Assembly: GCF_003268675.1 (NCBI RefSeq) | Contig: NZ_CP029378.1 | Span: forward strand, 3,472,001 to 3,536,000 | Direction of reading: 5' to 3' | Length of the DNA stretch: 64,000 bases | Source of the DNA: Streptomyces bacillaris | GTDB lineage: Bacteria; Actinomycetota; Actinomycetes; Streptomycetales; Streptomycetaceae | Shown: one piece after another, positions 1 to 64,000 of the stretch | Numbering within the stretch: position 1 is the stretch's first letter | How the letters are laid out: each line of letters starts with the position of its first letter | Translations under genes and position numbers: made by a program | The notes under the pieces: generated by a model | Databases searched by the model: none | Seen by the model: the letters and a program-made list of their open reading frames with translations, nothing else | Told to the model about the DNA's origin: nothing

Positions 1-840
1 GCCAAACCCGGCTACGGCAAGCGCTCCGCCCCCGGCGAACGACCGCGCACCGACCGCGACTTCGCCCACCTCCTCCCCCGCGACGCCGCCGTCGCCGCCT
101 ACATCGACCGGCTGCCCGACGGCTCCGACATCTCCGTGAAGACGCTCGCCAAGCACCTCCCGTACGGGCAGTGCGCCCTCAGCACCACCCTCAACCGGCT
201 CCAGGCCGCCGGTCATTTACGGCGCGGCAGCGAGTGCGTGGTGGCCGACGACGTGATGCTCTGGGTGACCCGTACGTTCTTCTCGCGCACCGCCCGCGAG
301 GACTCCTGGTGGAACGCCTTCACCCGGGGCGACGCCCCGCGCGACCAGCCCCAACGGCCGACCCGCTCCCGGGCGTTCATCCTGCTCGCCGCCCTGGGGC
401 GTACGGCCCCGACGCTCTCCCTCTCCTCCGCCGACTGCGTACGGCTGGAACCGCGGGTCAGCGAGTGGTTCGCCCGGGGTGCGACCGAGGCCGAGCTGCT
501 GCACGCCCTCACCGCGGGCCTGCCGTCCCCCGTCCACTGCGCCGCCCGCCTCGTCGAACGCCGCCTGACCGACAAGCTGCCGCCCGAACGCGTCCCGCCG
601 GGGCCGGAGCCACGGACCGTCCTGCGCACCCTGGAGTGCGGCGAGTGCGGGGTCCCCGGCAGCCCGGAGGCCCTCCTCGGCGGGCTGTGCCGCGCCTGCC
701 GGGGGCCGTCCCCCGAACCGCCGGTGGGTCCGCCGGGGGCCGTGCAGCCGCCCGGCGTACGGGAGCGGATGAACGCGGTCCGGGCGGGGCTGGTCCCCCG
801 GTCGGAGCGGACCTACCGATTCGAGAGGACCCACCGGTGA
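1..840 (+). CDS. Helix-turn-helix (MarR-like) protein with C-terminal zinc-ribbon-like motif, 5' end missing
   Basis: The frame is open from base 1, so the true start lies before the window; 279 codons are visible. The region around residues 35-75 (AYIDRLPDGSDISVKTLA, then LNRLQAAGHLRR) reads like a winged helix-turn-helix, as in a family commonly labelled MarR-like in Streptomyces. The C-terminal part carries two CxxC pairs (CGECG and CRACRG), suggesting a small zinc ribbon. A TTA leucine codon lies at 217-219 inside the putative DNA-binding region; TTA is rare in Streptomyces and depends on the bldA tRNA, so expression may be developmental. The target is unknown. An internal GTG at 136 is in frame but would cut the helix-turn-helix. 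Confidence 0.75.
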   Translation, partial: AKPGYGKRSAPGERPRTDRDFAHLLPRDAAVAAYIDRLPDGSDISVKTLAKHLPYGQCALSTTLNRLQAAGHLRRGSECVVADDVMLWVTRTFFSRTAREDSWWNAFTRGDAPRDQPQRPTRSRAFILLAALGRTAPTLSLSSADCVRLEPRVSEWFARGATEAELLHALTAGLPSPVHCAARLVERRLTDKLPPERVPPGPEPRTVLRTLECGECGVPGSPEALLGGLCRACRGPSPEPPVGPPGAVQPPGVRERMNAVRAGLVPRSERTYRFERTHR

Positions 841-896
841 CCGTGCAGCTCATCCGCAGATTCGGCAGGGCACGATGGAGGGGAGGAGGCGACGCC

Positions 897-1484
897 ATGA
901 CCCCCAGCCCCGCCGATCACGCACCACGGGCCCAGCTGTCCGTCGAGGAGTTCGAGCAGCTCGCCCGCTCGGCCCCGGAGACCGTGACGCTTGAGCTCAT
1001 CAACGGAAAGCTAGAGGTCAAGCCCGTGCCCGACGGCGACCACGGAACCATCTTCATGTGGCTGCTCCGCCAGTGCATGCAGCATCGGCCCGACCTGGAC
1101 CTGCATCCGGAGCAAGGGCTGATGGTCGAGGCGTACCGGCAGGGGCGGGCCCGTCCCGACGGCGCCCTGGCCCCTCGCCGGCACTTCGCCGGACAGGGCG
1201 AGTGGGCACCCGCCGACGGCGTTCTGATGACCGTGGAAGTGACCTCCTACGACTACGACACCGATCACCGCGACCGCACGGAGAAGCCCCACGGATACGC
1301 CTCGGCGGGCATCCCGGTCTACCTCCTGATCGACCGCGACTCCGGCACCCTCGTCGTCCACAGCGAACCCGACCGAGGTCGCTACCGGCAGCAGCACTCG
1401 TACGACTACGGGGACCGGGTGACGCTTCCCCACCCCGTCTCCATCACCCTGGACACCGAGGAGCTCAAGGACTACGCCCGCTGA
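897..1484 (+). CDS. Uma2-family (DUF820) putative endonuclease
   Basis: The protein has 195 residues and the PD-(D/E)XK-type layout of Uma2 proteins, which are greatly expanded in Streptomyces and of uncertain biological role. Candidate catalytic residues are D88 (in RPDGAL), E114 (in VEVTS) and K130 (in DRTEKPHGY), followed by the usual GIPVYLLID strand. The ATG at 897 is preceded by a strong ribosome-binding site (GGGAGGAGG) about 8 bases upstream, which decides the start even though the frame is open further upstream. It lies 56 bases after the preceding gene on the same strand and is convergent with the lasso operon, whose last gene ends 5 bases away. The family call is secure; its substrate is not known. 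Confidence 0.85.
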   Translation: MTPSPADHAPRAQLSVEEFEQLARSAPETVTLELINGKLEVKPVPDGDHGTIFMWLLRQCMQHRPDLDLHPEQGLMVEAYRQGRARPDGALAPRRHFAGQGEWAPADGVLMTVEVTSYDYDTDHRDRTEKPHGYASAGIPVYLLIDRDSGTLVVHSEPDRGRYRQQHSYDYGDRVTLPHPVSITLDTEELKDYAR

Positions 1485-1488
1485 CCCC

Positions 1489-3897
1489 TCACCGCGCCCC
1501 CGCCTCCACTCCTTCCGACACCGCCGCGAGCTGCGTCGTCGCCAGTTCGCGGTAGAGGTCGTCCCCGGCCATCAGCTCCTCGTGCGTGCCCGCCGTGCGG
1601 ACGCGGCCGTCCTCCAGGACCACGATGCGGTCGGCGTGGCGGACGGTGGAGAGGCGGTGGGCGATGACCAACACCGTGGACCGTGCGGCCAGTTCGAGGA
1701 TGACATCGCGCAGTGCCTGTTCGTTGACCGCGTCGAGCTGCGAGGTCACCTCGTCGAGGAGGAGCAGGCGCGGGCGGCGCAGCAGGGCGCGGGCGATGGC
1801 GATGCGCTGGCGTTCGCCGCCTGAGAGGGTGACGCCCCGGTGGCCGACCGCCGTGTCCAGGCCCTCGGGCAGGCGGGCGACCAGGGCGTCCAGACGGGTG
1901 CGGGTGACCGCCTCCGTCAGCCGCTCCTCGGGGGCGTCGGGGGCCGCGAAGAGCAGGTTCTCGCGGAGGGTGCCCGCCAGGACCGGGGCGTCCTGCTCCA
2001 CGTACGCGAGCGAGGCGCGCAGCTCCGCGAGGGGCCAGTCCCTGATGTCCCGGCCGTCCAGCGCGATGGTCCCGGTGTCGTGGTCGTAGAACCGTTCCAG
2101 CAGGCTGAACACCGTCGACTTGCCCGCCCCCGACGGGCCCACCAGCGCCACCATCCCGCCGGCCGGGACCTCGAACGTGACGCCCTTGTGGGCCGGGGCG
2201 CGCTCGTCCCCGTACCCGAAGGTGACCTCCTGGAAGGTGACCTGGAGGGGGGTGGTGGTGCCGCCTGTCTTCGCGCGGCCCGTGGCCCCCGCCGGTTCGC
2301 CCGGCAGCGACTCCACCTCGTCGATCCTCCGTACGGCGGCGAGGCCGCTCTGCAACCCCGTCCACCCCTCCACCAGGCCGCCGATCGGGCCCATCAGGTA
2401 GAAGAGGTAGAGCAGGAACGCGATCAGCGAGGAGATCTCCAGGGAGCCCGACGCCACCCTCGCCCCGCCCACACCCAGCACGGCCAGGAAGGCGAGCTGG
2501 ATCGACATCATCATCGTGACGTCGGAGACCGACGACCACTTCGCCACCGACACACCCCGGTCGTGCGCGTGCCGGGCCGCCCGCGCGACCGCCGCCGTCT
2601 CCCGCTCCTCCGCGCCGCTCGCCTTCACCGTACGGAACGCCTGGAGCACCCGGTCCAGGGCCGCGCCCATCGCTCCCACGGACTCCTGCGCACGGAGCTG
2701 CGCTCGCTGAATACGCGGCATGAGCAAGGCGGTTACGGCTCCGATGCCGACGATCACCACCAGCGTCACGCCCAGCAGCGTGAGGTCCATGTACGCCATG
2801 AACGCGACCGTCCCCAGCAGCATCAGCACGCTGTTGAACGACTCGACCAGGCCGCTGGAGAGGACCGTCCGGAGGAGGGTCGTGTCACTGGTCACGCGGG
2901 ACTGGAGGTCGCCAGGGGTCAGGCGGTCCACCGCCGGGACCTTCAACCGCATGATCCGGCCCACCAGTTGGTCGCGCGCACGGAGGACGACGCCCTCTCC
3001 CGTACGGGCCATGAGGTAACGCCCGTACGCGGAGAGGCACGCACCCGCGAGGACGAGCGCGGTGAGCGCGATGAGCGGGGCCACGGGCGATCGGTCGGCG
3101 GCGAACGCGTCGACCGCGTACTTCGCCATCAGCGGCATCGCCAGCCCGGCCGCCGACCCGGCGAGCGAGAGCAGGCCCGCCCGGATCAGGACGCCCCGGT
3201 GCGGGCGGACCCGGGCGAGGAGCAGGCGGAGGGGGGAGGGGCCGGACGTGCCATCCGTGCCGGTGGCGCCGGTCGCGTCGGCCATACGGGTCGCGCCGGG
3301 GTCGCTCGCTTCGGAGAGTGGTGCGCTGGCCTCAGGCGCCCCAGACCCTCCCGGCCGCTCAGCTGCCCCAGGCCCTTCCGGCCCCCCAGGCGCCCCAGGC
3401 CCTCCCGTCCGCTCCTCAGGGCTCCTGTCCGCCCCCGCCCCGCCCCCGTCGTCGTCCCCGCCACCGCGCTCACCCGGAACCCCCTCGCGTACCGTCACCA
3501 CCATCAGAGGACGCAGATCGGCCGCTTCCGCCTGTTCGCCGACCGTGCGGCCCCCCGCCTCCACCCAAGCATGCGGCGAGAACGGCGGCGCCGTCCGGAC
3601 CCCGGCGCACCAGTCGGGCCACGCTCCCGACATCCGGCACGCCAGCGCGATGGCCACCGAGCGGGGCAGGCAGCCGTAACGGCCCGCGCAGCGGCGGCTG
3701 GTGGCGGTGACGGCCTCGTACATCTCCAGCGTCTCGTCGTACGTCGCCGGGCGGGCGCCCCTGCTGCAGCGGGTCAACACCCGGCGCAGGCGGCCCGGTT
3801 TGAAGCGGGCGAACACGAACGCGGCGGCGATCGCGGCCCGCAGCCGTACGCCTCCCGGGCCCGCACCCCGGCGGGGCATGGTCATCTCGGTGGTCAT
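1489..3897 (-). CDS. Lasso peptide B2 protease fused to ABC exporter (B2-D fusion)
   Basis: This 802-residue protein joins two lasso functions. Residues 1-135 are the transglutaminase-like leader protease (B2), with the expected cysteine C76 in RYGCLPRS and histidine H109 in PHAWVE. Residues about 141-220 are a Gly/Pro/Ala-rich linker. Residues about 221-530 are a six-helix ABC transmembrane domain. Residues about 550-790 are the ATPase: Walker A GPSGAGKST (587-595), signature LSGGE (691-695), Walker B LLLLDE (711-716) and H746. The ATG at 3897 overlaps the stop of the B1 gene by 4 bases (ATGA), implying coupled translation. B2 and exporter are usually separate genes in lasso clusters, so the fusion could channel leader cleavage into export. 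There is no stop codon in the linker; an in-frame ATG at linker residue 205 could also permit a separate exporter. Confidence 0.9.
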   Translation of the reverse strand: MTTEMTMPRRGAGPGGVRLRAAIAAAFVFARFKPGRLRRVLTRCSRGARPATYDETLEMYEAVTATSRRCAGRYGCLPRSVAIALACRMSGAWPDWCAGVRTAPPFSPHAWVEAGGRTVGEQAEAADLRPLMVVTVREGVPGERGGGDDDGGGAGADRSPEERTGGPGAPGGPEGPGAAERPGGSGAPEASAPLSEASDPGATRMADATGATGTDGTSGPSPLRLLLARVRPHRGVLIRAGLLSLAGSAAGLAMPLMAKYAVDAFAADRSPVAPLIALTALVLAGACLSAYGRYLMARTGEGVVLRARDQLVGRIMRLKVPAVDRLTPGDLQSRVTSDTTLLRTVLSSGLVESFNSVLMLLGTVAFMAYMDLTLLGVTLVVIVGIGAVTALLMPRIQRAQLRAQESVGAMGAALDRVLQAFRTVKASGAEERETAAVARAARHAHDRGVSVAKWSSVSDVTMMMSIQLAFLAVLGVGGARVASGSLEISSLIAFLLYLFYLMGPIGGLVEGWTGLQSGLAAVRRIDEVESLPGEPAGATGRAKTGGTTTPLQVTFQEVTFGYGDERAPAHKGVTFEVPAGGMVALVGPSGAGKSTVFSLLERFYDHDTGTIALDGRDIRDWPLAELRASLAYVEQDAPVLAGTLRENLLFAAPDAPEERLTEAVTRTRLDALVARLPEGLDTAVGHRGVTLSGGERQRIAIARALLRRPRLLLLDEVTSQLDAVNEQALRDVILELAARSTVLVIAHRLSTVRHADRIVVLEDGRVRTAGTHEELMAGDDLYRELATTQLAAVSEGVEAGAR

Positions 3898-4145
3898 GGG
3901 CGCAGGATCTTCGCCTCGACGAGCTGACGGGTCAGCTCGGCCACGTCCGACTCCGCCTCGGCCCGCTCGACGTCGAACTCCGCGACGATCCGGTCGACGG
4001 CCGCCTCGGAGGTCTGCCCGGCGGCGAGGGCCTCGACCACGATCACGCTGGTGTCGTTCAACTGCCAGTAGCTGCCGTCCTTTTCGTCGAGCAGGACTCC
4101 GCCGTACTCGGTCGTCGTGACGGCGATGCCTTTTCTGAGCTTCAC
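3894..4145 (-). CDS. Lasso peptide B1 protein (PqqD-like RiPP recognition element)
   Basis: This is an 83-residue PqqD-like protein. Features typical of the stand-alone RRE of lasso clusters are the DEKDGSYWQLNDTS core, a helix with VDRIVAEFDV and a C-terminal helix ending LVEAKILRP. By family knowledge it binds the leader peptide (YxxP motif of the precursor) and delivers it to the B2 protease. The start is GTG at 4145, which overlaps the stop of the cyclase gene (GTGA), and its own stop overlaps the ATG of the B2-exporter fusion (ATGA). The whole cassette is therefore a tightly coupled operon. Confidence 0.9.
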   Translation of the reverse strand: MKLRKGIAVTTTEYGGVLLDEKDGSYWQLNDTSVIVVEALAAGQTSEAAVDRIVAEFDVERAEAESDVAELTRQLVEAKILRP

Positions 4146-6103
4146 TGGAGTGCCTCGCTGGTGGTGGTCGTGGGGGTCAACTGGGGTGTGGGCCAGGCGT
4201 TTTCCACTGTGCGGAGCCAGGTCTCCCCGGCCACGGTGGAGCTGATGGAGTGCTCGACCAGGACCGGCGAGAAGGGTTCGGCCGCCAGGCGGAGCAGGTG
4301 GCGGGCGTCCACCAGCCCGTGTTCGGCCAGGCGGGAGCCGGTCCACAAGTCGGCCAGTTCGTGGGCGTGTTCGCGGAGTCCCTGGTGTTCGTCGGAGGAC
4401 ATGTGGTCCTTCGTCGTACGGGCCAGCAGCGCGTCCGGCACCACCCCGCGCATCGCCTCGACCAGCAGCGGCTTGTAGCGCCAGGGGCTGATCCGCTCCG
4501 GGAGGCGTACGGCGAGGGTGGCCTCCAGGACCCGGTCGTCGTAGAAGGGGGCCGCGACCGGCAGCCCGATCGTCATGCCGATGTCCTCCATCGCCTGGAA
4601 GTGCCGCGCCCCCATCCGTACCGCGTCGATGTCCACATGCCGCCCCCGCCACCGGTCGATCGGCTCGGCCCGCTCGGCGGCGGTCCGGAACTCCTCGGTG
4701 ATCAGGGTGCGAGCGTGGTCCGTGAACCAGGGGCGCAGGGACTGGCGGACGCCCCAGGAGAGCAGCGGGGTGCGGGTGACCGGCTGGGGTTCGGTGGTGA
4801 CCGCGCCCGCCAGCCACTGCGGGAAGGCGGAGCGGTTCAGCAGGGCCTTGAGGGTGGGGAGCAGGGGCCAGCCGAGCTGGTGGCGCAGGCCGCTGAGGTG
4901 GTTCCAGGCGGTGAGGGGGTTGCCGTGGAAGAGGTCCTGGTAGGCGTGGGGCAGGCCGAGGAAGAGTTCGTCGCCGCCGTAGCCGGTGAGGTGGTAGCGC
5001 GATCCGGTGGCGTGGGCGCGGCTCAGGAGCAGGTGCGCGCGGGCGCGGCCGGGGGCGACGGGGAGCGGTTCGTCGTTCAGTTCGGCCGAGGTGGCGGCCA
5101 AGTCCGCGTAGAAGTACGGGGCTTGGTCGGCCGGGATGATGTGGTGGGCCAGGGCGTCCGTGGGGCCGTGTGCCGCCTCCACCGCCCTTCTCGCCCACAT
5201 CTCGTCCTCGCTGTAGCGGTCCCGGGCGGCCACGGTGAGCAGCGACAGCTCCGCGCGGCCGGTCGCGCGGGCGGCGAACGTGAGGGCCGTGGAGTCCAGG
5301 CCGCCGGAGAGTTCGCAGCTGATCCGGTCCAGGCCGCCGACATGGGCCCGTACGGAAGCGGCGACGGCCTCCCCGACCCTGCGGGCGCCCTCCGCCAGGG
5401 AGAGTTCCGGCGGCGGGGGCTCCCACCAGCGGTACTCGCGAGGGCCGGGGGCGGCGGCCGTGCCCGGTGCTGCGACGGGCAGGGCCAGTCCGTACCCGGC
5501 CCCGGTCTCGTGCACGCCCCGCCACAGGGCGCGTCGGCTCAGGGGGTGCGGCAGGAAGTCGAGCATGCGCAGGGCCAGCGCGCCGTCGTCCAGGGGGGCG
5601 CCGGTCAGGTGGGCCAGGACGGCCGGGCGGTCCGAGGCGATGGTCCCGGCCTGCGGGTGCCGGGCGTGGTAGATCCGGCGCAGCCCGGAGGCGGTGCCCC
5701 GGATCCAGGTCTCGCCGGAGAGGTGCGCGATGACGTGGTGGAGGCCGGGGAGCCGGGCGAGGCGCCGTTCCAGCGCGGCCCGGTCGCGGGCGCCCTCCAG
5801 GAGACCGGCGAGCACGGCCTCGGGGACGCGGTCGGGGCCGATGAGCACGAGGGCGTCGTCGCCCCGGCGGAGGTGGCTGACCTTGCGGAACAGGGGGCGC
5901 GCGAGGACCCAGGGGCGGCCGGAGGGGTGCGGGACGGTCACGACGTCACCGGCCCCGGTCACCGTAGGGGCGGACGCGGCCCCGGTCATCGTCGGGGCGG
6001 TCCCGGCCCCGGTCGCCTCCGGTGCGGGAAGCTGCCCGGCCACCGTGTGGCCCGCCACGCTGTCCGGCAGGACGACGAAGTAGTCACGCAGCAGGCCGGG
6101 CAT
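4142..6103 (-). CDS. Lasso peptide cyclase (asparagine-synthetase homologue, C protein)
   Basis: This 653-residue protein matches lasso cyclases, which adenylate the ring Asp/Glu side chain and close the isopeptide bond to the core N-terminus. The PPi-loop SGGLDS is at residues 266-271 and GYGGDELF at 374-381. The N-terminal glutaminase-like half lacks the Cys2 needed for glutamine hydrolysis, as expected for lasso cyclases. ATG at 6103 is preferred over GTG at 6109 because the ribosome-binding site (GAAAGG) lies immediately before the GTG and 5-6 bases before the ATG. Residues 32-52 hold a degenerate repeat (TAPTMTGA, SAPTVTGA) matched by a roughly 24-base DNA repeat, probably a slippage insertion. 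The gene lies 50 bases after the precursor stop. Confidence 0.93.
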   Translation of the reverse strand: MPGLLRDYFVVLPDSVAGHTVAGQLPAPEATGAGTAPTMTGAASAPTVTGAGDVVTVPHPSGRPWVLARPLFRKVSHLRRGDDALVLIGPDRVPEAVLAGLLEGARDRAALERRLARLPGLHHVIAHLSGETWIRGTASGLRRIYHARHPQAGTIASDRPAVLAHLTGAPLDDGALALRMLDFLPHPLSRRALWRGVHETGAGYGLALPVAAPGTAAAPGPREYRWWEPPPPELSLAEGARRVGEAVAASVRAHVGGLDRISCELSGGLDSTALTFAARATGRAELSLLTVAARDRYSEDEMWARRAVEAAHGPTDALAHHIIPADQAPYFYADLAATSAELNDEPLPVAPGRARAHLLLSRAHATGSRYHLTGYGGDELFLGLPHAYQDLFHGNPLTAWNHLSGLRHQLGWPLLPTLKALLNRSAFPQWLAGAVTTEPQPVTRTPLLSWGVRQSLRPWFTDHARTLITEEFRTAAERAEPIDRWRGRHVDIDAVRMGARHFQAMEDIGMTIGLPVAAPFYDDRVLEATLAVRLPERISPWRYKPLLVEAMRGVVPDALLARTTKDHMSSDEHQGLREHAHELADLWTGSRLAEHGLVDARHLLRLAAEPFSPVLVEHSISSTVAGETWLRTVENAWPTPQLTPTTTTSEALQ

Positions 6104-6153
6104 CTTCACCTTTCGGAAGTTCTCACACCGTGCGCGGGGAACCGGTCGGCGGT

Positions 6154-6285
6154 TCAGATGATGCGCCGGACCCAGTACTCCTTGTACGAGCCGTAGAAGT
6201 AACCGGCGGTCTTCTTCGAAAAGTCGCCCTGCTTGAACAGCGACGGCTTCATGTAGGCCTTCTTGGCCTTCTCCTGCTGCTTCAT
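6154..6285 (-). CDS. Lasso peptide precursor (A), 27-residue leader and 16-residue core
   Basis: The 43-residue peptide has the class hallmarks. The leader contains YMKP (the YxxP motif read by the RRE) and ends KKTA, with threonine in the penultimate position. The predicted core is GYFYGSYKEYWVRRII: Gly1 and Glu9 would close a 9-residue macrolactam, leaving a 7-residue tail with Trp11 and two arginines; there is no cysteine, so this is a class II lasso peptide. The ATG at 6285 has a strong ribosome-binding site (AAGGGAAGG) just upstream, and an upstream in-frame extension lacks one. From memory the core resembles SRO15-2005 of S. roseosporus but is not identical; this needs a database check. 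It is the first gene of the operon A-C-B1-B2/D. Confidence 0.93.
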   Translation of the reverse strand: MKQQEKAKKAYMKPSLFKQGDFSKKTAGYFYGSYKEYWVRRII

Positions 6286-6315
6286 GACACCTTCCCTTCT
6301 GTGCGGTTGACGACC

Positions 6316-6342
6316 GTTATGCCCAACAGCTGTTCGCATAAC
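6316..6342. promoter_or_regulatory. Inverted repeat in the lasso operon leader region
   Basis: Arms GTTATGC (6316-6322) and GCATAAC (6336-6342) flank the perfect 10-base palindrome AACAGCTGTT (6325-6334). The element lies 31-57 bases upstream of the precursor start in an unusually AT-rich patch. It could be an operator, part of the promoter or a 5' UTR stem-loop. Confidence 0.5.
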
Positions 6343-6359
6343 TGGAGTTATTGGTGCGG

Positions 6360-6384
6360 CTGGTGTTCACCAGGTGATCACCAG
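6360..6384. promoter_or_regulatory. 25-base near-perfect palindrome, candidate operator of the lasso operon
   Basis: Left half CTGGTGTTCACC and right half GGTGATCACCAG surround one central base; 11 of 12 positions pair. Internally it is two tandem GGTG-NN-CACC sites. It lies about 75 bases upstream of the lasso precursor ATG, where a repressor or activator would be expected. No regulator gene is encoded in the cluster, so the binding protein would be located elsewhere. Confidence 0.5.
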
Positions 6385-7002
6385 AGCCATCATGTCCCGC
6401 TGCCGGACCGGTACGCGTGATTCCGACTTACCGCGCGAAGTTGGCCGGATAGCGCGAGCGGAGAAAGCGCGGTCGCGACGGTCCGCACCGCCGCCGAGGC
6501 ACCGACCGGTCGGCATGTGCAGTCGCACACCGGCGGGCCGGTCCGACGCAATGGACTGGACCAATATCTACGGGCGGGGGCCCGACCCTGGCAGTGAGCA
6601 GCCAAGAGATCGTGCGGGGCGCGGCGGGACGGAGGAACCAGCAGGGCGGGGGCCCGGCAGCGCCCGTACCGGCCCTACCTCACGTACGGTCGGCGCGCCA
6701 CCGACATCGACGGAACCGCTCGAACGTGTGTTGCCGTACGGTGTCGGGCACGGCAAGTAGCCATTCGGCCACACCCGACCGCTCGTTCGGTTCCATCCGG
6801 CGCCGCCCGGGCACGCCGAGGCCCCATCGGAGCCCGTCCGTGCCCGCCCGAGCCCGTCCGGGCACGCTGGACGCCCCATCGGAGCCCGCCAGAAGGCCTG
6901 CCCGGCCCACCGCGAGCACGCCACGAGCTGGCCGCGAGCCCGCAGGGGCGCCCGTCGAGGCGTCCGCCGGAGGAGCGTTCGCCGGGGCGCCCGCAGCGGC
7001 CC
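6385..7002. other. Gene-free interval between the lasso promoter and a membrane protein gene
   Basis: About 620 bases with no frame showing convincing codon bias, ribosome-binding site or recognisable protein. The 6820-6870 part has short GC-rich near-repeats (CCCGTCCG and GGGCACGC variants). I see no RNA structure I can name. Confidence 0.4.
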
Positions 7003-7641
7003 TCAGCAGCCCCGCACGCCACCCGCCTCGCGTACCCGGTAGACGCCCCACGCCGCCATCCCGACACCCCCCAGGAGAGGGATCATGCCGTAGCCGAAGA
7101 GCTGGCCCGAGTGCGCGAACCACCGGCCGCCCTCGAAGACCTGGGTCGCGGTGGTCGTCTCGGGGTCGTTGCGGCCGTCGTGGTCCGCGAAGGTGATCCG
7201 GGTCCGTTCGATCTGCGCCGACTTGGGCATCCCGTCCACGTGGACGCGCAGGGCATCCCGGGCCGCCCTCTCGCGCTCCGCGTCGTTGGCGCGCTGCTGG
7301 GCCGGGGTCTCCCCGAAGCAGTGCCAGACGGTCTGCCCCTTCTCGGCGCGCGTGTCGTGGCACGAGATCCGGCCGAAGGTCTCCACCCGCATGCCGACCA
7401 GCTTCGAGAGGCCCGTACCGGTCACCACGATGAACCCGCCCACCGCGAACAGGAGCGCCCCCGCGAGGACCAGCGCGGCGCCCTTGAGCTGCTGCCCGCT
7501 CCACCGCGCGCGCTCCCCGCGCCCCGGCCCGCCGTTGCCCGCGCTCCCCGGCCCCGTGTTCCCCATAGCCGCCACGGCCGCCCCGCCCCCGTTCGCGTGC
7601 CGCCCGCGTCCCCCGCGCGCGTACCAACCGTTCCCGCGCAT
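7003..7641 (-). CDS. Conserved two-helix membrane protein of unknown function
   Basis: The N-terminal 45 residues are Gly/Arg-rich and probably cytoplasmic. They are followed by a hydrophobic helix (GAALVLAGALLFAVGGFIVV), an extracytoplasmic domain of about 110 residues with two cysteines (SCHDTR and WHCFGE), and a second helix near the C-terminus (MIPLLGGVGMAAWGVY). This topology resembles DUF3592-type proteins, but I cannot assign it. ATG 7641 is chosen because GGGGA lies about 8 bases upstream; starts at 7800 or at ATG 7566 are possible. The gene lies between gene-free DNA and the terminator of groEL. Confidence 0.6.
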   Translation of the reverse strand: MRGNGWYARGGRGRHANGGGAAVAAMGNTGPGSAGNGGPGRGERARWSGQQLKGAALVLAGALLFAVGGFIVVTGTGLSKLVGMRVETFGRISCHDTRAEKGQTVWHCFGETPAQQRANDAERERAARDALRVHVDGMPKSAQIERTRITFADHDGRNDPETTTATQVFEGGRWFAHSGQLFGYGMIPLLGGVGMAAWGVYRVREAGGVRGC

Positions 7642-7785
7642 CAACCGTTCCCCGTACGAACCGTTGCCCGTATGAACCGTTGGACCGTCCCCACGTGCCG
7701 ACGGTTCCCGCATCGTCGGGCTCCGGCTCCGGTTCCGGTCCCGTACGGTCCGATTCCCGCATTCTCCGAGGCAGCCCCGGGCACG

Positions 7786-7829
7786 CCACAGGGGCGGCAC
7801 CTCCCGTGTGGGAGATACCGCCCCTGTGG
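7786..7829 (-). terminator. Hairpin terminator after groEL
   Basis: Perfect 12-base arms CCACAGGGGCGG and CCGCCCCTGTGG enclose a 3x3 internal loop and a second stem CTCCC/GGGAG with a 4-base loop. It starts 67 bases beyond the groEL stop. Confidence 0.75.
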
Positions 7830-7896
7830 GACGTACCTGCGTACGCGACGTACTCGCCGTACGCGGAACCTCGATCGACCGGCGGACCGGAACCGA

Positions 7897-9708
<1,812 letters not shown>

Positions 9709-9762
9709 CGCCTTCGACGAGAGCCCGCCATGCGGTCCCGGACCGGCCCCCGCCCGATCCGG

Positions 9763-9828
9763 GGCCGATCCGGGCGTCCTCGCAGGCCGGTTCGGGCGTC
9801 CCCACGGGCCGGTCCGGGCGTGCCCGCA
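9763..9828. repeat. Three 22-base tandem repeats
   Basis: Units at 9763-9784, 9785-9806 and 9807-9828 all follow the pattern GGCCGRTYCGGGCGT plus a 7-base variable end. They lie in the non-coding interval between the groEL operator and the cold-shock terminator. Function is unknown. Confidence 0.7.
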
Positions 9829-9840
9829 GGTCGGCCCCGG

Positions 9841-9892
9841 CACGCGCGTAGGGCCCGATCCCCGGATGCCGGGGTCGGGCCCTACGTGCGTG
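9841..9892 (-). terminator. Long hairpin terminator after the cold-shock gene
   Basis: Arms spanning 9841-9865 and 9868-9892 pair almost throughout (core GTAGGGCCCGA / TCGGGCCCTAC plus CCCCGG / CCGGGG, one bulge and one mismatch). It begins 30 bases beyond the stop of the minus-strand cold-shock gene. Confidence 0.85.
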
Positions 9893-9921
9893 AGTAGTGA
9901 CGGCGGACGGCCGTGTCGGGC

Positions 9922-10128
9922 TCAGCCGACGGCGAGCTTGACCATGTCTGCCTGGGGCCCCTTCTGGCCCTGCGAGATCTCGAATTCAACTCGCTGACCC
10001 TCTTCGAGGGTGCGGTACCCGTCCATCTGGATCGCGCTGTAGTGGACGAAAACATCCGCACCACCGTCGACCGCGATGAAGCCGTACCCCTTCTCCGCGT
10101 TGAACCACTTGACGGTGCCCTGAGCCAT
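9922..10128 (-). CDS. Cold-shock protein (CspA family)
   Basis: The 68-residue single cold-shock domain carries the RNA-binding motifs KGYGFI (residues 13-18, RNP1) and VFVHY (26-30, RNP2). It begins [10 protein letters not shown], the usual family start. It binds single-stranded nucleic acid and acts as an RNA chaperone in the cytosol. A long upstream region (10129-10330) probably holds its promoter and 5' UTR. It has its own strong terminator, so it is monocistronic. Confidence 0.95.
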
Positions 10129-10486
10129 GCCTAACTCCCCTATAACTGGCCCTTGCACGGGACCGCACTTCGCGGCCCCGGGTCGGAACTCACCCTCCGA
10201 CAGGAGAGGGTGCGCAGCGCCGCAGCGCGTCGACCGCGGCCGAATGTATCCGCCCAACTGCCCTCTGCAACAGGTCAATCGGACGAGAATTCTGGGCACG
10301 GCCGAACGCCCGAATATGCGGGATTGCTGAAATTTACGGGCAAGTCGGGCCAGGCAAAGGCCACTTATGCCTCAAGGGGTTCACGCACTTTGGCTGCTTC
10401 TTATCGGGTCCGGGCGCATTCTCATATGCGGGCGGCGCGTGCAGCGGAGGGGGTTTCCCCAACTGTACCGTGCTCAACCATGCAGA
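10129..10486. other. Intergenic region with promoter/5' UTR of the cold-shock gene
   Basis: No coding frame is convincing. The 10240-10400 part is AT-richer than its surroundings and is the likely promoter of the minus-strand cold-shock gene. A thermosensing 5' UTR is possible by analogy with other csp genes, but no specific motif was recognised. Confidence 0.4.
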
Positions 10487-10522
10487 ATTGCCCCCTCCTC
10501 CCCGAGGGGTGGAGGGGGCAAT
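10487..10522 (-). terminator. Hairpin terminator after the sulfur-carrier gene
   Basis: Perfect 12-base arms ATTGCCCCCTCC and GGAGGGGGCAAT enclose a T/T mismatch and an inner CCCC-GA-GGGG stem. It lies 17 bases beyond the stop of the minus-strand gene ending at 10540. Confidence 0.85.
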
Positions 10523-10539
10523 GGTGTTCGTACGGGTGT

Positions 10540-10818
10540 TCAGCAGCCGCCGGCCACGGCGGGGATGATCGAGATACCGGCGCCGTCCGGCGTGGCCGCG
10601 TCCAGGCCGCCCTCGAAGCGCACGTCGTCGTCGTTGACGTACACGTTCACGAAGCGGCGCAGCTTGCCCCGGTCGTCCAGGACGCGGGCGGCGATGCCCG
10701 GGTGGTCCTTCTCCAGGGACTCGATGACCTCGGCGAGCGTGGCGCCCTCGGCCGGGACCTCGGCCTGGCCGCCGGTGTAGGTGCGGAGGATGGTGGGGAT
10801 GCGGACCTTGACGCTCAT
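10540..10818 (-). CDS. ThiS/MoaD-family sulfur carrier protein ending GGC
   Basis: The 92-residue ubiquitin-fold protein has the family pattern (FVNVYVNDDDVRF, then GISIIPAVAGG). Carriers of this type accept sulfur as a C-terminal Gly-Gly thiocarboxylate. Here a cysteine follows the di-glycine (AGGC), so it must be trimmed, for example by a JAMM/Mec+-type protease, before activation, as known for QbsE and CysO-type carriers. No such protease or activating enzyme is in the window. It is the second gene of an operon 53 bases behind the threonine-synthase-like enzyme, beneath a SAM riboswitch, which points to methionine/homocysteine sulfur delivery rather than molybdopterin or thiamin. The ATG at 10818 has AAAGG 9 bases upstream. 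Confidence 0.9.
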   Translation of the reverse strand: MSVKVRIPTILRTYTGGQAEVPAEGATLAEVIESLEKDHPGIAARVLDDRGKLRRFVNVYVNDDDVRFEGGLDAATPDGAGISIIPAVAGGC

Positions 10819-10871
10819 GACGGAGGCCTTTCTGACTGCTGCGGTCGGGGCGATCGGGGCGATCGGGATGA

Positions 10872-12167
10872 TCAGGCGGCGGCGAGGCCCGCGGCGCGGA
10901 ACGCGTCCAGGCTCGGCTTGATGGTGGCCGTCGCCTGCGAGGTCGCGGAGACCGCGTCGAGCGTCTTGAGCCCGTCACCGGTGTTCAGGACGACGGTGGT
11001 GAGCGCCGGGTCGATCACCCCGGCCTCGATCAGCTTCTTCGTCACGCCGACCGTCACACCGCCCGCCGTCTCACCGAAGATGCCCTCGGTGCGCGCCAGC
11101 AGCTTGATCGCGTCGACGACCTGCTCGTCGTTGACGTCCTCCACCGCGCCGCCCGTGCGGCGGGCGATGTCCAGGACGTACGGGCCGTCCGCCGGGTTGC
11201 CGATGGCCAGGGACTTGGCGATGGTGTTCGGCTTCTGGGGCCGTACGACGTCGTGCCCGGCCTTGAAGGCGGCGGAGACCGGGGAGCAGCCCTCGGCCTG
11301 GGCGCCGAAGATCTTGTACGGCCGGTCCTCGACCAGGCCGAGCCTGATCAGCTCCTGGAACCCCTTGTCGATCTTCGTCAGCTGGGAGCCGGACGCGATC
11401 GGGATGACGATCTGGTCGGGCAGCCGCCAGCCGAGCTGCTCGCAGATCTCGAACGCCAGGGTCTTGGAGCCCTCGCCGTAGTACGGCCGCAGGTTGACGT
11501 TGACGAAGCCCCAGCCCTCGCCGAGCGGGTCCCCGATCAGCTCGGAGCAGAAGCGGTTCACGTCGTCGTAGTTGCCCTCGATGCCGACCAGCTCACCGCC
11601 GTACACCGCGGCCATGACGACCTTGCCCTGCTCCAGGTCGTGCGGGATGAAGACGCAGGAGCGCAGTCCGGCGCGGGCGGCGGCGGCGCCGACGGCACCG
11701 GCCAGGTTGCCCGTGGAGGAGCAGGAGAGGGTGGTGAAACCGAAGGCTCGGGCGGCCTCGACGGCGATCGCGACGACGCGGTCCTTGAAGGAGTGCGTCG
11801 GGTTGCCGGAGTCGTCCTTGACGTACAGACCGCCGGTGACGCCCAGCTCGCGGGCGAGGTTGTCGGCCTTGACCAGCTTGGTGAAGCCGGGGTTCAGGTT
11901 GGGCTTGTCGGCCACGTCGGCGGGGACCGGCAGCAGTGGGGCGTAGCGCCAGATGTTGTCGGGACCGGCCTCGATGCGCTTGCGCAGCGCCTCCGGGTCA
12001 CCGGCCGGCAGGTCGTACGCCACTTCCAGCGGCCCGAAACAGGACGCACAGGCGAACAGGGGGCCGAGGTCGAAACGCTCGCCGCACTCGCGGCAGGAAA
12101 GCGCCACGGCGGGACCGAGGTCCACGGAAGCGGTGGTGGCATTACCTGCGATGGTCTGAACAGCCAT
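10872..12167 (-). CDS. Threonine-synthase-like PLP enzyme, probable O-phosphohomoserine-dependent homocysteine synthase
   Basis: The 431-residue fold-type II PLP protein would be annotated threonine synthase (thrC). An N-terminal CREC/CASC zinc-ribbon-like segment is followed by the PLP lysine in SFKDR (about residue 129) and the phosphate-cradle GNLAGA motif. Threonine synthase acts on O-phosphohomoserine. Two context facts argue that this copy makes homocysteine from that substrate using sulfur from the adjacent carrier protein: the SAM riboswitch in its leader and the co-transcribed ThiS/MoaD-like protein. Streptomyces normally has a separate hom-thrC-thrB locus elsewhere. I recall a recent report of such a MetM/MetO route in Streptomyces but could not check it. 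Start ATG 12167. Confidence 0.88.
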   Translation of the reverse strand: MAVQTIAGNATTASVDLGPAVALSCRECGERFDLGPLFACASCFGPLEVAYDLPAGDPEALRKRIEAGPDNIWRYAPLLPVPADVADKPNLNPGFTKLVKADNLARELGVTGGLYVKDDSGNPTHSFKDRVVAIAVEAARAFGFTTLSCSSTGNLAGAVGAAAARAGLRSCVFIPHDLEQGKVVMAAVYGGELVGIEGNYDDVNRFCSELIGDPLGEGWGFVNVNLRPYYGEGSKTLAFEICEQLGWRLPDQIVIPIASGSQLTKIDKGFQELIRLGLVEDRPYKIFGAQAEGCSPVSAAFKAGHDVVRPQKPNTIAKSLAIGNPADGPYVLDIARRTGGAVEDVNDEQVVDAIKLLARTEGIFGETAGGVTVGVTKKLIEAGVIDPALTTVVLNTGDGLKTLDAVSATSQATATIKPSLDAFRAAGLAAA

Positions 12168-12187
12168 GATGGCGGAGGCCCTTTCTC

Positions 12188-12311
12188 CTCATCTTCCTCG
12201 CAGCGCATTTCGCCGCAAGACGGAATTGGCACCTTCCCCACCGTGACCTCGCGGTCGGCAGGAGGGTTGCCGGGACTTCAACGGGCCGTTCCCTCAGTCC
12301 CTCTGGATGAG
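12188..12311 (-). promoter_or_regulatory. SAM riboswitch (SAM-I/SAM-IV clan) in the leader of the thrC-like operon
   Basis: On the minus strand the S-box core is clear: AGAGGGACTGAGGGA, GGCCCGTTGAAGTCCC and GGCAACC (12265-12305), then GGTGCCAATTCC (12223-12234). Helix P1 can form between CTCATC (12306-12311) and GATGAG (12188-12193). An extra hairpin candidate lies between the GGTGCCAATTCC segment and the 3' P1 strand, which favours the SAM-IV layout. The 3' P1 strand merges into the ribosome-binding purine tract (GAGGAGAAAGGG) about 20 bases before the ATG, so SAM would block translation initiation. I see no strong intrinsic terminator. Confidence 0.88.
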
Positions 12312-12439
12312 CTCTGTGGCACCGGATCTTCGATCCAGGCGTTTGTGTGACGACGGACCCCGACATGCGACGGTCGTCCGCGTTGTTCAAGACTGTAACC
12401 GAAGGACGGGACGGTTGAGATAGTCGTCCGAACGGCGAG

Positions 12440-13417
12440 ATGGATCACACACAGGGAGTTCAGACCGTGCTCGAAGAGGTGGAACGCTGGCTGACCAGGC
12501 GGTCCTGGTCGTCCGCCGACCGCCCGCTGGACCGGCTCCTCGACGCCCGGACCGCCGAACCGCACCGCACCTCGGTGAGTGTGGTGCTGCCCGCGCTGAA
12601 CGAGGAGGCCACGGTCGGTGCGATCGTGGCGACGATCCGGCGGGAGCTGATGGAGAAGGTCCGGCTGGTGGACGAGCTGGTGGTGATCGACTCCGGTTCG
12701 ACCGACGCCACCGCCGCCGTCGCCCGGGAGGCGGGCGCCCGGGTGGTCCACCGGGACGCGATCCTGCCCCGGATACCGGCCGTGCCGGGCAAGGGCGAGG
12801 TCCTCTGGCGGTCGCTCCTGGTGACCAGCGGGGAGATCGTCTGCTTCGTCGACGCGGACCTCAAGGACTTCTCGGCGGACTTCGTCTCGGGGACGGTCGG
12901 GCCGCTGCTGACCGATCCGGCGGTGCACTTCGTCAAGGCGATGTACGACCGTCCGCTCGGCGACACCGCAGGTCAGGGCGGTCGCGTCACCGAGCTGGTG
13001 GCCCGCCCACTGCTCAATCTGCACTGGCCGCAGCTGGCCGGGTTCGTGCAGCCGCTGGGCGGCGAGTACGCGGTGCGGCGCTCGCTGCTGGAGCGGCTGC
13101 CCTTCCCGGTCGGTTACGGAGTGGAGCTGGGGCTCCTGGTCGACGCGCTGCACACCGTGGGCCTCGACGCGCTGGGCCAGGTCGACGTGGGGGTGCGGCG
13201 CCACCGCCACCAGGACGGGCAGGCGCTGGGCCGGATGGCTGCGGCGATCTACCGCACGGCCCAGCTCCGGCTCTCCCGGGGCCATCTGGTGCGGCCCGCG
13301 CTGACGCAGTTCGAGCGGGGCGCGGAGGGGTTCGTACCGCGCACCCATGCGGTGGACACGGAGGAGCGGCCGCCGATGCGGGAGATCGCGGAGTACGCGG
13401 AGCGGTGGGCGGCGTGA
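12440..13417 (+). CDS. gpgS: Glucosyl-3-phosphoglycerate synthase
   Basis: The 325-residue GT-A fold glycosyltransferase has VVLPALNEEATV (residues about 48-59), VVIDSGSTD, the metal-binding DAD in CFVDADLKDF and the GGEYAVRRSLL acceptor region typical of GpgS. It transfers glucose from an NDP-glucose to 3-phosphoglycerate, the first step to glucosylglycerate, a compatible solute. Two starts are possible: ATG 12440, with little ribosome-binding signal, and GTG 12467, preceded by GGGAG 8 bases upstream; the latter may be real. The gene is divergent from the SAM-controlled operon and precedes otsA, consistent with osmolyte metabolism. The product call rests on family resemblance. Confidence 0.85.
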   Translation: MDHTQGVQTVLEEVERWLTRRSWSSADRPLDRLLDARTAEPHRTSVSVVLPALNEEATVGAIVATIRRELMEKVRLVDELVVIDSGSTDATAAVAREAGARVVHRDAILPRIPAVPGKGEVLWRSLLVTSGEIVCFVDADLKDFSADFVSGTVGPLLTDPAVHFVKAMYDRPLGDTAGQGGRVTELVARPLLNLHWPQLAGFVQPLGGEYAVRRSLLERLPFPVGYGVELGLLVDALHTVGLDALGQVDVGVRRHRHQDGQALGRMAAAIYRTAQLRLSRGHLVRPALTQFERGAEGFVPRTHAVDTEERPPMREIAEYAERWAA

Positions 13418-13566
13418 GGCGCGCGCGGGGCTTCGGCAGCCCTGAGGCGTGCGCGGGCGAGGCGGCCGGCGTGAGGCGTGCGCGGGCGCGGTGGGCGGCG
13501 CGGTGCCGGTGACCGATCCTCCGGACGCGCGTTTGGCGGCTTCCCTCACGGGCTAGGTTCCGCTAC

Positions 13567-14955
13567 ATGGTCACCGAGCATGCCGAAGCCACCGCCCAGG
13601 TCCTCGTCGCGTCCAACCGCGGCCCCATCACGTACACGCTCGGCGAGGACGGAACGCTCGACGCCAAGCGCGGCGGCGGGGGTCTCGTCTCCGGGCTGAG
13701 CGCCGTCGACGACAAGCTGTGGGTCTGTGCGGCCCTCGGGGACGGCGACCGCGAGGCGGTGCGACGCGGGGTCGGTGAGCCGGGCGTACGGATGCTGGAC
13801 ATCGACGCCGAGGTCCACGCCGACGCGTACAACGGCATCGCCAACTCCGTGCTGTGGTTCGTCCACCACCTGCTGTACCAGACCCCCGTGGAGCCGGTCT
13901 TCGACGCGGAGTTCCGGCGGCAGTGGGCCTCCTACGAGACGTACAACCGGGCCTTCGCCCAGGCCCTCGCGGAGGAGGCGGGGGAAGGCGCCTCGGTCCT
14001 CGTCCAGGACTACCACCTGGCCCTGGTCCCCGGGATGCTCCGCGAGCTGCGCCCGGATCTGCGGATCGGCCACTTCTCGCACACCCCGTGGGCGCCGGTG
14101 GACTACTTCCGGCTGCTGCCCGACGACATCGGTGAGCAGTTGCTGCGGGGCATCCTCGGCGCGGACCGGGCCGCGTTCCTGACCCGGCGGTGGGCGGACG
14201 CGTTCATCGGCTGCTGTACGGAGATCCTCGGCGGGACGGGCCGGACCCGGATCGGGGTGCACGGGCTGGGGGCGGACGCGGACTTCCTGCGCCGACGCTC
14301 GCGCGAGGCGGACGTGGACGAGCGGATGGCGGCGCTGCGGGAGCAGGTGGGCGAGAACCGGAAGACGATCGTGCGGGTGGACCGCACGGAGCTGTCCAAG
14401 AACATCGTGCGCGGCCTGCACGCCTACCGGGCCCTGCTGGAGGCCCACCCGGAGTGGCGCGAACACGTGGTCCATGTGGCCTTCGCCTACCCCTCCCGCC
14501 AGGACCTCGCGGTCTACCGGGACTACACGGCGGCGGTGCAGTCGCTGGCCACGGAGATCAACGGGGCTTACGGGACCGAGAGTTGGACGCCTGTCGTCCT
14601 CCACGTGAAGGACGACTTCGCCCGCTCGCTCGCCGCGTACCGGCTGGCGGACGTGGCCCTGGTCAACCCGATCCGCGACGGCATGAACCTGGTCGCCAAG
14701 GAGGTCCCCGTCGTCTCCGACCACGGCTGCGCGCTGGTGCTGTCACGGGAGGCGGGGGCGTACGAGGAACTGGGCGAGGACGCGATCGTGGTGAACCCGT
14801 ACGACGTGACGGGCACGGCGGAGGCGCTCCACGAGGCCCTGTCGATGGGCGCCGAGGAGCGGACGGGCCGCACGAAGCGGCTGGCGGAGGCGGCGACGGC
14901 GCTCCCGCCGCAGCGGTGGTTCCTGGATCAGCTGGAGGCGCTGCGGCAGGAGTGA
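13567..14955 (+). CDS. otsA: Trehalose-6-phosphate synthase
   Basis: The 462-residue GT20 protein contains ASNRGPITY near the N-terminus, a GGGGLVSGL loop, LVQDYHLALVPGML and GHFSHTPWAP (acceptor and donor site motifs), RVDRTELSKNIVRGL, and LVNPIRDGMNLVAKE near the C-terminus. It joins UDP- or GDP-glucose with glucose 6-phosphate. The motif order and length match OtsA. The gene is convergent with otsB, which dephosphorylates the product. The start ATG is followed directly by VTEHAEATAQVLVASNRGP; upstream sequence shows no better start. Confidence 0.95.
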   Translation: MVTEHAEATAQVLVASNRGPITYTLGEDGTLDAKRGGGGLVSGLSAVDDKLWVCAALGDGDREAVRRGVGEPGVRMLDIDAEVHADAYNGIANSVLWFVHHLLYQTPVEPVFDAEFRRQWASYETYNRAFAQALAEEAGEGASVLVQDYHLALVPGMLRELRPDLRIGHFSHTPWAPVDYFRLLPDDIGEQLLRGILGADRAAFLTRRWADAFIGCCTEILGGTGRTRIGVHGLGADADFLRRRSREADVDERMAALREQVGENRKTIVRVDRTELSKNIVRGLHAYRALLEAHPEWREHVVHVAFAYPSRQDLAVYRDYTAAVQSLATEINGAYGTESWTPVVLHVKDDFARSLAAYRLADVALVNPIRDGMNLVAKEVPVVSDHGCALVLSREAGAYEELGEDAIVVNPYDVTGTAEALHEALSMGAEERTGRTKRLAEAATALPPQRWFLDQLEALRQE

Positions 14956-15036
14956 GGGGAGCCGCTTACGGCGCTCCCGGCACTTCCGGTACGACTACGG
15001 CTCAGAGGCGGCCGGCCAGGTCTGTGCAAGTACGAC

Positions 15037-15888
15037 TCAGAGGCGGTCGGCCAGCGCTGCCAGGAACTCCACCACGGCGGCCGGCCCCGGCACCAACAGG
15101 TCGGCGCGCTCGGCCAGTTCGGGCACCTCGGCGCTGCCGCTGCACACCAGCAGCCCCGGGATTCCTTCCGTGCCCGCGCCGCGCAGCTTCTCCACGGTGG
15201 CGAAGGCGGCGAGGTCCCCGAGGTCGTCGCCCGCGTACAGCACGGAGGTGGCGCCCACCTCCCGTACGTACTCCGCGAGCGCGACGCCCTTGTCCATGCC
15301 CGGCGGGCGCAACTCCAGCACCTGGCGGCCCGGTTCGAGGATCAGCCCGTGGCGGGCGGCCAGCTCGCCGAGAGGGCCGCGCAGGGTCTCGAAGGCCGCC
15401 TGCGGGTCGTCGGCGCGGCGGGTGTGGACGGCGACGGCCTGGCCCTTCTCCTCGATCCAGGTGCCGTGCCAGGCGCCGAACTCGTGCAGTACGCCGGGGA
15501 GTTCGGCCCGCGCCTCGGCCACGCCGGCGTGCGGGGCGGGGGCGTTCACGGTGCCGGTGGCGGCGTCCCAGCGCTCGGCGCCGTAGTGGCCGAGGACGAC
15601 GAGGTGGTCCAGACCGGTGACGCCCGCGAAGCCGCCGTACCGTACGGCCACGCCCGCGGGGCGGCCGGTGATCACGGCGATCGAGGCGACCTTCGGGGCG
15701 AGCGCGGCGAGCGCCTCGGCGGCGCCGGGGTGGGCGCGGGCCTGCTCGGGGTCGGGGACGATGTCGGCGAGCGTGCCGTCGAAGTCGAGAGCGACGACCG
15801 CGCGGTCGGGCCGCTGGAGGATGGCCTCCAGGCCCTCCCGGCCGGCCGGGGTGGTCGGGGTCGGCAGATGTACGGAGTGGCTGCCCAT
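15037..15888 (-). CDS. otsB: Trehalose-6-phosphate phosphatase
   Basis: The 283-residue HAD phosphatase has the catalytic DFDGTLADIVPDP (nucleophile and acid/base aspartates), VITGRPAG (motif II), a family lysine region MDKGVALAEYV and YAGDDLGDLAAF (motif IV). It hydrolyses trehalose 6-phosphate to trehalose. ATG 15888 is chosen because the protein then begins MGSHSVHLPTPTTPAGREG; upstream in-frame sequence belongs to an intergenic repeat. A short near-copy of its last seven codons, with its own stop, lies just beyond it at 15002-15021, suggesting a small tandem duplication at the 3' end. It faces otsA. Confidence 0.94.
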   Translation of the reverse strand: MGSHSVHLPTPTTPAGREGLEAILQRPDRAVVALDFDGTLADIVPDPEQARAHPGAAEALAALAPKVASIAVITGRPAGVAVRYGGFAGVTGLDHLVVLGHYGAERWDAATGTVNAPAPHAGVAEARAELPGVLHEFGAWHGTWIEEKGQAVAVHTRRADDPQAAFETLRGPLGELAARHGLILEPGRQVLELRPPGMDKGVALAEYVREVGATSVLYAGDDLGDLAAFATVEKLRGAGTEGIPGLLVCSGSAEVPELAERADLLVPGPAAVVEFLAALADRL

Positions 15889-15912
15889 GGGGTGAGCGTA
15901 GCAATCCGCCCC

Positions 15913-16070
15913 CTCCGGCGATTGAGGAGCGGAGGTTCGGGGGCAGCGCCCTGGACCTACCGGGGCTCCGCCCCGCACCCCGCTCCTCAATCGCCGGAGA
16001 GGCTTGAATTGCGCCCCGCAGCCGAAAGCCGACGGGGCAAAATCCAGCCCCTCCGGCGTTTGAGGAGCGG
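15913..16070. repeat. Intergenic inverted/direct repeat family
   Basis: A 20-base unit (CTCCGGCGATTGAGGAGCGG) at 15913-15932 has a perfect inverted copy at 15980-15999 and a direct copy with one change at 16051-16070. Units of this kind recur between genes in many Streptomyces genomes. The inverted pair can fold as a hairpin between otsB and the DUF3263 gene. Confidence 0.85.
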
Positions 16071-16099
16071 GGGCGCGGGGGCAGCGCCCCCGAGGGCCG

Positions 16100-16411
16100 T
16101 CACCGTCTCCCCCGGCGCTCCTCCTTCAGGCGGCGGAGGCGGTTCACCGTGACCGGGTCCTCCCGTAGCGCCCGCTCGTCCTCGATCAGCGCGTTGAGGA
16201 GCTGGAAGTACCGCACCGGGGACATCCCCAGCTCCTCCCGGATCGCCCGCTCCTTCGCCCCGGGCCCCGCCCACGACCTCCGCTCCAGCGCGAGCACCGC
16301 CCGCGCCCGGGCGGACAGCTCGGCGGAAGCGGACGGCAGGGGCTCGGAGCCGGAGCCGGGCTCGGCACCGGAGACGGAGTCGGCGCCGGGCTCGGAGTCG
16401 GAGGTGGTCAT
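16100..16411 (-). CDS. DUF3263 protein, small helix-turn-helix-like
   Basis: The 103-residue protein has an acidic, Ser/Glu/Pro-rich N-terminal third. A DUF3263 domain (about residues 30-95) follows with the family pattern LALERRSWAGPGAKERAIREELGM and SPVRYFQLLNALIEDERAL. The domain is common in actinobacteria, looks like a small DNA-binding helical module, and has no established function that I know of. The gene follows the solute-binding protein gene on the same strand with a 70-base gap. Confidence 0.85.
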   Translation of the reverse strand: MTTSDSEPGADSVSGAEPGSGSEPLPSASAELSARARAVLALERRSWAGPGAKERAIREELGMSPVRYFQLLNALIEDERALREDPVTVNRLRRLKEERRGRR

Positions 16412-16481
16412 ACGGCCAACCTAGCCGCGACCACCCACACCGCGCCCCGCCCCCGGCTCTGCCCCCGGCACCCGCGCCCCG

Positions 16482-17759
16482 CTACTCCGCGCTCTCCGCC
16501 CGCGTCGCCTCGGCCGCTATCGAGCCGAGCACCCGCTCCGGGCTGCCGCCGGGGGCGACCGCCTCGCCGATGTTCTTCTTGACCGACTCGCTCACCGTCG
16601 CCCAGGACGTCTTGCCGAAGGGGGGCAGCTGGGAGTTGGGCAGCGCGGCCAGGAACTCGCGCAGCTTCACGTGCTTGTTGTCGGTCTCCATCTCGGCGGA
16701 GGCGCTGCCGGTCACCGGGAGCAGGTCGTACTCGTCGGCGAAGGCGAGCACGTTCTCGTCGGAGTAGGCGTAGTCGAAGAACTTGCCGATCGCCTGGCGG
16801 TTGCCGTTCTGCTTGAAGCCCATCATCCAGTCGGCGACGCCCATCGACCCCTTGGTCGGGCCCTCGGCGCCGGGCAGCGGCACCATGCCGACCTTGACGC
16901 CCTTGGCCTCGGCCTCCTCCATCAGCGTGGGGTGGCCGTTGAGCATGCCGACCTCGCCCTTGGTGAACGCCTCGAAGGCCTTCGCCCGGTCCAGCTTGCC
17001 CGGGGCGACCGGGCCGGTGAGGCCCTTGCCGACGAGGTTGTCGCGGAGCCAGGTGAACGTGGCGATGTTCTGGGCCGAGTCGATGTCGTACAGGCCGACG
17101 TCGTCGACGTAACCGCCGCTGTTGCTGAGCAGCCACATCATGGTCTCGGCCTGGGCCTCCTCCTGGCCGAGCGGGAGGGCGAAGGGGTACTTCACCCCCT
17201 GGGCCTTGAGCGCGGCGGCCCCGCTCTGGATGTCGTCCCAGGTCTTGGGGGCCTTGAGGCCCGCCTGGTCGAAGAGCTTCTCGTTGTAGAAGAGCAGCCG
17301 GGTGCTGGCGACGAACGGGAGCCCGTACAGCGTGCCGTCGACCTTGCCCGCGTCCGTGAGGGAGGGCAGGAAGTTGGCCTGGGTGCGGATGGAGACCATC
17401 TGGTCGACGCTGTAGAGCTTGTCGGCCTTGGCGAAGTCGGCGTAGGCGCCGATCTGCGCGATGTCGGGGGCCTTGCCCTCCTTGACCATCTCGGCGACCT
17501 TGCGGTCGACGTCCTTCCAGGAGAGGACGTTGACCTCGACCTTGATGCCGGGGTTCGCCTTCTCGAAGCCGGCCACGAGGCCGCTCCAGTACTTCTCGGA
17601 GCTGTTGGCCGCGCTCGTGCCGTAGTCGGCGGCGACCAGCTTCAGGGTGACGTCGCCCGTGCCGCTGTCCTCCCCGCAGCCCGACAACGTTGCCGTCATA
17701 CCCAGCGCGGCAACCACCGCGGTCAGAACCGTAAAGCGCCGCTGCACAGCCTCGCCCAT
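16482..17759 (-). CDS. ABC sugar-transporter substrate-binding lipoprotein
   Basis: The 425-residue family 1 extracellular solute-binding protein has a lipoprotein signal (hydrophobic segment and lipobox TLSGC, cysteine near residue 28). The mature part shows KVEVNVLSWKDVDRKVAEMV and PDIAQIGAYADF, and later PFVASTRLLFYNEKLF, all typical of oligosaccharide-binding proteins. It would capture a sugar outside the membrane. No permease genes adjoin it, so it is an orphan that may share permeases elsewhere and the MsiK ATPase, which is also in this window. Its position beside nagK suggests an aminosugar or chito-oligosaccharide ligand, but this is inference. Confidence 0.88.
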   Translation of the reverse strand: MGEAVQRRFTVLTAVVAALGMTATLSGCGEDSGTGDVTLKLVAADYGTSAANSSEKYWSGLVAGFEKANPGIKVEVNVLSWKDVDRKVAEMVKEGKAPDIAQIGAYADFAKADKLYSVDQMVSIRTQANFLPSLTDAGKVDGTLYGLPFVASTRLLFYNEKLFDQAGLKAPKTWDDIQSGAAALKAQGVKYPFALPLGQEEAQAETMMWLLSNSGGYVDDVGLYDIDSAQNIATFTWLRDNLVGKGLTGPVAPGKLDRAKAFEAFTKGEVGMLNGHPTLMEEAEAKGVKVGMVPLPGAEGPTKGSMGVADWMMGFKQNGNRQAIGKFFDYAYSDENVLAFADEYDLLPVTGSASAEMETDNKHVKLREFLAALPNSQLPPFGKTSWATVSESVKKNIGEAVAPGGSPERVLGSIAAEATRAESAE

Positions 17760-17994
17760 CCTCGTTGATACTCCACCTGGTCACGGACGGTGGCGCGCCG
17801 TCACCGTGCGGGGCCTTCCATGGGCCGGCCGCGGTGCCGCCACCCGTCCTGCCACCGTCCGGGTGAACAGCGATTTTCCCCCACGCCGGAGGGGGAGGTC
17901 TACACCACCGGAGTATCGCTTCGGCAACGTATACGGGCCCCGGAGGCCACAACTGGCTTACGTGGTCTGGCAGTCGGAGCCCCGAACCCGTATC

Positions 17995-18011
17995 TTGGTC
18001 CAGACCATTGG
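17995..18011. promoter_or_regulatory. DasR-like (dre) site
   Basis: The core TGGTCCAGACCA (17996-18007) has perfect 5-base arms around a CA centre and matches the DasR consensus as I recall it (ACTGGTCTAGACCACT) at most positions. It lies in the 410-base region between the divergent solute-binding gene and nagK, so it could serve either. Confidence 0.6.
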
Positions 18012-18126
18012 ACGGGCGGAGCCCTGCCATGGCCGCAACGCGGGTGCCCATTTCGTCGCTTTCCCTCGGAAAACGCCCCGCCTTCCTTCGTTCATCATTT
18101 TGTATGGATGCACAACAAACCACGCT

Positions 18127-18140
18127 AGTGGACTAGACCT
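18127..18140. promoter_or_regulatory. Second DasR-like (dre) site, next to nagK
   Basis: The sequence AGTGGACTAGACCT carries the GTGG/CTAGACC core of the DasR consensus. It ends 31 bases before the nagK start, a position suited to repression by DasR that is relieved by aminosugar phosphates. Confidence 0.65.
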
Positions 18141-18170
18141 TTTAGGGGTCGGCGGGCGAAACTGTCTCCC

Positions 18171-19103
18171 GTGAGACATGTCATCGCCCTCGATGTGGGC
18201 GGCACCGGAATGAAGGCCGCGCTGGTCGGGACCGACGGCACGCTGCTCCACGAGGCGCGGCGGGCCACCGGCCGGAAGCGCGGCGCCGACGCGGTCGTCG
18301 AGACCATCCTCGCGTTCGCCGCGGAGCTGCGCGCCTACGGCGAGGAGCACCTCGGCGAGACCGCCGTCGCCGCCGGGGTCGCCGTGCCCGGCATCGTCGA
18401 CGCCGAGAAGGGGATCGCGGTCTACTCCGCCAACCTCGGCTGGCGTGACGTACCGATGCGCGCCCTGCTCGGTGAGCGGCTCGGCGGGATCCCGGTCGCC
18501 CTCGGCCACGACGTCCGCACCGGCGGGCTCGCCGAGGGCCGCATCGGCGCCGGACGGGGTGCCGACCGCTTCCTGTTCATGCCGCTGGGCACCGGGATAG
18601 CCGGGGCCATCGGCATCGGGAGCACCATCGAGGCGGGTGCCCACGGGTACGCGGGCGAGATCGGCCACATCGTGGTCCGCCCCGACGGCCCCGAGTGCCA
18701 CTGCGGGCAGCGCGGCTGTCTGGAGACCCTGGCCTCCGCCTCCGCGGTGACCCGGGCCTGGGCCGCCGCCTCCGGCGACCCCGAGGCGGACGCCGCGGAC
18801 TGCGCCAAGGCCGTCGAGTCCGGCGATCCGGCGGCGATCGCCGTCTGGCGGGACGCGGTCGACGCGCTCGCCGCCGGGCTCGTCACCGCGCTCACCCTGC
18901 TGGACCCGCGCACGCTCATCATCGGTGGCGGGCTGGCGGAGGCCGGGGAAACCTTGTTCACACCACTGCGTGCGGCCGTCGAGGAACGCGTCACGTTCCA
19001 GAAGCTGCCCCACATCGTCCCGGCGGCCCTCGGGGACACCGCCGGATGCCTGGGCGCGGGGCTGCTCGCCTGGGATCTACTCTCCACGGAGGTTTCCGCC
19101 TGA
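18171..19103 (+). CDS. nagK: N-acetylglucosamine kinase (ROK family)
   Basis: The 310-residue ROK kinase has ALDVGGTGMKAALV at the N-terminus (phosphate-binding loop), the GTGIAGAIGIG segment, EIGHIVV (catalytic region) and the zinc motif CHCGQRGCLE. It phosphorylates an N-acetylated hexose. The pairing with nagA, the DasR-like sites upstream, and the Streptomyces gene order support N-acetylglucosamine kinase over glucokinase. The start GTG 18171 has no obvious ribosome-binding site, so initiation may be leaderless or weak. The stop overlaps the nagA ATG by one base. Confidence 0.9.
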   Translation: MRHVIALDVGGTGMKAALVGTDGTLLHEARRATGRKRGADAVVETILAFAAELRAYGEEHLGETAVAAGVAVPGIVDAEKGIAVYSANLGWRDVPMRALLGERLGGIPVALGHDVRTGGLAEGRIGAGRGADRFLFMPLGTGIAGAIGIGSTIEAGAHGYAGEIGHIVVRPDGPECHCGQRGCLETLASASAVTRAWAAASGDPEADAADCAKAVESGDPAAIAVWRDAVDALAAGLVTALTLLDPRTLIIGGGLAEAGETLFTPLRAAVEERVTFQKLPHIVPAALGDTAGCLGAGLLAWDLLSTEVSA

Positions 19104-20260
19104 TGGCCGGACGCGCAGCAGACAGCACGGTCCTCGCGGGCGCCCGGGTGGTCCTTCCCACCGGGACCGTGGAGGACGGCCGGGTGACCGTCGAGTCCAC
19201 CCGGATCTCCGGCACCGCTCCCGAGGACGCCCGGGTCGTCGACCTCACCGGCCACTGGGTGGTCCCCGGCTTCGTCGACATGCACAACCACGGCGGCGGC
19301 GGGGCCTCCTTCACCTCCGGCACCGCGGCCCAGGTCCTCGACGGCATCCGTACGCACCGCGAGCACGGCACCACCACCCTGGTCGGCTCCATGGTCACCG
19401 GCGAGATGGACTTCCTCGTCCGGCAGGCCGGGATCCTCTCCGAGCTGGTCGAACAGGGCGACCTGGCCGGCCTCCACTTCGAGGGCCCGTTCATCTCGCC
19501 CTGCCGCAAGGGCGCCCACAGCGAGCAGCTGCTGCGCTACCCGGACCCGGCCGAGGTCCGCAAGCTGGTCGACGCCGGACGCGGCACCGCCCGGATGGTG
19601 ACCCTCGCCACCGAGCTGCCCGGCGGCATCGACTCCGTCCGGCTCCTCGCCGACCTCGGGGTGATCGCCGCGATCGGCCACACCGACGCCACGTACGCGC
19701 AGACCGTCGAGGCGATCGAGGCGGGCGCCACCGTCGCCACGCACCTGTTCAACGCGATGCCCCCCATCGCCCACCGCGAGCCCGGCCCGATCACCGCGCT
19801 CCTGGAGGACGACCGGATCACCGTCGAGCTGATCAACGACGGTACGCATCTGCACCCGGCGGTCCTGGAGCTGGCCTACCGCCACAAGGGCGCCGGCCGG
19901 GTCGCGCTGATCACCGACGCGATGGACGCGGCCGGGTTCGGCGACGGCGAGTACCAGCTCGGCCCGCTCGCCGTCGAGGTCCGCGACGGCGTCGCCCGGC
20001 TGGTGGAGGGCGGCTCCATCGCGGGCTCGACCCTCACGCTGGACACCGCGTTCCGCCGGGCCGTCACCATCGACCGGATCCCGGTGGAGGACGTCGTACG
20101 GTCCATCTCGGCCAACCCCGCCCGCCTCCTCGGCGTCGACGACCGGGTCGGTTCGCTGGAGCCGGGCAAGGACGCGGACCTGGTGGTGCTCGACGAGGAC
20201 TTCGTCCTGGCGGGCGTCATGCGCAAGGGCGAGTGGATCATCGAGCCGAAGACGGCGTGA
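19103..20260 (+). CDS. nagA: N-acetylglucosamine-6-phosphate deacetylase
   Basis: The 385-residue amidohydrolase contains the metal-site motif VDMHNHGGGG (HxH type), HFEGPF, GHTDATY, THLFNAM and ITDAMDAAG, the NagA signature order. It converts N-acetylglucosamine 6-phosphate to glucosamine 6-phosphate plus acetate in the cytosol, immediately downstream of the NagK step. ATG 19103 overlaps the nagK stop (TGATG) and is preceded by GGAGGT, so the pair is translationally coupled. DasR control through the sites before nagK is expected. Confidence 0.95.
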   Translation: MAGRAADSTVLAGARVVLPTGTVEDGRVTVESTRISGTAPEDARVVDLTGHWVVPGFVDMHNHGGGGASFTSGTAAQVLDGIRTHREHGTTTLVGSMVTGEMDFLVRQAGILSELVEQGDLAGLHFEGPFISPCRKGAHSEQLLRYPDPAEVRKLVDAGRGTARMVTLATELPGGIDSVRLLADLGVIAAIGHTDATYAQTVEAIEAGATVATHLFNAMPPIAHREPGPITALLEDDRITVELINDGTHLHPAVLELAYRHKGAGRVALITDAMDAAGFGDGEYQLGPLAVEVRDGVARLVEGGSIAGSTLTLDTAFRRAVTIDRIPVEDVVRSISANPARLLGVDDRVGSLEPGKDADLVVLDEDFVLAGVMRKGEWIIEPKTA

Positions 20261-20275
20261 GCACCCGCCCTCGAT

Positions 20276-20335
20276 GGGCACGTCCTTGCGGGGCACGTCC
20301 TCGCGGGGCACGTCCTCGCGGGACACGTGACGAAG
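20276..20335. repeat. 15-base tandem repeat array
   Basis: Units at 20276, 20291 and 20306 follow GGGCACGTCCTYGCG; a fourth (20321) and a detached fifth (about 20346) are degenerate (GGRCACGTRACGAAG). The array lies directly after the nagA stop and contains CACGTG-like cores. It could be slippage-generated or could bind a protein. Confidence 0.75.
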
Positions 20336-20526
20336 TCCCTTTGCAGGGCACGTAACGAAGAGATGGCGGTCGGAGCCGAGGTCTGGGCCCGGCCGCCCTC
20401 CCTTTGGCATGATCAACAGGCTCGTACCACCGGGCGAGGGGCCGGCGGGCGGAGACCCGACGGCCCGGCGCGCCGAGGGCCGGGCCGACCGACGGTGCGA
20501 CGGATCGAGGGAGAGGGCCGGACCAC

Positions 20527-21453
20527 GTGATACTGACCGTCACGCTGAACACCGCGCTCGACGTGACCTACACCGTCGACGCGCTCGTCCCGCACCGCAG
20601 CCACCGGGTCGGCGAGGTCGTCGAACGCCCCGGCGGCAAGGGCCTCAACGTCGCCCGGGTCCTCGGCGCGCTCGGCCACGACACCGTGGTCACCGGCTTC
20701 GTCGGCGGGGCCACCGGAGCCGTCCTGCGCGACCTCCTCGCCCCGCTCCCGCCCCGCGACGCGCTCGTCCGGGTCGCCGGGAACACCCGCCGCACGCTCG
20801 CGATCACCGACCGGTCGACCGGCGACACCACCCAGCTCAACGAGCCCGGACCGCAGGTCGGCGCCGCCGAGTGGGCCGCCTTCCTGCGGACGTACGGGGA
20901 ACTCGTCGCGGACGCCGACGCGGTCGCCCTCTGCGGTTCGCTGCCGCCCGGCATCCATGTCGGGGCGTACGCGGAGCTGATCCGGACCGCCCGCGCCGCC
21001 GGCGTACCCGTCCTCCTGGACACCAGCGGCGAACCCCTGCGCCGGGGCATCGCCGCCCGCCCCGACCTGGTCAAGCCGAACGCGGACGAGCTGGCCCGGC
21101 TGACCGGCTTCCGCGAACCGCTCCGCGCCGCCCGGGACGCCCGCCGCCGCGGGGCCCACGCGGTGATCGCCTCCCTGGGGCCCGAGGGGCTCCTCGCCGA
21201 GACCCCGGAGGGCGGCTGGCGGGCCGCCCCGCCCACGCCCGTCCGCGGCAACCCGACCGGAGCGGGCGACTCCGCGGTGGCCGGGCTGCTCTCCGCCCTG
21301 GCCGAGGGGCTCGACTGGCCCGGCCGGCTCGCCCGCGCGGTGGCCCTGTCGACGGCGACGGTCCTGGCCCCGGCGGCCGGCGAGTTCGACGCGGCGGCCT
21401 ACGCGGAGCTGCTGCCGCGCGTGACGGTGGAGCCGTACGCCGCCGCATCCTGA
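20527..21453 (+). CDS. PfkB-family sugar kinase, 1-phosphofructokinase-like
   Basis: The 308-residue protein begins MILTVTLNTALDVTYTVDAL, typical of FruK/tagatose-6-phosphate kinases rather than ribokinases. It has GGKGLNVARVL near residue 38 (PfkB signature 1) and NPTGAGDSAVAG near residue 242 (signature 2, with the catalytic aspartate). It would phosphorylate a sugar phosphate (fructose 1-phosphate or tagatose 6-phosphate). GTG 20527 is preceded by GGGAGAGGG. It follows nagK-nagA on the same strand after 266 bases and may feed the same hexose-phosphate pool. No fructose PTS gene is adjacent. Confidence 0.87.
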   Translation: MILTVTLNTALDVTYTVDALVPHRSHRVGEVVERPGGKGLNVARVLGALGHDTVVTGFVGGATGAVLRDLLAPLPPRDALVRVAGNTRRTLAITDRSTGDTTQLNEPGPQVGAAEWAAFLRTYGELVADADAVALCGSLPPGIHVGAYAELIRTARAAGVPVLLDTSGEPLRRGIAARPDLVKPNADELARLTGFREPLRAARDARRRGAHAVIASLGPEGLLAETPEGGWRAAPPTPVRGNPTGAGDSAVAGLLSALAEGLDWPGRLARAVALSTATVLAPAAGEFDAAAYAELLPRVTVEPYAAAS

Positions 21454-21470
21454 TCCCGCCGGGAACACGT

Positions 21471-21500
21471 ACGCCGAGGCCCCGGCCGGGGCCTCGGCGT
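21471..21500. terminator. Bidirectional hairpin terminator
   Basis: A perfect 30-base palindrome with 15-base arms (ACGCCGAGGCCCCGG and its complement) lies between two convergent genes ending at 21453 and 21526. Confidence 0.9.
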
Positions 21501-21525
21501 CTTCACCGGGGGATGAGGAGGTCCG

Positions 21526-22527
21526 CTACTTCTGCGTGACTTCCAGCCAGTCGAGGACCACGTCGCACTGGTTGCCGTCCTCGCACGAGATCTTGATCTC
21601 GTTCTCGCCCTTCTTGAGGTCGACCGGCGCCCAGGTGGTCTGCCAGTTCTTCTCCAGGTTCGTGTCCGAGGAGTTGATGAAGTTCTTCAGCCCGATCGGC
21701 TGGGAGTTCGGCTTCCCGTTGACCGTCAGGGTGGCGTTGGCGTCGACGGCCGGGATGGCGTAGCGCACGGTGAGGCGGTACGAGCCCTCGGTCGGCATGT
21801 TCGCCTTCCAGGTCACCGAGGAACCGACGTTGTTGAACCCGGTGACGTACGTGCCGTTGACCCCCTGGGCCCCTTCGACCGAGCTTTCCACCGTGGTCGA
21901 GCCGCCCAGCGTCAGCGTCGCCGCGTCCTGCTTCGGCAGTTCGAGGGCCGGGCTCTCCTCGGGCTTCTTCTCCGGCTCCTTCGCCTTGTCGGACTCCTTC
22001 GCCTCACCGGCGGGGCCCTCCGACGACGCGGCCTCGTTCTTCTTGTCCTTGTCGCCGTCGTTGCCCGAGAGCAGCGCGGCGCCGATGCCGATGAGGACGA
22101 CCGCGACCACGGCGACCGCCGCGATCAGCAGCGCCTTGGTGTTGGGGCCGCCCCGGCCGCCGGAACCGCCGCCGTCCTGCGCCGGGCCGCGGTGCGCGGT
22201 GGGCGCGCCGCCCGGGTAGGTCTCGGGGGCGGCGTACTGCGGGTTCGGCTGGTGGTACTGGGGGGCGGGCTGCTGGCCGTAGGCCTGCTGGGGCGGGTAG
22301 CCGTACCCGGGCTGCGGGGGCGCCTGCTGCTGCCCGTACTGGCGCTCGCCGACGGCCCGCACCTGGTTGTACGACGTTCTCGGCACGCCGGGCTGCGCGG
22401 CCGGACCCGGGTAGCCGTAGCCGCCCTGTCCAGGCGGCTGGGCGCCTGCCGCCTGTCCGTCCGCGTACAGGTAGCCGAACGGATCGTCGTCCTCGGGCTT
22501 GCTCGCGCCGTTGTTCCCGGCCGTCAT
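21526..22527 (-). CDS. Membrane-anchored protein with C-terminal CBM35-type carbohydrate-binding domain
   Basis: The 333-residue protein has a long Gly/Tyr/Pro/Gln-rich cytoplasmic N-terminus (repeats of GYGYP and QQPAPQY type). One transmembrane helix follows (ALLIAAVAVVAVVLIGIGAAL, about residues 135-155), then an acidic/Lys linker and a beta-sandwich (about 195-333). That domain has the CBM35/CBM6-like pattern TYVTGFNNVGSSVTWKANM, YRLTVRYAI and VVLDWLEV. It probably displays a glycan-binding module outside the membrane. ATG 22527 is preferred because GAGGAGTG lies about 8 bases before it; ATG 22548 is possible. Confidence 0.85.
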   Translation of the reverse strand: MTAGNNGASKPEDDDPFGYLYADGQAAGAQPPGQGGYGYPGPAAQPGVPRTSYNQVRAVGERQYGQQQAPPQPGYGYPPQQAYGQQPAPQYHQPNPQYAAPETYPGGAPTAHRGPAQDGGGSGGRGGPNTKALLIAAVAVVAVVLIGIGAALLSGNDGDKDKKNEAASSEGPAGEAKESDKAKEPEKKPEESPALELPKQDAATLTLGGSTTVESSVEGAQGVNGTYVTGFNNVGSSVTWKANMPTEGSYRLTVRYAIPAVDANATLTVNGKPNSQPIGLKNFINSSDTNLEKNWQTTWAPVDLKKGENEIKISCEDGNQCDVVLDWLEVTQK

Positions 22528-22671
22528 CCCTGGGTCACTCCTCACCATCTCGCCAGCCGTCGCCGACCGGGCGAGCCTACCTCGAACGGAGCACAGTCCG
22601 AATGACGATCATCCACCGGACAGATCCGGCGGAACGGGTACGGGGTAGGGGCAGGGCCGGACGGATGAACG

Positions 22672-24327
22672 TCAGCCGGCCCTGCGGTGAACCTTGGACC
22701 GCGACCGCTTCTCGACGTACATCCGCTGGTCGGCGGAGCGCAGGACCTCTTCCACGCTCATCCCGCACTCGGCCCAGCCGATGCCGAAGCTCGCCCCGAC
22801 CCGGACGGCGCGCCCATCGACCCTTATGGGCGGAATGATGGCATTTCTGAGACGTACGGCCAGGTCAGCGGCGTCCGCCGCCCCGAGGCCGTCCGCGAGA
22901 ACGACGAATTCGTCACCTCCGAGCCGGGCGACCGTATCGCCGTCCCGGACGCAGGTGGAGAGCCGCCGCGCGACCTCGATGAGCACCGCGTCCCCCGTGT
23001 GGTGCCCGAAGCGGTCGTTGATGGACTTGAAGCCGTCGAGGTCGCAGAAGAGGACCGCGAGCCCCTTCGTCCCGTCGTCGTGCTCCGCGTCGGGGGCGAG
23101 GGCGTGCACATGGTGGTCGTAGAGCCCGCCGCCGGGCACCGCCTCCCCCTCGTACCCGTCGGGCTGGTAGCTGTGGGTGAGCGACGACTCGACGTCCCCG
23201 TACGCCGCGTCCAGCGCCTCGATCGCGGTCGCCGCCGGGGAGTTCGGGCGTTCGCAGAGCCGGGCGCCGATGCGGGACTTCAGCTCGGCGCTGTTGGGCA
23301 GGCCGGTGAGCGCGTCGTGCGAGGCGCGGTGGGCGAGGTTCAGCTCGTGGCGCTTGCGCTCCTCGATGTCCTCGACGTGGGTGAGGAGGAAGCGCGGGCC
23401 GTCGGCGGTGTCCGCGACGACGGAGTTCCGCAGCGAGACCCAGAGGTACGTGCCGTCCCGGCGGCTCAGCCGCAGCTCCGCCCGGCCGCCCTCGGCGGAG
23501 GTGCGCAGCAGGGTGCCGATGTCCTCGGGGTGGACGAGGTCGGCGAAGGAGTAGCGGCGCAGTACGGAGGCGGGGCGGCCGAACAGCCGGCACAGGGCGT
23601 CGTTGGTGCGCAGCAGCCGGCCGTGCTGGTCGCCGCCCATCTCCGCGATGGCCATGCCGCTGGGCGCGTACTCGAAGGCCTGTCGGAAGGACTCCTCGCT
23701 CGCCCGCAGCGCCTGCTGCTCCCGCTCCAGCCGGACCAGCGCGCGCTGCATGTTTGCTCGCAGGCGAGCGTTGCTGATCGCAATGGCGGCCTGGGAGGCG
23801 TACATCTGGAGCGCCTCGCGCCCCCACGCGCCGGGGCGGCGCCCGTTGCGCGGCCGGTCGACGGATATGACCCCCAGGAGGTCCCGGCCGCCCCCGGAGG
23901 CGTACATCGGGGCGTAGAGGCGGTCCAGCGGGTGCCACTCGTCCTCGAACCGGGGCTCGGGCCCCTCGGTGTGCCACTGCGGTACGTCGTCGTCGAGCAG
24001 GACCCAGCCCTCGGTGTGCGGGATGAACCTCAACTGGTCCCATGCCTCGCCCATGGAGAGGCGGCGCTCCCAGGAGGCGCGGGAGCCGACGCGGCCGGTG
24101 ATCAGGGCCTCGGCGGCGGCGTTGCCCGCGAAGGCGGCGATGACGAGGTCGCCGTCGGGCCGGACCAGGTTGACGCAGCCCAGCTCGTAGCCGAGACCGG
24201 TGACGATGCCGTCCGCCACGGTCTGCAGCGTGTCCGCCAGACTCCGCGCCGTGTTGAGATCAGCGACGGCCTGGTGCAGCTGCCGCATGGTCGCAAGGCG
24301 GACATAGGGTTCCGACTCGGCCTCCAT
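22672..24327 (-). CDS. cdgB: Diguanylate cyclase with GAF, PAS and GGDEF domains (CdgB-like)
   Basis: The 551-residue protein has an N-terminal GAF-like sensor (about 1-175), a PAS/PAC module (about 195-315; FEYAPSGMAIAEMGG, FADLVHPED, RDGTYLWVSL) and a GGDEF domain (about 325-545). The active motif GGDEF is intact at residues 470-474, and an inhibitory RxxD site (RDGD, 461-464) lies five residues before it. There is no EAL domain, so it should make cyclic di-GMP and not degrade it. Domain order and gene neighbourhood match CdgB of S. coelicolor, a developmental cyclase under BldD control. ATG 24327 is chosen because the protein then starts MEAESEPYVRLATMRQ. Confidence 0.9.
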   Translation of the reverse strand: MEAESEPYVRLATMRQLHQAVADLNTARSLADTLQTVADGIVTGLGYELGCVNLVRPDGDLVIAAFAGNAAAEALITGRVGSRASWERRLSMGEAWDQLRFIPHTEGWVLLDDDVPQWHTEGPEPRFEDEWHPLDRLYAPMYASGGGRDLLGVISVDRPRNGRRPGAWGREALQMYASQAAIAISNARLRANMQRALVRLEREQQALRASEESFRQAFEYAPSGMAIAEMGGDQHGRLLRTNDALCRLFGRPASVLRRYSFADLVHPEDIGTLLRTSAEGGRAELRLSRRDGTYLWVSLRNSVVADTADGPRFLLTHVEDIEERKRHELNLAHRASHDALTGLPNSAELKSRIGARLCERPNSPAATAIEALDAAYGDVESSLTHSYQPDGYEGEAVPGGGLYDHHVHALAPDAEHDDGTKGLAVLFCDLDGFKSINDRFGHHTGDAVLIEVARRLSTCVRDGDTVARLGGDEFVVLADGLGAADAADLAVRLRNAIIPPIRVDGRAVRVGASFGIGWAECGMSVEEVLRSADQRMYVEKRSRSKVHRRAG

Positions 24328-24454
24328 TGCTCGCACTCCCCGAGACCTCGACAGCAACTCCAGGTTTCATATCGACGTACTTGTTGCAGTGTCACGGCCA
24401 CTGAATCACAGTGAGCTGTGCACCCGGTACACAGGGTCAGCAGAAAATGGACTC

Positions 24455-24470
24455 TGTGACTCAAGTCACA
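24455..24470. promoter_or_regulatory. Palindrome upstream of cdgB, BldD-like
   Basis: TGTGACT and AGTCACA form perfect 7-base arms around CA, 128 bases upstream of cdgB and 220 bases from the divergent flavin reductase. The half-site TGACTC fits BldD (TNACNC) but the spacing is one base off the published consensus as I remember it. Confidence 0.45.
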
Positions 24471-24689
24471 ACAGATGGTTCAGGGGTTGGGAGTGACTCT
24501 TCCGCCCTTCTCTCGTTTCCCTGGCGCAAATTCGGCCATGCCCCTCCCGGGCCTTTCGGCCACTCTCCGGGGTCCGGACACGGTTGCTGAGCGCGTGCTG
24601 CCGTACGGCGCCGGTCCTAGGACCGGCCGGAGCCGGACTGGTCCCCTGGCCCGATGCGGCGGCCGGGCGGGCGCGGTTAGCGTGCCGGT

Positions 24690-25334
24690 GTGCTCCAGAA
24701 GACTCCCGCCACCCCGCGCCCCGAGACCGTGCCCCCTGCCGGGGGAGCCGGTGATGCCCCGCATGCCGAGGGAGCCGGTGCCGCCCCGCATGCCGAGGGG
24801 GCGGGCGCCGTCCCGCATGCTGAGGGGGTGAGCAACGACGAGTTCCGCGCAGCACTCGCGCGGCTGGCCGCCGGAGTGGTGCTGGTCACCGCCCAGGAGC
24901 CGCCGCTCGACGAGGAGGGCCGCGGCGAGGACGTCGGCATGACGGCCACCGCCTTCATGTCCGTCTCCCTGGACCCGCCCCTGGTGATGGTGAGCCTGCG
25001 CAACGGCTCCCGGATGGACGACCTGCTCGACGAACAGCCCCTGTGGGCCGTCTCCGTGCTGGCCGCGAGCCAGCGCCACATCGCGGGGCGGTTCGCCATG
25101 AAGGGCCGGATCAGCGACCGGCTGCTCTTCCAGGACCTGGCGTACGTACGGGGCGGGGTGAGCCACGCGCCCCTGATCGGCGGGGCGCTGGCGACGCTGG
25201 AGTGCCGTACGGAGCAGCGCGTGGTGGCCGGTGACCACACCCTGGTGATCGGGCGCGTGCTGACGGCGGAGCTGCCTAGCCCGGAGGGCGAGCCGCTGAC
25301 GTACTTCAAGGGGCGTTACCGGCAGTTGGGGTGA
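24690..25334 (+). CDS. Flavin reductase-like (FMN-binding split barrel) protein
   Basis: The 214-residue frame contains a 165-residue flavin-reductase domain beginning VSNDEFRAALARLAAGVVLVTA, with GMTATAFMSVSLDPPLVMVSL (flavin-binding loop), AGRFAMKG and a C-terminal GEPLTYFKGRYRQL. It probably reduces free flavin with NAD(P)H or is a flavin-dependent oxidoreductase for a neighbouring pathway. The first 45 residues are Pro/Ala-rich and include three copies of an APHAEGAGA-like unit made by a 27-base DNA repeat. The functional start may be GTG 24828, which has GAGGGG just upstream. Confidence 0.83.
   Translation: MLQKTPATPRPETVPPAGGAGDAPHAEGAGAAPHAEGAGAVPHAEGVSNDEFRAALARLAAGVVLVTAQEPPLDEEGRGEDVGMTATAFMSVSLDPPLVMVSLRNGSRMDDLLDEQPLWAVSVLAASQRHIAGRFAMKGRISDRLLFQDLAYVRGGVSHAPLIGGALATLECRTEQRVVAGDHTLVIGRVLTAELPSPEGEPLTYFKGRYRQLG
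24750..24829 (+). repeat. Three 27-base repeats at the flavin reductase 5' end
   Basis: Each unit contains CCCGCATGCYGAGGG followed by a variable GC-rich stretch. They read in frame as PHAEGAGA. If translation starts at GTG 24828 they are part of the leader and not the protein. Confidence 0.6.
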
Positions 25335-25402
25335 GGCACGTCTCCGGTTCGGGGTGAGGCACCCCGCCGGTGGCGCGCCGGAGCTACCAGTCGCGGCCCG
25401 AA

Positions 25403-25837
25403 CTACCAGTCCCGGCCCGAGCGGCCCCGCTTGGTCTCGCCGCGCTGCTTCTTCTCGCGCAGCCTGCGCTCGTTGATCCCGCGCGGGATCTTCCGCTTGA
25501 TGCGCGGCTTGGGCGGCGGCGCGGTGGCCTCGGCCAGGAGCGCGGCGAGCCGGACGGCGGCCGTCTCGCGGTTGCGCCACTGGGAGCGGTGCTCCGACGC
25601 CCGTACGGAGACGACTCCGCCCACCAGCCTCCCCGCCAGCCGCTCCAGCGCCCGCGCCTTCCACACCTCGGGGAGCGCGTCGGTCGCGGCGAGGTCGAAG
25701 CGCAGCTCCACCTGGGAGTCACTGGTGTTGACGTGCTGGCCACCGGGACCGGAGGAGCGCGAGAAACGCCACATCAGCTCGGCCTCCGGGAGGGAGACCG
25801 AGCCGCGGATGACATAGGGCCCGGACATGACACCCAT
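25403..25837 (-). CDS. arfB: Ribosome-rescue peptidyl-tRNA hydrolase ArfB (YaeJ)
   Basis: The 144-residue class I release-factor-like protein keeps the catalytic GGQ in [14 protein letters not shown] and the beta strand QVELRFDL, but lacks codon-recognition domains. It ends with the basic tail of ArfB ([33 protein letters not shown] region), which enters the mRNA channel of stalled ribosomes. It releases the peptide on non-stop complexes. The start may be ATG 25837 (GGGGAGCGGGGAAC upstream) or ATG 25828. It faces the flavin reductase and is divergent from terD. Confidence 0.92.
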
Positions 25838-26068
25838 GTTCCCCGCTCCCCGCCCGGTCCGTCACCTTCTTTTGGCCTCGGGGACTCCCGCAGGCCCCTG
25901 AGGTCCCGGATACCCCTGAGGTCCCTTCAGGAGGTCTCTTCCGGAGGAAGTTCGGCAAAGAAAGTAAAGAGAACAGGAACCTCATGGTCTGCTGACTGCG
26001 TTATGACGGGTGACGGTAGCTTTCGTGATGGCACGAATGCCCGCACACGACGAGGAAAGGGACTTCCC

Positions 26069-26644
26069 ATGGCTGTAAGCCTGTCCAAGGGCGGCAACGT
26101 CTCGCTCACCAAGGAGGCCCCGGGCCTGACCGCCGTCACGGTCGGCCTCGGCTGGGACGTCCGCACCACCACCGGCACCGACTTCGACCTCGACGCCTCG
26201 GCGATCGCGGTCAACGCGGCCGGCAAGGTCGTCTCCGACGCCCACTTCGTCTTCTTCAACAACAAGTCGACGCCGGACCAGACCATCGTGCACACCGGTG
26301 ACAACGTCACGGGTGAGGGCGAGGGTGACGACGAGCAGATCAACGTCAACCTGGCGGGCCTGCCTGCCGACGTGGACAAGATCGTCTTCCCGGTCTCGAT
26401 CTACGACGCCGAGAGCCGCAGCCAGAACTTCGGCCAGGTGCGCAACGCCTTCATCCGCATCCTCAACCAGGCCGGCGGCGCCGAGATCGCCCGCTACGAC
26501 CTGAGCGAGGACGCCGCCACCGAGACCGCCATGGTCTTCGGCGAGCTGTACCGCAACGGTGCCGAGTGGAAGTTCCGCGCGGTCGGCCAGGGTTACGCCT
26601 CCGGCCTCAGCGGCATCGCCCGCGACTTCGGCGTCAACCTCTGA
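26069..26644 (+). CDS. TerD-family protein (tellurium resistance / calcium-binding)
   Basis: The 191-residue protein matches TerD throughout: [60 protein letters not shown], and a C-terminal [17 protein letters not shown]. The acidic loops (DFDLD and GEGDDE) are the known calcium sites. Streptomyces carries many copies; roles in stress and development are reported, with the exact activity unknown. GAGGAAAGGG before ATG 26069 marks a strong start. It is monocistronic with a terminator hairpin downstream. Confidence 0.95.
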
Positions 26645-26721
26645 TCCAGCTGATCACGAGCTGACCCCGAGCTGACCCGTTCAGCACCGGCGCAACACCG
26701 AGCGCCACCCGGACAGCACGA

Positions 26722-26755
26722 GAGCCCCCAGCCGCCTGCGCGCGGCCGGGGGCTC
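26722..26755 (+). terminator. Hairpin terminator after terD
   Basis: Arms GAGCCCCCAGCCG and CGGCCGGGGGCTC pair with one mismatch around an 8-base loop, 77 bases beyond the terD stop. Confidence 0.8.
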
Positions 26756-26961
26756 CCGCGTATGTGCACCGTAGCCAACTCCCGTACGCGGCGCAGCAGA
26801 ATCACGCCACTCCACCGAATACCGGACAGCACAGCACCCCAGTCGGACAAGAACTGGTCAAAAACTTGTGAGGCAATTGTCGGCGCACGGTCAACCCCGC
26901 CGATTCGGTGGCACGCTCTCCGCTCGTAGTCCCCCCACAGGACGACCGACGGAGAACACAC

Positions 26962-28616
26962 ATGAACCTCCATTCCACCCCCCACAACTCCCGTGCCGCA
27001 CGCACCACTCGGGGAACCCGGACCACTCGGCGGCTCGCGGCACTCGCGGCGGTCGCCGCGATGGTCGTCGCCGGTGTCCAGACCGGCTCGGCGGTCGCCA
27101 TCTCGGCCGACGGCAACGGCGACAACGGCGGCGCATCGGCGGCGCATCGGCGGCGCCCACCACGGCCGCCGCACTCGGCATCAACTCCTCGGCCGACCGC
27201 GCCACCGCCATCAAGTCGGCGCAGACGGAGACCGCTTCGGCCGCGAAGGCCCTGAAGCTGGGCGGCCAGGAGAAGCTGATCGTCCGTGATGTGATCACGG
27301 ACGCCCGGGGCACGGTCCACACCCGCTACGAGCGCACCTACGACGGCCTGCCCGTCCTCGGCGGCGACCTCGTCACCCACACCGCCGCCGACGGCACGCT
27401 CAAGGGCGTCGACAAGGCGACGGACGCGAAGATAGCCGTGGCGTCGACCACGCCGAAGCTGAAGAGCGCGGCGGCCGACGCCCGCAAGGTCATCTGGGCG
27501 GGCCACGGCGGAAAGCCCGTCCTCGCCTTCGAGACCGTGAGGACCGGGGTGCAGAAGGACGGCACGCCCAGCCGGGTCCACACCCTCACCGACGCCACGA
27601 CCGGCGAGAAGCTGTACAGCTACGAGGCGGTCAAGACCGGCGCGGGCCACGGCCAGTACAGCGGCGAGGTGGAGATCACCACGACCAAGACCGACGCCGG
27701 CTTCGAGCTGACCGACGGCGAGCGCGGCGGCCACAAGACGTACGACCTCGACCAGGGCTCGTCCGGCACCGGCGCCCTCGTCACGGACGACGACGACACC
27801 TGGGGCGACGGCACGGCCGGGGACCGGCAGACCGCCGCCGTCGACGCCCACTACGGCGCCGCGAAGACCTGGGACTTCTACAAGTCGGCGCTCGGCCGGG
27901 ACGGTATCCGGGGCGACGGCCAGGCCGCGTACTCCCGTGTCCACTACGGCAAGGCGTACGTCAACGCCTTCTGGGACGACAGCTGCTTCTGCATGACGTA
28001 CGGCGACGGCGAGGGCGACAAGAAGCCGCTCACCTCGCTCGACGTCGCGGGCCACGAGATGACCCACGGCCTGACCTCCGCCACCGCCGACCTCAACTAC
28101 TCCGGTGAGTCCGGCGGCCTCAACGAGGCGACCAGCGACATCCTCGGCACCTCGGTGGAGTTCTTCGCCGACAACGCCTCGGACGCCGGTGACTACCTCA
28201 TCGGCGAGAAGATCGACATCAACGGCGACGGCACCCCGCTGCGCTACATGGACCAGCCCAGCAAGGACGGCAGCTCGGCGGACTACTGGGACGAGAACCT
28301 CGGCAACCTGGACGTCCACCACTCCTCCGGTGTCGCCAACCACTTCTTCTACCTGCTCGCCGAGGGCAGCGGGAAGAAGACGATCAACGGCGTCGACTAC
28401 GACTCCCCCACCGCCGACGGCTCGACGCTGACGGGCATCGGCCGGGAGAAGGCGTACCAGATCTGGTACAAGGCGCTCTCCGTCTACATGACCTCCACCA
28501 CCGACTACGCGGGCGCGCGCGTCGCGACCGAGAAGGCGGCGACCGACCTGTTCGGCGCGGACAGCGAGGAGCTGAAGGCGGTCTCGGCCACCTGGGCGGC
28601 GGTCAACGTCAAGTAA
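26962..28616 (+). pseudogene. M4 (thermolysin-like) metalloprotease interrupted by an 11-base duplication
   Basis: The signal peptide (MNLHSTPHNSRAARTTRGTR, then RRLAALAAVAAMVVAGVQTGSAVA) starts at ATG 26962 in one frame. The pro-region (FTP/PepSY type) and peptidase continue from about 27150 in another frame. The switch is at a tandem duplication of GCGGCGCATCG (27128-27138 and 27139-27149). Deleting one copy gives an uninterrupted 547-residue preproenzyme. The peptidase part looks intact: HEMTH zinc site, GGLNEATSD with the third ligand, and HHSSGVANHFF with the transition-state histidine. As sequenced, a secreted enzyme cannot be made without frameshifting. It may be a slippage mutant, a phase-variable switch or a sequence error. 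Confidence 0.85.
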
Positions 28617-28644
28617 CGCCAGGCTCGGTGCGTGCGGAAGCCGG

Positions 28645-30150
28645 TCAGTCCTCCACGGGCGGCCGGCTTTCGCCGTACAGCCAGTCGTCCCACAGCTCGG
28701 TCAGGTCCTCGCCCGTCTCCTCCTCCACGTACGCGGTGAAGTCGTCGGTGGAGGCGTTTCCGTGCCGGTGCGTCTCCGTCCACCCCCTGACCAGGTCGAA
28801 GAACGCCTCGTCGTCGTCGATCGCGAGCCTGAGCCGGTGGACGACCATGGCCCCGCGCCCGTACACCGGCGCCTCGGAGATATCGGCGGCGGACGGTGGT
28901 CCGGCGGGCGGGAAGGCCCAGTTGGCGCCGTCCTCGTACGCCTCGTCGAAACTCTCTTCGACCGGTACGTCGTCGTGGTCGGCGGCCCAGAGCCACTCCG
29001 CGTACGTGGCGAAGCCCTCGTTGAGCCACATGTCCCGCCAGCTCTTCGGGGTGACGGAGTTCCCGAACCACTGGTGGGCCAGCTCATGGACGAGGAGCGC
29101 GGTGTCGGGCGGGCCGGGGAAGACGGGCCGGTTCTGGGTCTCCAGGGCGTACTCCGCGTCGCCCGTACGCTCCACGATCGCCCCGGCGGAGGTGAAGGGG
29201 TACGGCCCGAACTTCTCCGCCGACCACGCGAGCACCGCCGGGATCCCGTCCAGCACCTCTTCGCTCGCGGCCTCCGACTCCGGGTCCACGGCGGTGAAGA
29301 GCCGGATGCCGTCGGGGGTGGCGGACTGGTGGGTGGAGAAACGGCCGACGGCGAGCGTCGCCAGATAGCTCGCCATGGGCTCGGCGGTCCGCCAGTGGTA
29401 GGTGGTACGGCCGTCCTCCGTGCGCCGGGAGATCAGCTCGCCGTTGGAGACCGCCGTCAGCGGGTCGGGAACGGTGACCTCGATGTCGTACGTGGCCTTG
29501 TCGCTCGGGTGGTGGTTGCCGGGGAACCAGGCCATGGAGCCGGTCGGCTCCCCGAGGGCGACCGCCCCGTCCGCCGTCCGCAGCCAGCCCTCCTTCGACC
29601 CGTCCGGGTCGGTGATGGTCTGCGGGGAGCCGGAGTAGCGCACGACGGTGGTGAACGTGCGCCCCTTGCGCAACCGGTCCTCCACGGCGGAGCCCGGACG
29701 GATGATCAGCTCCTTGCCCGCCCGGTTCACGGCCGCCGGCCGCCCCTCCACGGTGGCGCTCTCGACGTCCAGCCCGGCCAGGTCGAGGTGGAAGGCGCTC
29801 AGGTCCTGGGTGGCGCGGGCGGTGATGGTGGCGGTACCGCGCAGCCGGTCGGCGGGGCGGTCGGACGGCTGGGCGGACGGGCTGCTCGTGCCGTCGGCGG
29901 GGCCGCGCTTGTCGTCGGCGGGGCGCTTTTCGTCGGCGGGGCGGCGCTTGTCGTCGGCGGAGGGGCCGATGTCGAGCTTGAGGCTGTAGTGGGTGACGTC
30001 GTAGCCGCCGTTGCCGAGCCCCGGGAAGTACGGGTCGCGGAGCCCGGCCGCGCCCGGGGTGCCCTCGACGCCTCCGGTGCAGCCCGCGCCGAGGAGGGCG
30101 AGGGCGAGGAGCAGGGCGAGCGGGGTGGCGGCGGGGGTGCGGCGGTTCAC
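28645..30150 (-). CDS. M1-family aminopeptidase lipoprotein
   Basis: The 501-residue protein has a lipoprotein signal with lipobox (LLGAGC, cysteine near residue 24) and a variable Asp/Lys/Pro-rich repeat (about residues 65-95: RPADEKRPADDKRGPAD). A gluzincin fold follows with the M1 zinc motif HELAHQWFGNSV and the downstream ligand in WLNEGFATYAEW. The GxMEN exopeptidase motif appears replaced by ALETQNRP, so the aminopeptidase anchor differs from classical M1. It would act on peptides at the outer membrane face. It is convergent with the M4 protease and precedes the lipoprotein gene on its own strand. Confidence 0.9.
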   Translation of the reverse strand: MNRRTPAATPLALLLALALLGAGCTGGVEGTPGAAGLRDPYFPGLGNGGYDVTHYSLKLDIGPSADDKRRPADEKRPADDKRGPADGTSSPSAQPSDRPADRLRGTATITARATQDLSAFHLDLAGLDVESATVEGRPAAVNRAGKELIIRPGSAVEDRLRKGRTFTTVVRYSGSPQTITDPDGSKEGWLRTADGAVALGEPTGSMAWFPGNHHPSDKATYDIEVTVPDPLTAVSNGELISRRTEDGRTTYHWRTAEPMASYLATLAVGRFSTHQSATPDGIRLFTAVDPESEAASEEVLDGIPAVLAWSAEKFGPYPFTSAGAIVERTGDAEYALETQNRPVFPGPPDTALLVHELAHQWFGNSVTPKSWRDMWLNEGFATYAEWLWAADHDDVPVEESFDEAYEDGANWAFPPAGPPSAADISEAPVYGRGAMVVHRLRLAIDDDEAFFDLVRGWTETHRHGNASTDDFTAYVEEETGEDLTELWDDWLYGESRPPVED

Positions 30151-30207
30151 CGGTCGATCCTAGGCGTCGGGGCACGAGCCTCAGGAGAAGCGGCCCGGGG
30201 GAGGGAA

Positions 30208-30243
30208 GGAGCCGCCCGCCCCGGGGGATGGGCGGACGGCTCC
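30208..30243 (-). terminator. Hairpin terminator after the beta-propeller lipoprotein
   Basis: Arms of 14 bases (GGAGCCGCCCGCCC and GGGCGGACGGCTCC) pair with one mismatch, starting 5 bases past the stop at 30248. Confidence 0.75.
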
Positions 30244-30247
30244 CGGC

Positions 30248-31594
30248 TCAGAGGATGGCGATTCCGAGCGGACGGTTGCCTGCGGAAAGGCGAATCGGCT
30301 TGTTTCTCTCGTTGTTGGGGGTGGCGGGGGCGTCGAGCTTGTCGGGCTTGTCGAGTTCGACGACGGTGATGCCGTTCCAGTAGCCGTCGCGGGTGAACCC
30401 TCCGGTGACGTACGCGGTACTTCCGTCCGCCGACACCGCCACGTCCTCGTGCGGCCCCTCCAGGGGAACGATCCGCTCCTCGCCGTCCGGGGCGCGGACC
30501 GTGAGGGAGGGACCCCCGTCGGCCGAACCGATCGGGCCGGTGCCGACGACGAGAAGGGTGCCGTCGGGGGCGAGGGCCGCGCCGTGCTGGTGGGTGCCGG
30601 CCGTCATCCGCTCGATGGTGACCTTGCCGCTGCGCGGGTCGAGCACGGCCAGCCGCTCCCCCTCGAAGGGCAGCAGCAGCCTGCCGTCCTGGGGGCGTAC
30701 GACGGCGTAGTGCGGCTTCAGCCAGGAGCCGAGCCCGCCCTCGGTGCCGTACGGGGCGACTTCCATGCGCCGGGTCCGCAGGGTGTCCGGGTCCACCGCC
30801 GTCACGTCGAAGGAGTCGTGGTTGGTGGCGTACACCTCGCGGCCGTCCGGCGACACGTCCACGTCGAAGGGGCGGCGGCCGACGCCGACGACGCCGGTGA
30901 CCTCGCGGGTCGCGGTGTCGACGACCTCCAGCGTGCCGTTGCCGCCGGGCACGTTGACCCCGACGTAGACGTGCCGGCCGTCGGGGGCGAGGGCGATGCC
31001 CATGCCGCCGCCCCGGTACTCGCCGGTGGTGACGGGCCCCGTCTCCGTCTCGTACGGAATCAGCGCGAGCCGGGTCCGCCGCTGCGTGTCCACGACGGCG
31101 ACGCCCTCGGCGGTGGCGACCCAGGCGCGCCCGTCCTCCCCGACGACGAGCCCGTAGGGGGCGGTGCCGACCTCGACGGAGGCGATGGGGCCGCCGTTCC
31201 TGCCGGAGCCGTCCCGGCCGGGGTCGACGAAGGTGACGGTGTCGCTGCCGAAGTCGGCCACGAGGAGGGTGCCTTCGGGGGTGGGGGTGGGCGCGCTACG
31301 GGAGGGGGCCGGGGCGGCGGTCGTCGTACTCCCGGACGCGGCGGGGGTGTTGGGGGTGTGGGGGGTGCCCGTCGTGCCCGTCGTGCCCGGGGCGACCTCC
31401 GTCGGGCCGGTCGTGCACCCGGCGAGCACGGCGGCCACGAGGAGGCCGAGGGTGAGGCGGCGGAGGGGGGCAGCGCGTACGCGGGACCCTCGTACTCCGG
31501 TGGTACGTCCACCGGACCCACGTACGTCCGACCCGCGTACATCGACCGCACGTACGCCGACCCCGCCTGCATCGACCCCGCGTACGCCGGTCAT
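30248..31594 (-). CDS. YncE-like beta-propeller lipoprotein
   Basis: The 448-residue protein has a basic N-terminus of about 45 residues, a hydrophobic stretch and lipobox (AAVLAGC, cysteine near residue 60), then a Thr/Pro/Ser-rich linker. Seven-bladed-propeller repeats follow (GTLLVADFGSDTVTFVDP, APDGRHVYVGVNVPGG, SPDGREVYATNHDSFDVTAVDP, and ADGSTAYVTGGF). It is probably an exported scaffold or sensor; no catalytic residues are evident. ATG 31594 overlaps the stop of the ankyrin gene by 4 bases (ATGA), which explains the unusually long stretch before the lipobox and indicates coupled translation. Confidence 0.85.
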   Translation of the reverse strand: MTGVRGVDAGGVGVRAVDVRGSDVRGSGGRTTGVRGSRVRAAPLRRLTLGLLVAAVLAGCTTGPTEVAPGTTGTTGTPHTPNTPAASGSTTTAAPAPSRSAPTPTPEGTLLVADFGSDTVTFVDPGRDGSGRNGGPIASVEVGTAPYGLVVGEDGRAWVATAEGVAVVDTQRRTRLALIPYETETGPVTTGEYRGGGMGIALAPDGRHVYVGVNVPGGNGTLEVVDTATREVTGVVGVGRRPFDVDVSPDGREVYATNHDSFDVTAVDPDTLRTRRMEVAPYGTEGGLGSWLKPHYAVVRPQDGRLLLPFEGERLAVLDPRSGKVTIERMTAGTHQHGAALAPDGTLLVVGTGPIGSADGGPSLTVRAPDGEERIVPLEGPHEDVAVSADGSTAYVTGGFTRDGYWNGITVVELDKPDKLDAPATPNNERNKPIRLSAGNRPLGIAIL

Positions 31595-32187
31595 GCGGCG
31601 GCCCGCAGCAGCGCGGCGATCTCCGCGAACCCGCGCCGCTCGGCGTGGGCCAGGGCCGTCACCCCGTCCCCGTCCGGCAGCCCGGGAGAGGCGCCGGCGG
31701 CCAGCAGCGCCTCCACGACCTCCTGGTGCGCCCGGCCGCCGTCGCCCAGGATCACCGCCTCCAGCAGGGCGGTCCAGCCGAGCCGGTTGACGTGGTCCAC
31801 GTCGATGTCGGTGCGGCGCAGCACCTCCCGTACGTACGCGACATGGCCACGCTCGGCGGCCGGGATCAGCGAGATGCCGCCGAACCGGTTGCGCAGGGTG
31901 AGATCGGGCCCGGCGGGCAGCAGCACCTCCAGCATCGCGACGCTGCCGGTGACCCCGGTGACCAGCCAGGGGCTGTCCTCGCGCCGGTCCTGGGCGTCCG
32001 GGTCGGCCCCGGCGGCCACGAGCAGCCGGGCCGCCTCCACGTGGTCGCCGAGGGCGGCGAGGAGGAGCGGGGTGCGCAGCTCCTCGTCGCGGGCGTCGAC
32101 ACGGGCGCCGCCCTCGATCGCGGTGCGCACACCGTCGGTGTCGCCGGTGCGTGCGGCGGTGAGCAGGGCGTGATCGAGGGCGTTCAT
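31591..32187 (-). CDS. Ankyrin-repeat protein
   Basis: The 198-residue protein consists of about five ankyrin repeats (for example TPLLLAALGDHVEAARLLVAAGADPDAQD and WTALLEAVILGDGGRAHQEVVEALLAAGASPGL). There is no signal peptide and no enzyme domain, so it is likely a cytosolic protein-binding adaptor. It is translationally coupled to the downstream beta-propeller lipoprotein and lies 46 bases after hbpS on the same strand. In Streptomyces, ankyrin proteins sometimes accompany catalase or redox genes, but no catalase is nearby here. Confidence 0.87.
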   Translation of the reverse strand: MNALDHALLTAARTGDTDGVRTAIEGGARVDARDEELRTPLLLAALGDHVEAARLLVAAGADPDAQDRREDSPWLVTGVTGSVAMLEVLLPAGPDLTLRNRFGGISLIPAAERGHVAYVREVLRRTDIDVDHVNRLGWTALLEAVILGDGGRAHQEVVEALLAAGASPGLPDGDGVTALAHAERRGFAEIAALLRAAA

Positions 32188-32233
32188 GGGCCTCTCCGTT
32201 CTCGGCTCTCGGCTCTCGGCGGTGCGGTGGTGA

Positions 32234-32791
32234 TTATCGGGCGAGGGCGGCGACGCCCGCCTTGGCGAACTTCTCGTCCAGGTCGCCGCTGGGCGCGCCC
32301 GCCACGCCGATGCCCGCGACCGGGGCGCCCTTGACCTGGACCGGAGCGCCGCCCCCGAGGAACAGGGTGCCGGGGATGTCCTTCAGGTTGGGGGTCTGCT
32401 CCAGGCGCTTGACCAGCTCGGAGGTGGGGGCGTTCCAGGAGACGGCGGTGAACGCCTTCTTCACGGCGGACTCGGGCGACTGCGGGCCCGCGCCGTCGCC
32501 GCGCAGCGTCACGATGGTGTTGCCGTTGCGGTCGACGACGGCGACCGAGACGCGCTGGTTCTCCTTCTTCGCGGCGTCCAGCGTGGCCTGCGCGGCCTTG
32601 GTGGCGGCGGCCACGGTGAGGTGGGTGCTCTGCTGGAGGTTGCGGTTGTGGGTGTCGGCCTTGACCGCGGCGGCGGGGGCGGCGGCCGGGGCGGAGGCGT
32701 TCGCGGAGACGGCGCCGAAGGTTCCGGCCCCGAGGGCGGCGACGGCGACGGTACCGGTGAGGACACGGGCACGCAGCGACAGCTTCTTCAT
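32234..32791 (-). CDS. hbpS: Secreted heme-binding protein HbpS-like (GlcG/HbpS family)
   Basis: The 185-residue protein has a signal peptide (MKKLSLRARVLTGTVAVAAL, cleavage near ANASA) and a GlcG/HbpS domain: LTVAAATKAAQATLDAAKKE, VSVAVVDRNGNTIVTLRGDGAG, FTAVSWNAPTSELVKRL and a C-terminal GAPVAGIGVAGAPSGDLDEKFA. In S. reticuli, HbpS is an extracellular octamer that binds heme and signals redox/iron stress to the sensor SenS. Here it is divergent from a SenS/SenR-type pair, which supports the name. ATG 32791 is followed by a typical signal sequence; longer frames upstream are not supported. Confidence 0.88.
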   Translation of the reverse strand: MKKLSLRARVLTGTVAVAALGAGTFGAVSANASAPAAAPAAAVKADTHNRNLQQSTHLTVAAATKAAQATLDAAKKENQRVSVAVVDRNGNTIVTLRGDGAGPQSPESAVKKAFTAVSWNAPTSELVKRLEQTPNLKDIPGTLFLGGGAPVQVKGAPVAGIGVAGAPSGDLDEKFAKAGVAALAR

Positions 32792-33014
32792 GGTGGCTCC
32801 CTGGAGGTTTCCGGGCCCGTCCCGACGACGGCCCCGGCGTTTCGTTCTCTGCCATCGATCCTCCGGGCGGATCCGGCCCCGTACGGTCGACGTACCGGCT
32901 GGAAGCGGCGCGCGGGACGGTCGATGTCCCTGTCGGCCGATCGGTTGATGCGCGGGTGGTCCGACGGGGTCACCATGGAGGGATCTGCGCAGGTCAGCGA
33001 GGAAAAGTGAGGTC

Positions 33015-34315
33015 GTGGAGTACGTGATGGAGCAGCGCAGCGGTTCGGCGGAGGGGGACGGTACGGCCGTCGGCCCCGACCCCGACGCGCGCTGGCTCGC
33101 GCTCCTCATGCACGCCGCGTTCTTCCTGCTGCTCGGTGCCTCGCTGACCAGGTTCCTGATGCGGCACCCCGGCGAGGCCCGTACGCCGTGGATCATCGCG
33201 CTGTCGATCACCCTGGCCGTGCTGTATCTGCTGGGGCCCGTCCTCGGCTCGCGCCCCACCCCGCGCCGGGTGGCCTGGCTCGGGGTCCTGGTCGCCGTCT
33301 GGATGGTGCTGGTCGTGCTGGCGCCGAGCTTCGCGTGGTGCGCGGTGCCGCTGTTCTACACCGGGCTGCGCATTCTGCCGCCGCGCGCGGCGCTCGCGCT
33401 GGTCGCCCTGCTCACCGCGTTCGTGGTGGCCGCCCAACTGCGCCTGGCCACGGGGTTCGACCCGAACCTGGTGCTCGCCCCGCCCGCCGTGGCGGCCGTC
33501 GCCACCGCCGTCTTCGTCCATATGCAACGGCAGGCCGTACGGCAACGGGAACTGGCGGCCCGTCAGCGCGAGCTGATCGACGACCTGCTGCGCACGCGGC
33601 GCGAACTGGCCGCCACCGAGCGGCGCGAGGGCACCCTCGCGGAGCGTCAGCGGCTCTCCATGGAGATCCACGACACGCTGGCGCAGGGCCTGTCCAGCCA
33701 GCAGATGCTGCTCCAGGCGGCCGATCGCACGTGGGACGCCGACCCGGAGGCGGCCCGTCGCCATGTCCGTACGGCCACGGGCATCGCGGAACGCAACCTC
33801 GCGGAGGCCCGCCGCTTCGTCCACGACCTGGCCCCGGCCGATCTGGCGGAGGGCGGCGGCCTGGAGGCGGCCCTGCACGCACTGGCGGCCCGTGAGACGG
33901 CCCAGGCGGAGGGGCCCTGACCGTCCGCTGCCATGTGGAGGGCACGCCGTACGCGCCCCTGCCGGACCGGGTGCAGTCCGCGCTGCTGCGGATCGCGCAG
34001 GGGGCTCTCGCGAACGTACGGGAGCACGCCGACGCCACCGCCGCCGGGCTGACCCTGACCCACCTGGGCGACCGGGTGGTCCTGGACATCGGGGACAACG
34101 GCCGCGGGTTCACGCCGGAGCCCGGCGCCCCGCGCACGACGGGCGCCGTACGGGGCCACGGTCTCCCGGCGATGCGGGCCCGTGTGCACCAGCTCGGCGG
34201 GACGCTGACGATCGAGTCGGCCCCGGGCGAGGGCACGGTGCTCTCGGCCGGAATCCCGCTCACCACGCCACAGGACCCCGCAGAAGGCCCCATGACCACG
34301 GAGGACCCCACATGA
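33015..34315 (+). pseudogene. SenS-like sensor histidine kinase broken by a one-base frameshift
   Basis: The 5' part (33015-33920, 301 codons) encodes five or so membrane helices and the HisKA_3 dimerisation region with the phospho-acceptor histidine in RLSMEIHDTLAQGLSS, then hits TGA. The rest (about 33917-34315) is in the +2 frame and encodes the HATPase domain: QGALANVREHADA (N box), DIGDNGRGF and GHGLPAMRARV. One inserted base in the CCC run at 33915-33917 restores a single open kinase of about 433 residues. As given, the kinase lacks its ATPase. The 3' part still overlaps the response-regulator ATG (ATGA), so the original operon structure is visible. Start GTG 33015 or ATG 33027. Confidence 0.85.
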
Positions 34316-34965
34316 CCGGCGAGACAACCGCGTCCCCCGCCCCCGCCCCCGTACGCATCCTGCTCTGCGACGACCACGTGGTCGTCCGCGCCGGGCTGCT
34401 GGCCCTCCTCGGCAGCGAACCGGACATCGAGGTCGTCGGGGAGGCGGGCAGCGGCGAGGAGGCCGTGGTGCTCGCCGCCCGCCTCACCCCCGACGTCGTC
34501 CTCATGGACCTCCAGCTCGGTGAGGGCATCGACGGCGTGGAGGCCACCCGCCGCATCGCCGCCGGGGGCAGGGTCCACGTCCTGGTGCTGACCACGTACG
34601 ACACGGACGCCGACATCACCCGCGCCATCGAGGCCGGGGCCACCGGCTATCTGCTGAAGGCGGAGCGCCCGGAGGAGCTGTTCGCCGCCATCCGCTCGGC
34701 CGCCCAGGGCCGCACCACGCTCTCGGCACCCGTCGCCAGCCGGGTCATGGCCCGGATGCGCAGCCCCCGCCCGACCCTCACCGACCGCGAACGCGACATC
34801 CTGGCCCAGCTCTCCCAGGGCCTGGGCAACCGGGACATCGCCCGCGCCCTGTTCATCAGCGAGGCCACGGTCAAGACCCACCTGGGCCGCATCTACGACA
34901 AGCTCGGCGTCGACACCCGCGCGGGCGCGGTCTCGGTGGCCAAGGAGCAGCGGCTGCTGTCCTGA
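34312..34965 (+). CDS. senR: SenR-like response regulator (NarL/LuxR type)
   Basis: The 217-residue protein has a receiver domain with CDDHVVV near residue 19, the phospho-acceptor aspartate in VVLMDLQL, T in LTTYDT and K in LLKAERP. A LuxR-type helix-turn-helix follows (LTDRERDILAQLSQGLGNRDIARALFISEATVKTHLGRIYDKLGV region). Its ATG overlaps the stop of the kinase frame, so both were co-translated. With its kinase broken, signalling would need cross-talk. In S. reticuli SenR controls furS-cpeB, hbpS and other redox genes; the name here rests on the hbpS neighbourhood. Confidence 0.88.
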   Translation: MTGETTASPAPAPVRILLCDDHVVVRAGLLALLGSEPDIEVVGEAGSGEEAVVLAARLTPDVVLMDLQLGEGIDGVEATRRIAAGGRVHVLVLTTYDTDADITRAIEAGATGYLLKAERPEELFAAIRSAAQGRTTLSAPVASRVMARMRSPRPTLTDRERDILAQLSQGLGNRDIARALFISEATVKTHLGRIYDKLGVDTRAGAVSVAKEQRLLS

Positions 34966-35005
34966 CCGGGCCGGACCAGGCCAGGCCGACCCAACCCCCC
35001 GGCGC

Positions 35006-35890
35006 TCAGCTCTCGTCGAACACCGCGTCGGCGGTGGGCGCGGTGACGGCCCGCTCGAACCACACGTCGAGCACGGCGAGATCCTTGCAGTCGGTGATCC
35101 GCTGCCGCGCCTCGTCCGGCAGGGCGACACCGCGCACGGCGAGAATCCGCAGAATGTCCTCGCCACGGCTCTCCAGCCGCCCCTCCAACCGCCCCTCATC
35201 GCGGAAGGATTCGGCGACGAAGCCACGGAAGTGGCTGAGACCAGTGCCCATCAGGTTCCTCCAGAGCTCACGGGCCGGGGTGGCGCCCAGGCCCGCTTCG
35301 GTGAATTCGGCGAAGACCACTGCGGCGTCGGCATCCGTGGCCCGGAGGGCCTCGGCGAGTGCGTCCAGTATGGCAGCGATGTCGTGATCGTTACTATGGG
35401 TGATCGCGGAGAAGACGGCCATCGGGAGGTCTTCGGCGGCTCGCGCCGCGTCCGTGACCATCGGGACGTTGTGCGGGCCGAGCACCAGCGGGTACACGGC
35501 AAGGCTCGGGTGCTTCTCCAGGCCGATGCGGATGGGCTCGGCCGCCCATTCCGCCGTCCCTTTGTCCCGGCAGACGACCAGCAGCACCGGCGGGTACCGG
35601 AACTTCGCGTAGAGGTGGGCGAGGTAGTAGGCCCAACTGCTCCGCTTGTCCGGGTCCTTCCTGCCCTGGGCCTCGATCGCCAGCAGGAGGCTGTCCCCGC
35701 CGGCCAGGTCGATGCGCAGGAGCGTGTCCACATGCCGTTCGACCGGTCTGATCTCCGTGAGATCCGTGTCCATGAGCGACACCGCGACGGGCTCCGGAAA
35801 GGGGATGCCCAGGGTGCGGAAGGCACTGGCGAATAAGCCAGGACTTTCCTGAAAGATCCGATGATGAGCCTCATGAGGCGAACTGACCAT
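35006..35890 (-). CDS. Rpn-like/PD-(D/E)XK nuclease-type protein of unknown role
   Basis: The 294-residue protein has the nuclease-like core DTLLRIDLAGGDSLLLAIEAQGRKDPDKRSSWAYY (D...E-x-Q pattern with K) and then RYPPVLLVVCRDK. The C-terminal half is helical with RLEGRLESRGEDILRILAVRG. Proteins like this are common in Streptomyces as hypothetical or transposase-like (Rpn/YhgA) proteins; activity is unproven. ATG 35890 is chosen (MVSSPHEAHHRIFQE). Codon 19 is TTA (35834-35836), so translation should depend on bldA. The gene converges with senR with only 40 bases between the stops. Confidence 0.75.
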   Translation of the reverse strand: MVSSPHEAHHRIFQESPGLFASAFRTLGIPFPEPVAVSLMDTDLTEIRPVERHVDTLLRIDLAGGDSLLLAIEAQGRKDPDKRSSWAYYLAHLYAKFRYPPVLLVVCRDKGTAEWAAEPIRIGLEKHPSLAVYPLVLGPHNVPMVTDAARAAEDLPMAVFSAITHSNDHDIAAILDALAEALRATDADAAVVFAEFTEAGLGATPARELWRNLMGTGLSHFRGFVAESFRDEGRLEGRLESRGEDILRILAVRGVALPDEARQRITDCKDLAVLDVWFERAVTAPTADAVFDES

Positions 35891-35992
35891 ATGCCGGAGG
35901 CTAGAGGCCGTTACAGCACATGCGTGAGGCATATGCCTATTCGTTCACCCGATCGTGTGGGTCTCGGCTTCCCGGCATGACACCATCGACCC

Positions 35993-36490
35993 GTGCTCGA
36001 CATCGGCTACTCCCTCTCCCGCCGCTTCCCCGACCCCCCGCAGACCGACTACCGCCGTGCGGACGTCCGCGCGCTGCGGCACGACCTGTTCTCCGGTGAC
36101 GTCTACCTCGCGGACACCAAGGCCGACCGCGAGGTGTCCACAGCCTGGGGATGGGTGCCGGTGCTCGACTTCGCGTGGGCGCTGTGCGACATCGTCGAGC
36201 AGATCGACCAGGACCCCCGGGGCAACCGCTCACACCGCAGGCAGTACGCGGAGCTGGACTTCACCGAGTCCTCGGACGTCATGATCTTCGAGCGGCGGTT
36301 CGGCTGGGTCGACGTCGAGGCGGACTGGATGCCCGGCGACGAGCCCCCGCTCACCTTCAGCCACTCCCTCCTGCGCCGCGAGGCCCGCGACTTCCTGCAC
36401 GACCTGATCGCGGACCTGGCCGACATGCACGACGGCCTCGCCGACAACCCCGTGATCTGGGACCTCCAGGCCCGCTTCCCCCGGCTCTGA
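35993..36490 (+). CDS. Conserved hypothetical protein, 165 residues
   Basis: The protein starts at GTG 35993 and has a steady coding bias. It contains tryptophan-rich segments (STAWGWVPVLDFAWALCDIVEQID and RRFGWVDVEADWMPGDEPPLTFSH) and ends DNPVIWDLQARFPRL. It has no signal peptide, membrane helix or recognised catalytic motif. Actinobacterial proteins of this length with a similar DFA(W)-centred pattern are annotated as hypothetical. It could be an immunity-type or antitoxin-like protein, but nothing here proves that. It is divergent from the TTA-containing nuclease-like gene with 100 bases between them. Confidence 0.72.
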   Translation: MLDIGYSLSRRFPDPPQTDYRRADVRALRHDLFSGDVYLADTKADREVSTAWGWVPVLDFAWALCDIVEQIDQDPRGNRSHRRQYAELDFTESSDVMIFERRFGWVDVEADWMPGDEPPLTFSHSLLRREARDFLHDLIADLADMHDGLADNPVIWDLQARFPRL

Positions 36491-36595
36491 CCCCTCCCCC
36501 GAATCTGCCCCTTCGGCCGCCTCCGATCCAACCGCCTCCGTCCCCGGCCGTCCGGCCGCCCCGAAACCGCCTCCGGCCACCCCGGAAGCGTCCCC

Positions 36596-37315
36596 TCACC
36601 CCTCCACCCGCACCCCGATCTGCGCCGCGAACGCCGGGGCCAGCTCCATCAGCTGGGCCGGGCTGATCACCGCGCCCGCCAGCCGGTCCACGCCCCGGGC
36701 GATGTCCAGCTCGGCCACCGCCCGCAGGTCCACCGACTCCATCCGCGCCGCGCCGAAGTCCGCCCGCTTCAGCGCGCAGTCCCGGAACTCCACCCGCACC
36801 AGGTGCGCACCGCCGAAGTCCGGCTCGGAGAGCACACAGCCCTCGAAGACCACGTCCTTCAGCCGGGCCTCGCGCAGATTCAGGTAGTCGATCTTCCCGC
36901 CGCGCACGACCACCCGCTCCAGCACCGCCCCGTGCAGCTGCACCCCGCCCAGCCGGGCGTCCACCACCTCCACATCCCGCAGCGACGCCTCCGCCAGGTC
37001 GGTGCCCACGCCCCGTACGCCGGTCAGCACCGAGTCGATGAAGCGGGTCCGCACCAGCTCCGTACGGTCCAGGGAGCACTCCTCCAGCGCGCAGTCCATG
37101 AACCGCGCGCCCGGGCCCGACGCGTCCGCCAGGTCCACCCCCTCGAACCGCACCCCGTCGTAGTCGCCGTCCGGCTCCAGGCCCTCGCCCCCGTACGGAA
37201 CGAGCGGCGGAAGCCGCACCTCCGGGCGCCGCGCCGCCGCAACGGTGTCCTTCTTGGCCCTGCCCGGCCCGGGTGCCCTGCCCGGCCTCGCCGTCCTGCC
37301 CGTACTCGCTGCCAT
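36596..37315 (-). CDS. Pentapeptide-repeat protein
   Basis: The 239-residue protein has a basic, Pro/Arg-rich N-terminal 35 residues. About 150 residues of pentapeptide repeats of the A(D/N)LxX type follow (VRFEGVDLADASGPGARFMDCALEECSLDRTEL and further, with DFGGAHLVRVEFRDCALKRADF). Such proteins form a right-handed quadrilateral beta helix; some mimic DNA and protect gyrase from quinolones, most are uncharacterised. The ATG at 37315 follows the divergent spacer to the FAD gene. No partner is adjacent. Confidence 0.88.
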   Translation of the reverse strand: MAASTGRTARPGRAPGPGRAKKDTVAAARRPEVRLPPLVPYGGEGLEPDGDYDGVRFEGVDLADASGPGARFMDCALEECSLDRTELVRTRFIDSVLTGVRGVGTDLAEASLRDVEVVDARLGGVQLHGAVLERVVVRGGKIDYLNLREARLKDVVFEGCVLSEPDFGGAHLVRVEFRDCALKRADFGAARMESVDLRAVAELDIARGVDRLAGAVISPAQLMELAPAFAAQIGVRVEG

Positions 37316-37416
37316 GACCCCATCGTGACGCACACCACTGACAACGCCCCCGCGCCCCGTGTCACGCCCCGCCGCCCCCGGTCCGTCGCACCATCGAAGA
37401 ACCGAAGGAGTTCCCC

Positions 37417-38616
37417 ATGGAGCACGCTCACGTCCACGTCGTCGGGGGTGGCCTCGCCGGGCTCACCGCCGCGATCACCGCGGCCGAATCCGGCGCCCGC
37501 GTCACCCTGTACGAAGGCCACCGCACGCTCGGCGGGCGGGCCAGGACCGCCGACGGCCCCTACCGCGCCAACGAGGGTCCGCACGCCCTCTACCGGCGCG
37601 GCCCCCATTGGTCCTGGCTCGCCCGGCGCGGGCTGCTCGGGCCCGTCGTCCCCGTACCGCCCCGCGAAGGCCTCCGGTTCCGGTTCCGCCGCGACGGGGC
37701 CGCCCGCAGGACCCCGCCCCTCGCCCTGCTGCGGCTCGCCCGGCGCAGCGCCCGTACGGCGCCCGTGGACGCCGACTTCCGGAGCTGGGCCACCGGGCAG
37801 GTCGGCGCGGCGGGCGCCCGGGCCGCCGCGAACTCCGCCGCCACCGCCCTCTTCCACCACGACCCCGGCGCGCTCTCCGCCCGGTTCGTCCAGGAGCGGC
37901 TGCACCGGCTCGGCTCGCTCCCGCCCGAGGCCCGCTACCCCGTCGGCGGCTGGGCGCGGCTCGTCGAACGCCTCGCCGGCCGCGCCCGCGGTCTGGGGGT
38001 CGCCGTCGAGACGGGTGCCCGCGTCGCCCCCCGTACGCTCGGTGAACTGGCCCGTACGGGACCGGTCGTCGTCGCCACCTCGCTCCCCGCCGCCCGCGTC
38101 CTGCTCGACGACGCGTCCCTCACCTGGGAGAGCGGCCGGACCGTCCTGGTGGACCTGGCCCTGCGCACCCGGCGCGGCGACGCGTTCGCGGTCTCGGACC
38201 TGGACGCGCCCGGCTGGCTGGAACGGTTCACCGGCCAGGACCCCGGGCTCGCCCCGGCCGGGGAGCAGCTCCTCCAGGGCCAGTTCCCGGTCGGGCCCGA
38301 CGGGCGGAAGGCCGAGGGGACCGCCCGCGCCGAGGAACTCCTCGACCTCGGCTTCCCCGGCTGGCGGGAGCGCACCACCTGGCGCACCGAGGCGCTGGCC
38401 GACGGCCGCACCGGGGCCGTCGACCGCCCCGGCACCACCTGGCGGGACCGGCCCTCCGTCATCCGCGGCGACGGCGTCTTCCTCGCCGGTGACCAGGTCG
38501 CCGCCCCCGGCCTCCTCAGCGAGGTCTCCTTCACCAGCGGCCTCGAAGCCGGGCTGCTCGCCGTACGGGGCGCCGGGCGGCACTCCGGGGCGGGGGTTGA
38601 CCTCAACCGGACTTGA
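37417..38616 (+). CDS. FAD-dependent oxidoreductase (amine-oxidase/phytoene-dehydrogenase-like)
   Basis: The 399-residue flavoprotein begins with the dinucleotide-binding motif VVGGGLAGLTAAITAAESG and the following E-G-x5-GGRAR motif (EGHRTLGGRAR) of the amine oxidase/CrtI group. The C-terminal FAD motif is GDGVFLAGDQVAAPGLLSEVSFTSG. It could oxidise or desaturate an isoprenoid or amine; the substrate is unknown. ATG 37417 has AAGGAG upstream. It is divergent from the pentapeptide gene and is followed, after a repeat array, by a quinone-oxidoreductase-type gene, which may mean a linked redox function. Confidence 0.85.
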   Translation: MEHAHVHVVGGGLAGLTAAITAAESGARVTLYEGHRTLGGRARTADGPYRANEGPHALYRRGPHWSWLARRGLLGPVVPVPPREGLRFRFRRDGAARRTPPLALLRLARRSARTAPVDADFRSWATGQVGAAGARAAANSAATALFHHDPGALSARFVQERLHRLGSLPPEARYPVGGWARLVERLAGRARGLGVAVETGARVAPRTLGELARTGPVVVATSLPAARVLLDDASLTWESGRTVLVDLALRTRRGDAFAVSDLDAPGWLERFTGQDPGLAPAGEQLLQGQFPVGPDGRKAEGTARAEELLDLGFPGWRERTTWRTEALADGRTGAVDRPGTTWRDRPSVIRGDGVFLAGDQVAAPGLLSEVSFTSGLEAGLLAVRGAGRHSGAGVDLNRT

Positions 38617-38657
38617 GGTACGAGGGTGGGGGCGGGACGAGCCGACACCGGGCCCAC

Positions 38658-38745
38658 GCGGGTCGCACCACCTGGTCCACCCGGGCGGGTCGCACCACCT
38701 GGTCCACCCGGGCGGGTCGCACCACCCGCACCACCCGCACCACTC
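38658..38745 (+). repeat. 27-base tandem repeat array
   Basis: Two identical 27-base units at 38658-38684 and 38685-38711 and a partial third from 38712 that decays into short ACCACCCGC repeats. It lies in the 200-base gap between the FAD oxidoreductase and the MDR gene. Direct repeats without spacers, so not CRISPR. Confidence 0.85.
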
Positions 38746-38816
38746 GCCGAGCCCGAGCACGGCCCGCCCCCACCCGTCGTCCCCGTCGTCAACCGCCCGC
38801 CCCCGAGGGAGCCCTC

Positions 38817-39818
38817 ATGCACGCCGTCCGCCTCCACGCCTTCGGTCCCGCCGAGAACCTCACGTACGAGCGGATCGAGGACCCCGTCCCCGGCCCCGGC
38901 CAGGTCCGCATCGCGGTCGAGGCCGCCGGCGTACACCTCCTGGACACCGCCCTGCGCGAAGGGCAGACCGGGCCCTACCCCGCCCCCGCCGAACTCCCCA
39001 CCGTCCCCGGCCGCGAGGTCGCCGGAACCGTCGAGTCCGTGGGCGAGGGCACCGACCCCGGCTGGCTCGGCAAGCGCGTGGTCGCCCATATCGGCATGGC
39101 CCCCGGCGGCTACGCCGAACTCACCGTCACCGAGGCCGACAAGATCCACGAGATTCCCGGAACCCTCGGCGCCGCCGAAGCCGTCGCCATGATCGGCACC
39201 GGCCGCACCACCCTCGGCATCCTCGGCTTCACCGACCTCGGCCCGGACTCCGTGGCCGTCGTCACGGCGGCGGCGGGCGGGATCGGGACCCTCCTCGTCC
39301 AGTACGCCAAGAACGCCGGGGCCACCGTCATCGCCCTGGCCGGCGGCCCCGCCAAGGCCGCCCGCGCGGAGGCGAACGGCGCCGACCTGGCCCTCGACTA
39401 CACGCTCCCCGACTGGCCCGACCGGGCCCGGGCCTTCCTCGACGCGCACGGCCTGTGGGCGACGGTCGTCTTCGACTCCGTCGGCGGGGCCACCGCCCGC
39501 AGCGCGGTCGGCCTCCTCGGCCGGGGCGGGCAGCACATCGTCTACGGCTGGTCCGGCGAGGGGCTCCACGAGGGGCGGCCCCTCACCTTCACCCCGGAGG
39601 AGCTGGCCCAACGCGGCATCACCTCCGGCTCCGTCCTCGGGCCCCGGATGATCGAGCGCGGCGGTGGCCTGCGCGCCCTGGAGACCCGCGCCCTCGCGGA
39701 GGCGGCGGCGGGCCGGCTGCGCCCCGCCGTCCAGCGCTACCCGCTCGCCGAGGCGGCCGCCGCGCACCGCGAACTGGAGACGCGCGGGACGGTGGGAAAG
39801 GTGGTGCTGGAGCCCTGA
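38817..39818 (+). CDS. Zinc-binding-type/quinone oxidoreductase (MDR superfamily)
   Basis: The 333-residue protein begins MHAVRLHAFGPAENLTYERI and has the NADPH-binding Rossmann motif VTAAAGGIGTLLVQYAKNAGA. Catalytic-domain landmarks VPGREVAGTVESVGEG and GGYAELTVTEADKI are as in quinone oxidoreductase-like MDR enzymes, without the zinc cysteines. It would reduce quinones or enones using NADPH in the cytosol. The ATG at 38817 is preceded by GAGGGAGCC. It stands alone after the repeat array. Confidence 0.88.
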   Translation: MHAVRLHAFGPAENLTYERIEDPVPGPGQVRIAVEAAGVHLLDTALREGQTGPYPAPAELPTVPGREVAGTVESVGEGTDPGWLGKRVVAHIGMAPGGYAELTVTEADKIHEIPGTLGAAEAVAMIGTGRTTLGILGFTDLGPDSVAVVTAAAGGIGTLLVQYAKNAGATVIALAGGPAKAARAEANGADLALDYTLPDWPDRARAFLDAHGLWATVVFDSVGGATARSAVGLLGRGGQHIVYGWSGEGLHEGRPLTFTPEELAQRGITSGSVLGPRMIERGGGLRALETRALAEAAAGRLRPAVQRYPLAEAAAAHRELETRGTVGKVVLEP

Positions 39819-39891
39819 GTGAGGCCCCCGCGCCCCATCTCACCGCCCCGCCTTACCGCCCCGCCCCACCACTCCGTCCCACCGTCCCGCC

Positions 39892-40818
39892 TCACCGCCC
39901 CAGCAACCGCCGCGCGATCTCCGCATGGTCAGGGGCGATCCGGCCTTCCCTCTCCCCCTCCCCCTCCCCCACCGCCCACACCGTGTTCTGGAGCACCCGC
40001 CCCAGCGTCCAGGCCCGCGCCCGCCCCCGGTCCCGCTCCAGGCCCAGCGCCTCCGTCAACGCGTCGAACCGCCACACCACCTCGTCCGCGTCGAAGAGGT
40101 TGACCAGCGCCGGGAACAGCTCGAACCCCGGGTCGCCCGCCAGCGGCTTGGGGTCGAGCGCCACCCACTCCCCCGCCCGCCCCGCGTCCGCGCGCCCCGC
40201 CAGGACGTTGTCGTAGTGCAGGTCCCAGTGGAGCAACCGGTCCCCCGGCTCCCCCGCCACCTCCCGCACCGCCGCCGCGCAGTCCGCGAGCAGCCGCCGG
40301 TCCGCCGCGTCGGCCAGCCGCCCCACCGTCCCCGGAGCCGCCGCCAGCATCCGCTCCACCGCACCGCCCAGCGTGCGCAGCCCCTCCGGCGCGGGCACCG
40401 CCGCCAACCGGGCCAGCACCCCACCGAGCACCCCTACGGCACCCCTCACGTCAGCCACCGCCGACAACGGCCGCCCCTCGTCCAGCCGTTCCAGCAGCAG
40501 CGCGCCGGTCCCCGGGTCGTGGTCGAGCAGCTCCACCGCCCCGGCCCCCGCGGCGCCCCACGCCCGCAGCGCGACCGGCTCGCCCGCCGTCTCCTCGTCC
40601 ACCAACTGGAGCTTCAGCGCCGCCGGCACCCCGTCCGCCTCGCGCACCACGGGCAGGACCAGCGCGCACACGCCGTACATGGACGGCCCGTCCGGCCGCA
40701 GCCCCCACCCCTCCAGGAACCGCCCGGCCAGCTCCGGCAGCGCGGCGATGAAGGCCCGTCCGGCGGCCCCGTTGTATGCGTACTGAGTAGCGATCAGTTC
40801 GTCCGGGATGTCGATCAC
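39892..40818 (-). CDS. Aminoglycoside phosphotransferase-family kinase (streptomycin 6-kinase-like)
   Basis: The 308-residue protein belongs to the APH(6)/streptomycin 6-kinase family by its N-terminal VIDIPDELIATQY, the ATP-site region LKLQLVDEETAGE and the catalytic loop LLHWDLHYDNVLAG (HxDxxxxN) with the metal aspartate in VALDPKPLAGDPGFEL. It might phosphorylate an aminoglycoside or another small alcohol; resistance is possible but unproven. GTG 40818 is preferred because AGGA lies 7 bases upstream and the family begins there; ATG 40854 would overlap the divergent gene start. It shares a 34-base promoter region with the rhomboid-like gene. Confidence 0.87.
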   Translation of the reverse strand: MIDIPDELIATQYAYNGAAGRAFIAALPELAGRFLEGWGLRPDGPSMYGVCALVLPVVREADGVPAALKLQLVDEETAGEPVALRAWGAAGAGAVELLDHDPGTGALLLERLDEGRPLSAVADVRGAVGVLGGVLARLAAVPAPEGLRTLGGAVERMLAAAPGTVGRLADAADRRLLADCAAAVREVAGEPGDRLLHWDLHYDNVLAGRADAGRAGEWVALDPKPLAGDPGFELFPALVNLFDADEVVWRFDALTEALGLERDRGRARAWTLGRVLQNTVWAVGEGEGEREGRIAPDHAEIARRLLGR

Positions 40819-40852
40819 ACCGGCGATCCTAGGGCCGTGCGTCAATCGGACC

Positions 40853-41605
40853 ATGTCCCGTAAATCCCCGGGCCCCACCGCGGACAGCGACACCGACAAC
40901 AGCAGCGACAACGGCCGGAGAAGAAGCCGTCGCGCCCTCTCCGCCGTACGCCGCTGGATCGTCACCGCCCCGGGCACGTACAGCTGGCTGGCGGTCCTCT
41001 TCGTCACCACCGTCCTGCTCCACCGGACCACCCCCGCCTTCGAGCACGGGGCCTCCGACGGGTCCTCCGGCGGGCCCTCGTGGGACCCCGTCCGCCCCCT
41101 GATCTCCGGCGTCCTGTGGATCGACGGCGGCCACTGGCTCCCGTACGCCGTCCTGTTCACCGTCTTCCACGCCACCGCCGAACACTGGCTCGGCACCCTG
41201 CGCTGGCTCGCCGTCGCGGTCCTGGCGCACGTCCTGGCCGTGCTGCTCGGCGAGGGCGTCCTCGGCTGGGCGGTCCGGTACGGGGACGCCTCGCCGTCGG
41301 CCGGCAACACCCTGGAGGTCGGGGTGAGTTACGCCCTCGCCGGGGTGGTCGCCGTCCTCACCTACCGGGTGCCGCACCCCTGGCGGTACGTCTACGCCTT
41401 CGCGGTCCTCGTCTTCTACGGGGTGCCCCTGGCCGCCGACGGCCGTACGGTCACGGACCTGGGCCACGTCACCGCCGTACTGACCGGACTCGCCTGCTAC
41501 CGCCTCACCCGCAAAGCCCCCTCCGCCGGGAAGCGCGGAGCCCCCTCCCAGGGGAAGCCTGGAGCCCCCTCCCCGGAGAAGACGGAACGCCCCGCCGCGC
41601 AGTAA
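40853..41605 (+). CDS. Rhomboid-like membrane protein
   Basis: The 250-residue protein has about five or six membrane helices and rhomboid-like landmarks: HATAEHWLGT in helix 2, SAGNTLEVGVSYALAG (the position of the catalytic Ser in true rhomboids; the segment here reads ALAG) and DLGHVTAVLTGLACY (histidine helix). It is probably an inactive or divergent rhomboid. The N-terminus is Asp/Ser/Arg-rich. The C-terminus carries a 9-residue near-repeat (GKRGAPSQ, GKPGAPS) from a 24- to 27-base DNA repeat. ATG 40853 follows the divergent kinase promoter. Confidence 0.8.
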   Translation: MSRKSPGPTADSDTDNSSDNGRRRSRRALSAVRRWIVTAPGTYSWLAVLFVTTVLLHRTTPAFEHGASDGSSGGPSWDPVRPLISGVLWIDGGHWLPYAVLFTVFHATAEHWLGTLRWLAVAVLAHVLAVLLGEGVLGWAVRYGDASPSAGNTLEVGVSYALAGVVAVLTYRVPHPWRYVYAFAVLVFYGVPLAADGRTVTDLGHVTAVLTGLACYRLTRKAPSAGKRGAPSQGKPGAPSPEKTERPAAQ

Positions 41606-41681
41606 CGTCCCGCCACACATACGCTCGGCATCACACCGAAGACCGGGCACCAGCGGCACCGGACAGGGACCCAGGGGCATC

Positions 41682-43091
41682 ATGAGCACCGTCAGCAACG
41701 CCAGTACCGTCAACGGCGGCATATCGTTCTGGTACGCGCAGGAGGGCACCCCCACCCCCCGCGAACCCCTGCCCGGCGACGCGAGCGCCGACGTCTGCAT
41801 CGTCGGCGGCGGCTACACGGGGCTCTGGACGGCGTACTACCTGAAGAAGGCCGTCCCCTTCCTCAACATCACCGTGCTGGAGGCCAAGTTCTGCGGTTAC
41901 GGGGCCTCCGGCCGTAACGGCGGCTGGCTCTACAACGGCATCGCGGGGCGCGAGCGGTACGCGAAGCTGCACGGCCACGACGCCGCCGTACGGCTCCAGA
42001 AGGCGATGAACGAGACGGTGGGCGAGGTCGTCCGGGCCGCCGCCGAGGAGAAGATCGACGCCGACATCCACCGGGGCGGCGTCCTGGAGGTCGCCCATAC
42101 CCCGGCGCAGCTCGCCCGGCTCAAGGACTTCCACAGCGTCGAGATCGCGTTCGGGGAGACCGACCGGGTCCTGCGCGGCGCCCGCGAGACCGCCGAGCGG
42201 ATCAGGGTCACCGGGGCCGTCGGCTCCACCTGGACCCCGCACGGCGCCCGGCTCCACCCCGCCAAGCTGGTCAAGGGGCTCGCGGACGCCGTGGAGGCGC
42301 TCGGGGTCACCATCCACGAGTCGACACCGGTCACCGAGATCAAGCCCAAGCACGCCGTCACCCCGTACGGCACGGTCCGCGCGCCCTACATCCTGCGCTG
42401 CACCGAGGGCTTCACGGCGGGCCTCAAGGGGCTCAAGCGGACCTGGCTCCCGATGAACTCCTCCATGATCGCCACCGAACCGCTCCCCGCCCGCATCTGG
42501 GACACCATCGGCTGGGAGGGGCGCGAGACCCTCGGCGACATGGCCCACGCCTATCTCTACGCCCAGCGCACCGCCGACGACCGCATCGCCATCGGCGGCC
42601 GCGGCTACCCCTACCGCTACGGCTCCGCCACCGACCACGACGGCCGCACCCAGCCCGCCACCATCGCCGCCCTGCGCGACCTGCTGGTCCACCTCTTCCC
42701 CACCACGGCGGGCGCCCGCATCGACCACGCCTGGTCCGGCGTCCTCGGCGTCCCCCGCGACTGGTGCGCCACCGTCACCCTGGACCGCTCCACGGGGCTC
42801 GGCTGGGCGGGCGGGTACGTCGGCTCGGGCGTCGCCACCGCCAACCTCGGCGCCCGCACCCTGCGCGACCTCATCCAGCAGGACTCCGGCCAGGCGGGCC
42901 CTACCGACCTGACGGCGCTGCCCTGGGTGAACCACCGCGTCCGCCGCTGGGAGCCGGAACCCTTCCGCTGGCTCGGCGTCCACGGCCTGTACGCGGCCTA
43001 CCGCGCCGCCGACCGCCGCGAGACGGTCTCGCCGCGCCCCGGCACCGACCCCATCGCGAAGGCGGCGGACCGCATCTCGGGCCGCCACTGA
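41682..43091 (+). CDS. FAD-dependent oxidoreductase (DAO superfamily, PuuB-like)
   Basis: The 469-residue protein has the N-terminal FAD motif VCIVGGGYTGLWTAYYLKK, the DAO-family GYGASGRNGGW segment, and a C-terminal VTLDRSTGLGWAGGYVGSGVATANLGARTL FAD loop. The layout matches gamma-glutamylputrescine oxidase and related glycine/polyamine oxidases. It would oxidise an amine to an aldehyde with hydrogen peroxide. No other polyamine genes adjoin it, so the substrate is inferred from family only. The ATG 41682 is followed by MSTVSNASTVNGGISFWYA, a typical start. Confidence 0.88.
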   Translation: MSTVSNASTVNGGISFWYAQEGTPTPREPLPGDASADVCIVGGGYTGLWTAYYLKKAVPFLNITVLEAKFCGYGASGRNGGWLYNGIAGRERYAKLHGHDAAVRLQKAMNETVGEVVRAAAEEKIDADIHRGGVLEVAHTPAQLARLKDFHSVEIAFGETDRVLRGARETAERIRVTGAVGSTWTPHGARLHPAKLVKGLADAVEALGVTIHESTPVTEIKPKHAVTPYGTVRAPYILRCTEGFTAGLKGLKRTWLPMNSSMIATEPLPARIWDTIGWEGRETLGDMAHAYLYAQRTADDRIAIGGRGYPYRYGSATDHDGRTQPATIAALRDLLVHLFPTTAGARIDHAWSGVLGVPRDWCATVTLDRSTGLGWAGGYVGSGVATANLGARTLRDLIQQDSGQAGPTDLTALPWVNHRVRRWEPEPFRWLGVHGLYAAYRAADRRETVSPRPGTDPIAKAADRISGRH

Positions 43092-43114
43092 CCGCCTGAG
43101 CCGCCGCTGACGAT

Positions 43115-43741
43115 CTAGTCGGGCTCCTCGGCCACCAGCACCCCCACCTTGTCGATCCGGTGCTCGGGGTTGCCGAGGTCGTCGCGCCAGAAGTTCCCGG
43201 CCGCGTCGTCCTCGGGGGTCGCGCAGGTGGAGATCGTGATCATGGCCCTGGTCGGCTCCTCGCCCGGCTTCCCCGGCACCTCCGCCCGCTGCTCGTCGAG
43301 CGACCGCTCACTGCGGAAGGAGGTCTTCCGGGTCTCGGTGATCTCGTACGTGTACGTGGTGCCGTCCTCCGTCACGTACACGGGATCGCCCTTGCCGAGA
43401 TCCGGCAGCTCGCGCAGCACGCCCCCGGCGCTGAGCCGGTGCGCGGTGACGAGGTAGTTGCCGACATCGCCCGGCCCGACCCCGCCCTCCTCCCCGTACG
43501 GACTGGAGGCGACACCCCGGTCCTGGATGCGGCTGCCGGGACGGTCGTCGGTGGTGCCCTCGTACGGCACCACGTCCAGGTCCTCGACGCCGATGGCGGG
43601 GATCTCCAGGACGGCGGTCTCGGTGCGGGGTTCGGTGCGGTCGGCGGGGGCGGCCGGTGCGAAGGCGGCCGTCAGCAGGACGGCGGCACCGGCACAGGCG
43701 AGAGCCGTGGGAAGCGTACGAGAACGGCGGCGGCGGTTCAT
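43115..43741 (-). CDS. Class E/F-type sortase-like protein
   Basis: The 208-residue protein has a signal-anchor (residues about 9-33, TALACAGAAVLLTAAFAPAA) and a sortase fold with the catalytic histidine in YLVTAHRLS, cysteine in ITISTCATPEDD and arginine in NPEHRIDK. The TLxTC motif is altered to TISTC. It lacks the C-terminal membrane helix of larger SrtE enzymes and there is no LAXTG substrate gene next to it, so it may act on distant surface proteins. ATG 43741 gives the natural N-terminus MNRRRRSR. It converges with the DAO-type gene with 23 bases between stops. Confidence 0.82.
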   Translation of the reverse strand: MNRRRRSRTLPTALACAGAAVLLTAAFAPAAPADRTEPRTETAVLEIPAIGVEDLDVVPYEGTTDDRPGSRIQDRGVASSPYGEEGGVGPGDVGNYLVTAHRLSAGGVLRELPDLGKGDPVYVTEDGTTYTYEITETRKTSFRSERSLDEQRAEVPGKPGEEPTRAMITISTCATPEDDAAGNFWRDDLGNPEHRIDKVGVLVAEEPD

Positions 43742-43826
43742 GAGCGTCCATCCCCATCCCGGTCCGGGGCAGTACCTCCAGTACACCAGGACACGGCCGG
43801 GACCGCGCCGGGGAACGGGCCGCGCG

Positions 43827-44273
43827 TCAGTCGCGGGGCCAGGGCCGCCCGTCGAGCCGCTCGATGGAGAGGTTCAGCCGGCTGAGCGAGTCCGCGAGCT
43901 GCTCCGCCTCCTCCGGCGTCCAGTCGGCCACGACCTTGGCCAGCCCCGCCACGTTCCGGTTGCGGTCGCTGTCGAGCCGGCGGGCGCCCTCGTCGGTGAT
44001 GGCGAACTTACGGGCGATGCCCCCGTCGGGGTCCGGGATGCGCTCGACGACCCCGGCTCGCAGCATCGCGGCGGTCTGCCGGTTGAGGGTGGAGGCGTCC
44101 AGGCCGAAGGCCTCGCTGAGCTGGCTGATGGACATGGGGCCCTCCACCTCGATCCGGCTGAGCAGGATGTAGGCGCTGCGGTCGAGCCGCCACTCCGCAC
44201 GCGGGGCGAGCAGGTGCATGTACCGGCCGAGCAGCATCGTCTCGCGTTCGATCCGGTCGAGGGGCAAGTCCAC
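43827..44273 (-). CDS. MarR-family transcriptional regulator
   Basis: The 148-residue protein has a typical MarR winged helix: LDRSAYILLSRIEVEGPMSISQLSEAFGLDASTLNRQTAAMLRAGVVERI is the wing-helix region, followed by dimerisation helices (AGLAKVVADWTPEEAEQLADSL). GTG 44273 is preferred because ATG codons further upstream lie inside the palindromes of the shared promoter. It is divergent from an MFS transporter gene and very probably represses it, and itself, through the two operators at 44297-44329. Confidence 0.92.
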   Translation of the reverse strand: MDLPLDRIERETMLLGRYMHLLAPRAEWRLDRSAYILLSRIEVEGPMSISQLSEAFGLDASTLNRQTAAMLRAGVVERIPDPDGGIARKFAITDEGARRLDSDRNRNVAGLAKVVADWTPEEAEQLADSLSRLNLSIERLDGRPWPRD

Positions 44274-44296
44274 GCATCCAGGTATATCACAATGGA

Positions 44297-44329
44297 TATG
44301 CATGATGCATACGATGTGCATGATGCACA
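44297..44329. promoter_or_regulatory. Two tandem 15-base palindromes, candidate MarR operators
   Basis: TATGCATGATGCATA (44297-44311) and TGTGCATGATGCACA (44315-44329) are each perfect palindromes with a one-base centre. Their centres are 18 bases apart, roughly two helical turns less 3 bases. They lie between the MarR and MFS start codons in an otherwise AT-rich patch, the expected place for MarR binding. Confidence 0.85.
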
Positions 44330-44394
44330 TTCCCTGTATCCTGCCTGACCGAACAGCCCGCCGAGGTCCGAGGGCTGAGAAACGGAGACACCCC

Positions 44395-45885
44395 GTGGAG
44401 ACCCCACCGCCCGCACCATCCTCCCCGGGGGCACCCGCGGCCCGCTCCGGCGCCATCGTGGCTATCCTGGCCTTCGCCGGCATCGTGGCCGCGCTCACGC
44501 AGACCCTGGTGGTGCCGCTGATCGCGCAGTTGCCGGTCCTGTTCGACACCTCCGCGTCCAACGCCTCCTGGGTCATCACCGCCACCCTGCTGGCCGCCGC
44601 CGTCTCCACGCCGGTCGCCGGACGGCTCGGTGACATGTACGGCAAGCGGCGGATGCTGCTCGTCTCCCTCGTACCGCTCGTCCTCGGCTCGGCGGTCTGC
44701 GCCCTCTCCTCGTCCGTGATCCCGATGATCACCGGGCGCGGCCTCCAGGGGCTCGGCATGGGCGTGGTGCCGCTCGGCATCAGCCTGCTGCGGGACGTCG
44801 TCCCGGCGGAGAAGCTCGGCCCGTCCATCGCGATCATGAGCGCGTCGATGGGCGTGGGCGGCGCGCTCGGTCTGCCCTTCGCCGCCGCCGTCGCGGAGAA
44901 CACCAGCTGGCGCGTGCTCTTCTGGGTCGTCGCCGTACTCGCCCTCGCGGTCGGCACCCTGATCACCGCCCTGGTCCCCGCCGACCGCCCGGCCACCGCC
45001 GCGGCGGGCCGCTTCGACCTGCCCGGCGCCATCGGCCTGGGCGCCGCGCTGATCGCACTCCTGCTCGCCGTCTCCAAGGGCGCCGACTGGGGCTGGTCCA
45101 GCGCCACGACGCTCACCCTCTTCGCCGCCGCGCTCGTCCTCCTGCCCGCGTGGGCCCGGTGGGAGCTGCGGCTGCGCGACCCGCTGGTCGACCTCCGCGT
45201 GACCGTCCGCCCCCAGGTCCTGATGACGAACACGGCCTCGGTCCTGGTCGGCTTCGCGATGTACGCGCAGTCCCTCGTCGTCCCCCAGCTGCTCCAGCTC
45301 CCCGAGACGACGGGCTACGGCCTGGGCCGGTCCATGCTGGCGATGGGCCTGTGGATGGCCCCGGCCGGGCTGATGATGATGGTGATGTCCCCTCTCGGCG
45401 CCAAGCTCTCCGCCGCCAAGGGCCCCAAGGTCACCCTCGCCGTCGGCAGCCTCCTCATCGCGGCGGGCTACGGCCTCTCCGTCCCGCTGATCGGCTCCGG
45501 CTCCCCGTGGAGCCTGCTGCTGGTCACCCTCGTCTGCAACTCCGGCGTCGGCTTCGCCTACGGGGCCATGCCCGCCCTCATCATGAGCGCGGTCCCCGCC
45601 TCCGAGACCGCCTCCGCCAACAGCTTCAACGCCCTGATGCGCTCCATCGGCACCTCGTTCGCGGCGGCCGTCATCGGCGTGGTCCTGGCCCGGATGACGA
45701 CCGACTTCGGCGGCTTCCCGCTGCCCTCGGAGAACGGCTTCCGCACCGCCATGCTGATCGGCTGCGGGGTGGGCCTGGCGGCCGCGGTGGTCGCTGCGCT
45801 CATCCCCGTACGGACGGCGAAGGCACCGCCCCAGCCGGCCGCACCCGCTCCGGAGGTGCCGCACGCGTCCGCCGCCAGGGCTTGA
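44395..45885 (+). CDS. MFS drug exporter (DHA2 family, 14 helices)
   Basis: The 496-residue transporter has the MFS motif A-like segment GRLGDMYGKRRMLLVSL after helix 2 and the antiporter motif C-like region in helix 5 (MSASMGVGGALGLPFAA). There are about 14 predicted hydrophobic helices, typical of DHA2 drug:proton antiporters (EmrB/QacA group). It would export small hydrophobic toxicants. GTG 44395 has GGAG 8 bases upstream. Control by the divergent MarR regulator is indicated by the operators between them. The substrate is unknown. Confidence 0.9.
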   Translation: METPPPAPSSPGAPAARSGAIVAILAFAGIVAALTQTLVVPLIAQLPVLFDTSASNASWVITATLLAAAVSTPVAGRLGDMYGKRRMLLVSLVPLVLGSAVCALSSSVIPMITGRGLQGLGMGVVPLGISLLRDVVPAEKLGPSIAIMSASMGVGGALGLPFAAAVAENTSWRVLFWVVAVLALAVGTLITALVPADRPATAAAGRFDLPGAIGLGAALIALLLAVSKGADWGWSSATTLTLFAAALVLLPAWARWELRLRDPLVDLRVTVRPQVLMTNTASVLVGFAMYAQSLVVPQLLQLPETTGYGLGRSMLAMGLWMAPAGLMMMVMSPLGAKLSAAKGPKVTLAVGSLLIAAGYGLSVPLIGSGSPWSLLLVTLVCNSGVGFAYGAMPALIMSAVPASETASANSFNALMRSIGTSFAAAVIGVVLARMTTDFGGFPLPSENGFRTAMLIGCGVGLAAAVVAALIPVRTAKAPPQPAAPAPEVPHASAARA

Positions 45886-45888
45886 GCA

Positions 45889-46045
45889 CCCTCAGCGCGC
45901 CCGCCTCACGCGCCACCACCGTACGGAAGCCGCGGGGCGGGCGCCCGGTGATCCGCTCGACGGCGTCGGTGGTCCGGTCCTCCGCGCCCGCCGCGACGGC
46001 CAGGTCCAGGTCGGCCGGCATCCCGGCAAACGCGGCGGGCGTCTC
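45889..46045 (-). pseudogene. Remnant of a NmrA/NAD(P)-binding reductase 3' end
   Basis: A minus-strand frame encodes TPAAFAGMPADLDLAVAAGAEDRTTDAVERITGRPPRGF, which resembles the C-terminal part of NmrA-type NAD(P)-binding proteins (the family ends with ERITGRPPRSF-like sequence). No Rossmann domain is found upstream, so only the tail remains. It lies against the 3' end of the MFS gene, which may have truncated it. Confidence 0.45.
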
Positions 46046-46127
46046 GGCGGCCGGATCGGGGGCACCGGGCGGCGGGTGCTGGGAGCGGGGGCGCCGATGG
46101 CAATGCGGCGTCTTCCGTCGCGGTGAA

Positions 46128-46406
46128 TCACTCATGGCGAAGGAATTCGGGAACGCCTTCGGTCGACAGCGGGTCATCCAGCAACCGCACAGGCATGCCT
46201 TCCGGCGCCCGGACCCGCGACACGAGGACACCGCGGAGGCAGGCGGCGCACCATAGGAGCGCGTACCCGACTCGGGTATCGGGGTTGACGATGAAGCGGA
46301 CCTGGAGCCTGGGCAGGCCGCAATCCGGACACTCACCCAGATGCGGTCGGCCTTGCTGCCCGGACGCCTGAGCCAGCACTCGCAGCCAATTCGAACGGTC
46401 GGCCAT
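46128..46406 (-). CDS. Small zinc-ribbon protein, 92 residues
   Basis: The protein begins MADRSNWLRVLAQASGQQGRP. It has two CxxC pairs (ECPDCG and WCAACL), giving a likely zinc ribbon, and ends GVPEFLRHE. ATG 46406 is preceded by AAGGGTGGG at a suitable distance. It lies downstream of the toxin/immunity island on the same strand and may belong to that island, but no function is known. Confidence 0.65.
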   Translation of the reverse strand: MADRSNWLRVLAQASGQQGRPHLGECPDCGLPRLQVRFIVNPDTRVGYALLWCAACLRGVLVSRVRAPEGMPVRLLDDPLSTEGVPEFLRHE

Positions 46407-46760
46407 CAGCCCACCCTTCCGTTGAAGTGGCTCAAGAACTGGTCTTCGGAGGCGTACGCCGCTCGCTACCAAGCGGCTTCCTTTTCAAGTGACTTCGGCT
46501 TGCCAAATGCCTGAAGCTGCATGACGCACAAGCGCTCGTGCTCAATCGTCCTGACCAATGAGGTGTGACGGTAAAGCCGCCTACCGATCAGGCCCACACC
46601 ACGGTTGGTCTAGGCCCTCATTCCTTCGAGACCCCACGGGCCTGTCGCGCCGTCCTGTCGACCACACGCTTCTGCACGGAGACAGGGGCAACGAAGTCGC
46701 CAGTGTCGAAGGGCCTACGTGACAGCCTTGCGGATGCACGTATCAATCCGCTCGCACCGG

Positions 46761-47249
46761 TCAGTCCTCTTCACAGATGTCCTCCGGCAACAGGTGCCGC
46801 GCTGTCGCCAGCAGCCGCTCCAGCCGCGCCGGAACCGTCTCCACATCCTGCAGAAGCCAGTACGCGTAGGCTGCAGTGCCTTTGGCCCAGCCGGATAGCA
46901 CCTCCTCGTACAGAGCCCAGGTGCCAGCTCGCACCTCCTTTCTGCACTCCTCTGCGATTCCTTCGTCATCAACGACGGTGAGAGAACTGAGAAGTTCAAG
47001 AAACCGATGGCGGGCCGAAGGAGAAATACCACGGTCGGCCAGCCCGGCCATGAGCACCCGTGCAACGGGAACCGCAGTCTTCGTCGTCCAGCTGTCCTGG
47101 ATCACGTGGAAGTCAATACCGCGCGGTTCAGCCTCCTCCAGTGTCCTGGCACGGGCCATCCGCAACAGATCTCCTGGCACATGCGCGGCTGATGGGCACT
47201 TGCGGCAGGGGAGCGCGGACCAGTCGTACAGCCCGATCTCCAACTCCAT
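46761..47249 (-). CDS. Second immunity-like protein, paralogue of the Rhs immunity protein
   Basis: The 162-residue protein is clearly related to the one at 47622-48128. Both begin MELEIGLYDWSALPC, share SAAHVP, ARVLMAGLADR and LLATARHLLP, and end EED. The two cysteines of the N-terminal CRKC/CRSC pair are conserved, possibly for metal. Its role is inferred from position: next to the Rhs toxin's own immunity gene and directly behind an orphan toxin-tip fragment. It may protect against a toxin variant, or be a relic. ATG 47249 is used; GTG 47267 is an alternative. Confidence 0.75.
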   Translation of the reverse strand: MELEIGLYDWSALPCRKCPSAAHVPGDLLRMARARTLEEAEPRGIDFHVIQDSWTTKTAVPVARVLMAGLADRGISPSARHRFLELLSSLTVVDDEGIAEECRKEVRAGTWALYEEVLSGWAKGTAAYAYWLLQDVETVPARLERLLATARHLLPEDICEED

Positions 47250-47265
47250 CGTCGTGATTGCCTTC

Positions 47266-47547
47266 ACCTGCCCAGTATCCCAACTCGTCCCACAAGCCAA
47301 CCGACTCCTCTTCTACGCCGGGTTCAAACTGGCCGGGGGACGGGTAGTCAAGCTGACACTTCAGGCCGCCTTTCTCCGGCCCCGCGACAACAGTGTCATC
47401 CGGCTGACGGCTCGCGTTGTACGCGATGGTGAACCGTACCTTCGTGGGGTCGCCGCCGAGCGCGTGCACGACGTTGCCCTCGGCACAGTAGCTGAGCCCG
47501 GTTTTACAGCCGCCCGACTGGGCGAGGGCAACGTCTCCCGTATCAAT
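47266..47547 (-). pseudogene. Orphan Rhs toxin-tip (deaminase-like) fragment
   Basis: The frame from about 47547 repeats the C-terminal toxin tip of the neighbouring Rhs protein almost exactly at first (TGDVALAQSGGC, YCAEGNVVHALGGDPTKVRFTIAY) and then diverges. It has no upstream Rhs shell, no start of its own and no clean stop before the downstream immunity gene. In the second zinc motif the first cysteine is lost (EKGGLKCQ against VKPVCKQCQ), so it should be inactive. This is a displaced tip cassette, as known from Rhs/CDI loci that swap toxin ends by recombination. Confidence 0.8.
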
Positions 47548-47562
47548 CCGCTCACACAGAGA

Positions 47563-47603
47563 ACGGGCAGGACCTCGCTTCGTCGGCATGAGGTCCTGCC
47601 CGT
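47563..47603 (-). terminator. Hairpin terminator after the first immunity gene
   Basis: Perfect 14-base arms ACGGGCAGGACCTC and GAGGTCCTGCCCGT enclose a 13-base loop, 18 bases beyond the stop at 47622. Confidence 0.85.
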
Positions 47604-47621
47604 CACTCCGCCCGCCGCCGG

Positions 47622-48128
47622 TCAGTCCTCCTCGTAGAGGTCATCCGGCAGCAGGTGTCGCGCTGTCGCGAGGAGACGGTCCACGCGGGCCGGGTTGGTC
47701 TCCGCGTCCTTCAGGAGCCAGTAGGCGAGAAGGGCGCTTCCCTTGGAGTCACCGGACAGGATCTCCTCGTACAGGGCCCAGATACCGCCTTTGACCGCGT
47801 CCAGGCACTCAGCGGCAAGGTCCTCGTCATCCACGATGACGAACGACCAGAGGAGGTCCAGGAACTGGTTCCGGGCCACCGCCGAGACACTCCGGTCGGC
47901 CAGGCCGGCCATCAGCACCCGGGCAACCGGGACAACCGTCGGTGTCGCCCAGCTCTCCTGGAGCACGTGGTACTCAATGGCTTTCGGCCTGGCCTCCTCC
48001 CGGTTCTGCGCACGGGCCATCCGCAGCAGTTCCGCGGGGACGTGCGCGGCTGACGGACAGCTGCGGCAGGGGAGCGCGGACCAGTCGTACAGTCCGATCT
48101 CCAACTCCATGGTGTTCATTGTTCTCAT
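47622..48128 (-). CDS. Putative immunity protein of the Rhs toxin
   Basis: The 168-residue protein is small, acidic and helical, and starts only two bases after the stop codon of the giant Rhs gene, the usual place for the immunity gene that protects the producer from its own toxin tip. It begins MRTMNTMELEIGLYDWSAL and contains CRSC near the N-terminus. I do not recognise the family, but its paralogue next door shows it duplicates together with toxin tips. Start ATG 48128, 48119 or 48110. Confidence 0.82.
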   Translation of the reverse strand: MRTMNTMELEIGLYDWSALPCRSCPSAAHVPAELLRMARAQNREEARPKAIEYHVLQESWATPTVVPVARVLMAGLADRSVSAVARNQFLDLLWSFVIVDDEDLAAECLDAVKGGIWALYEEILSGDSKGSALLAYWLLKDAETNPARVDRLLATARHLLPDDLYEED

Positions 48129-48130
48129 CC

Positions 48131-51100
48131 CTAGAAGAACTGGTGCCCCCAGATGCCGCCTTCCTCAGCAACGACACCTGACTCGAACTGGAACGGTGAC
48201 TGGTAGTCCACCTGGCACTGCTTGCACACGGGCTTCACCTCGACCGTGCGTACACCGTCGTCGAATTTCACGGTGTACGCGATGGTGAACCGTACCTTCG
48301 TCGGGTCGCCGCCGAGCGCGTGCACGACGTTGCCCTCGGCACAGTAGCTGAGCCCGGGTTTGCAGCCGCCCGACTGCGCGAGGGCGACGTCTCCCGTCTC
48401 GATGTTGTAGCCGCCCGCGTATGTCTTGGACGCCTTCCTCTTGGAGGCGTGCTTGAGGGCGAAATCGGCCACCTGGGACGATGCCTTCTCCATCTGCCCG
48501 GCGTGTGTCCAGCCGGCCGGAGCCTTCTGGACCTCCACCACGGGCGCGCTCTTGCCGCCCACTCCGCGTGCGCTGACCCGCGGTGGCGGAACGACCCTCG
48601 GCGCGACCTTCGGTGGCGCCGCCTTCTGCGTCGTGCCGGAGAACAGCCTGCCGAGGGCTCCCTTGACGACCTTGCTGACGCTGCCGGGCTTGGACAGCAC
48701 CTTGCCGCCGCCGCCCGCTCCGGCAGCACCGGGGAAGAACGGCGTGAGGAACTTGCCGACCCAGTAGGAGACCTTGTACCAGGCTCCGCTCTGGTCCGGG
48801 CCGCGGACGGTCTTGTAGAGACTGATCGGGCCCTTGCCCGCGCGGTCGTTCTTGATCTTCTGGGCGTTGCCCTCGGTCCAGCCCAACCGGTCGGTCCACG
48901 TGTAGACGCTCTCGGCCAGGTCGTAGTAGCCGTCGACGACACCGTTCTTGAGGCCCTTGGCAACCTGCTTGCCCTTGGAAGCGAGCTTGTCCAGCCACTT
49001 CCACTGGCCGGTGCTGTCGCTGAAGGTGACCGGGGAGTTCTCCGCGTACGCGTAGCCGTTGAGCTGCTGCGGATCCGTCAGGTCCATGATCGGGTCGACG
49101 CTCAGGAAACGGCCCGTCGACGGGTCGTACTCCCGGGCACCCAGATGGGTCAGCCCTGTGTCGCTCGTGTCGTCGGTGCCGTCGACGAACCCCTTGCTGC
49201 CCACCCACGGGACCGGAGCCACGCCCCGGGCGCCGCCGAACGGCAGGGTGCGCCGCTGCGACAACGCCTGGGTGGCGGCGTTCACGGAGAGGAGGCCGGT
49301 GCCCTGGTGGTCGGCGAGAGTGAAGGTGACGGAGCCGTCGTCCTCCTTGACCGCCTGGTTGCCTCCGCCGAGCGGGGTGTAGCGGGTCGCCTTGGCCTTG
49401 GCCGCGCCCTTGTCGAGGGTCACCTCGGTGTGGCCGAGGTACAGCGTGCTCTTCGAGCCTGTACGCCCGATGAGGCGGTTGCCCCCGGTGTCGTACAGGT
49501 ACTCGGTCACCTTGCTGCCGCCGCCCGACGTAGGCTCCGTGACCTTGGCCAGGTGGCCCTCGGCGTCCCAGGTGAGCTGCTGGGAGGCGTCGCCCCGGGG
49601 GCGGGCCGTCGTGTTGCCGATCTCGTCGTAGGAGTAGTCGTCCTGGGTGGTGGTGCCGTCGGGCAGCCGGGTCGAGACCGAGGTCAGGCCGTGCGGACGG
49701 GCGCTGCCCGGAGCCGGGTAGCTGTAGGTCCGCAGGGTGTCCTTGGCGCTGTCGCCGGAGACGTCGTGCAGGGTCTCGGAGAGGCGGTTACCCGTCTTGT
49801 CGTACGTGAAGGACTGCCAGTACGGTGCCGGGCCGCCGACCGTCCCGGCACCGGGCGCCGTGGCGCAGGTCTTGTCACCCTGCGTCCACGCCTTGGTCAG
49901 CCGCTGCAGATGGTCGTAGTCGAAGCACTGGGTGTCGGTGCCGGACCTGGAGGTGTCCGAGATCGACAGGATGTTGCCCAGGTCGTCATACCGATAGGTG
50001 TTGAACCGGTCGACGCCTGCCACGTCCTGGCGGTCCACCCGCGAGGTCGCGACCCGCTGGGTGCCCCACTCGTAGGTGTTGGTCACCTGCACCGGCTTGG
50101 CGCCGGGGGCGGTGCCGGACATCCGCTGCTGGAGCGGCTTGCCCGTCGAGGAGTACACGGTCTCCGCCGTGAACCCGTCACCGAGGAGCCCGGTCGGCCG
50201 CAGCGTGTCGGGGGCATAGCTGACGGTGTGGCTGCCGCCCGGCAGCGAACCGGCTGCCGAGTAGCTCACGGTGCTGGGCAGGCCGGAGGGGAGATAGGCG
50301 GTGCCGGTCTGATACGTGCCCGCGAGGGCGCCCTCCTGGGAGGGGATCACCACGGCGGTCCTGACCGGGCGGTAGAGCCGGTCGTACTGGGTGACCTTCG
50401 AGGTGTACTCGGCGCCGTTCACATAGCGCGTGGACTGGGCGAGTTGGCCCTTGGCACCGCTGATGGTGTCGTAGGTCCACTTGGCACGCAGGGTGCCGGT
50501 GGCGGAGCCGTCGCGCAGCTCGGTCTGGCGGCCCAGCCCGTCGTACACGTGCGCCAGGACGGTGCCCCGGGCGTCCTTGGTGGTGGTGAGCTGGCCCCGG
50601 TCGTCGTACGTACGGGTGGTGACACCCCGGTCGGGGTCCTCCGTCCGGACCTCATGGCCGCGCTGGTTGTAGGCGTACTTCCAGGAGTTGCCCGCCGGGT
50701 CGGTGACCTTGGCGAGTTCGCCCCGGGTCGTGTACGCGTAGGTGGTGGTGTCGTAAGGCGCGTCGGCGCTGCGCGAGTGGTGCTGGCGCAGCTCGGTCAC
50801 CAGACCACGGGCGTCCGCGATCGCGGTCGTGGCGGTGCCGCCCTCCGGCGGAATCACCGTGGTGCGGTCGCCGCCGTAGGTCTTCCGGGTGACCGCGAGT
50901 ACGGCGCCCCCGTCACCGTTTCCGGCGATGTCCTTGATCTCGGTCTCGCGGCCGAGGCCGTCGTAGACGTATCTCGTCTGGGTTTCGACGGTGAGGGCAT
51001 CGGCGGGTTTGAACAGACCGCGGCCGGGCGGCTCCTGGTCGTTGTAGTACGGAGCGAAGGTCTTGGCTGTCAGGCCCCGCTCGTCGTAGAAGACATCCGT

Positions 51101-54100
51101 GAGGATCCGGCCCCCATCCGGTCCTGGCTCCTGTACCTGGCGCTCCCGCAAGAACCCGTCGTACAGCGTGTAGGAAGAACGCTGGCCGCCCTTGTTGTCG
51201 AGGGTCCGGGTGCGGATCGCGACGGGCTTGTCCGCGTCGATGAAGTAGGTGAACTCGTAGCTCGGAGTCTGGTCGGTCCGTCGGTCGGCAAGCCAGATCC
51301 GGCTGATCCGGCCGAGCGCGTCGAAAGAGAACTCGGATCGTTTGCCGTTCGTGTCCACCTGTGCGGCGGGGCGACCGCGCACCGGGTCGAACTCGGTCAC
51401 CACGTTCTGCGCCGTCGCCGGGGTGCCCGCGGTGGCGGGCGGTGTCGTCTCCGTGACCTTGGCCGGGAAGCCGGTCGCGGGACTGTAGGCGGTGGTCGTC
51501 GTACGTCCGTCGGTGCGTGCGGTGCGGGCGGGCTGGCCCGTGCCGGTCACGGTGACGTCCGACGTCAGGTCGGTGGTGCTCAGGCGTCGGCCGTAGGAGT
51601 CGAACGTCGCCTTGGACTCCAGGTAGACGGCCTTGGTGCCGTCGTGGCTCTTGAGCGTGGCCGACGCGGTTGCGTCACCCTTGGTCGGAGCCGCGCCGTA
51701 CTCCCCGCCGTCGTAGGCGGTCCGGACGTCGGAGACCACGTCCTTGGAGCGGTCCGGCGTGGCGGAACAGGACCTGGTGACCGTCTCCTCCCTGGAGGGG
51801 AGGGTGATGATGCCGGTGCTGCCGCCGGCGTAGGTGGTCCGGGTGCAGCGGTCGTCGGACGGGGTGGTCGGGTCCCCCAGGTCCTCGGTCATGGTGACCC
51901 GCCCGGCCACCGTGTCGTAGGTGTTCCTGGTCTCGCTGACGCTCCAGGACTTCCCCGCACCGTTGTCCAGGGAGGTCCAGGAGGTGGACCGGGCGGTGCC
52001 GGTCAGGTTGGAGGTGACGGTGCCCCAGGTGCGGGTCTTCCTCGCGGTCTCGTGGTACCAGGGCCGGTCCACCGACTTCGACAGGATTTTGCCGTCGACG
52101 CCTGAGTGGACGACCGTCTTGTAGGCGAAGCCCGCCACCGACTCGTGGTCGGTGATGGGGTCTCCCTCACCACTGCCCAGAGTGACGGAGACCTTCTTGG
52201 TGCCGCCCGAGGTGGATTCCCTGTCGCCGTCCATGCCGCGCAGGAAGTAGCTGTCCTGCTGCGTCCTCAGGGCTGCCTGGCCGCCCTGACCGCCGGTCTT
52301 GACCCGGACCTGGCCGTAGCCGCGCCACTGGGACCAGGTCTTGTGCTTCTCCTTCGTCAGGCCGTCGTCATCGTCGTAGTGCCAGGCCGCGTCACCGAGG
52401 TACTCGTACTGGGTCACGCCGTCGGGCGCGCCGCCGGTGCGGTCGGTCTTGGTGGTGGAGGTGACGACGTACTTGTTGAACCACTGCCGTTCGGGCGCGG
52501 CGTCGGCGTCGCCGCCGATGAACTGCGGGTAGCAGCGGGTGCCGTTCTTCTCGGGCGTGGGCAGCCTGTCCCAGGAGCAGACGGGGTCCGAGTAGTTGAT
52601 GTCGACCTGGCCGCCGTACTCGTCGGTGACGGTGGACAGCCGGGACTTGACGAAGGGCGCGTAGCCGTCACCGATCCGGTCGAGCCGGTTGGCCCGCTGG
52701 GTGTAGGCGAAGCTGGTCTTCGGCAGGGTGACCGCCGGGGTGGCGGTGTGACCGGTGCGCTGGACGGAGTCCAGGAGCAGCTGGTAGTCGATGTCGGCCT
52801 GGCCCCAGCGGTGGCCGAGCTTCCAGGAGTCGACGTCCGTGTACGCGCTGCCCTTCAGGACCTGGGTGGTGATCCCGGTCAGGCGGTCACGGGTGAAGAA
52901 GACGGGGGACAGCCGGCCCCTGTCGCAGTCCTTGCCCTCCGCGCAGTGCAGGTCCCAGGGCGTGTCGTACCAGTAGAAGGCGTCCTTGTCGATCGACTTG
53001 CAGTCAGTGTTGGCGTCGGGCAGGCAGCGCTCGGAGGTCGCGAAGTTCACCTTGCCCAGCGCCTTGGCGCTGTAGGCGGAGCCGTCCTTCAGGCCGTACT
53101 CGATCCGGTCCAGCGAACCGCCGCGCACGTACGGCGTGTTGTCCTTGGCCTTGAGGTTACGGCCGTAGGCGTTCTTCTCCTGGTCGTAGTAGTAGGCGAC
53201 CGCGTTGCCATGCGGGTCCACGACATAGTCGAGGTTCCAGCGCCAGCCCTGCTGGCACCAGGAGTCCGCGAAGGCCGCCTTGTGGCAGGGCTCCCCGCTG
53301 TTGTTGCCGAAGACCGGAACCGTCCACGTGGAATCGGTGGTCTCCTTGCCGCTGCTCCAGCCGGGCAGCCGGTTGTAGCCGAAGTAGTAGTGCACGCCGT
53401 CGGGGTCGGTGAGCCGCCAGTACTCGCCGTCGTTGTCACCGTTGCCGCGGTCGGCGGAGCGCAGCCGGGTGATCCGGGTGCCGTCGTCCTGCTTGAGGCG
53501 GAACTCGTCGTCGCCCGTCGGGACCAGCTCACCACCCTTTCCGTTGAAGGTGATGAACGCGTTGTCGTAACCCCAGCACAGGTCCGCCGGCTTGTTGCCG
53601 TCCGCGTTCTTGACACCGTCGTCGTAGCACGGCTTGTAACGCCGCTCAATATAGCCGGACCACAGGTCGAAGCCGTCGCCCACCCAGGACGACTGGTTGT
53701 TGGTGGTACCGGTGCGCCCGTCGATCTGACCCGAGTTGTACGACAGGCCGAGGTCCGGCGTGAGCCCGCCGGGCACGTCGGGCACCGGGATGTCATAGGA
53801 CCAGCTGAAGTCACCGGTGTTGAGGTTGGTGTCCCAGGACGCGGACGGAGAGAGCTTGGTGGCGGTGAAGTCCCCCGTCCCGGCGGTCTCCGCGGCCATG
53901 GCGGCGAGGACCGTGAGGCCGGAGGACCGCAGGGCGACCGAGGAGGCGGTGAGGGTCCTCCGTTCGGTGTCGTTGACCGTCGGTACCGGGGTGATCGTGC
54001 GGCATTCTTCCCGGGAGGGATCGTCCGCGGCACAGGCGGGCAGCTGGACGAGCGTCAGACGGGAGCCGTAACCACCGCCGTACGCCTCGGAGAAGGAGGA

Positions 54101-54676
54101 GTAGTCGACGGTGGCGTCCACTTTCCCAGGGCGGTCGTCCCGGCCGTCGCCCGCCTCCAGGGTGAAGAGCACCCCGTCGATCCCGACGCGTTCGGCCGCT
54201 CGGTGCCCGAGCACCTTGGCTTCGACGCGTCCCTTGGCGCCGACGGAGGCCCCCTGTGACGGCGCCTCGGTCGGGGCACTCCGGGCGGTGCCCGCGCCGT
54301 CGGCCGCCGCGCGTGGGGCGCTGACCGCGATCGGGAGCGAGCGGAGCTGTGTGGCGAGTCTGTTCGCGGCGGGCTCGCCCGGGGCCGGCGCGGCGGAGAC
54401 GCTGACAACCCGCTCGCCCGGCTCGGGCCAGGCGGCCCGGGGGGCGCCCTCCGGCGTCCTGGGTGCGTCAGCTGCGGAGCGCGGCTCGGCGCCGAAGATG
54501 TCCCGCCCCTTGACCGGCTTCTCGGCGGAGGGCAGACCGGGTAGGTCCCACCGCGGTGAGGGAGCCGCTGACGCGACTGCTCCCTGCATCACCGTGGCCA
54601 CCATGACGGTGGACAGGAACAAGGCCACTCTTCGTCGGGCCGCCAAAGGCGGGAGCAATTTGGATGTTATGGACAT
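48131..54676 (-). CDS. Secreted Rhs-repeat protein with C-terminal deaminase-like toxin tip
   Basis: The 2181-residue protein has a signal peptide (MSITSKLLPPLAARRRVALF, then AVASAAP). It continues with a SpvB/Rhs-type domain (SFSEAYGGGYGSRLTLVQLP, LSYNSGQIDGRTG), many YD/Rhs repeats, and the canonical Rhs core end RFLSVDPIMDLTDPQQLNGYAYAENSPVTFSDSTG. After about 230 residues of linker comes the tip with a zinc-deaminase motif pair: C2112-A-E2114 and C2151-K-Q-C2154. By analogy with polymorphic toxins it would be secreted, carried in the Rhs shell and deliver a nucleotide/nucleic acid deaminase to competitors. The deaminase subfamily is not assigned. ATG 54676 is chosen for the signal peptide. 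Confidence 0.88.
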   Translation of the reverse strand: MSITSKLLPPLAARRRVALFLSTVMVATVMQGAVASAAPSPRWDLPGLPSAEKPVKGRDIFGAEPRSAADAPRTPEGAPRAAWPEPGERVVSVSAAPAPGEPAANRLATQLRSLPIAVSAPRAAADGAGTARSAPTEAPSQGASVGAKGRVEAKVLGHRAAERVGIDGVLFTLEAGDGRDDRPGKVDATVDYSSFSEAYGGGYGSRLTLVQLPACAADDPSREECRTITPVPTVNDTERRTLTASSVALRSSGLTVLAAMAAETAGTGDFTATKLSPSASWDTNLNTGDFSWSYDIPVPDVPGGLTPDLGLSYNSGQIDGRTGTTNNQSSWVGDGFDLWSGYIERRYKPCYDDGVKNADGNKPADLCWGYDNAFITFNGKGGELVPTGDDEFRLKQDDGTRITRLRSADRGNGDNDGEYWRLTDPDGVHYYFGYNRLPGWSSGKETTDSTWTVPVFGNNSGEPCHKAAFADSWCQQGWRWNLDYVVDPHGNAVAYYYDQEKNAYGRNLKAKDNTPYVRGGSLDRIEYGLKDGSAYSAKALGKVNFATSERCLPDANTDCKSIDKDAFYWYDTPWDLHCAEGKDCDRGRLSPVFFTRDRLTGITTQVLKGSAYTDVDSWKLGHRWGQADIDYQLLLDSVQRTGHTATPAVTLPKTSFAYTQRANRLDRIGDGYAPFVKSRLSTVTDEYGGQVDINYSDPVCSWDRLPTPEKNGTRCYPQFIGGDADAAPERQWFNKYVVTSTTKTDRTGGAPDGVTQYEYLGDAAWHYDDDDGLTKEKHKTWSQWRGYGQVRVKTGGQGGQAALRTQQDSYFLRGMDGDRESTSGGTKKVSVTLGSGEGDPITDHESVAGFAYKTVVHSGVDGKILSKSVDRPWYHETARKTRTWGTVTSNLTGTARSTSWTSLDNGAGKSWSVSETRNTYDTVAGRVTMTEDLGDPTTPSDDRCTRTTYAGGSTGIITLPSREETVTRSCSATPDRSKDVVSDVRTAYDGGEYGAAPTKGDATASATLKSHDGTKAVYLESKATFDSYGRRLSTTDLTSDVTVTGTGQPARTARTDGRTTTTAYSPATGFPAKVTETTPPATAGTPATAQNVVTEFDPVRGRPAAQVDTNGKRSEFSFDALGRISRIWLADRRTDQTPSYEFTYFIDADKPVAIRTRTLDNKGGQRSSYTLYDGFLRERQVQEPGPDGGRILTDVFYDERGLTAKTFAPYYNDQEPPGRGLFKPADALTVETQTRYVYDGLGRETEIKDIAGNGDGGAVLAVTRKTYGGDRTTVIPPEGGTATTAIADARGLVTELRQHHSRSADAPYDTTTYAYTTRGELAKVTDPAGNSWKYAYNQRGHEVRTEDPDRGVTTRTYDDRGQLTTTKDARGTVLAHVYDGLGRQTELRDGSATGTLRAKWTYDTISGAKGQLAQSTRYVNGAEYTSKVTQYDRLYRPVRTAVVIPSQEGALAGTYQTGTAYLPSGLPSTVSYSAAGSLPGGSHTVSYAPDTLRPTGLLGDGFTAETVYSSTGKPLQQRMSGTAPGAKPVQVTNTYEWGTQRVATSRVDRQDVAGVDRFNTYRYDDLGNILSISDTSRSGTDTQCFDYDHLQRLTKAWTQGDKTCATAPGAGTVGGPAPYWQSFTYDKTGNRLSETLHDVSGDSAKDTLRTYSYPAPGSARPHGLTSVSTRLPDGTTTQDDYSYDEIGNTTARPRGDASQQLTWDAEGHLAKVTEPTSGGGSKVTEYLYDTGGNRLIGRTGSKSTLYLGHTEVTLDKGAAKAKATRYTPLGGGNQAVKEDDGSVTFTLADHQGTGLLSVNAATQALSQRRTLPFGGARGVAPVPWVGSKGFVDGTDDTSDTGLTHLGAREYDPSTGRFLSVDPIMDLTDPQQLNGYAYAENSPVTFSDSTGQWKWLDKLASKGKQVAKGLKNGVVDGYYDLAESVYTWTDRLGWTEGNAQKIKNDRAGKGPISLYKTVRGPDQSGAWYKVSYWVGKFLTPFFPGAAGAGGGGKVLSKPGSVSKVVKGALGRLFSGTTQKAAPPKVAPRVVPPPRVSARGVGGKSAPVVEVQKAPAGWTHAGQMEKASSQVADFALKHASKRKASKTYAGGYNIETGDVALAQSGGCKPGLSYCAEGNVVHALGGDPTKVRFTIAYTVKFDDGVRTVEVKPVCKQCQVDYQSPFQFESGVVAEEGGIWGHQFF

Positions 54677-54781
54677 AGAGGAGCGAATCCTTGGTTGTGA
54701 TCCGAGGCCGCGCGGCTGCGCACGGCCATGAGGACAAGGAAGAAAAAAGGAAGAGAAGAAACGGGACAGTGGAGCGGCACG

Positions 54782-54821
54782 GGATGCCGTGCTGTGGGCA
54801 CTGGCCCAGAGCACGGCATCC
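54782..54821 (-). terminator. Hairpin between the LamG and Rhs genes
   Basis: Perfect 12-base arms GGATGCCGTGCT and AGCACGGCATCC lie 28 bases beyond the LamG stop. Reading on, a pyrimidine-rich tract follows on the minus strand (54732-54770). It probably separates the two transcripts, so the Rhs gene may have its own promoter. Confidence 0.7.
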
Positions 54822-54848
54822 AGCCGGTACCGTTCGGCGGAGCGGTGC

Positions 54849-57800
54849 TCAGCCGTTCCCGGGAACCTCGGTCGGGATGTCGAACCATGTCCCGGCGAGC
54901 TTCTCGACCTGAGCATCGGTCAGCGTGCCCTGGAACGCCCAGACGTCATCGATCAGGCCGGGGAAGTAGTCGCCCCAGGTGCCGCCAGTCTTGGCCCGGC
55001 CCACCTGGAGGGACTTGGTGGCCTTGAAGGCCAGGGTGTTCACCGACCAGGAGACCCGGTTCCCGCACGCGGCCTCGTCGGCCTCCCCGTCCCCGTCCCC
55101 GCAGGCAATCTCCTGGAGGACACCGTTGACGTAGAGACGTGCCTCCTTGGTGAACCCGTCGTAGACGACCGCCAGGTGGTTCCATTCCCGCGCGTCGTAG
55201 AACTCGCTGTTGACGACACGCACCGTCGAGGCCTCCGTGCTGTCCTTGTCCGGCAGGGCCAGCTCCCAGTGGCCGAGGCCGTCCGGATCGGAGGCGTCCG
55301 GCACGAAGCGGACGTTGAAGGCGCTCTGGACGGTGCCTTCAGCGCTGACCACTGACGCCGCTCGCTGGGGAAGTGCCGCGGCCTGGGCCCAGGCAGTCAC
55401 CGTGTAACTGGCCCCGGTGTCTACCGGGACGGACGCAGTGGCCGCGTAGCCGCCGACGCCGTCCAACTCCAGGCCGCCCGCGTCGATGTAGGCCAGGTCC
55501 GACTTCTTCGCACCGCCGTTGAGGGTGAGCGCGCTGCCGCCGGACACGGCGTTCGGCGTCGTGACCGGGCTGGTGCCGGAGGTCTGCTCGAACGTCCAGC
55601 GGCTCTTCACCAGGGGCCGCCGCTGGAAGATCTGGCGGACCTCGTCGTCGGCCACCGGCCGGTCGAAGAGCCGGACGTCGTCGATCGTGCCGGGGAAGTG
55701 GTCGACGTACGTGCCCTGCCAGATGGCACGGCCGATCTGCACGGCACCCTGCGCCTCCCATGTCCTGGGAGCCGCGTCGACACCCTGCAGCTGCCCGTTG
55801 ACGTAGAGGCGGATCTGCTGGGCCGTGGCGTCGTGAACCGCCACCAGGTGGGCCCATTCACCGGGCCTGGCCGGCTGGGTGGCGGCCACCCGCTGGTCGC
55901 GGATGTTGCCCGCCTGCACGTCCTCCAGCGAGGTCCGCAGGCTCCAGGTGTTCGCCCCGCCCTCGTAGGACAGATAGAAGGGGCTGTAGAAGGTGCCGCT
56001 CTGGCTGACCACGGTCCGGTTGCCGGTGACCGTGGTCTCGGGCAGCTTCGCCCACGCCGAGACCGTGTACGAGCGGGCCGTGTTGAGCACCGGGCGGTCG
56101 GTGGCCGCGTAGGAGGTGGCCCCGTCGAACTTCAGGGCCCTGCCCGCGACCCCGTCCACACCGCCGGCCACCGGTCCGTGCGGGGTCAGCGGCTGCTCGG
56201 GCGCGGATCCGGTGGCCTCCGTGGCGCCCGTCGGCTCGTCCAGCGGGAAGACGGCGCTCGGCGGCCGGCCCGTGGTGGTCTCCTGCCCCTGGTGCAGTCG
56301 CGTGGCCTCGGCCGCCGAGACGGCTCGGTCGAAGATCTGGACGTCGTCGATCGTGCCGGGGAAGAACGACTTGTGGGTGCCGCTGTAGATTCCGGCTCCC
56401 AGCTGCAGCCCCCGGCGCGCCTCCCACGCGGTGGTGTACGCGGTGGAGCCGGCGAGCTTGCCGTCGACGTACAGCCGCAGTTGCTTGGCCTTGCCGTCGT
56501 ACACGCCCACCAGATGGGTCCATCGCCCGGCCTCGGCACCGCCCGCTGCGGGGGCCATGGCCCGCGCGATGGAGGCACCGGCGGTGTCCGAGGTGTACTG
56601 GTTGAACACCCAGCGGTCGTAGTACTGGGAGTAGTACAGCTCGAAGCCCGGCGAGTGGTTGCCCGGCTGCGCCGCAATGATGGCCGCCTCACTGGGCATC
56701 CGGTCGAGCCGTGCCCAGGCCGCCACGGAGAAGCTGTCGGAGGTGTCCACCACGGTCAGGTCGGACGCGGCGTACCCGGTCGTGCCATCGAAACGCAGGC
56801 CCGTGCCTGTCCTGCCCTCGGCACCGAGTTCCGCTCCGCCGTGCAGTCGCACGGTCCGCGACGTGGTGGTACCGGCGGCCTTGGTGGCACCCGCCGGTTC
56901 GTCCAGTTGCCAGACGGCCCGCTCGGGCTGCCCGGCCTTCACGCGGAACTGATAGGTCCGGATCTCCGAGCCGTTGCCCGCCTGGTCGAACGCCTGGGCG
57001 GTCACGAAGTTGAGCCCTGGCCGTGCGGGGAGCAGCCGCGCGGACTTGGCCGCGCCTCCGGTGGTGGTGATCTGGTTCGCGGCGGACGGGTCGGTGTTGA
57101 AGCCGTAGCGGTAACGGATCACGTCCGTCGAGGGCGAGTCGATGGAGAACGTACCGTACTGGCCCACTCCGTCGTACCACGGATCGTCCGGGTTCTCCGG
57201 GTCCGAGGCCGGATAGTGGCCCGAGGAGATCGCCGGTGCCGCGGGCACGCTGGTGTCGTACACGAAGTAGCAGGCTGTCGGATCACCCGCCGACGACCAG
57301 GGCGAGTACTGCGCCCCGTCGTACGAGCGCACATGCCAGTGAACCGTCCTGTTGGCCGGGATCGAGGTCGGCAAGCCTATGGAGAAGCTGGAACCGGACT
57401 TCTTGTACGACGTACGGGCGGGCTTCCACCGGGCGATCAGGCCCTTGCCGTCACCGGAGTCCCAGTACGCCTGGAACTCCACCGCGATGTCGTCACCGTC
57501 CGGGTCGGTGACACCGTTCGCGTAGATCTTGCCCAGGGACCGCACCCGGGGCGCCTGGGCCGGCGCCTTGCAGGTGCCTCCGTACTCGGCGGTCAGCTGG
57601 GACATCTTCACCTGCGTCGGGGGGCGGTTGTACTTCACCCGCAGGAACGCCTTGTCGGAGAAACGCTTCCAGCCGTAGCGGTCGGACTCATTGGAGGCGC
57701 GCAGACCGAAGGTCATCGTGGACCACTTGCCGTTGGCGGCCTCCTGCACCGCCGCCTTCACGTCGAACTCGGCGTCCTTCGCGGCACAGCCGGTGTACCC

Positions 57801-59129
57801 GTGGGCGAACGACTTCGCCGCGAGCTTCTTGAGCCAGAACGACGCCGGGCTCTGGGTGTTCCACGTCGTCGACGAGGAGATGTCCTTCGTACGCCACAGC
57901 TGCACCTCGCGCGCCGAACACGACGCCGAGTGGACGTTGCGCACCACGAACTCGGCGGAGAGAACGGTCTTCCCGGCGTAGGTCGAGGTGGGCAGACGGT
58001 AGAACAGGCGCTTGGTGTCCTGCGGTGCGCAGTAGTCCCAGCCGCAGTACCCCATGCCCGCATCGGACTTGCCGTTGAACTTCCACTGCGGCGACGAGGC
58101 CCAGTGTTTCGACGCCATGGTCCACGCCGACGCCCGGGGCGAATACCACTGGGGGTCGATAAAGACCGGGTATTCGGTGTCCTTGCTCCTCAGCACGCCG
58201 AGATCGGGCTTGAGTACCAGTTCGCCATTGCCCGGAGGGAGTTCCACGCCGACCGGGGCGAGCTTGCCGCTCTCGGCGGGATGGGCTTCGGTGACGCCTG
58301 TCGTCGGCGGGACGGCAGCCGTACGGGCCCGGAGCCCACTCCTGCCTTCGGTGCGGACGTCTCCCCCGTCCGCACCGTCACTGGAGTCCCACATCTGCGG
58401 CATCGGCGCTTCGAAGACCGAAGTGCCGGCCCCCTTGTCGACCGCGACCAGACCGCCGCTTTCGGTCTCCTTGACGTCCATCCCGCCCGCGGCGAGCTTC
58501 ATCCGCAGCTCGGTGAGGGCAGGACTGGCCGCGGCTGCGGCGCTGTTGACGACGAGCAACTGGGTGAATCCGTCCTCCTGCGCGCCCATCCGCAGATCGA
58601 CGTCAGGCAGAACGTTTCGGTACGTCGCCGTGGCGCCGTCCAGTTCGGGTGCGGGCAACCTGCCGGGCCAGGACAGTGCCAGCTCCCGGCCTGCCTTGTT
58701 CATCCGCACCAACGGTGCGCCGGACCCGCCACCGGAGAACTCCAGTCCGACGGTGACGGCCTTGGGCACGACCACCCCCTTGCCGGTCGGCACCAAGGCC
58801 GTGTCCACCGGCTTCCACTCGCCGCCGACCCTGGTACGGACGGGACGCACGTACTCCCTTTGCTCCAGATCCCCCTCGGGGGTCACGAACACCTCGGTGC
58901 TCGCACCACGCATCGAGACGATCTCCACACTCCGGCCGGTCCGTTCGGCCTCCGCCCGCGCTTCCTCCTCGGAATACGGTGCCTTCTCGGCAGCCTCACG
59001 AGGCTGCTTCCCCGGAGTGCTCGACGAGACCGCAGCCGCGGTTGCGGGCAGCAGCCCGACCGCGAGAAGAGAGCTCAGAGCGATCGCCGTGATTCCCCCA
59101 ACGCCGCGCATACGCGCATGCGCCATCAT
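54849..59129 (-). CDS. Giant secreted protein with three LamG-like jelly-roll domains
   Basis: The 1426-residue protein has a signal peptide (GGITAIALSSLLAVGLLPATAAAV), a long N-terminal region seen in exported Streptomyces proteins that precede Rhs genes (VRPVRTRVGGEWKPVDTALVP), a DNRLRE-like region with RLFYRLPTSTYAGKTVLSAEFVVRNVHS, and then three LamG domains marked by GTTGYAASD, GATSYAATD and GVGGYAATAS, each with PGTIDDV or PGLIDDV. LamG domains bind glycans or proteins, so it may stick the Rhs toxin to target surfaces. The start TTG at 59135 is less likely than ATG 59129, which has GGGGGG upstream. Confidence 0.88.
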   Translation of the reverse strand: MMAHARMRGVGGITAIALSSLLAVGLLPATAAAVSSSTPGKQPREAAEKAPYSEEEARAEAERTGRSVEIVSMRGASTEVFVTPEGDLEQREYVRPVRTRVGGEWKPVDTALVPTGKGVVVPKAVTVGLEFSGGGSGAPLVRMNKAGRELALSWPGRLPAPELDGATATYRNVLPDVDLRMGAQEDGFTQLLVVNSAAAAASPALTELRMKLAAGGMDVKETESGGLVAVDKGAGTSVFEAPMPQMWDSSDGADGGDVRTEGRSGLRARTAAVPPTTGVTEAHPAESGKLAPVGVELPPGNGELVLKPDLGVLRSKDTEYPVFIDPQWYSPRASAWTMASKHWASSPQWKFNGKSDAGMGYCGWDYCAPQDTKRLFYRLPTSTYAGKTVLSAEFVVRNVHSASCSAREVQLWRTKDISSSTTWNTQSPASFWLKKLAAKSFAHGYTGCAAKDAEFDVKAAVQEAANGKWSTMTFGLRASNESDRYGWKRFSDKAFLRVKYNRPPTQVKMSQLTAEYGGTCKAPAQAPRVRSLGKIYANGVTDPDGDDIAVEFQAYWDSGDGKGLIARWKPARTSYKKSGSSFSIGLPTSIPANRTVHWHVRSYDGAQYSPWSSAGDPTACYFVYDTSVPAAPAISSGHYPASDPENPDDPWYDGVGQYGTFSIDSPSTDVIRYRYGFNTDPSAANQITTTGGAAKSARLLPARPGLNFVTAQAFDQAGNGSEIRTYQFRVKAGQPERAVWQLDEPAGATKAAGTTTSRTVRLHGGAELGAEGRTGTGLRFDGTTGYAASDLTVVDTSDSFSVAAWARLDRMPSEAAIIAAQPGNHSPGFELYYSQYYDRWVFNQYTSDTAGASIARAMAPAAGGAEAGRWTHLVGVYDGKAKQLRLYVDGKLAGSTAYTTAWEARRGLQLGAGIYSGTHKSFFPGTIDDVQIFDRAVSAAEATRLHQGQETTTGRPPSAVFPLDEPTGATEATGSAPEQPLTPHGPVAGGVDGVAGRALKFDGATSYAATDRPVLNTARSYTVSAWAKLPETTVTGNRTVVSQSGTFYSPFYLSYEGGANTWSLRTSLEDVQAGNIRDQRVAATQPARPGEWAHLVAVHDATAQQIRLYVNGQLQGVDAAPRTWEAQGAVQIGRAIWQGTYVDHFPGTIDDVRLFDRPVADDEVRQIFQRRPLVKSRWTFEQTSGTSPVTTPNAVSGGSALTLNGGAKKSDLAYIDAGGLELDGVGGYAATASVPVDTGASYTVTAWAQAAALPQRAASVVSAEGTVQSAFNVRFVPDASDPDGLGHWELALPDKDSTEASTVRVVNSEFYDAREWNHLAVVYDGFTKEARLYVNGVLQEIACGDGDGEADEAACGNRVSWSVNTLAFKATKSLQVGRAKTGGTWGDYFPGLIDDVWAFQGTLTDAQVEKLAGTWFDIPTEVPGNG

Positions 59130-59588
59130 TCCCAATCCCCCCGCATCATGAATATTTTATGTATCCCTTATGAGCGACAGGAACCTAGCTCACGAACGGA
59201 CGTCCGGTCCAAGTCGTTCGCTTCCGGCCCACGCCGGCCTGCGCGACAACGGGCTCTACCCCATCAACTGCGGACACTTCCCTTCCGGTGAACCATGGGG
59301 CGCCCAAAGGGGAGTTCAGCCAAAGAGACGCGGCCGGCTGCAGGACCGGGTTCCAGCAACTCCCGGGAGATCCGACGATCAGGCCAGGAAGCCCATCCCC
59401 TGCGCTTCCCGCGGGCCTGCGACAGGGCTGGCATCCAGACACGGCGTGACCGTGCCTTCTGCCGAGCGGATGGCAGCACCGTTGCCTTGAAGGTGGGCGG
59501 GCCATTGGCAGGCGCACGCACCACGCATCCCGGACGGAGAGGAGGCCCCCCGACATGCCTCTCACCGAAGAGCGATCCGGAGAAGCAC
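59130..59588. other. Intergenic region upstream of the LamG gene
   Basis: The first 45 bases are AT-rich (AATATTTTATG patch near 59148-59162) and likely hold the LamG-Rhs promoter. The rest shows only weak frames without a ribosome-binding site; I recognise no gene. Confidence 0.4.
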
Positions 59589-59625
59589 GAAAGCCCAGGT
59601 CAGACACCGTCCGACCTGGGCTTTC
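59589..59625 (-). terminator. Hairpin terminator after tRNA-Thr
   Basis: Perfect 13-base arms GAAAGCCCAGGTC and GACCTGGGCTTTC with an 11-base loop directly follow the tRNA 3' end on the minus strand. Confidence 0.85.
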
Positions 59626-59630
59626 CACCG

Positions 59631-59704
59631 GGCCCCCTGTCGGATTCGAACCGACGACCTACGCATTACAAGTGCGTTGCTCTGGCCAGCTGAGCTAAGG
59701 AGGC
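59631..59704 (-). tRNA. tRNA-Thr (anticodon TGT)
   Basis: The minus strand folds as a cloverleaf: acceptor GCCTCCT/AGGGGGC, D-arm GCTC/GAGC, anticodon loop CTTGTAA on ACGCA/TGCGT, T-arm GTCGG-TTCGAAT-CCGAC. The anticodon TGT reads ACA threonine codons. The 3' CCA is not encoded. A terminator follows at once. The discriminator base appears to be C, which is unusual. Confidence 0.92.
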
Positions 59705-59881
59705 GTGCCGGAGCAGTGTAACCAACCGGGCACCCGCGCCGTCCACGGTTTCTCTGTGCCCCGGACTACTGACAGATCGGAAAACGCCAGGTAGCGTCAC
59801 GGCAGGTTCATCTCATTGGACCAGACCACTCCCTACTCGGATCGTCCGGCACGTTCCTGCCGGTGGAGGAGAAGATTCAGC

Positions 59882-61018
<1,137 letters not shown>

Positions 61019-61033
61019 CGCCCGCGAAAGTTG

Positions 61034-61082
61034 ACGCAAACGGCCCCGCCTCCCCCTCCCGGGGACGCGGGGCCGTTTGCGT
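61034..61082 (+). terminator. Hairpin terminator after msiK
   Basis: Perfect 16-base arms ACGCAAACGGCCCCGC and its complement with a 17-base loop, 15 bases past the msiK stop. Confidence 0.92.
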
Positions 61083-61248
61083 GGCGCGGGGCCGGTTCGG
61101 GTTTCGTGGCGGGGCGGCGTCAAATACCCCGGCACACAGGGCATTTCCCCCCGCCCCGTCAACCTGGCATTCGAAAGGACGCGTCGAACCATCCCCCGGG
61201 CGGGTGACGAAATGTCGTCATGCCATCACCGACCGCTACGCTCGCTGC

Positions 61249-61662
61249 GTGACCCACACCGCTCGGCGCCTCGGCCGATCCTTCGCCCTCGTCCTGCCCG
61301 TCGTCATGGTGCTCTCCGGGACCCTCGCGGTCACCAGCGTCCAGTGGGCGGCCACGGACAACGACTCCACGCTGCTGGCCGCCTCCTCGGAGACCGTGTC
61401 CAAGCCCGCCAAGCCCCGCGCCGCGCAGGACGTCCTGCGGGACAAGCTCCTCGTCGAGCTGCAGGAGAAGGACCCGGGCACCGCGCTCACGAGCCTCCAG
61501 CGCGCCGTCGAGCAACGGCCCTCGCTCGCACAGCACTGCATGTCGATCGCCAAGGCGCTCGGCAAGGCCGCGGTCGAGCAGTACGGCCCGTCGCGCGCCC
61601 AGCGCTTCTCCCGCCCGGTCTGCGACACGTCGTTCGCCTCGGGGGTCGCTCAGTTCAGCTGA
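61249..61662 (+). CDS. Small secreted protein of unknown function
   Basis: The 137-residue protein has an N-terminal hydrophobic segment after two basic residues (RRLGRSFALVLPVVMVLSGT) and a predicted exported mature part of about 105 residues with two cysteines (HCMS and VCDTS), which could form a disulfide. No family is recognised. GTG 61249 is chosen because it directly precedes the signal sequence; no clear ribosome-binding site is present, so ATG/GTG starts further upstream remain possible. Confidence 0.68.
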   Translation: MTHTARRLGRSFALVLPVVMVLSGTLAVTSVQWAATDNDSTLLAASSETVSKPAKPRAAQDVLRDKLLVELQEKDPGTALTSLQRAVEQRPSLAQHCMSIAKALGKAAVEQYGPSRAQRFSRPVCDTSFASGVAQFS

Positions 61663-61795
61663 GCGGAGCCGAGCCGCGTACGTACGGCCCCCGCACCCCA
61701 CGTCCGTACGCCTTCCTCCGTGCGGAGCCGCCGTCGCCCGGCCGTCATCGGGCAACGGCGGCTTCTCCGTGCCCGCACCGCATATCGTGCCTGCC

Positions 61796-62515
61796 ATGCA
61801 TACGTATCCGACGCAGGCCGTCATCCTCGCCGGTGGTCAGGGGTCCCGGCTGCGGCCGTACACCGACGACCGCCCGAAGCCGATGGTCGAGATCCCGGGT
61901 ACCGGGACCCCGATCATCGGCCATCAGCTGTCCTGGCTGGCCGCCGAGGGCGTGACCGACGCCGTGGTCTCCTGCGGCCATCTCGCCGAGGTGCTCCAGG
62001 AGTGGCTGGAGTCCGCCGTGCTGCCGCTGCGGGTCACCACCGTGGTGGAGAAGGAGCCGCTGGGCCGTGGCGGCGGGCTGAAGTACGCGGCGCAGCGGCT
62101 GCCCGATCCGGAGCAGCCCTGGTACGCCACGAACGGGGACATCTGGACGCGGTTCTCGCTGCGGGAGATGGCCGCGTTCCACGCCGAGCGCGACGCCACC
62201 GCCACCCTGGCCCTCGCGCGGCCCCGGATCCCGTGGGGCGCGGTGGAGACGGACGCGTTCGGGCACATCACGGACTTCATCGAGTCGCCGCCCTCGCCGT
62301 ATCTGATCAATGCGGGGGTGTACGTGTTCTCCCCCGCGTTCACGGGGATGCTGCCGGATCAGGGCGACCATGAGCGGACGACGTTCCCGCGGCTGGCCCG
62401 GGAGCGCCGGCTCGCCGGGTACCCGCTGCCCCACGGGGCGTACTGGCGGGCGATCGACACCGCGAAGGACCTGACCGAGGCGGCCCGTGAACTGGGCGCC
62501 CAGGGCGGCGCCTGA
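61796..62515 (+). CDS. Sugar nucleotidyltransferase (NTP_transferase family)
   Basis: The 239-residue protein has the signature AVILAGGQGSRLRPYTDDRPKPMVEIPG at its N-terminus (nucleotide- and metal-binding G-x-G-x-R-x10-PK), then VVEKEPLGRGGGLKYA and YATNGDIW (NGD metal motif), and INAGVYVFSP. It should couple a sugar 1-phosphate to an NTP to make an NDP-sugar, perhaps GDP-mannose or a heptose-type product; the substrate cannot be told from motifs. The ATG at 61796 is the natural start. Confidence 0.9.
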   Translation: MHTYPTQAVILAGGQGSRLRPYTDDRPKPMVEIPGTGTPIIGHQLSWLAAEGVTDAVVSCGHLAEVLQEWLESAVLPLRVTTVVEKEPLGRGGGLKYAAQRLPDPEQPWYATNGDIWTRFSLREMAAFHAERDATATLALARPRIPWGAVETDAFGHITDFIESPPSPYLINAGVYVFSPAFTGMLPDQGDHERTTFPRLARERRLAGYPLPHGAYWRAIDTAKDLTEAARELGAQGGA

Positions 62516-62550
62516 CCGTCGCGCAGAAGAAGCAGCAGAAAAGGCGGAAA

Positions 62551-62597
62551 AGGGGCGGCCCCTCCCACCCGGAGTCCGGGTGGGAGGGGCCGCCCCT
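62551..62597. terminator. Bidirectional terminator, 22-base perfect stem
   Basis: Arms 62551-62572 and 62576-62597 (starting AGGGGCGGCC) are perfectly complementary with a 3-base loop. It lies between two convergent genes. Confidence 0.95.
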
Positions 62598-62615
62598 CTC
62601 GCTCTGCGCCGCCGG

Positions 62616-64000
62616 TCAGCCGAGGAGGCCGCCGATGGGGTTGCGGCCGCCGCCGGTGGAGCCGCCCGGCGGGGTGTCGCCGCCGCCTCCGGAGGTGGGC
62701 GGGGCCTCGGGCTCCGAGCCGCCGCCCGTGGAGCCGTCGCCGCCGGTGGAGCCGGAGGAGGTCGGGCCCGCGCTGGTGGCGGCCGGGGGCTGCTGGGGGG
62801 TGGTCTGCTGCGGGGGCTCCTGGCCGGTGCCCTGGGTCTGGCTGGGCTGGGCCTCGGCGCCCGCGGTCTGGCCGCCGCCGGAGTCGCGGGTGGCGCCGGG
62901 GGTGACCTGGCCGGTGGCGGGGGCCGTGCTGGCCGCGCCCGAGGGGGTGGGCTCGGGGCTGCGCTCCTGCTCCTGCGGGGTGCGGGAGGCCTGGCGCTCG
63001 CCGGTGGACTCCTGGGGGAGCGGCATGCCGGGGAGGCGGTTGGTGGGGTAGTCGTTGCGGCCGGGGACGGTGACGACCTCGGCCGAGCGTACGGCGCCGC
63101 CGAGGATGGAGCCGATGAGCAGGGTGAGGCCGATGACGACGGAGGCCACGACCGCACCGCGGCGCAGGACGCGGCGGCGCAGGTCCCAGATCAGAGAGCG
63201 CGGGCCGAGGGTGCGCCAGGCCTCCCCGGCGAGCCGCCCGTCCACCGAGTAGACCGGGGCGCCCGCGATGATCAGCGGGCTCCAGGCGGCCAGCAGGATG
63301 ATGTCGGGGGCGTCGTAGACGGGGACCGTACGCCAGCTGACCGTCACCAGCAGGGCGGCGGAGAGCAGGGCGCCGACCGAGGCGGCCACGCGCTGCCAGA
63401 GGCCGAGGACGGTGAGGACACCGACGACGACCTGGAGGAAGGCGACGGTGAGCCCGGCGCCGACAGGGTGGGCGAGGGCGAAGTCCCGCAGCGGTTCGGC
63501 CGCGGCCCAGGGGTTCAGGGCGGTCAGCCACTTGACCATGGAGCCGCGCTCGCCGCCGTCGAAGTAGACGGGGTCGCAGAGCTTGCCCATGCCCGCGTAG
63601 ATGGAGATGAAGCCGAGCAGCACCCGCATGGGGAGCAGGACGACCCCGAGGTTCATCCGGTGGCCGGGGTAGTACGCGTGCCGGACCGGGTCGTTGCCGT
63701 GGCGGCGGGCGCGGGACTCGGCGGTGTCCTCGTAGTCGACGTCACCGTCCGGGCCGGTGGTGGCCGGTGCCTCGTCGACGGAGTCGTACGCGCCGACGGC
63801 CTGGCGCATCGGCGGCAGGAGGGGGCCGGTCCGTCCGGGCTGGTGCGGTGCCGTGAGTACGGGGTTGGGCTGGGTCTCCTCCAGGAGCGGGATGACCTGG
63901 GTGGCGCCCGCCGCGTGGCCGTCGGCCGCACCGGCGGTGAGGGCGGGGTCGAGGTGGCCGGCGGTGGAGTTGCGCACGGCCTGGAGGAGGCCGGTGGCGC
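62616..64000 (-). CDS. DoxX-family membrane protein with long Gly/Ser/Pro tail, 5' end cut by window
   Basis: The open frame continues to the window edge (in-frame residues TGLLQAV precede GTG 63977 with no ribosome-binding site), so the start is probably outside. It has a cytoplasmic N-terminus of about 105 residues. A DoxX-type four-helix core follows (MNLGVVLLPMRVLLGFISIYAGMGKL, then LTVAFLQVVVGVLTVLGLW and DIILLAAWSPLIIAG). After one more helix (VVASVVIGLTLLIGSILGG) comes a 130-residue extracellular tail rich in Thr, Gln, Gly and Pro. DoxX-like proteins take part in redox or thiosulfate processes; the specific role is unknown. Confidence 0.82.
   Translation of the reverse strand, partial: ATGLLQAVRNSTAGHLDPALTAGAADGHAAGATQVIPLLEETQPNPVLTAPHQPGRTGPLLPPMRQAVGAYDSVDEAPATTGPDGDVDYEDTAESRARRHGNDPVRHAYYPGHRMNLGVVLLPMRVLLGFISIYAGMGKLCDPVYFDGGERGSMVKWLTALNPWAAAEPLRDFALAHPVGAGLTVAFLQVVVGVLTVLGLWQRVAASVGALLSAALLVTVSWRTVPVYDAPDIILLAAWSPLIIAGAPVYSVDGRLAGEAWRTLGPRSLIWDLRRRVLRRGAVVASVVIGLTLLIGSILGGAVRSAEVVTVPGRNDYPTNRLPGMPLPQESTGERQASRTPQEQERSPEPTPSGAASTAPATGQVTPGATRDSGGGQTAGAEAQPSQTQGTGQEPPQQTTPQQPPAATSAGPTSSGSTGGDGSTGGGSEPEAPPTSGGGGDTPPGGSTGGGRNPIGGLLG

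Follow-up and report, generated by a model that had tools for sequence, protein, structure and literature searches.

The window (the whole stretch of DNA analysed, 64,000 nucleotides from Streptomyces bacillaris) holds what we regard with high confidence as a complete class II lasso peptide cluster of the SRO15-2005/9810-LP family. The family is a known one, the core variant is shared by several species and the cluster is otherwise ordinary; its only point above routine is a possible fusion of the leader peptidase, B2, to the ABC exporter, D. It contributes one core variant to a lasso peptide family with detected products, for which no target was found in the literature passages that deal with the family.

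Gene set and layout of the cluster

The ORF list and profile matches place the genes on the minus strand in the order A-C-B1-B2/D, at 1489-6285 of the window. The features, with the domains and the upstream element discussed below, are:

6154-6285, minus strand: precursor A, 43 aa, ATG start (Pfam DUF5972, E 2.5e-9)
6205-6285, minus strand: leader MKQQEKAKKAYMKPSLFKQGDFSKKTA, part of precursor A
6157-6204, minus strand: core GYFYGSYKEYWVRRII, part of precursor A
4142-6103, minus strand: lasso cyclase C, 653 aa, asparagine-synthetase-like (PF00733 Asn_synthase, E 4.4e-37)
3894-4145, minus strand: stand-alone RRE protein B1, 83 aa, GTG start (PF05402 PqqD, E 4.1e-15)
1489-3897, minus strand: 802-aa ORF formed by B2, a linker and D (PF13471 Transglut_core3, E 4.3e-24; PF00664 ABC_membrane; PF00005 ABC_tran)
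about 3502-3834, minus strand: leader peptidase B2 domain, inside the 802-aa ORF
about 3244-3459, minus strand: low-complexity linker, inside the 802-aa ORF
about 1489-3234, minus strand: ABC exporter D part, inside the 802-aa ORF
6360-6384, minus strand: palindrome CTGGTG(A/T)TCAC-N-GTGAACACCAG, conserved upstream of the precursor

The initial annotation had described a compact operon with 4-base overlaps; all of the genes are indeed present and such overlaps join cyclase to RRE (4142-4145) and RRE to peptidase (3894-3897), but precursor and cyclase are separated by a gap of 50 bases. Its assignment to the class II lasso clusters is borne out by family matches for all four proteins. DUF5972 is matched once in the whole 7.89-Mb genome and in none of 14 control genomes and, since the gene order and the core are also conserved in relatives, the locus is not a chance assembly of matches. 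The points that speak against a complete working cluster are the below-cut-off scores of C with the lasso-type models, its lack of a solved-structure relative and the missing exporter of one related locus (L048), all three given below, and the abnormal B2/D frame: if this frame is real and the fusion non-functional, the cluster would be crippled.

B1 scores 96.4 bits against the NCBIfam model lasso_PqqD_Strm (NF033530; cut-off 70), and by sequence its closest PDB match is TfuB1 (6jx3_B, E 4.3e-16), with TbiB1 (5v1u_A) at E 6.1e-4. B2 reaches 85.1 bits against PF13471 (cut-off 26); its GCLPR(S/T) and HAW motifs, the residues of which we take to be catalytic, align across the relatives. For C, the score is 129 bits against PF00733 (cut-off 21), 219.8 bits against the NCBIfam albusnodin/ikarugamycin cyclase model, below the cut-off of 300, and 44.9 bits against another of the nearest NCBIfam models, below the cut-off of 525; a PDB sequence search gave no solved-structure relative of C at E 0.001. 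Relatives of the cyclase occur in 38 plasmid records, all at less than 60% identity, and a search of viral contigs found no relative.

The cluster adjoins a gene for a putative Uma2-type endonuclease (897-1484, plus strand), homologues of which are found nearby in only some of the related loci. Farther along the window, a stretch at about 46053-59588 is unmatched in the corresponding syntenic region of two relatives and looks like an inserted Rhs-type locus; it contains two giant ORFs on the minus strand, one of 2261 aa with an RHS repeat (48131-54916) and one of 1428 aa with a Laminin_G_3 match (54849-59135).

Relatives of the cluster and variation of the core

Relatives were collected by a scan of named genomes (22 loci) and from an evenly drawn sample of 392 genomes of the genus, among which 15, S. 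bacillaris included, carry the precursor. The resulting 37 pieces (36 loci and the window), less 8 duplicates, correspond to 29 distinct loci. Among the 28 loci other than the window, C is present in 27, B1 in 26, B2 in 26 and D in 23, and the missing C, B1 and B2 genes fall at contig ends. In a broader sample of 296 genomes from the class, the leader family DUF5972 was found in 21, spread over 7 of 114 genera. One relative, L048 (Streptomyces sp. DH37), has A, C, B1 and B2 but shows no ABC exporter signature within 18 kb, including the 6 kb after B2.

The core GYFYGSYKEYWVRRII fits the family motif GYF-x-GSYKEYW-x-RRI, and the gene order is that of the family. We considered whether this core is limited to the S. 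bacillaris strain and rejected the idea, as it is encoded at six of the 29 loci: the window, S. californicus, S. fimicarius, Streptomyces sp. CB00316, S. cyaneofuscatus and one further genome. The SRO15-2005 core GYFVGSYKEYWSRRII is found at five loci and the 9810-LP core GYFVGSYKEYWTRRIV at three. In the 19 loci with Trp11, variation within the first 16 core residues is confined to positions 4, 12 and 16. Two precursors depart further: that of L029 (6110-6229 of the piece), distant but of the same leader family, has an 18-residue core, GWFMSKKSENLTWRIGGS, with Glu9 kept and a different tail, and that of S. microflavus JCM 4496 (L036, 8989-9114) has a core lengthened by a C-terminal Tyr (GYFVGSYKEYWVRRIVY), the sole 17-residue core among the 29 loci.

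A literature search with core fragments, the scope of which left out most subscription journals, found no paper with the core GYFYGSYKEYWVRRII and returned only the papers on SRO15-2005 and 9810-LP. The view that the peptide is a new member of the family thus holds in part: no paper with the core was found, but four named public genomes encode an identical one. The further suggestion of a target of its own finds no support, as the core differs from that of SRO15-2005 by two substitutions, both at positions that vary in the family, and, in PMC5974421, the new lasso peptides of that study, 9810-LP among them, were inactive against six Gram-negative and Gram-positive species. Our guess is that the product serves as a narrow-spectrum antagonist or as a signal among related actinomycetes.

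Predicted maturation, ring and thread lock

A putative ribosome site, GAAGGGAAGG, precedes the ATG of precursor A, and both site and start are kept in the aligned close relatives. The leader contains the motif YMKP, presumably the YxxP-type motif bound by the RRE, and has a Thr at position -2 (...KKTA-G), which is a feature of lasso precursors. The latter is described in PMC10885120, and PMC8745299 places the ring acceptor of lasso peptides at an Asp or Glu at core position 7-9. The core in the window has Gly1 and Glu9, and lacks cysteines, so that no disulfide is expected.

By analogy with known lasso systems, B1, the RRE protein, would bind the leader, which carries YMKP and the Thr at -2, and B2, a transglutaminase-like peptidase, would cleave after TA, ahead of Gly1. 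C would then activate Glu9 with ATP and join it to the amine of Gly1, closing a 9-residue ring round the tail YWVRRII, in which Arg13/Arg14 are the most probable residues to hold the thread, and D, the ABC exporter, would secrete the 2081.05-Da product. We infer cutting, cyclisation, topology and export in the S. bacillaris strain from the genes and their relatives. The mass computed for the mature product of GYFYGSYKEYWVRRII is M 2081.052, and M 2005.021 is obtained for both SRO15-2005 and 9810-LP; the calculation was checked on the 3+ ion of 9810-LP, for which it gives 669.348 against the published 669.35 (PMC5974421).

The Gly1-Glu9 ring proposed at the outset is supported by the alignment, since Glu9 is kept in all 29 cores, including the most distant, GWFMSKKSENLTWRIGGS. 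The same alignment corrects the earlier assignment of Trp11 as the plug: Trp11 is kept at 19 of the 29 loci, with Ile at 5, Phe at 3 and Leu at 2 of the others, whereas Arg13-Arg14 is kept at 28, and we therefore rejected Trp11 as the best-conserved candidate. When 9810-LP was treated with carboxypeptidase Y, the products ended at I15, R14 and Y10, and the authors took this to mean a lasso that R13-R14 stabilise but that is able to unthread in part; ion-mobility data on its topology were not obtained, the material being too little (PMC5974421). Family conservation and these carboxypeptidase data together make Arg13/Arg14 the better guess for the predicted thread lock, rather than Trp11.

The single reading frame of peptidase and exporter

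B2 and D form a single 802-aa ORF in the window, a feature on which the initial annotation did not remark. The two are fused in none of the 23 relatives in which both genes are readable; the other five of the 28 could not be scored, as the contig ends first in L032, L037, L041 and L047, and L048 has no exporter in the 6 kb after B2. Relative to B2, D is in the +1 frame in 20 of the 23 relatives, in the +2 frame in two and, in one, in the frame of B2 itself but beyond a stop codon, and in close relatives the first start codon of D lies 47-86 bases inside B2. The linker between the flanking conserved blocks is longer in the window than in the nearest relatives by 11 or 14 bases, depending on the alignment; neither number is divisible by 3, and D is thereby shifted into the frame of B2. 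The single ORF hangs on the lengths of the G/C runs at 3431-3447. Two features of this region are of importance here:

3431-3447, minus strand: G/C-run repeat GGGGGC-GGGGC-GGGGGC in the linker, from alignments with relatives
3186-3473, minus strand: frame of the usual D start (GTG at 3473), 95 codons, stopping before D is reached

Frame breaks were scanned for in 244 kb (the window and its flanks), about 172 kb of which aligned to one relative; alignments of fewer than 300 columns were dropped, and breaks were kept only if the substitution phase was clear on both sides. The scan flagged 5 entries in the S. bacillaris genome, of which two were, in our judgement, clean breaks and three fell where the alignment was poor; the linker insertion is absent from the flagged positions. 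One clean break is in a gene for a solute-binding protein (the family being taken from the copy of the relative), about 13 kb outside the window, where a C or G run is one base short. The other is in a sensor kinase gene (HisKA_3; window 33015-34315, plus strand), broken at 33916 by a one-base shortfall of a G run in comparison with two relatives, possibly a sequencing slip. In both, the protein is undecayed past the break, the sensor kinase resuming in another frame. As the side of the relative was flagged too (9 entries against 5), the scan is no clean measure of assembly error. In an earlier, cruder scan, comparison with two relatives had yielded 5 and 4 candidate two-frame ORFs, some of which may not be real genes.

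Three readings of the frame were weighed, with probabilities that are our judgements and not computed odds. We think it rather probable that the fusion is an artefact, a G/C run of the linker being recorded one base short, and that B2 and D are overlapping genes, as in the relatives. The absence of a fusion from all 23 readable relatives points this way, as do the repeat units of 6, 5 and 6 bases, since three units of 6 would leave the frames unjoined, and the single-base shortfalls at G/C runs by which, over about 172 kb, two further conserved genes are broken while their proteins stay undecayed beyond the break. However, the assembly consists of one contig, with completeness estimated at 100% and contamination at 0%, and GGGGGCGGGGC stands at the linker site in the S. 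microflavus record as well. The clean breaks found in about 172 kb number only two, in a scan that flagged more entries in the relative, and natural slippage strikes the same kind of run.

Such slippage is the basis of the second reading, which we hold to be less probable: a slipped-strand insertion in the linker would have converted two overlapping genes into a single gene for a bifunctional leader peptidase/ABC exporter, as known for cochonodin I. Both domains are intact in the 802-aa frame, where they are joined by a Gly/Pro/Ala-rich linker, and a fused B2/D is a described lasso arrangement (PMC8745299; PMC10885120). Against it stand the signs of an artefact and the lack of a fusion in the scorable relatives; other B2/D fusions were also looked for, and in none of seven loci with long peptidase frames does the frame continue downstream into an exporter. 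Because the frame hangs on run lengths and the assembly contains other single-base breaks, we rate a sequencing slip no less likely than a genuine fusion. That the insertion is real, joined the frames very recently, while sister strains with the identical core keep separate proteins, and represents an independent origin of the cochonodin I arrangement, we consider doubtful. A real fusion would provide, in strains that share this core but have the two genes fused or unfused, a natural matched pair in which the effect of tethering on yield and self-protection could be tested.

The last reading, in which the fused frame is real but export is broken and the cluster is on its way to a pseudogene, is very improbable: it would account for the 95-codon dead end at the usual D start and for the broken inner pair of the upstream palindrome, in which the window stands alone among 18 aligned loci, but neither C, B1 nor the precursor is damaged, all three closely resemble their counterparts in the relatives, and the fused frame keeps all of its domains.

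A palindrome upstream of the precursor

The palindrome at 6360-6384 lies 74-98 bases upstream of the precursor start and is kept in close relatives (18 of the 29 loci aligned); it is also present in L020, the remaining close relative, and 10 more distant loci have no clear copy. The pattern has no other site in the genome with 0-1 mismatches, and in the window one arm base differs, which breaks the inner pair mentioned above. At one of the 10 pairs, A-U is replaced by G-C in five of the 18 loci and by G-U in two. The number of pairs changed on both sides was reached by 488 of 500 shuffles, however, and sliding the partners by -3 gave a covariation score of 0.088 against 0.093; these two controls leave the evidence for a hairpin weak. 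On sequence grounds, the palindrome may be an operator or an RNA 5' leader hairpin, and we list it as a candidate for either. A conserved hairpin between A and C was also considered and discarded, as the inverted repeat that follows the precursor stop in the window is, by eye, not kept in most of the sequences compared.

Comparison with known lasso systems

The nearest described peptide, by our annotation as by the initial one, which had placed the core close to but seemingly distinct from SRO15-2005, is that Streptomyces product, with the core GYFVGSYKEYWSRRII in the table of PMC12427821. The two cores share 14 of 16 residues, the Gly1-Glu9 ring and the KEYW and RRII motifs, and the loci with the exact SRO15-2005 core have the gene order of the window. 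They differ at position 4 (Val in SRO15-2005, Tyr in the window) and position 12 (Ser and Val, respectively), the product of the window being 76 Da heavier, and B2 and D, which form one ORF in the window, are separate in all 4 readable of the 5 loci with the SRO15-2005 core.

Another name in use, keywimysin, reportedly comes from work by Tietz et al. in 2017. It is an antiSMASH label for such clusters, and both labels have been given to one region of one strain (PMC9581153). Keywimysin thus appears to belong to the same cluster family, as judged by this label and not by the core sequence.

9810-LP, from Streptomyces sp. ADI98-10, has the core GYFVGSYKEYWTRRIV (Table 1 of PMC5974421) and was characterised by mass, MS/MS and carboxypeptidase treatment (PMC5974421). 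Its leader is nearly identical to that of the window and it has the Glu9 ring, whereas its core departs from ours at positions 4, 12 and 16.

For the peptidase-exporter frame, the closest parallel is the cochonodin I cluster of Streptococcus suis, in which the leader peptidase is fused to the N-terminus of the ABC transporter (PMC8745299; PMC10885120, both citing Hegemann et al. 2021). The likeness lies in the fusion of peptidase and exporter, as in the 802-aa ORF of the window; the cochonodin I cluster, however, belongs to another phylum and the fusion is its described state, whereas the fusion in the family studied here is a doubtful one, found in a single genome.

What the first reader, a model, noticed from the sequence alone, without database searches (positions are those of the whole stretch)
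10540..12311. SAM-riboswitch operon pairing a threonine-synthase homologue with a GGC-ending sulfur carrier
A threonine synthase would not be expected under SAM control. O-phosphohomoserine is its substrate, and with a thiocarboxylate sulfur donor the analogous beta/gamma-replacement would give homocysteine. The set (riboswitch, enzyme, carrier) strongly suggests a methionine route using phosphohomoserine. I recall a similar route reported for Streptomyces (MetM/MetO) but cannot confirm it here.
Basis: partly seen in the sequence, partly recalled or inferred. Interest (0 to 1): 0.75.

Follow-up and report, generated by a model that had tools for sequence, protein, structure and literature searches.

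The report
MetM/MetO methionine operon in a Streptomyces
The window holds a SAM-riboswitch-controlled operon that almost certainly makes homocysteine (for methionine) from a threonine-pathway intermediate with sulfur delivered by a small carrier protein; the route was published for Streptomyces in 2024, so the locus is real and correctly read but not new.

Summary
A SAM-I riboswitch (12313-12186, minus strand) lies 18 nt before a 431-aa threonine-synthase homologue (12167-10872), followed by a 92-aa ThiS/MoaD/CysO-type carrier ending GGC (10818-10540). A true hom-thrC-thrB cluster lies elsewhere in the genome, and the window's enzyme falls in a separate clade from ThrC (100/100 support) with its own active-site motifs. 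The riboswitch is the only SAM-I riboswitch in the genome. The system matches the published MetM/MetO route of Streptomyces albulus (Hasebe et al. 2024; not held, read through PMC12172450), so it is already known. Additions from this work: metM is in 199/199 sampled genomes of the genus but metX in only 54/199; this strain has both. The C-terminal Cys is not the defining feature: among 79 carriers 52 end in bare GG, 24 in GGC. The riboswitch-metM-metO set and parts of its groEL/otsAB neighbourhood reach other classes of the phylum, including a genome whose length equals that of Acidimicrobium ferrooxidans, an organism listed in 2018 as lacking any known homocysteine pathway. No activity was measured here.

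The parts
12186..12313 (-). SAM-I riboswitch aptamer (5' end at 12313, 3' end at 12186)
   Evidence: RF00162, 80.3 bits, E 2.7e-17; only RF00162 match in the genome
12168..12193 (-). Proposed expression platform: 3' strand of helix P1 (GAUGAG) running into the ribosome-binding stretch AGAAAGGG, up to the start codon; only 18 nt lie between aptamer and AUG
   Evidence: Sequence; GAUGAGGAGAAAGGGCCUC conserved in most of 80 loci; folding with P1 formed or blocked. Inferred, not measured
10872..12167 (-). metM: PLP fold-type-II enzyme, threonine-synthase homologue, predicted thiocarboxylate-dependent homocysteine synthase
   Evidence: separate clade from ThrC; motif differences; predicted fold matches threonine synthases, Z 37-45
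10540..10818 (-). metO: sulfur carrier protein of the CysO/MoaD type, ends AVAGGC
   Evidence: ThiS family E 3.5e-17; closest solved chains 4n6e_B and 3dwg_C, E 2.6e-29 and 8.1e-28; 52% identical to the genome's own CysO-like carrier

Best explanation
This is the MetM/MetO route to methionine. MetO's C-terminal Gly-Gly is activated by a shared E1-like MoeZ and turned into a thiocarboxylate; in this strain the extra C-terminal Cys must first be trimmed, most likely by the one JAMM protease of the cysO-cysM locus. MetM binds O-phosphohomoserine drawn from the threonine pathway, eliminates phosphate through PLP as threonine synthase does, and then takes sulfur from MetO-COSH at the gamma carbon to give homocysteine instead of adding water at the beta carbon. 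The SAM riboswitch shuts the operon off when SAM is plentiful, probably by masking the ribosome-binding site when P1 forms. Shown here: gene content, order, riboswitch, separate ThrC, distinct clade, candidate E1 and protease. Published by others for S. albulus: MetM as a homocysteine synthase, the carrier gene metO, and the SAM riboswitch (via PMC12172450). From memory of the primary paper: the thiocarboxylate form of MetO is the sulfur donor. Inferred: trimming of the Cys tail, MoeZ as activator, and the translational mode of the switch.
For: Riboswitch, enzyme and carrier in one unit. Only SAM-I riboswitch of the genome. Separate lysA-hom-thrC-thrB cluster. MetM and ThrC form separate clades, 100/100 support each. 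MetM motifs SFKDRVV, STGNLA, NVNxRPYYxEGSKT, P(I/V/M)ASG and ETAGG replace ThrC's SFKDRGM, STGNTS, NSVNPxR(I/L)EGQKT, PVGNAG and E(P/M)ASAAS. 26 of 27 MetM-bearing genomes also hold a separate ThrC. Universal in the genus sample, 199/199, while metX is in 54/199. Carrier beside metM in 79/80 and riboswitch in 80/80 loci, and the riboswitch above gathering in 12 of 19 loci from the phylum sample. One MoeZ-type ThiF-rhodanese protein and one strong JAMM protein near cysO-cysM. Published MetM description.
Against: No activity measured here, and the primary paper could not be read. The genome also carries metY-metX and a cystathionine gamma-synthase-like gene, so methionine may be made without MetM. 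A cyanobacterial relative (51.6% identical to S. albulus MetM) makes threonine and deaminates it in vitro and was not shown to make homocysteine. At least one genome has MetM but no other recognisable ThrC.
Confidence: 0.92

Rival explanations
1. The enzyme is a second threonine synthase (or bifunctional threonine synthase/threonine deaminase) that happens to be under SAM control, with the carrier serving cysteine or other thiolation.
For: TIGR00260 thrC cut-off is passed; the Microcystis relative has ThrC and deaminase activity; G464 has MetM and no other ThrC detected at E 1e-30.
Against: A full hom-thrC-thrB cluster exists. SAM-I aptamers are known as OFF switches for methionine and SAM genes, which would be a poor control for threonine (general knowledge). 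MetM differs from ThrC at conserved active-site motifs. The carrier is genetically tied to MetM rather than to CysM, which has its own CysO.
Confidence: 0.05
2. MetM makes homocysteine, but in this strain it is a backup or condition-specific route, the main flux being metX-metY (O-acetylhomoserine). This is compatible with the best explanation and concerns flux only.
For: metY (823 bits, PRK07812) and metX lie next to each other at 7.46 Mb.
Against: metM is in 199/199 genomes and metX in 54/199. In the single-contig genomes listed, many metX hits lie towards a contig end, which suggests metX is the accessory route. MetM is the SAM-controlled one.
Confidence: 0.25
3. The ThrC-like protein uses free sulfide, and the carrier next to it serves CysM or another acceptor.
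For: Fold-type-II sulfhydrylases generally accept sulfide in vitro (general knowledge); in f15 genomes MetM relatives were found with no recognisable carrier beside them.
Against: Near-universal metM-metO adjacency in Streptomyces (79/80) and in most sampled loci of other classes; CysM has its own cysO and JAMM gene.
Confidence: 0.05

Closest known systems
MetM/MetO homocysteine synthesis of Streptomyces albulus (Hasebe et al. 2024, AEM 90:e01247-24, cited in PMC12172450)
   Same: ThrC-like enzyme, sulfur carrier gene metO, upstream SAM riboswitch, genus Streptomyces
   Different: No difference found beyond strain-level ones: this carrier ends GGC and this genome also has metYX. The tail of S. 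albulus MetO was not seen here.
CysO/CysM/Mec cysteine synthesis (Mycobacterium tuberculosis; O-phosphoserine plus CysO, PMC12910592)
   Same: Fold-type-II PLP enzyme plus a MoaD/CysO-type carrier, phosphate leaving group; MetO is most like CysO-type structures 4n6e_B and 3dwg_C
   Different: Substrate O-phosphoserine and product cysteine; this genome has its own separate cysO-cysM-JAMM locus
Protein-thiocarboxylate methionine synthesis of Wolinella succinogenes (Krishnamoorthy and Begley 2011, cited in PMC5764234)
   Same: Carrier-protein thiocarboxylate as sulfur donor for homocysteine
   Different: As recalled, it uses a fold-type-I MetY and O-acetylhomoserine, not a ThrC homologue and O-phosphohomoserine
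Threonine synthase ThrC
   Same: Fold (Z 37-45 to ThrC structures), presumed substrate O-phosphohomoserine
   Different: Separate clade, altered active-site motifs, SAM riboswitch, carrier partner

Membership tests
MetM/MetO route | ThrC-like enzyme distinct from the genome's ThrC | tested here: met
   Separate hom-thrC-thrB; separate clade 100/100
MetM/MetO route | Sulfur carrier gene directly downstream with C-terminal Gly-Gly | tested here: met
   ORF 10818-10540, ThiS family, AVAGGC; GG kept in all 79 carriers read
MetM/MetO route | SAM riboswitch upstream | tested here: met
   RF00162 80.3 bits
MetM/MetO route | Same gene as S. albulus MetM | tested here: inconclusive
   S. albulus sequence not fetched; each sampled genome of the genus has one such gene (two hits, possibly pieces of one, in G168), so orthology is inferred
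MetM/MetO route | Converts O-phosphohomoserine plus carrier thiocarboxylate to homocysteine | not testable with these tools
   Needs enzyme assay
Threonine synthase (ThrC) | Groups with ThrC and carries its active-site motifs | tested here: not met
   Separate clades; motif table
Threonine synthase (ThrC) | Passes the TIGR00260 cut-off | tested here: met
   276 bits against 167; the model does not separate MetM from ThrC
CysO/CysM system | CysM-type enzyme and Mec protease linked to the carrier | tested here: not met
   Those genes lie together at 5.11 Mb with another carrier ending GGMR
SAM-I riboswitch | Matches the covariance model above gathering | tested here: met
   80.3 against 44.4 bits

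The most novel reading that the evidence does not exclude
In some lineages of the phylum the MetM-type enzyme serves both threonine and homocysteine synthesis, the carrier and the SAM switch deciding the product; G464, with riboswitch, MetM and carrier but no other ThrC detected, would be such a case.
Probability: 0.1. Interest if true: 0.55.

Novelty: already known. Interest (0 to 1): 0.3.

Why it matters
It confirms that a gene commonly annotated as threonine synthase is, in all 199 sampled genomes of this genus, the likely homocysteine synthase, so pathway annotation of these organisms is misleading. It also supplies a candidate route for an organism documented as having no known homocysteine pathway: a genome of exactly the length of Acidimicrobium ferrooxidans carries riboswitch, MetM, carrier and a separate ThrC.

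Tried and rejected
The primary paper (PMC11497804) is not held. The single genome-contig scan returned only Streptomyces-type loci; breadth came from the genome search instead. A first attempt to read ORFs from loci ignored strand and was discarded. A strict regular expression for the aptamer found 60 of 80; the other 20 were all found by Rfam, so the misses were mine. No plasmid match to the locus. I considered that GGC is diagnostic and rejected it: bare GG is commoner. L008, another ThrC-like protein of this genome, aligns poorly, sits on a very long branch and is not part of the story.

Full report
What is there. On the minus strand, in order of transcription: a SAM-I riboswitch at 12313-12186 (RF00162, 80.3 bits, E 2.7e-17), an 18-nt gap, a 431-aa ORF at 12167-10872 and a 92-aa ORF at 10818-10540. 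The long ORF is a PLP enzyme of the tryptophan-synthase-beta/threonine-synthase fold (Pfam PALP, NCBIfam thrC) with an N-terminal CxxC...CxxC pair seen in the alignment. The short ORF is a ThiS-family carrier ending AVAGGC.

The genome. The window lies in a single-contig genome of 7.89 Mb. (i) A separate threonine locus exists: ORFs that read as lysA, hom, thrC, thrB and rho in one run at 2.32 Mb, the ThrC scoring 320 bits with TIGR00260. (ii) metY (823 bits with PRK07812) and metX (438 bits with TIGR01392) are neighbours at 7.46 Mb, so a canonical O-acetylhomoserine route is also present. A CGS/CGL-type gene and a cystathionine beta-synthase are present too. (iii) Carriers: four ThiS-family matches above the cut-off and one weak one, among them a CysO-like one ending GGMR directly before a cysM, with the only strong JAMM-protease match about 4 kb away, and one MoeZ-type ThiF-rhodanese protein. 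The riboswitch of the window is the only RF00162 match in the genome.

Identity of the enzyme. In a tree of 42 proteins from this phylum, 22 MetM-type and 16 ThrC sequences form two separate groups, each with 100/100 support (the tree also holds four long-branched outliers, whose own placement is unsure). Where ThrC has SFKDRGM, STGNTS, NSVNPxR(I/L)EGQKT, PVGNAG and E(P/M)ASAAS, MetM has SFKDRVV, STGNLA, NVNxRPYYxEGSKT, P(I/V/M)ASG and ETAGG, nearly without exception. The predicted MetM structure (mean pLDDT 79.7) matches threonine synthases best (2c2b Z 45.4, 2.4 A over 407 residues). So the scaffold is that of threonine synthase, with a changed active site. In 26 of 27 genomes tested that have MetM there is also a separate ThrC.

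Distribution. metM is in 199 of 199 sampled genomes of the genus, metX in 54 of 199. In 80 Streptomyces-type loci the riboswitch is present in 80 (60 by a strict core pattern, 20 by Rfam) and the carrier in 79; the missing one is probably L125, whose contig ends 76 bases after metM. The carriers end in bare GG in 52, GGC in 24 and GG plus two or three residues in 3. Across the phylum 143 of 396 genomes have a MetM-type match at E 1e-60; in 19 loci taken from the best of these, 12 have the riboswitch above gathering and most have the carrier. Of the seven without a riboswitch, two (f15, L095 and L096) also lacked a recognisable carrier nearby. The neighbourhood is partly conserved: gpgS, a cold-shock gene, otsA and groEL lie near the pair in 76 to 80 of 80 Streptomyces-type loci, and groEL, otsA and otsB flank it in L208, a genome of another class.

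A gap filled. L208 comes from G277, a single contig of 2,158,157 bases, exactly the published length of Acidimicrobium ferrooxidans (PMC3035218); the identification rests on that length. It has the riboswitch (60 bits), MetM (55% identical), a carrier ending VVPAVAGG and a separate ThrC. Price et al. 2018 name this organism as one with neither the traditional, the DUF39 nor the thiocarboxylate pathway of homocysteine synthesis (PMC5764234). The MetM/MetO set is a ready candidate for that gap.

Regulation. The 18 nt between aptamer and start codon leave no room for an intrinsic terminator, so control of translation is likelier. The sequence GAUGAGGAGAAAGGGCCUC, joining P1's 3' strand to the ribosome-binding stretch, is strongly conserved. 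When P1 is forced, the GGG of that stretch is on average 0.34 unpaired; when P1 is blocked, 0.78; the second exceeds the first in 73 of 80 loci. This fits SAM-off control but is a computed, phylogenetically non-independent result.

Comparison with what is known. PMC12172450 reports that Hasebe et al. [quoted passage not shown] albulus carrier gene metO and to the SAM riboswitch upstream of S. albulus metM. The primary paper is not held; that MetO thiocarboxylate donates the sulfur to O-phosphohomoserine is from memory. The window's operon has the three genomic features. It is therefore a known system in its known genus. What it works like and what it belongs to agree; only the enzyme activity itself is untested here. 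The Microcystis relative, with ThrC and deaminase activity in vitro, is a caution against naming every homologue MetM.

Noticed in passing
window 1489-6339, minus strand: A lasso-peptide cluster: candidate precursor (ORF 6339-6154, ending ...KKTAGYFYGSYKEYWVRRII, Thr at -2 and Gly1/Glu9 as a possible ring), an albusnodin/ikarugamycin-family macrolactam cyclase (4142-6109, 220 bits, below that model's cut-off), a PqqD-like chaperone (96 bits, above cut-off) and an ORF that looks like a B2-type protease fused to an ABC transporter (1489-3897).
   Followed up: partly
G464, locus L195 (also L080, L198): Genome, 99% complete, with riboswitch, MetM and carrier but no other protein passing TIGR00260 at E 1e-30; its best other PALP protein is IlvA (430 bits). 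A possible bifunctional MetM/ThrC or a missing contig.
   Followed up: partly
L095, L096, L196 (f15 genomes): MetM-type enzymes with no riboswitch (L095, L096) and no carrier found beside them; they may use an unlinked carrier or free sulfide, or do something else.
   Followed up: no
window 59820-59877, plus strand: msiK RNA element (RF01747, 50 bits).
   Followed up: no
window 12440-15990: gpgS (glucosyl-3-phosphoglycerate synthase, 436 bits) followed by ORFs that read as otsA and otsB, conserved next to metM in Streptomyces; otsA and otsB also flank it in G464 and in L208.
   Followed up: partly
L205 and genus hits: metX is patchy (54/199) and in several single-contig genomes sits near a contig end; an accessory second homocysteine route.
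   Followed up: partly
Carriers of L079, L085, L086, L088, L089, L094: Carrier tails outside Streptomyces also vary beyond bare GG: GGA, GGR, GGC, GGCC; no correlation with JAMM presence was tested.
   Followed up: no

What the first reader, a model, noticed from the sequence alone, without database searches (positions are those of the whole stretch)
47266..54676. Secreted Rhs protein with deaminase-like tip
CAE and CKQC motifs at the very end mark a zinc deaminase fold. Rhs proteins with a plain signal peptide in Streptomyces are poorly studied, and the route of delivery to a target cell without a type VI system is unknown. The tip family is not one I can name.
Basis: partly seen in the sequence, partly recalled or inferred. 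Interest (0 to 1): 0.75.

Follow-up and report, generated by a model that had tools for sequence, protein, structure and literature searches.

The report
Secreted Rhs deaminase toxin with immunity
A Streptomyces gene encodes a giant secreted protein whose very tip looks like an uncatalogued kind of zinc base-deaminase toxin, followed by the gene that probably protects the producer, and a broken spare copy of both lies beside it.

Summary
A 2181-residue secreted Rhs protein is encoded on the minus strand (48131-54676). Its tip carries CAE (2112-2114) and CKQC (2151-2154). The reported interval runs past the gene into the immunity gene and an orphan cassette.

The tip is conserved: 14 of 392 other Streptomyces genomes carry relatives, and single loci turned up in Micromonospora and Actinoplanes. 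C66-A67-E68, C105 and C108 (tip numbering) are invariant in 21 relatives. No Pfam, NCBIfam, PHROG or PDB sequence family matches it. The AlphaFold model is confident (pLDDT 92), and its listed PDB matches are all cytidine or blasticidin-S deaminases, though weak (best E 0.012). So it has a deaminase-like fold but belongs to no family in the libraries searched.

A family of about 165-residue helical proteins, also uncatalogued, lies 13-168 bp downstream in 12 of 12 cassettes measured: very probably immunity. The tip sits on several carriers, as in polymorphic toxins.

A truncated orphan tip that lost a zinc cysteine, plus a second intact immunity gene, follow at 46739-47557 between direct repeats unique in the genome.

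The system type is known; the tip and immunity families look new. Substrate, toxicity and membrane crossing are untested.

The parts
48131..54676 (-). Rhs polymorphic toxin gene, 2181 aa: signal peptide, RHS/YD repeats, Rhs-associated core (end near residue 1892), linker, C-terminal tip
48134..48538 (-). C-terminal tip domain, residues 2047-2181, deaminase-like fold
   Evidence: AlphaFold pLDDT 92.3, pTM 0.86; Foldseek to cytidine/blasticidin-S deaminases; conserved family
48335..48343 (-). CAE motif (C2112 predicted zinc ligand, E2114 predicted proton shuttle), invariant
48215..48226 (-). CKQC motif (C2151, C2154 predicted zinc ligands), invariant cysteines
47622..48128 (-). Predicted immunity gene, 168 aa, all-helical, 2 bases after the Rhs stop codon
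   Evidence: conserved partner in 12/12 cassettes; AlphaFold pLDDT 93.8; weak ARM-repeat-like matches
47561..47604 (-). Strong hairpin after the immunity gene, terminator-like
   Evidence: MFE -46.5, z -5.2
47287..47550 (-). Orphan tip remnant: starts at tip residue about 45, lacks the first helix and strand, lost the first Cys of CxxC
46761..47249 (-). Second, intact copy of the immunity gene (69% identical protein)
47539..47557 (.). Direct repeat copy at the 5' edge of the orphan cassette
46739..46757 (.). Direct repeat copy at the 3' edge of the orphan cassette; core GAGCGGATTGATACG occurs only at these two sites in the 7.9 Mb genome
54849..59135 (-). Upstream secreted protein with DNRLRE and Laminin_G_3 domains; possible surface-anchoring partner
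   Evidence: same pairing in genome G381 and LamG-like segments in the same locus in L030, L031, L061

Best explanation
This is a secreted Rhs polymorphic toxin with its immunity gene. The Sec machinery exports a cell-surface or secreted Rhs shell that encloses and presents a C-terminal tip of about 135 residues. The tip is a zinc-dependent deaminase (C2112, C2151 and C2154 bind zinc, E2114 shuttles the proton). Once inside a competing actinobacterium it most likely deaminates cytosine in nucleic acid. The 168-residue helical protein encoded right behind it binds and blocks the tip in the producer and its kin. Shown by computation: the gene layout, motif conservation, predicted fold, linkage to the partner gene, and exchange of the tip among carriers. 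Inferred: enzymatic activity, cytosine in nucleic acid as substrate (about 0.6), surface display, uptake by the target cell, and inhibition by direct binding.
For: C66, A67, E68, C105 and C108 (tip numbering) are invariant in 21 relatives of 25-74% identity. AlphaFold gives pLDDT 92.3 with the expected order helix-strand-strand-CAE helix-strand-CxxC helix. All 50 listed PDB structural matches are cytidine or blasticidin-S deaminases, best E 0.012, probability up to 0.97. The partner gene is on the same strand 13-168 bp downstream in 12/12 cassettes; co-occurrence 11 of 13 tip genomes against 38 of 283 others, Fisher p 5.5e-8, not corrected for kinship. The tip is attached to several carriers: this Rhs type, other Rhs types, and proteins with a HINT-like segment. 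An orphan tip-immunity cassette lies behind the gene. Signal-peptide-like N-terminus. No T6SS VipA gene in the genome. LamG domains as cell-wall anchors and deaminase tips on Sec-exported RHS toxins are described in PMC3482391.
Against: Foldseek E-values stay above 0.001 and TM-scores of the listed hits are 0.32-0.49, so the fold match is distant. The model shows no strands of 3 or more residues after the CxxC helix, where most deaminases have two more; a strand before that helix (residues 96-102) is extra. Profile comparison with YwqJ and DddA-like deaminases found nothing, but the two known families do not find each other either. Substrate and toxicity are untested. One remote relative (L097) has CxxxC instead of CxxC.
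Confidence: 0.82

Rival explanations
1. The tip has a deaminase fold but acts on free nucleotides or nucleosides, or on a small molecule, rather than on DNA or RNA.
For: The closest solved folds are free-nucleoside cytidine deaminases and blasticidin-S deaminase, which use the same three-Cys plus CAE site (the site chemistry from general knowledge).
Against: Those enzymes are the best represented small deaminases in PDB, so the match does not settle substrate. The deaminase toxins that were tested (DddA, SsdA, BaDTF3, UmbC1) act on DNA (PMC7901873, PMC11062931).
Confidence: 0.25
2. The tip is a structural zinc-binding domain with no enzyme activity, for example a receptor-binding or anchoring tip.
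For: No activity has been shown. Profile hits in PDB, all weak, are mostly to zinc fingers (best E 0.008).
Against: The glutamate of CAE is as invariant as the cysteines, which a purely structural site would not need. The model resembles deaminases. A linked partner gene follows every cassette measured.
Confidence: 0.08
3. The tip is a member of a known deaminase toxin family (YwqJ, DddA/SCP1.201, DYW or others) missed by weak similarity.
For: Same motif logic (CxE and CxxC), and the deaminase superfamily is very diverse.
Against: No deaminase model of Pfam matches any of the 14 tip members scanned, even at E 10 (HMMER filters limit sensitivity). Profile-profile comparison to YwqJ and to DddA-like loci fetched here is negative. 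The immunity protein matches no catalogued immunity family.
Confidence: 0.12
4. The locus is decaying and no longer active.
For: The orphan tip next to it is truncated and lacks a zinc cysteine. A relative (L029) has a frameshifted tip beside a transposase-like gene.
Against: The main gene is open over 2181 codons, all catalytic residues are kept, and genome G381 has the same gene pair intact at about 75% protein identity.
Confidence: 0.08

Closest known systems
Polymorphic toxin systems with RHS repeats exported by Sec/T2SS (PMC3482391)
   Same: Signal peptide, RHS shell, variable C-terminal tip, immunity gene directly behind, orphan cassette, LamG domains as proposed anchors
   Different: The tip and immunity families are not among the library families searched here
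YwqJ-type deaminase toxins (PF14431)
   Same: CxE plus CxxC, polymorphic toxin tips
   Different: No HMM or profile-profile match; different motif surroundings and different immunity
DddA-like / SCP1.201 deaminases (PF14428), including Burkholderia DddA; functionally also Streptomyces UmbC1
   Same: Zinc deaminase tips in toxins; UmbC1 is a Streptomyces case with C-to-T activity
   Different: HxE instead of CAE, no profile match; UmbC1 has an Imm1 immunity protein and rides an umbrella particle, not an Rhs shell (PMC11062931)
Cytidine deaminase (Cdd) and blasticidin-S deaminase
   Same: Closest solved folds; CAE plus two further Cys ligands
   Different: Metabolic or resistance enzymes with strands after the CxxC helix; low TM-score, no sequence match

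Membership tests
Zinc deaminase superfamily (CDA-like) | [HC]xE and CxxC zinc/proton-shuttle motifs | tested here: met
   Invariant in 21 relatives
Zinc deaminase superfamily (CDA-like) | Core fold with the CxE helix and CxxC helix against a sheet | tested here: met
   AlphaFold pLDDT 92.3; all listed PDB matches are deaminases, though E is above 0.001
Zinc deaminase superfamily (CDA-like) | Two further strands after the CxxC helix (usual, not known to be universal) | tested here: inconclusive
   None of 3 or more residues in the model; a strand precedes the helix instead. Prediction only, coordinates not available
Zinc deaminase superfamily (CDA-like) | Deaminase activity | not testable with these tools
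   Needs an assay
YwqJ-deaminase PF14431 | Score above the Pfam cut-off | tested here: not met
   No hit at E up to 10; hhalign probability 0.3%
DddA-like PF14428 | Score above the Pfam cut-off, HxE motif | tested here: not met
   No hit; hhalign probability 1.2%; motif is CAE
Polymorphic toxin system | RHS shell with exchangeable C-terminal tip | tested here: met
   tip on different carriers
Polymorphic toxin system | Linked immunity gene | tested here: met
   Linkage in 12/12 cassettes; protection itself not tested
Polymorphic toxin system | Orphan tip/immunity cassettes | tested here: met
   46739-47557
T6SS-delivered Rhs effector | T6SS in the genome and no signal peptide | tested here: not met
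   No VipA (only this marker tested); signal-peptide-like N-terminus
Known Imm families | Pfam or NCBIfam immunity model hit | tested here: not met
ARM/HEAT-type immunity proteins | Helical-repeat fold | tested here: inconclusive
   Confident all-helical model, armadillo-like matches only at E 0.35 or worse

The most novel reading that the evidence does not exclude
The tip founds a separate clade of minimal deaminases, in which a strand inserted before the CxxC helix replaces the strands that normally follow it, with a substrate and sequence preference unlike DddA, SsdA or YwqJ, paired with its own helical immunity family.
Probability: 0.4. Interest if true: 0.65.

Novelty: new variant of a known kind. 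Interest (0 to 1): 0.5.

Why it matters
A small deaminase tip from an uncatalogued family, with a ready-made inhibitor, is directly testable for base changes and would add to the few families known to mutate the nucleic acids of competitors. It also bears on how secreted Rhs proteins act without a type VI system in the genus that makes most antibiotics. The orphan cassette with conversion-like tracts gives a view of tip diversification at one locus.

Tried and rejected
Pfam, NCBIfam, PHROGs, PADLOC and PDB sequence searches of tip and/or immunity: nothing specific. A zinc-finger reading from the weak PDB profile hits was rejected because the CAE glutamate is invariant and the model is deaminase-like. 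Profile-profile comparison with YwqJ and DddA-like tips was negative, and so was the control between those two families, so it only argues against same-family membership. Viral structure library: weak hits, the best one again a deaminase. Single-protein scan of genome contigs found none; an alignment of close members found 12 loci. Genes next to immunity homologues without a tip were inspected for other deaminase tips: none convincing, one probable tip remnant in L085. The sigma-70/terminator consensus scan was uninformative.

Full report
The gene. The finding lies on the minus strand. ORF 48131-54916(-) is open for 2261 codons; the start at 54676 gives 2181 residues and opens with a basic stretch, a hydrophobic segment and an ASAA site, a plain signal peptide by eye. 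RHS repeats and the Rhs-associated core are recognised. The core ends near residue 1892; a linker leads to the tip, residues 2047-2181.

The tip is a real family. A search of 393 Streptomyces genomes found relatives in 15, the window's own included; a profile search of a sample of 296 found 13. Further loci came from Streptomyces, Micromonospora and Actinoplanes and other Actinomycetes. In 21 aligned tips of 25-74% identity to the window's, the invariant positions are G49, S56, C66, A67, E68, C105 and C108: the whole zinc and proton-shuttle set of a deaminase. One remote relative has CxxxC.

Fold. AlphaFold with 21 relatives gives pLDDT 92.3 and pTM 0.86: helix 12-30, strands 39-45 and 51-55, helix 67-74 with CAE, strands 82-84, 87-93 and 96-102, helix 106-111 with the second cysteine pair. 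Foldseek against PDB lists cytidine deaminases and blasticidin-S deaminases in all 50 rows shown, best E 0.012, probability up to 0.97, TM-scores 0.32-0.49. No match is below 0.001, so the relation is distant. The strands that usually follow the CxxC helix are missing in the model and an extra strand precedes it. That is a prediction, and coordinates were not at hand to check the zinc site.

No named family. Pfam, NCBIfam, PHROGs and PDB sequence searches give nothing specific for the tip. Profile comparisons with YwqJ and DddA-like tips fetched here are negative, though those two families do not detect each other either.

The partner. The next gene, 47622-48128(-), starts two bases after the Rhs stop. 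Its relatives follow the tip on the same strand at 13-168 bp in 12 of 12 cassettes measured, and co-occurrence in genomes is strong (11 of 13 against 38 of 283, Fisher p 5.5e-8, not corrected for kinship). It has no Pfam or NCBIfam family. Its model is confident and all-helical (pLDDT 93.8), with weak armadillo-repeat matches only. Immunity is the natural reading; protection is not shown. The family is wider than the tip (49 of 296 genomes), so many genomes seem to hold it without this tip.

Polymorphic behaviour. The same tip is carried by this Rhs type (also in G381, about 75% identical), by other RHS proteins, and by proteins with a HINT-like segment before the tip. In L030 and L031 the immunity domain is fused behind WD40-like repeats.

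The orphan cassette. Behind the immunity gene and a strong hairpin (z -5.2) lies a second cassette, 46739-47557. Its tip begins at about residue 45, so the first helix and strand are gone, and it reads GGLKCQ where the others read PVCxxCQ; it is very unlikely to be an active deaminase. Its immunity gene is intact. It is bounded by a 19-bp direct repeat (18 of 19 identical) whose 15-bp core occurs nowhere else in the 7.9 Mb genome, even with one mismatch. Identity between the two cassettes is patchy: about 96-98% over the CAE block and the first 45 bp of the immunity gene, but 45-60% between them, whereas the G381 gene shows no such jumps. That looks like local gene conversion. In the DNA alignment of the G381 locus to the window, only one cassette is found there. 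Tip, immunity and orphan have 63-66% G+C against 71.5% for the window, which fits acquisition by transfer but does not prove it.

Delivery. No VipA gene was found in the genome (one marker only). The upstream gene 54849-59135(-) encodes a secreted DNRLRE/LamG protein. The same pair is adjacent in G381, and LamG-like segments occur with the toxin in L030, L031 and L061. PMC3482391 proposes that LamG domains anchor such toxins to the producer's wall. A hairpin with a T-rich tail lies between the two genes (read, 54782-54821), so they may not share one transcript. How the tip crosses the target membrane is unknown.

Verdict. The system is of a known type. The tip and immunity families appear uncatalogued in the libraries searched. 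The deaminase fold is well supported; the substrate is not. Known deaminase toxins that were tested act on DNA (PMC7901873), including UmbC1 of Streptomyces (PMC11062931), which makes cytosine in nucleic acid the best first guess.

Noticed in passing
46739-47557: Orphan tip-immunity cassette between 19-bp direct repeats unique in the genome, with gene-conversion-like tracts shared with the main cassette.
   Followed up: partly
L030, L031 (Micromonospora, Actinoplanes), downstream of the tip: The immunity domain is fused behind WD40-like repeats.
   Followed up: no
L029 (Streptomyces sp. NRRL WC-3549): A close relative of the tip is frameshifted and lies next to a transposase-like gene.
   Followed up: no
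G000:C1:4832436-4832819 (outside the window): The same genome has a YwqJ-deaminase domain protein; most matches in that 297-genome search were also in Streptomyces.
   Followed up: no
Streptomyces genomes: The immunity family occurs in 49 of 296 genomes, 38 of them without a detected tip, so stand-alone immunity genes seem common.
   Followed up: partly
54782-54821: Terminator-like hairpin with a T-rich tail between the LamG gene and the Rhs gene, read by eye.
   Followed up: no
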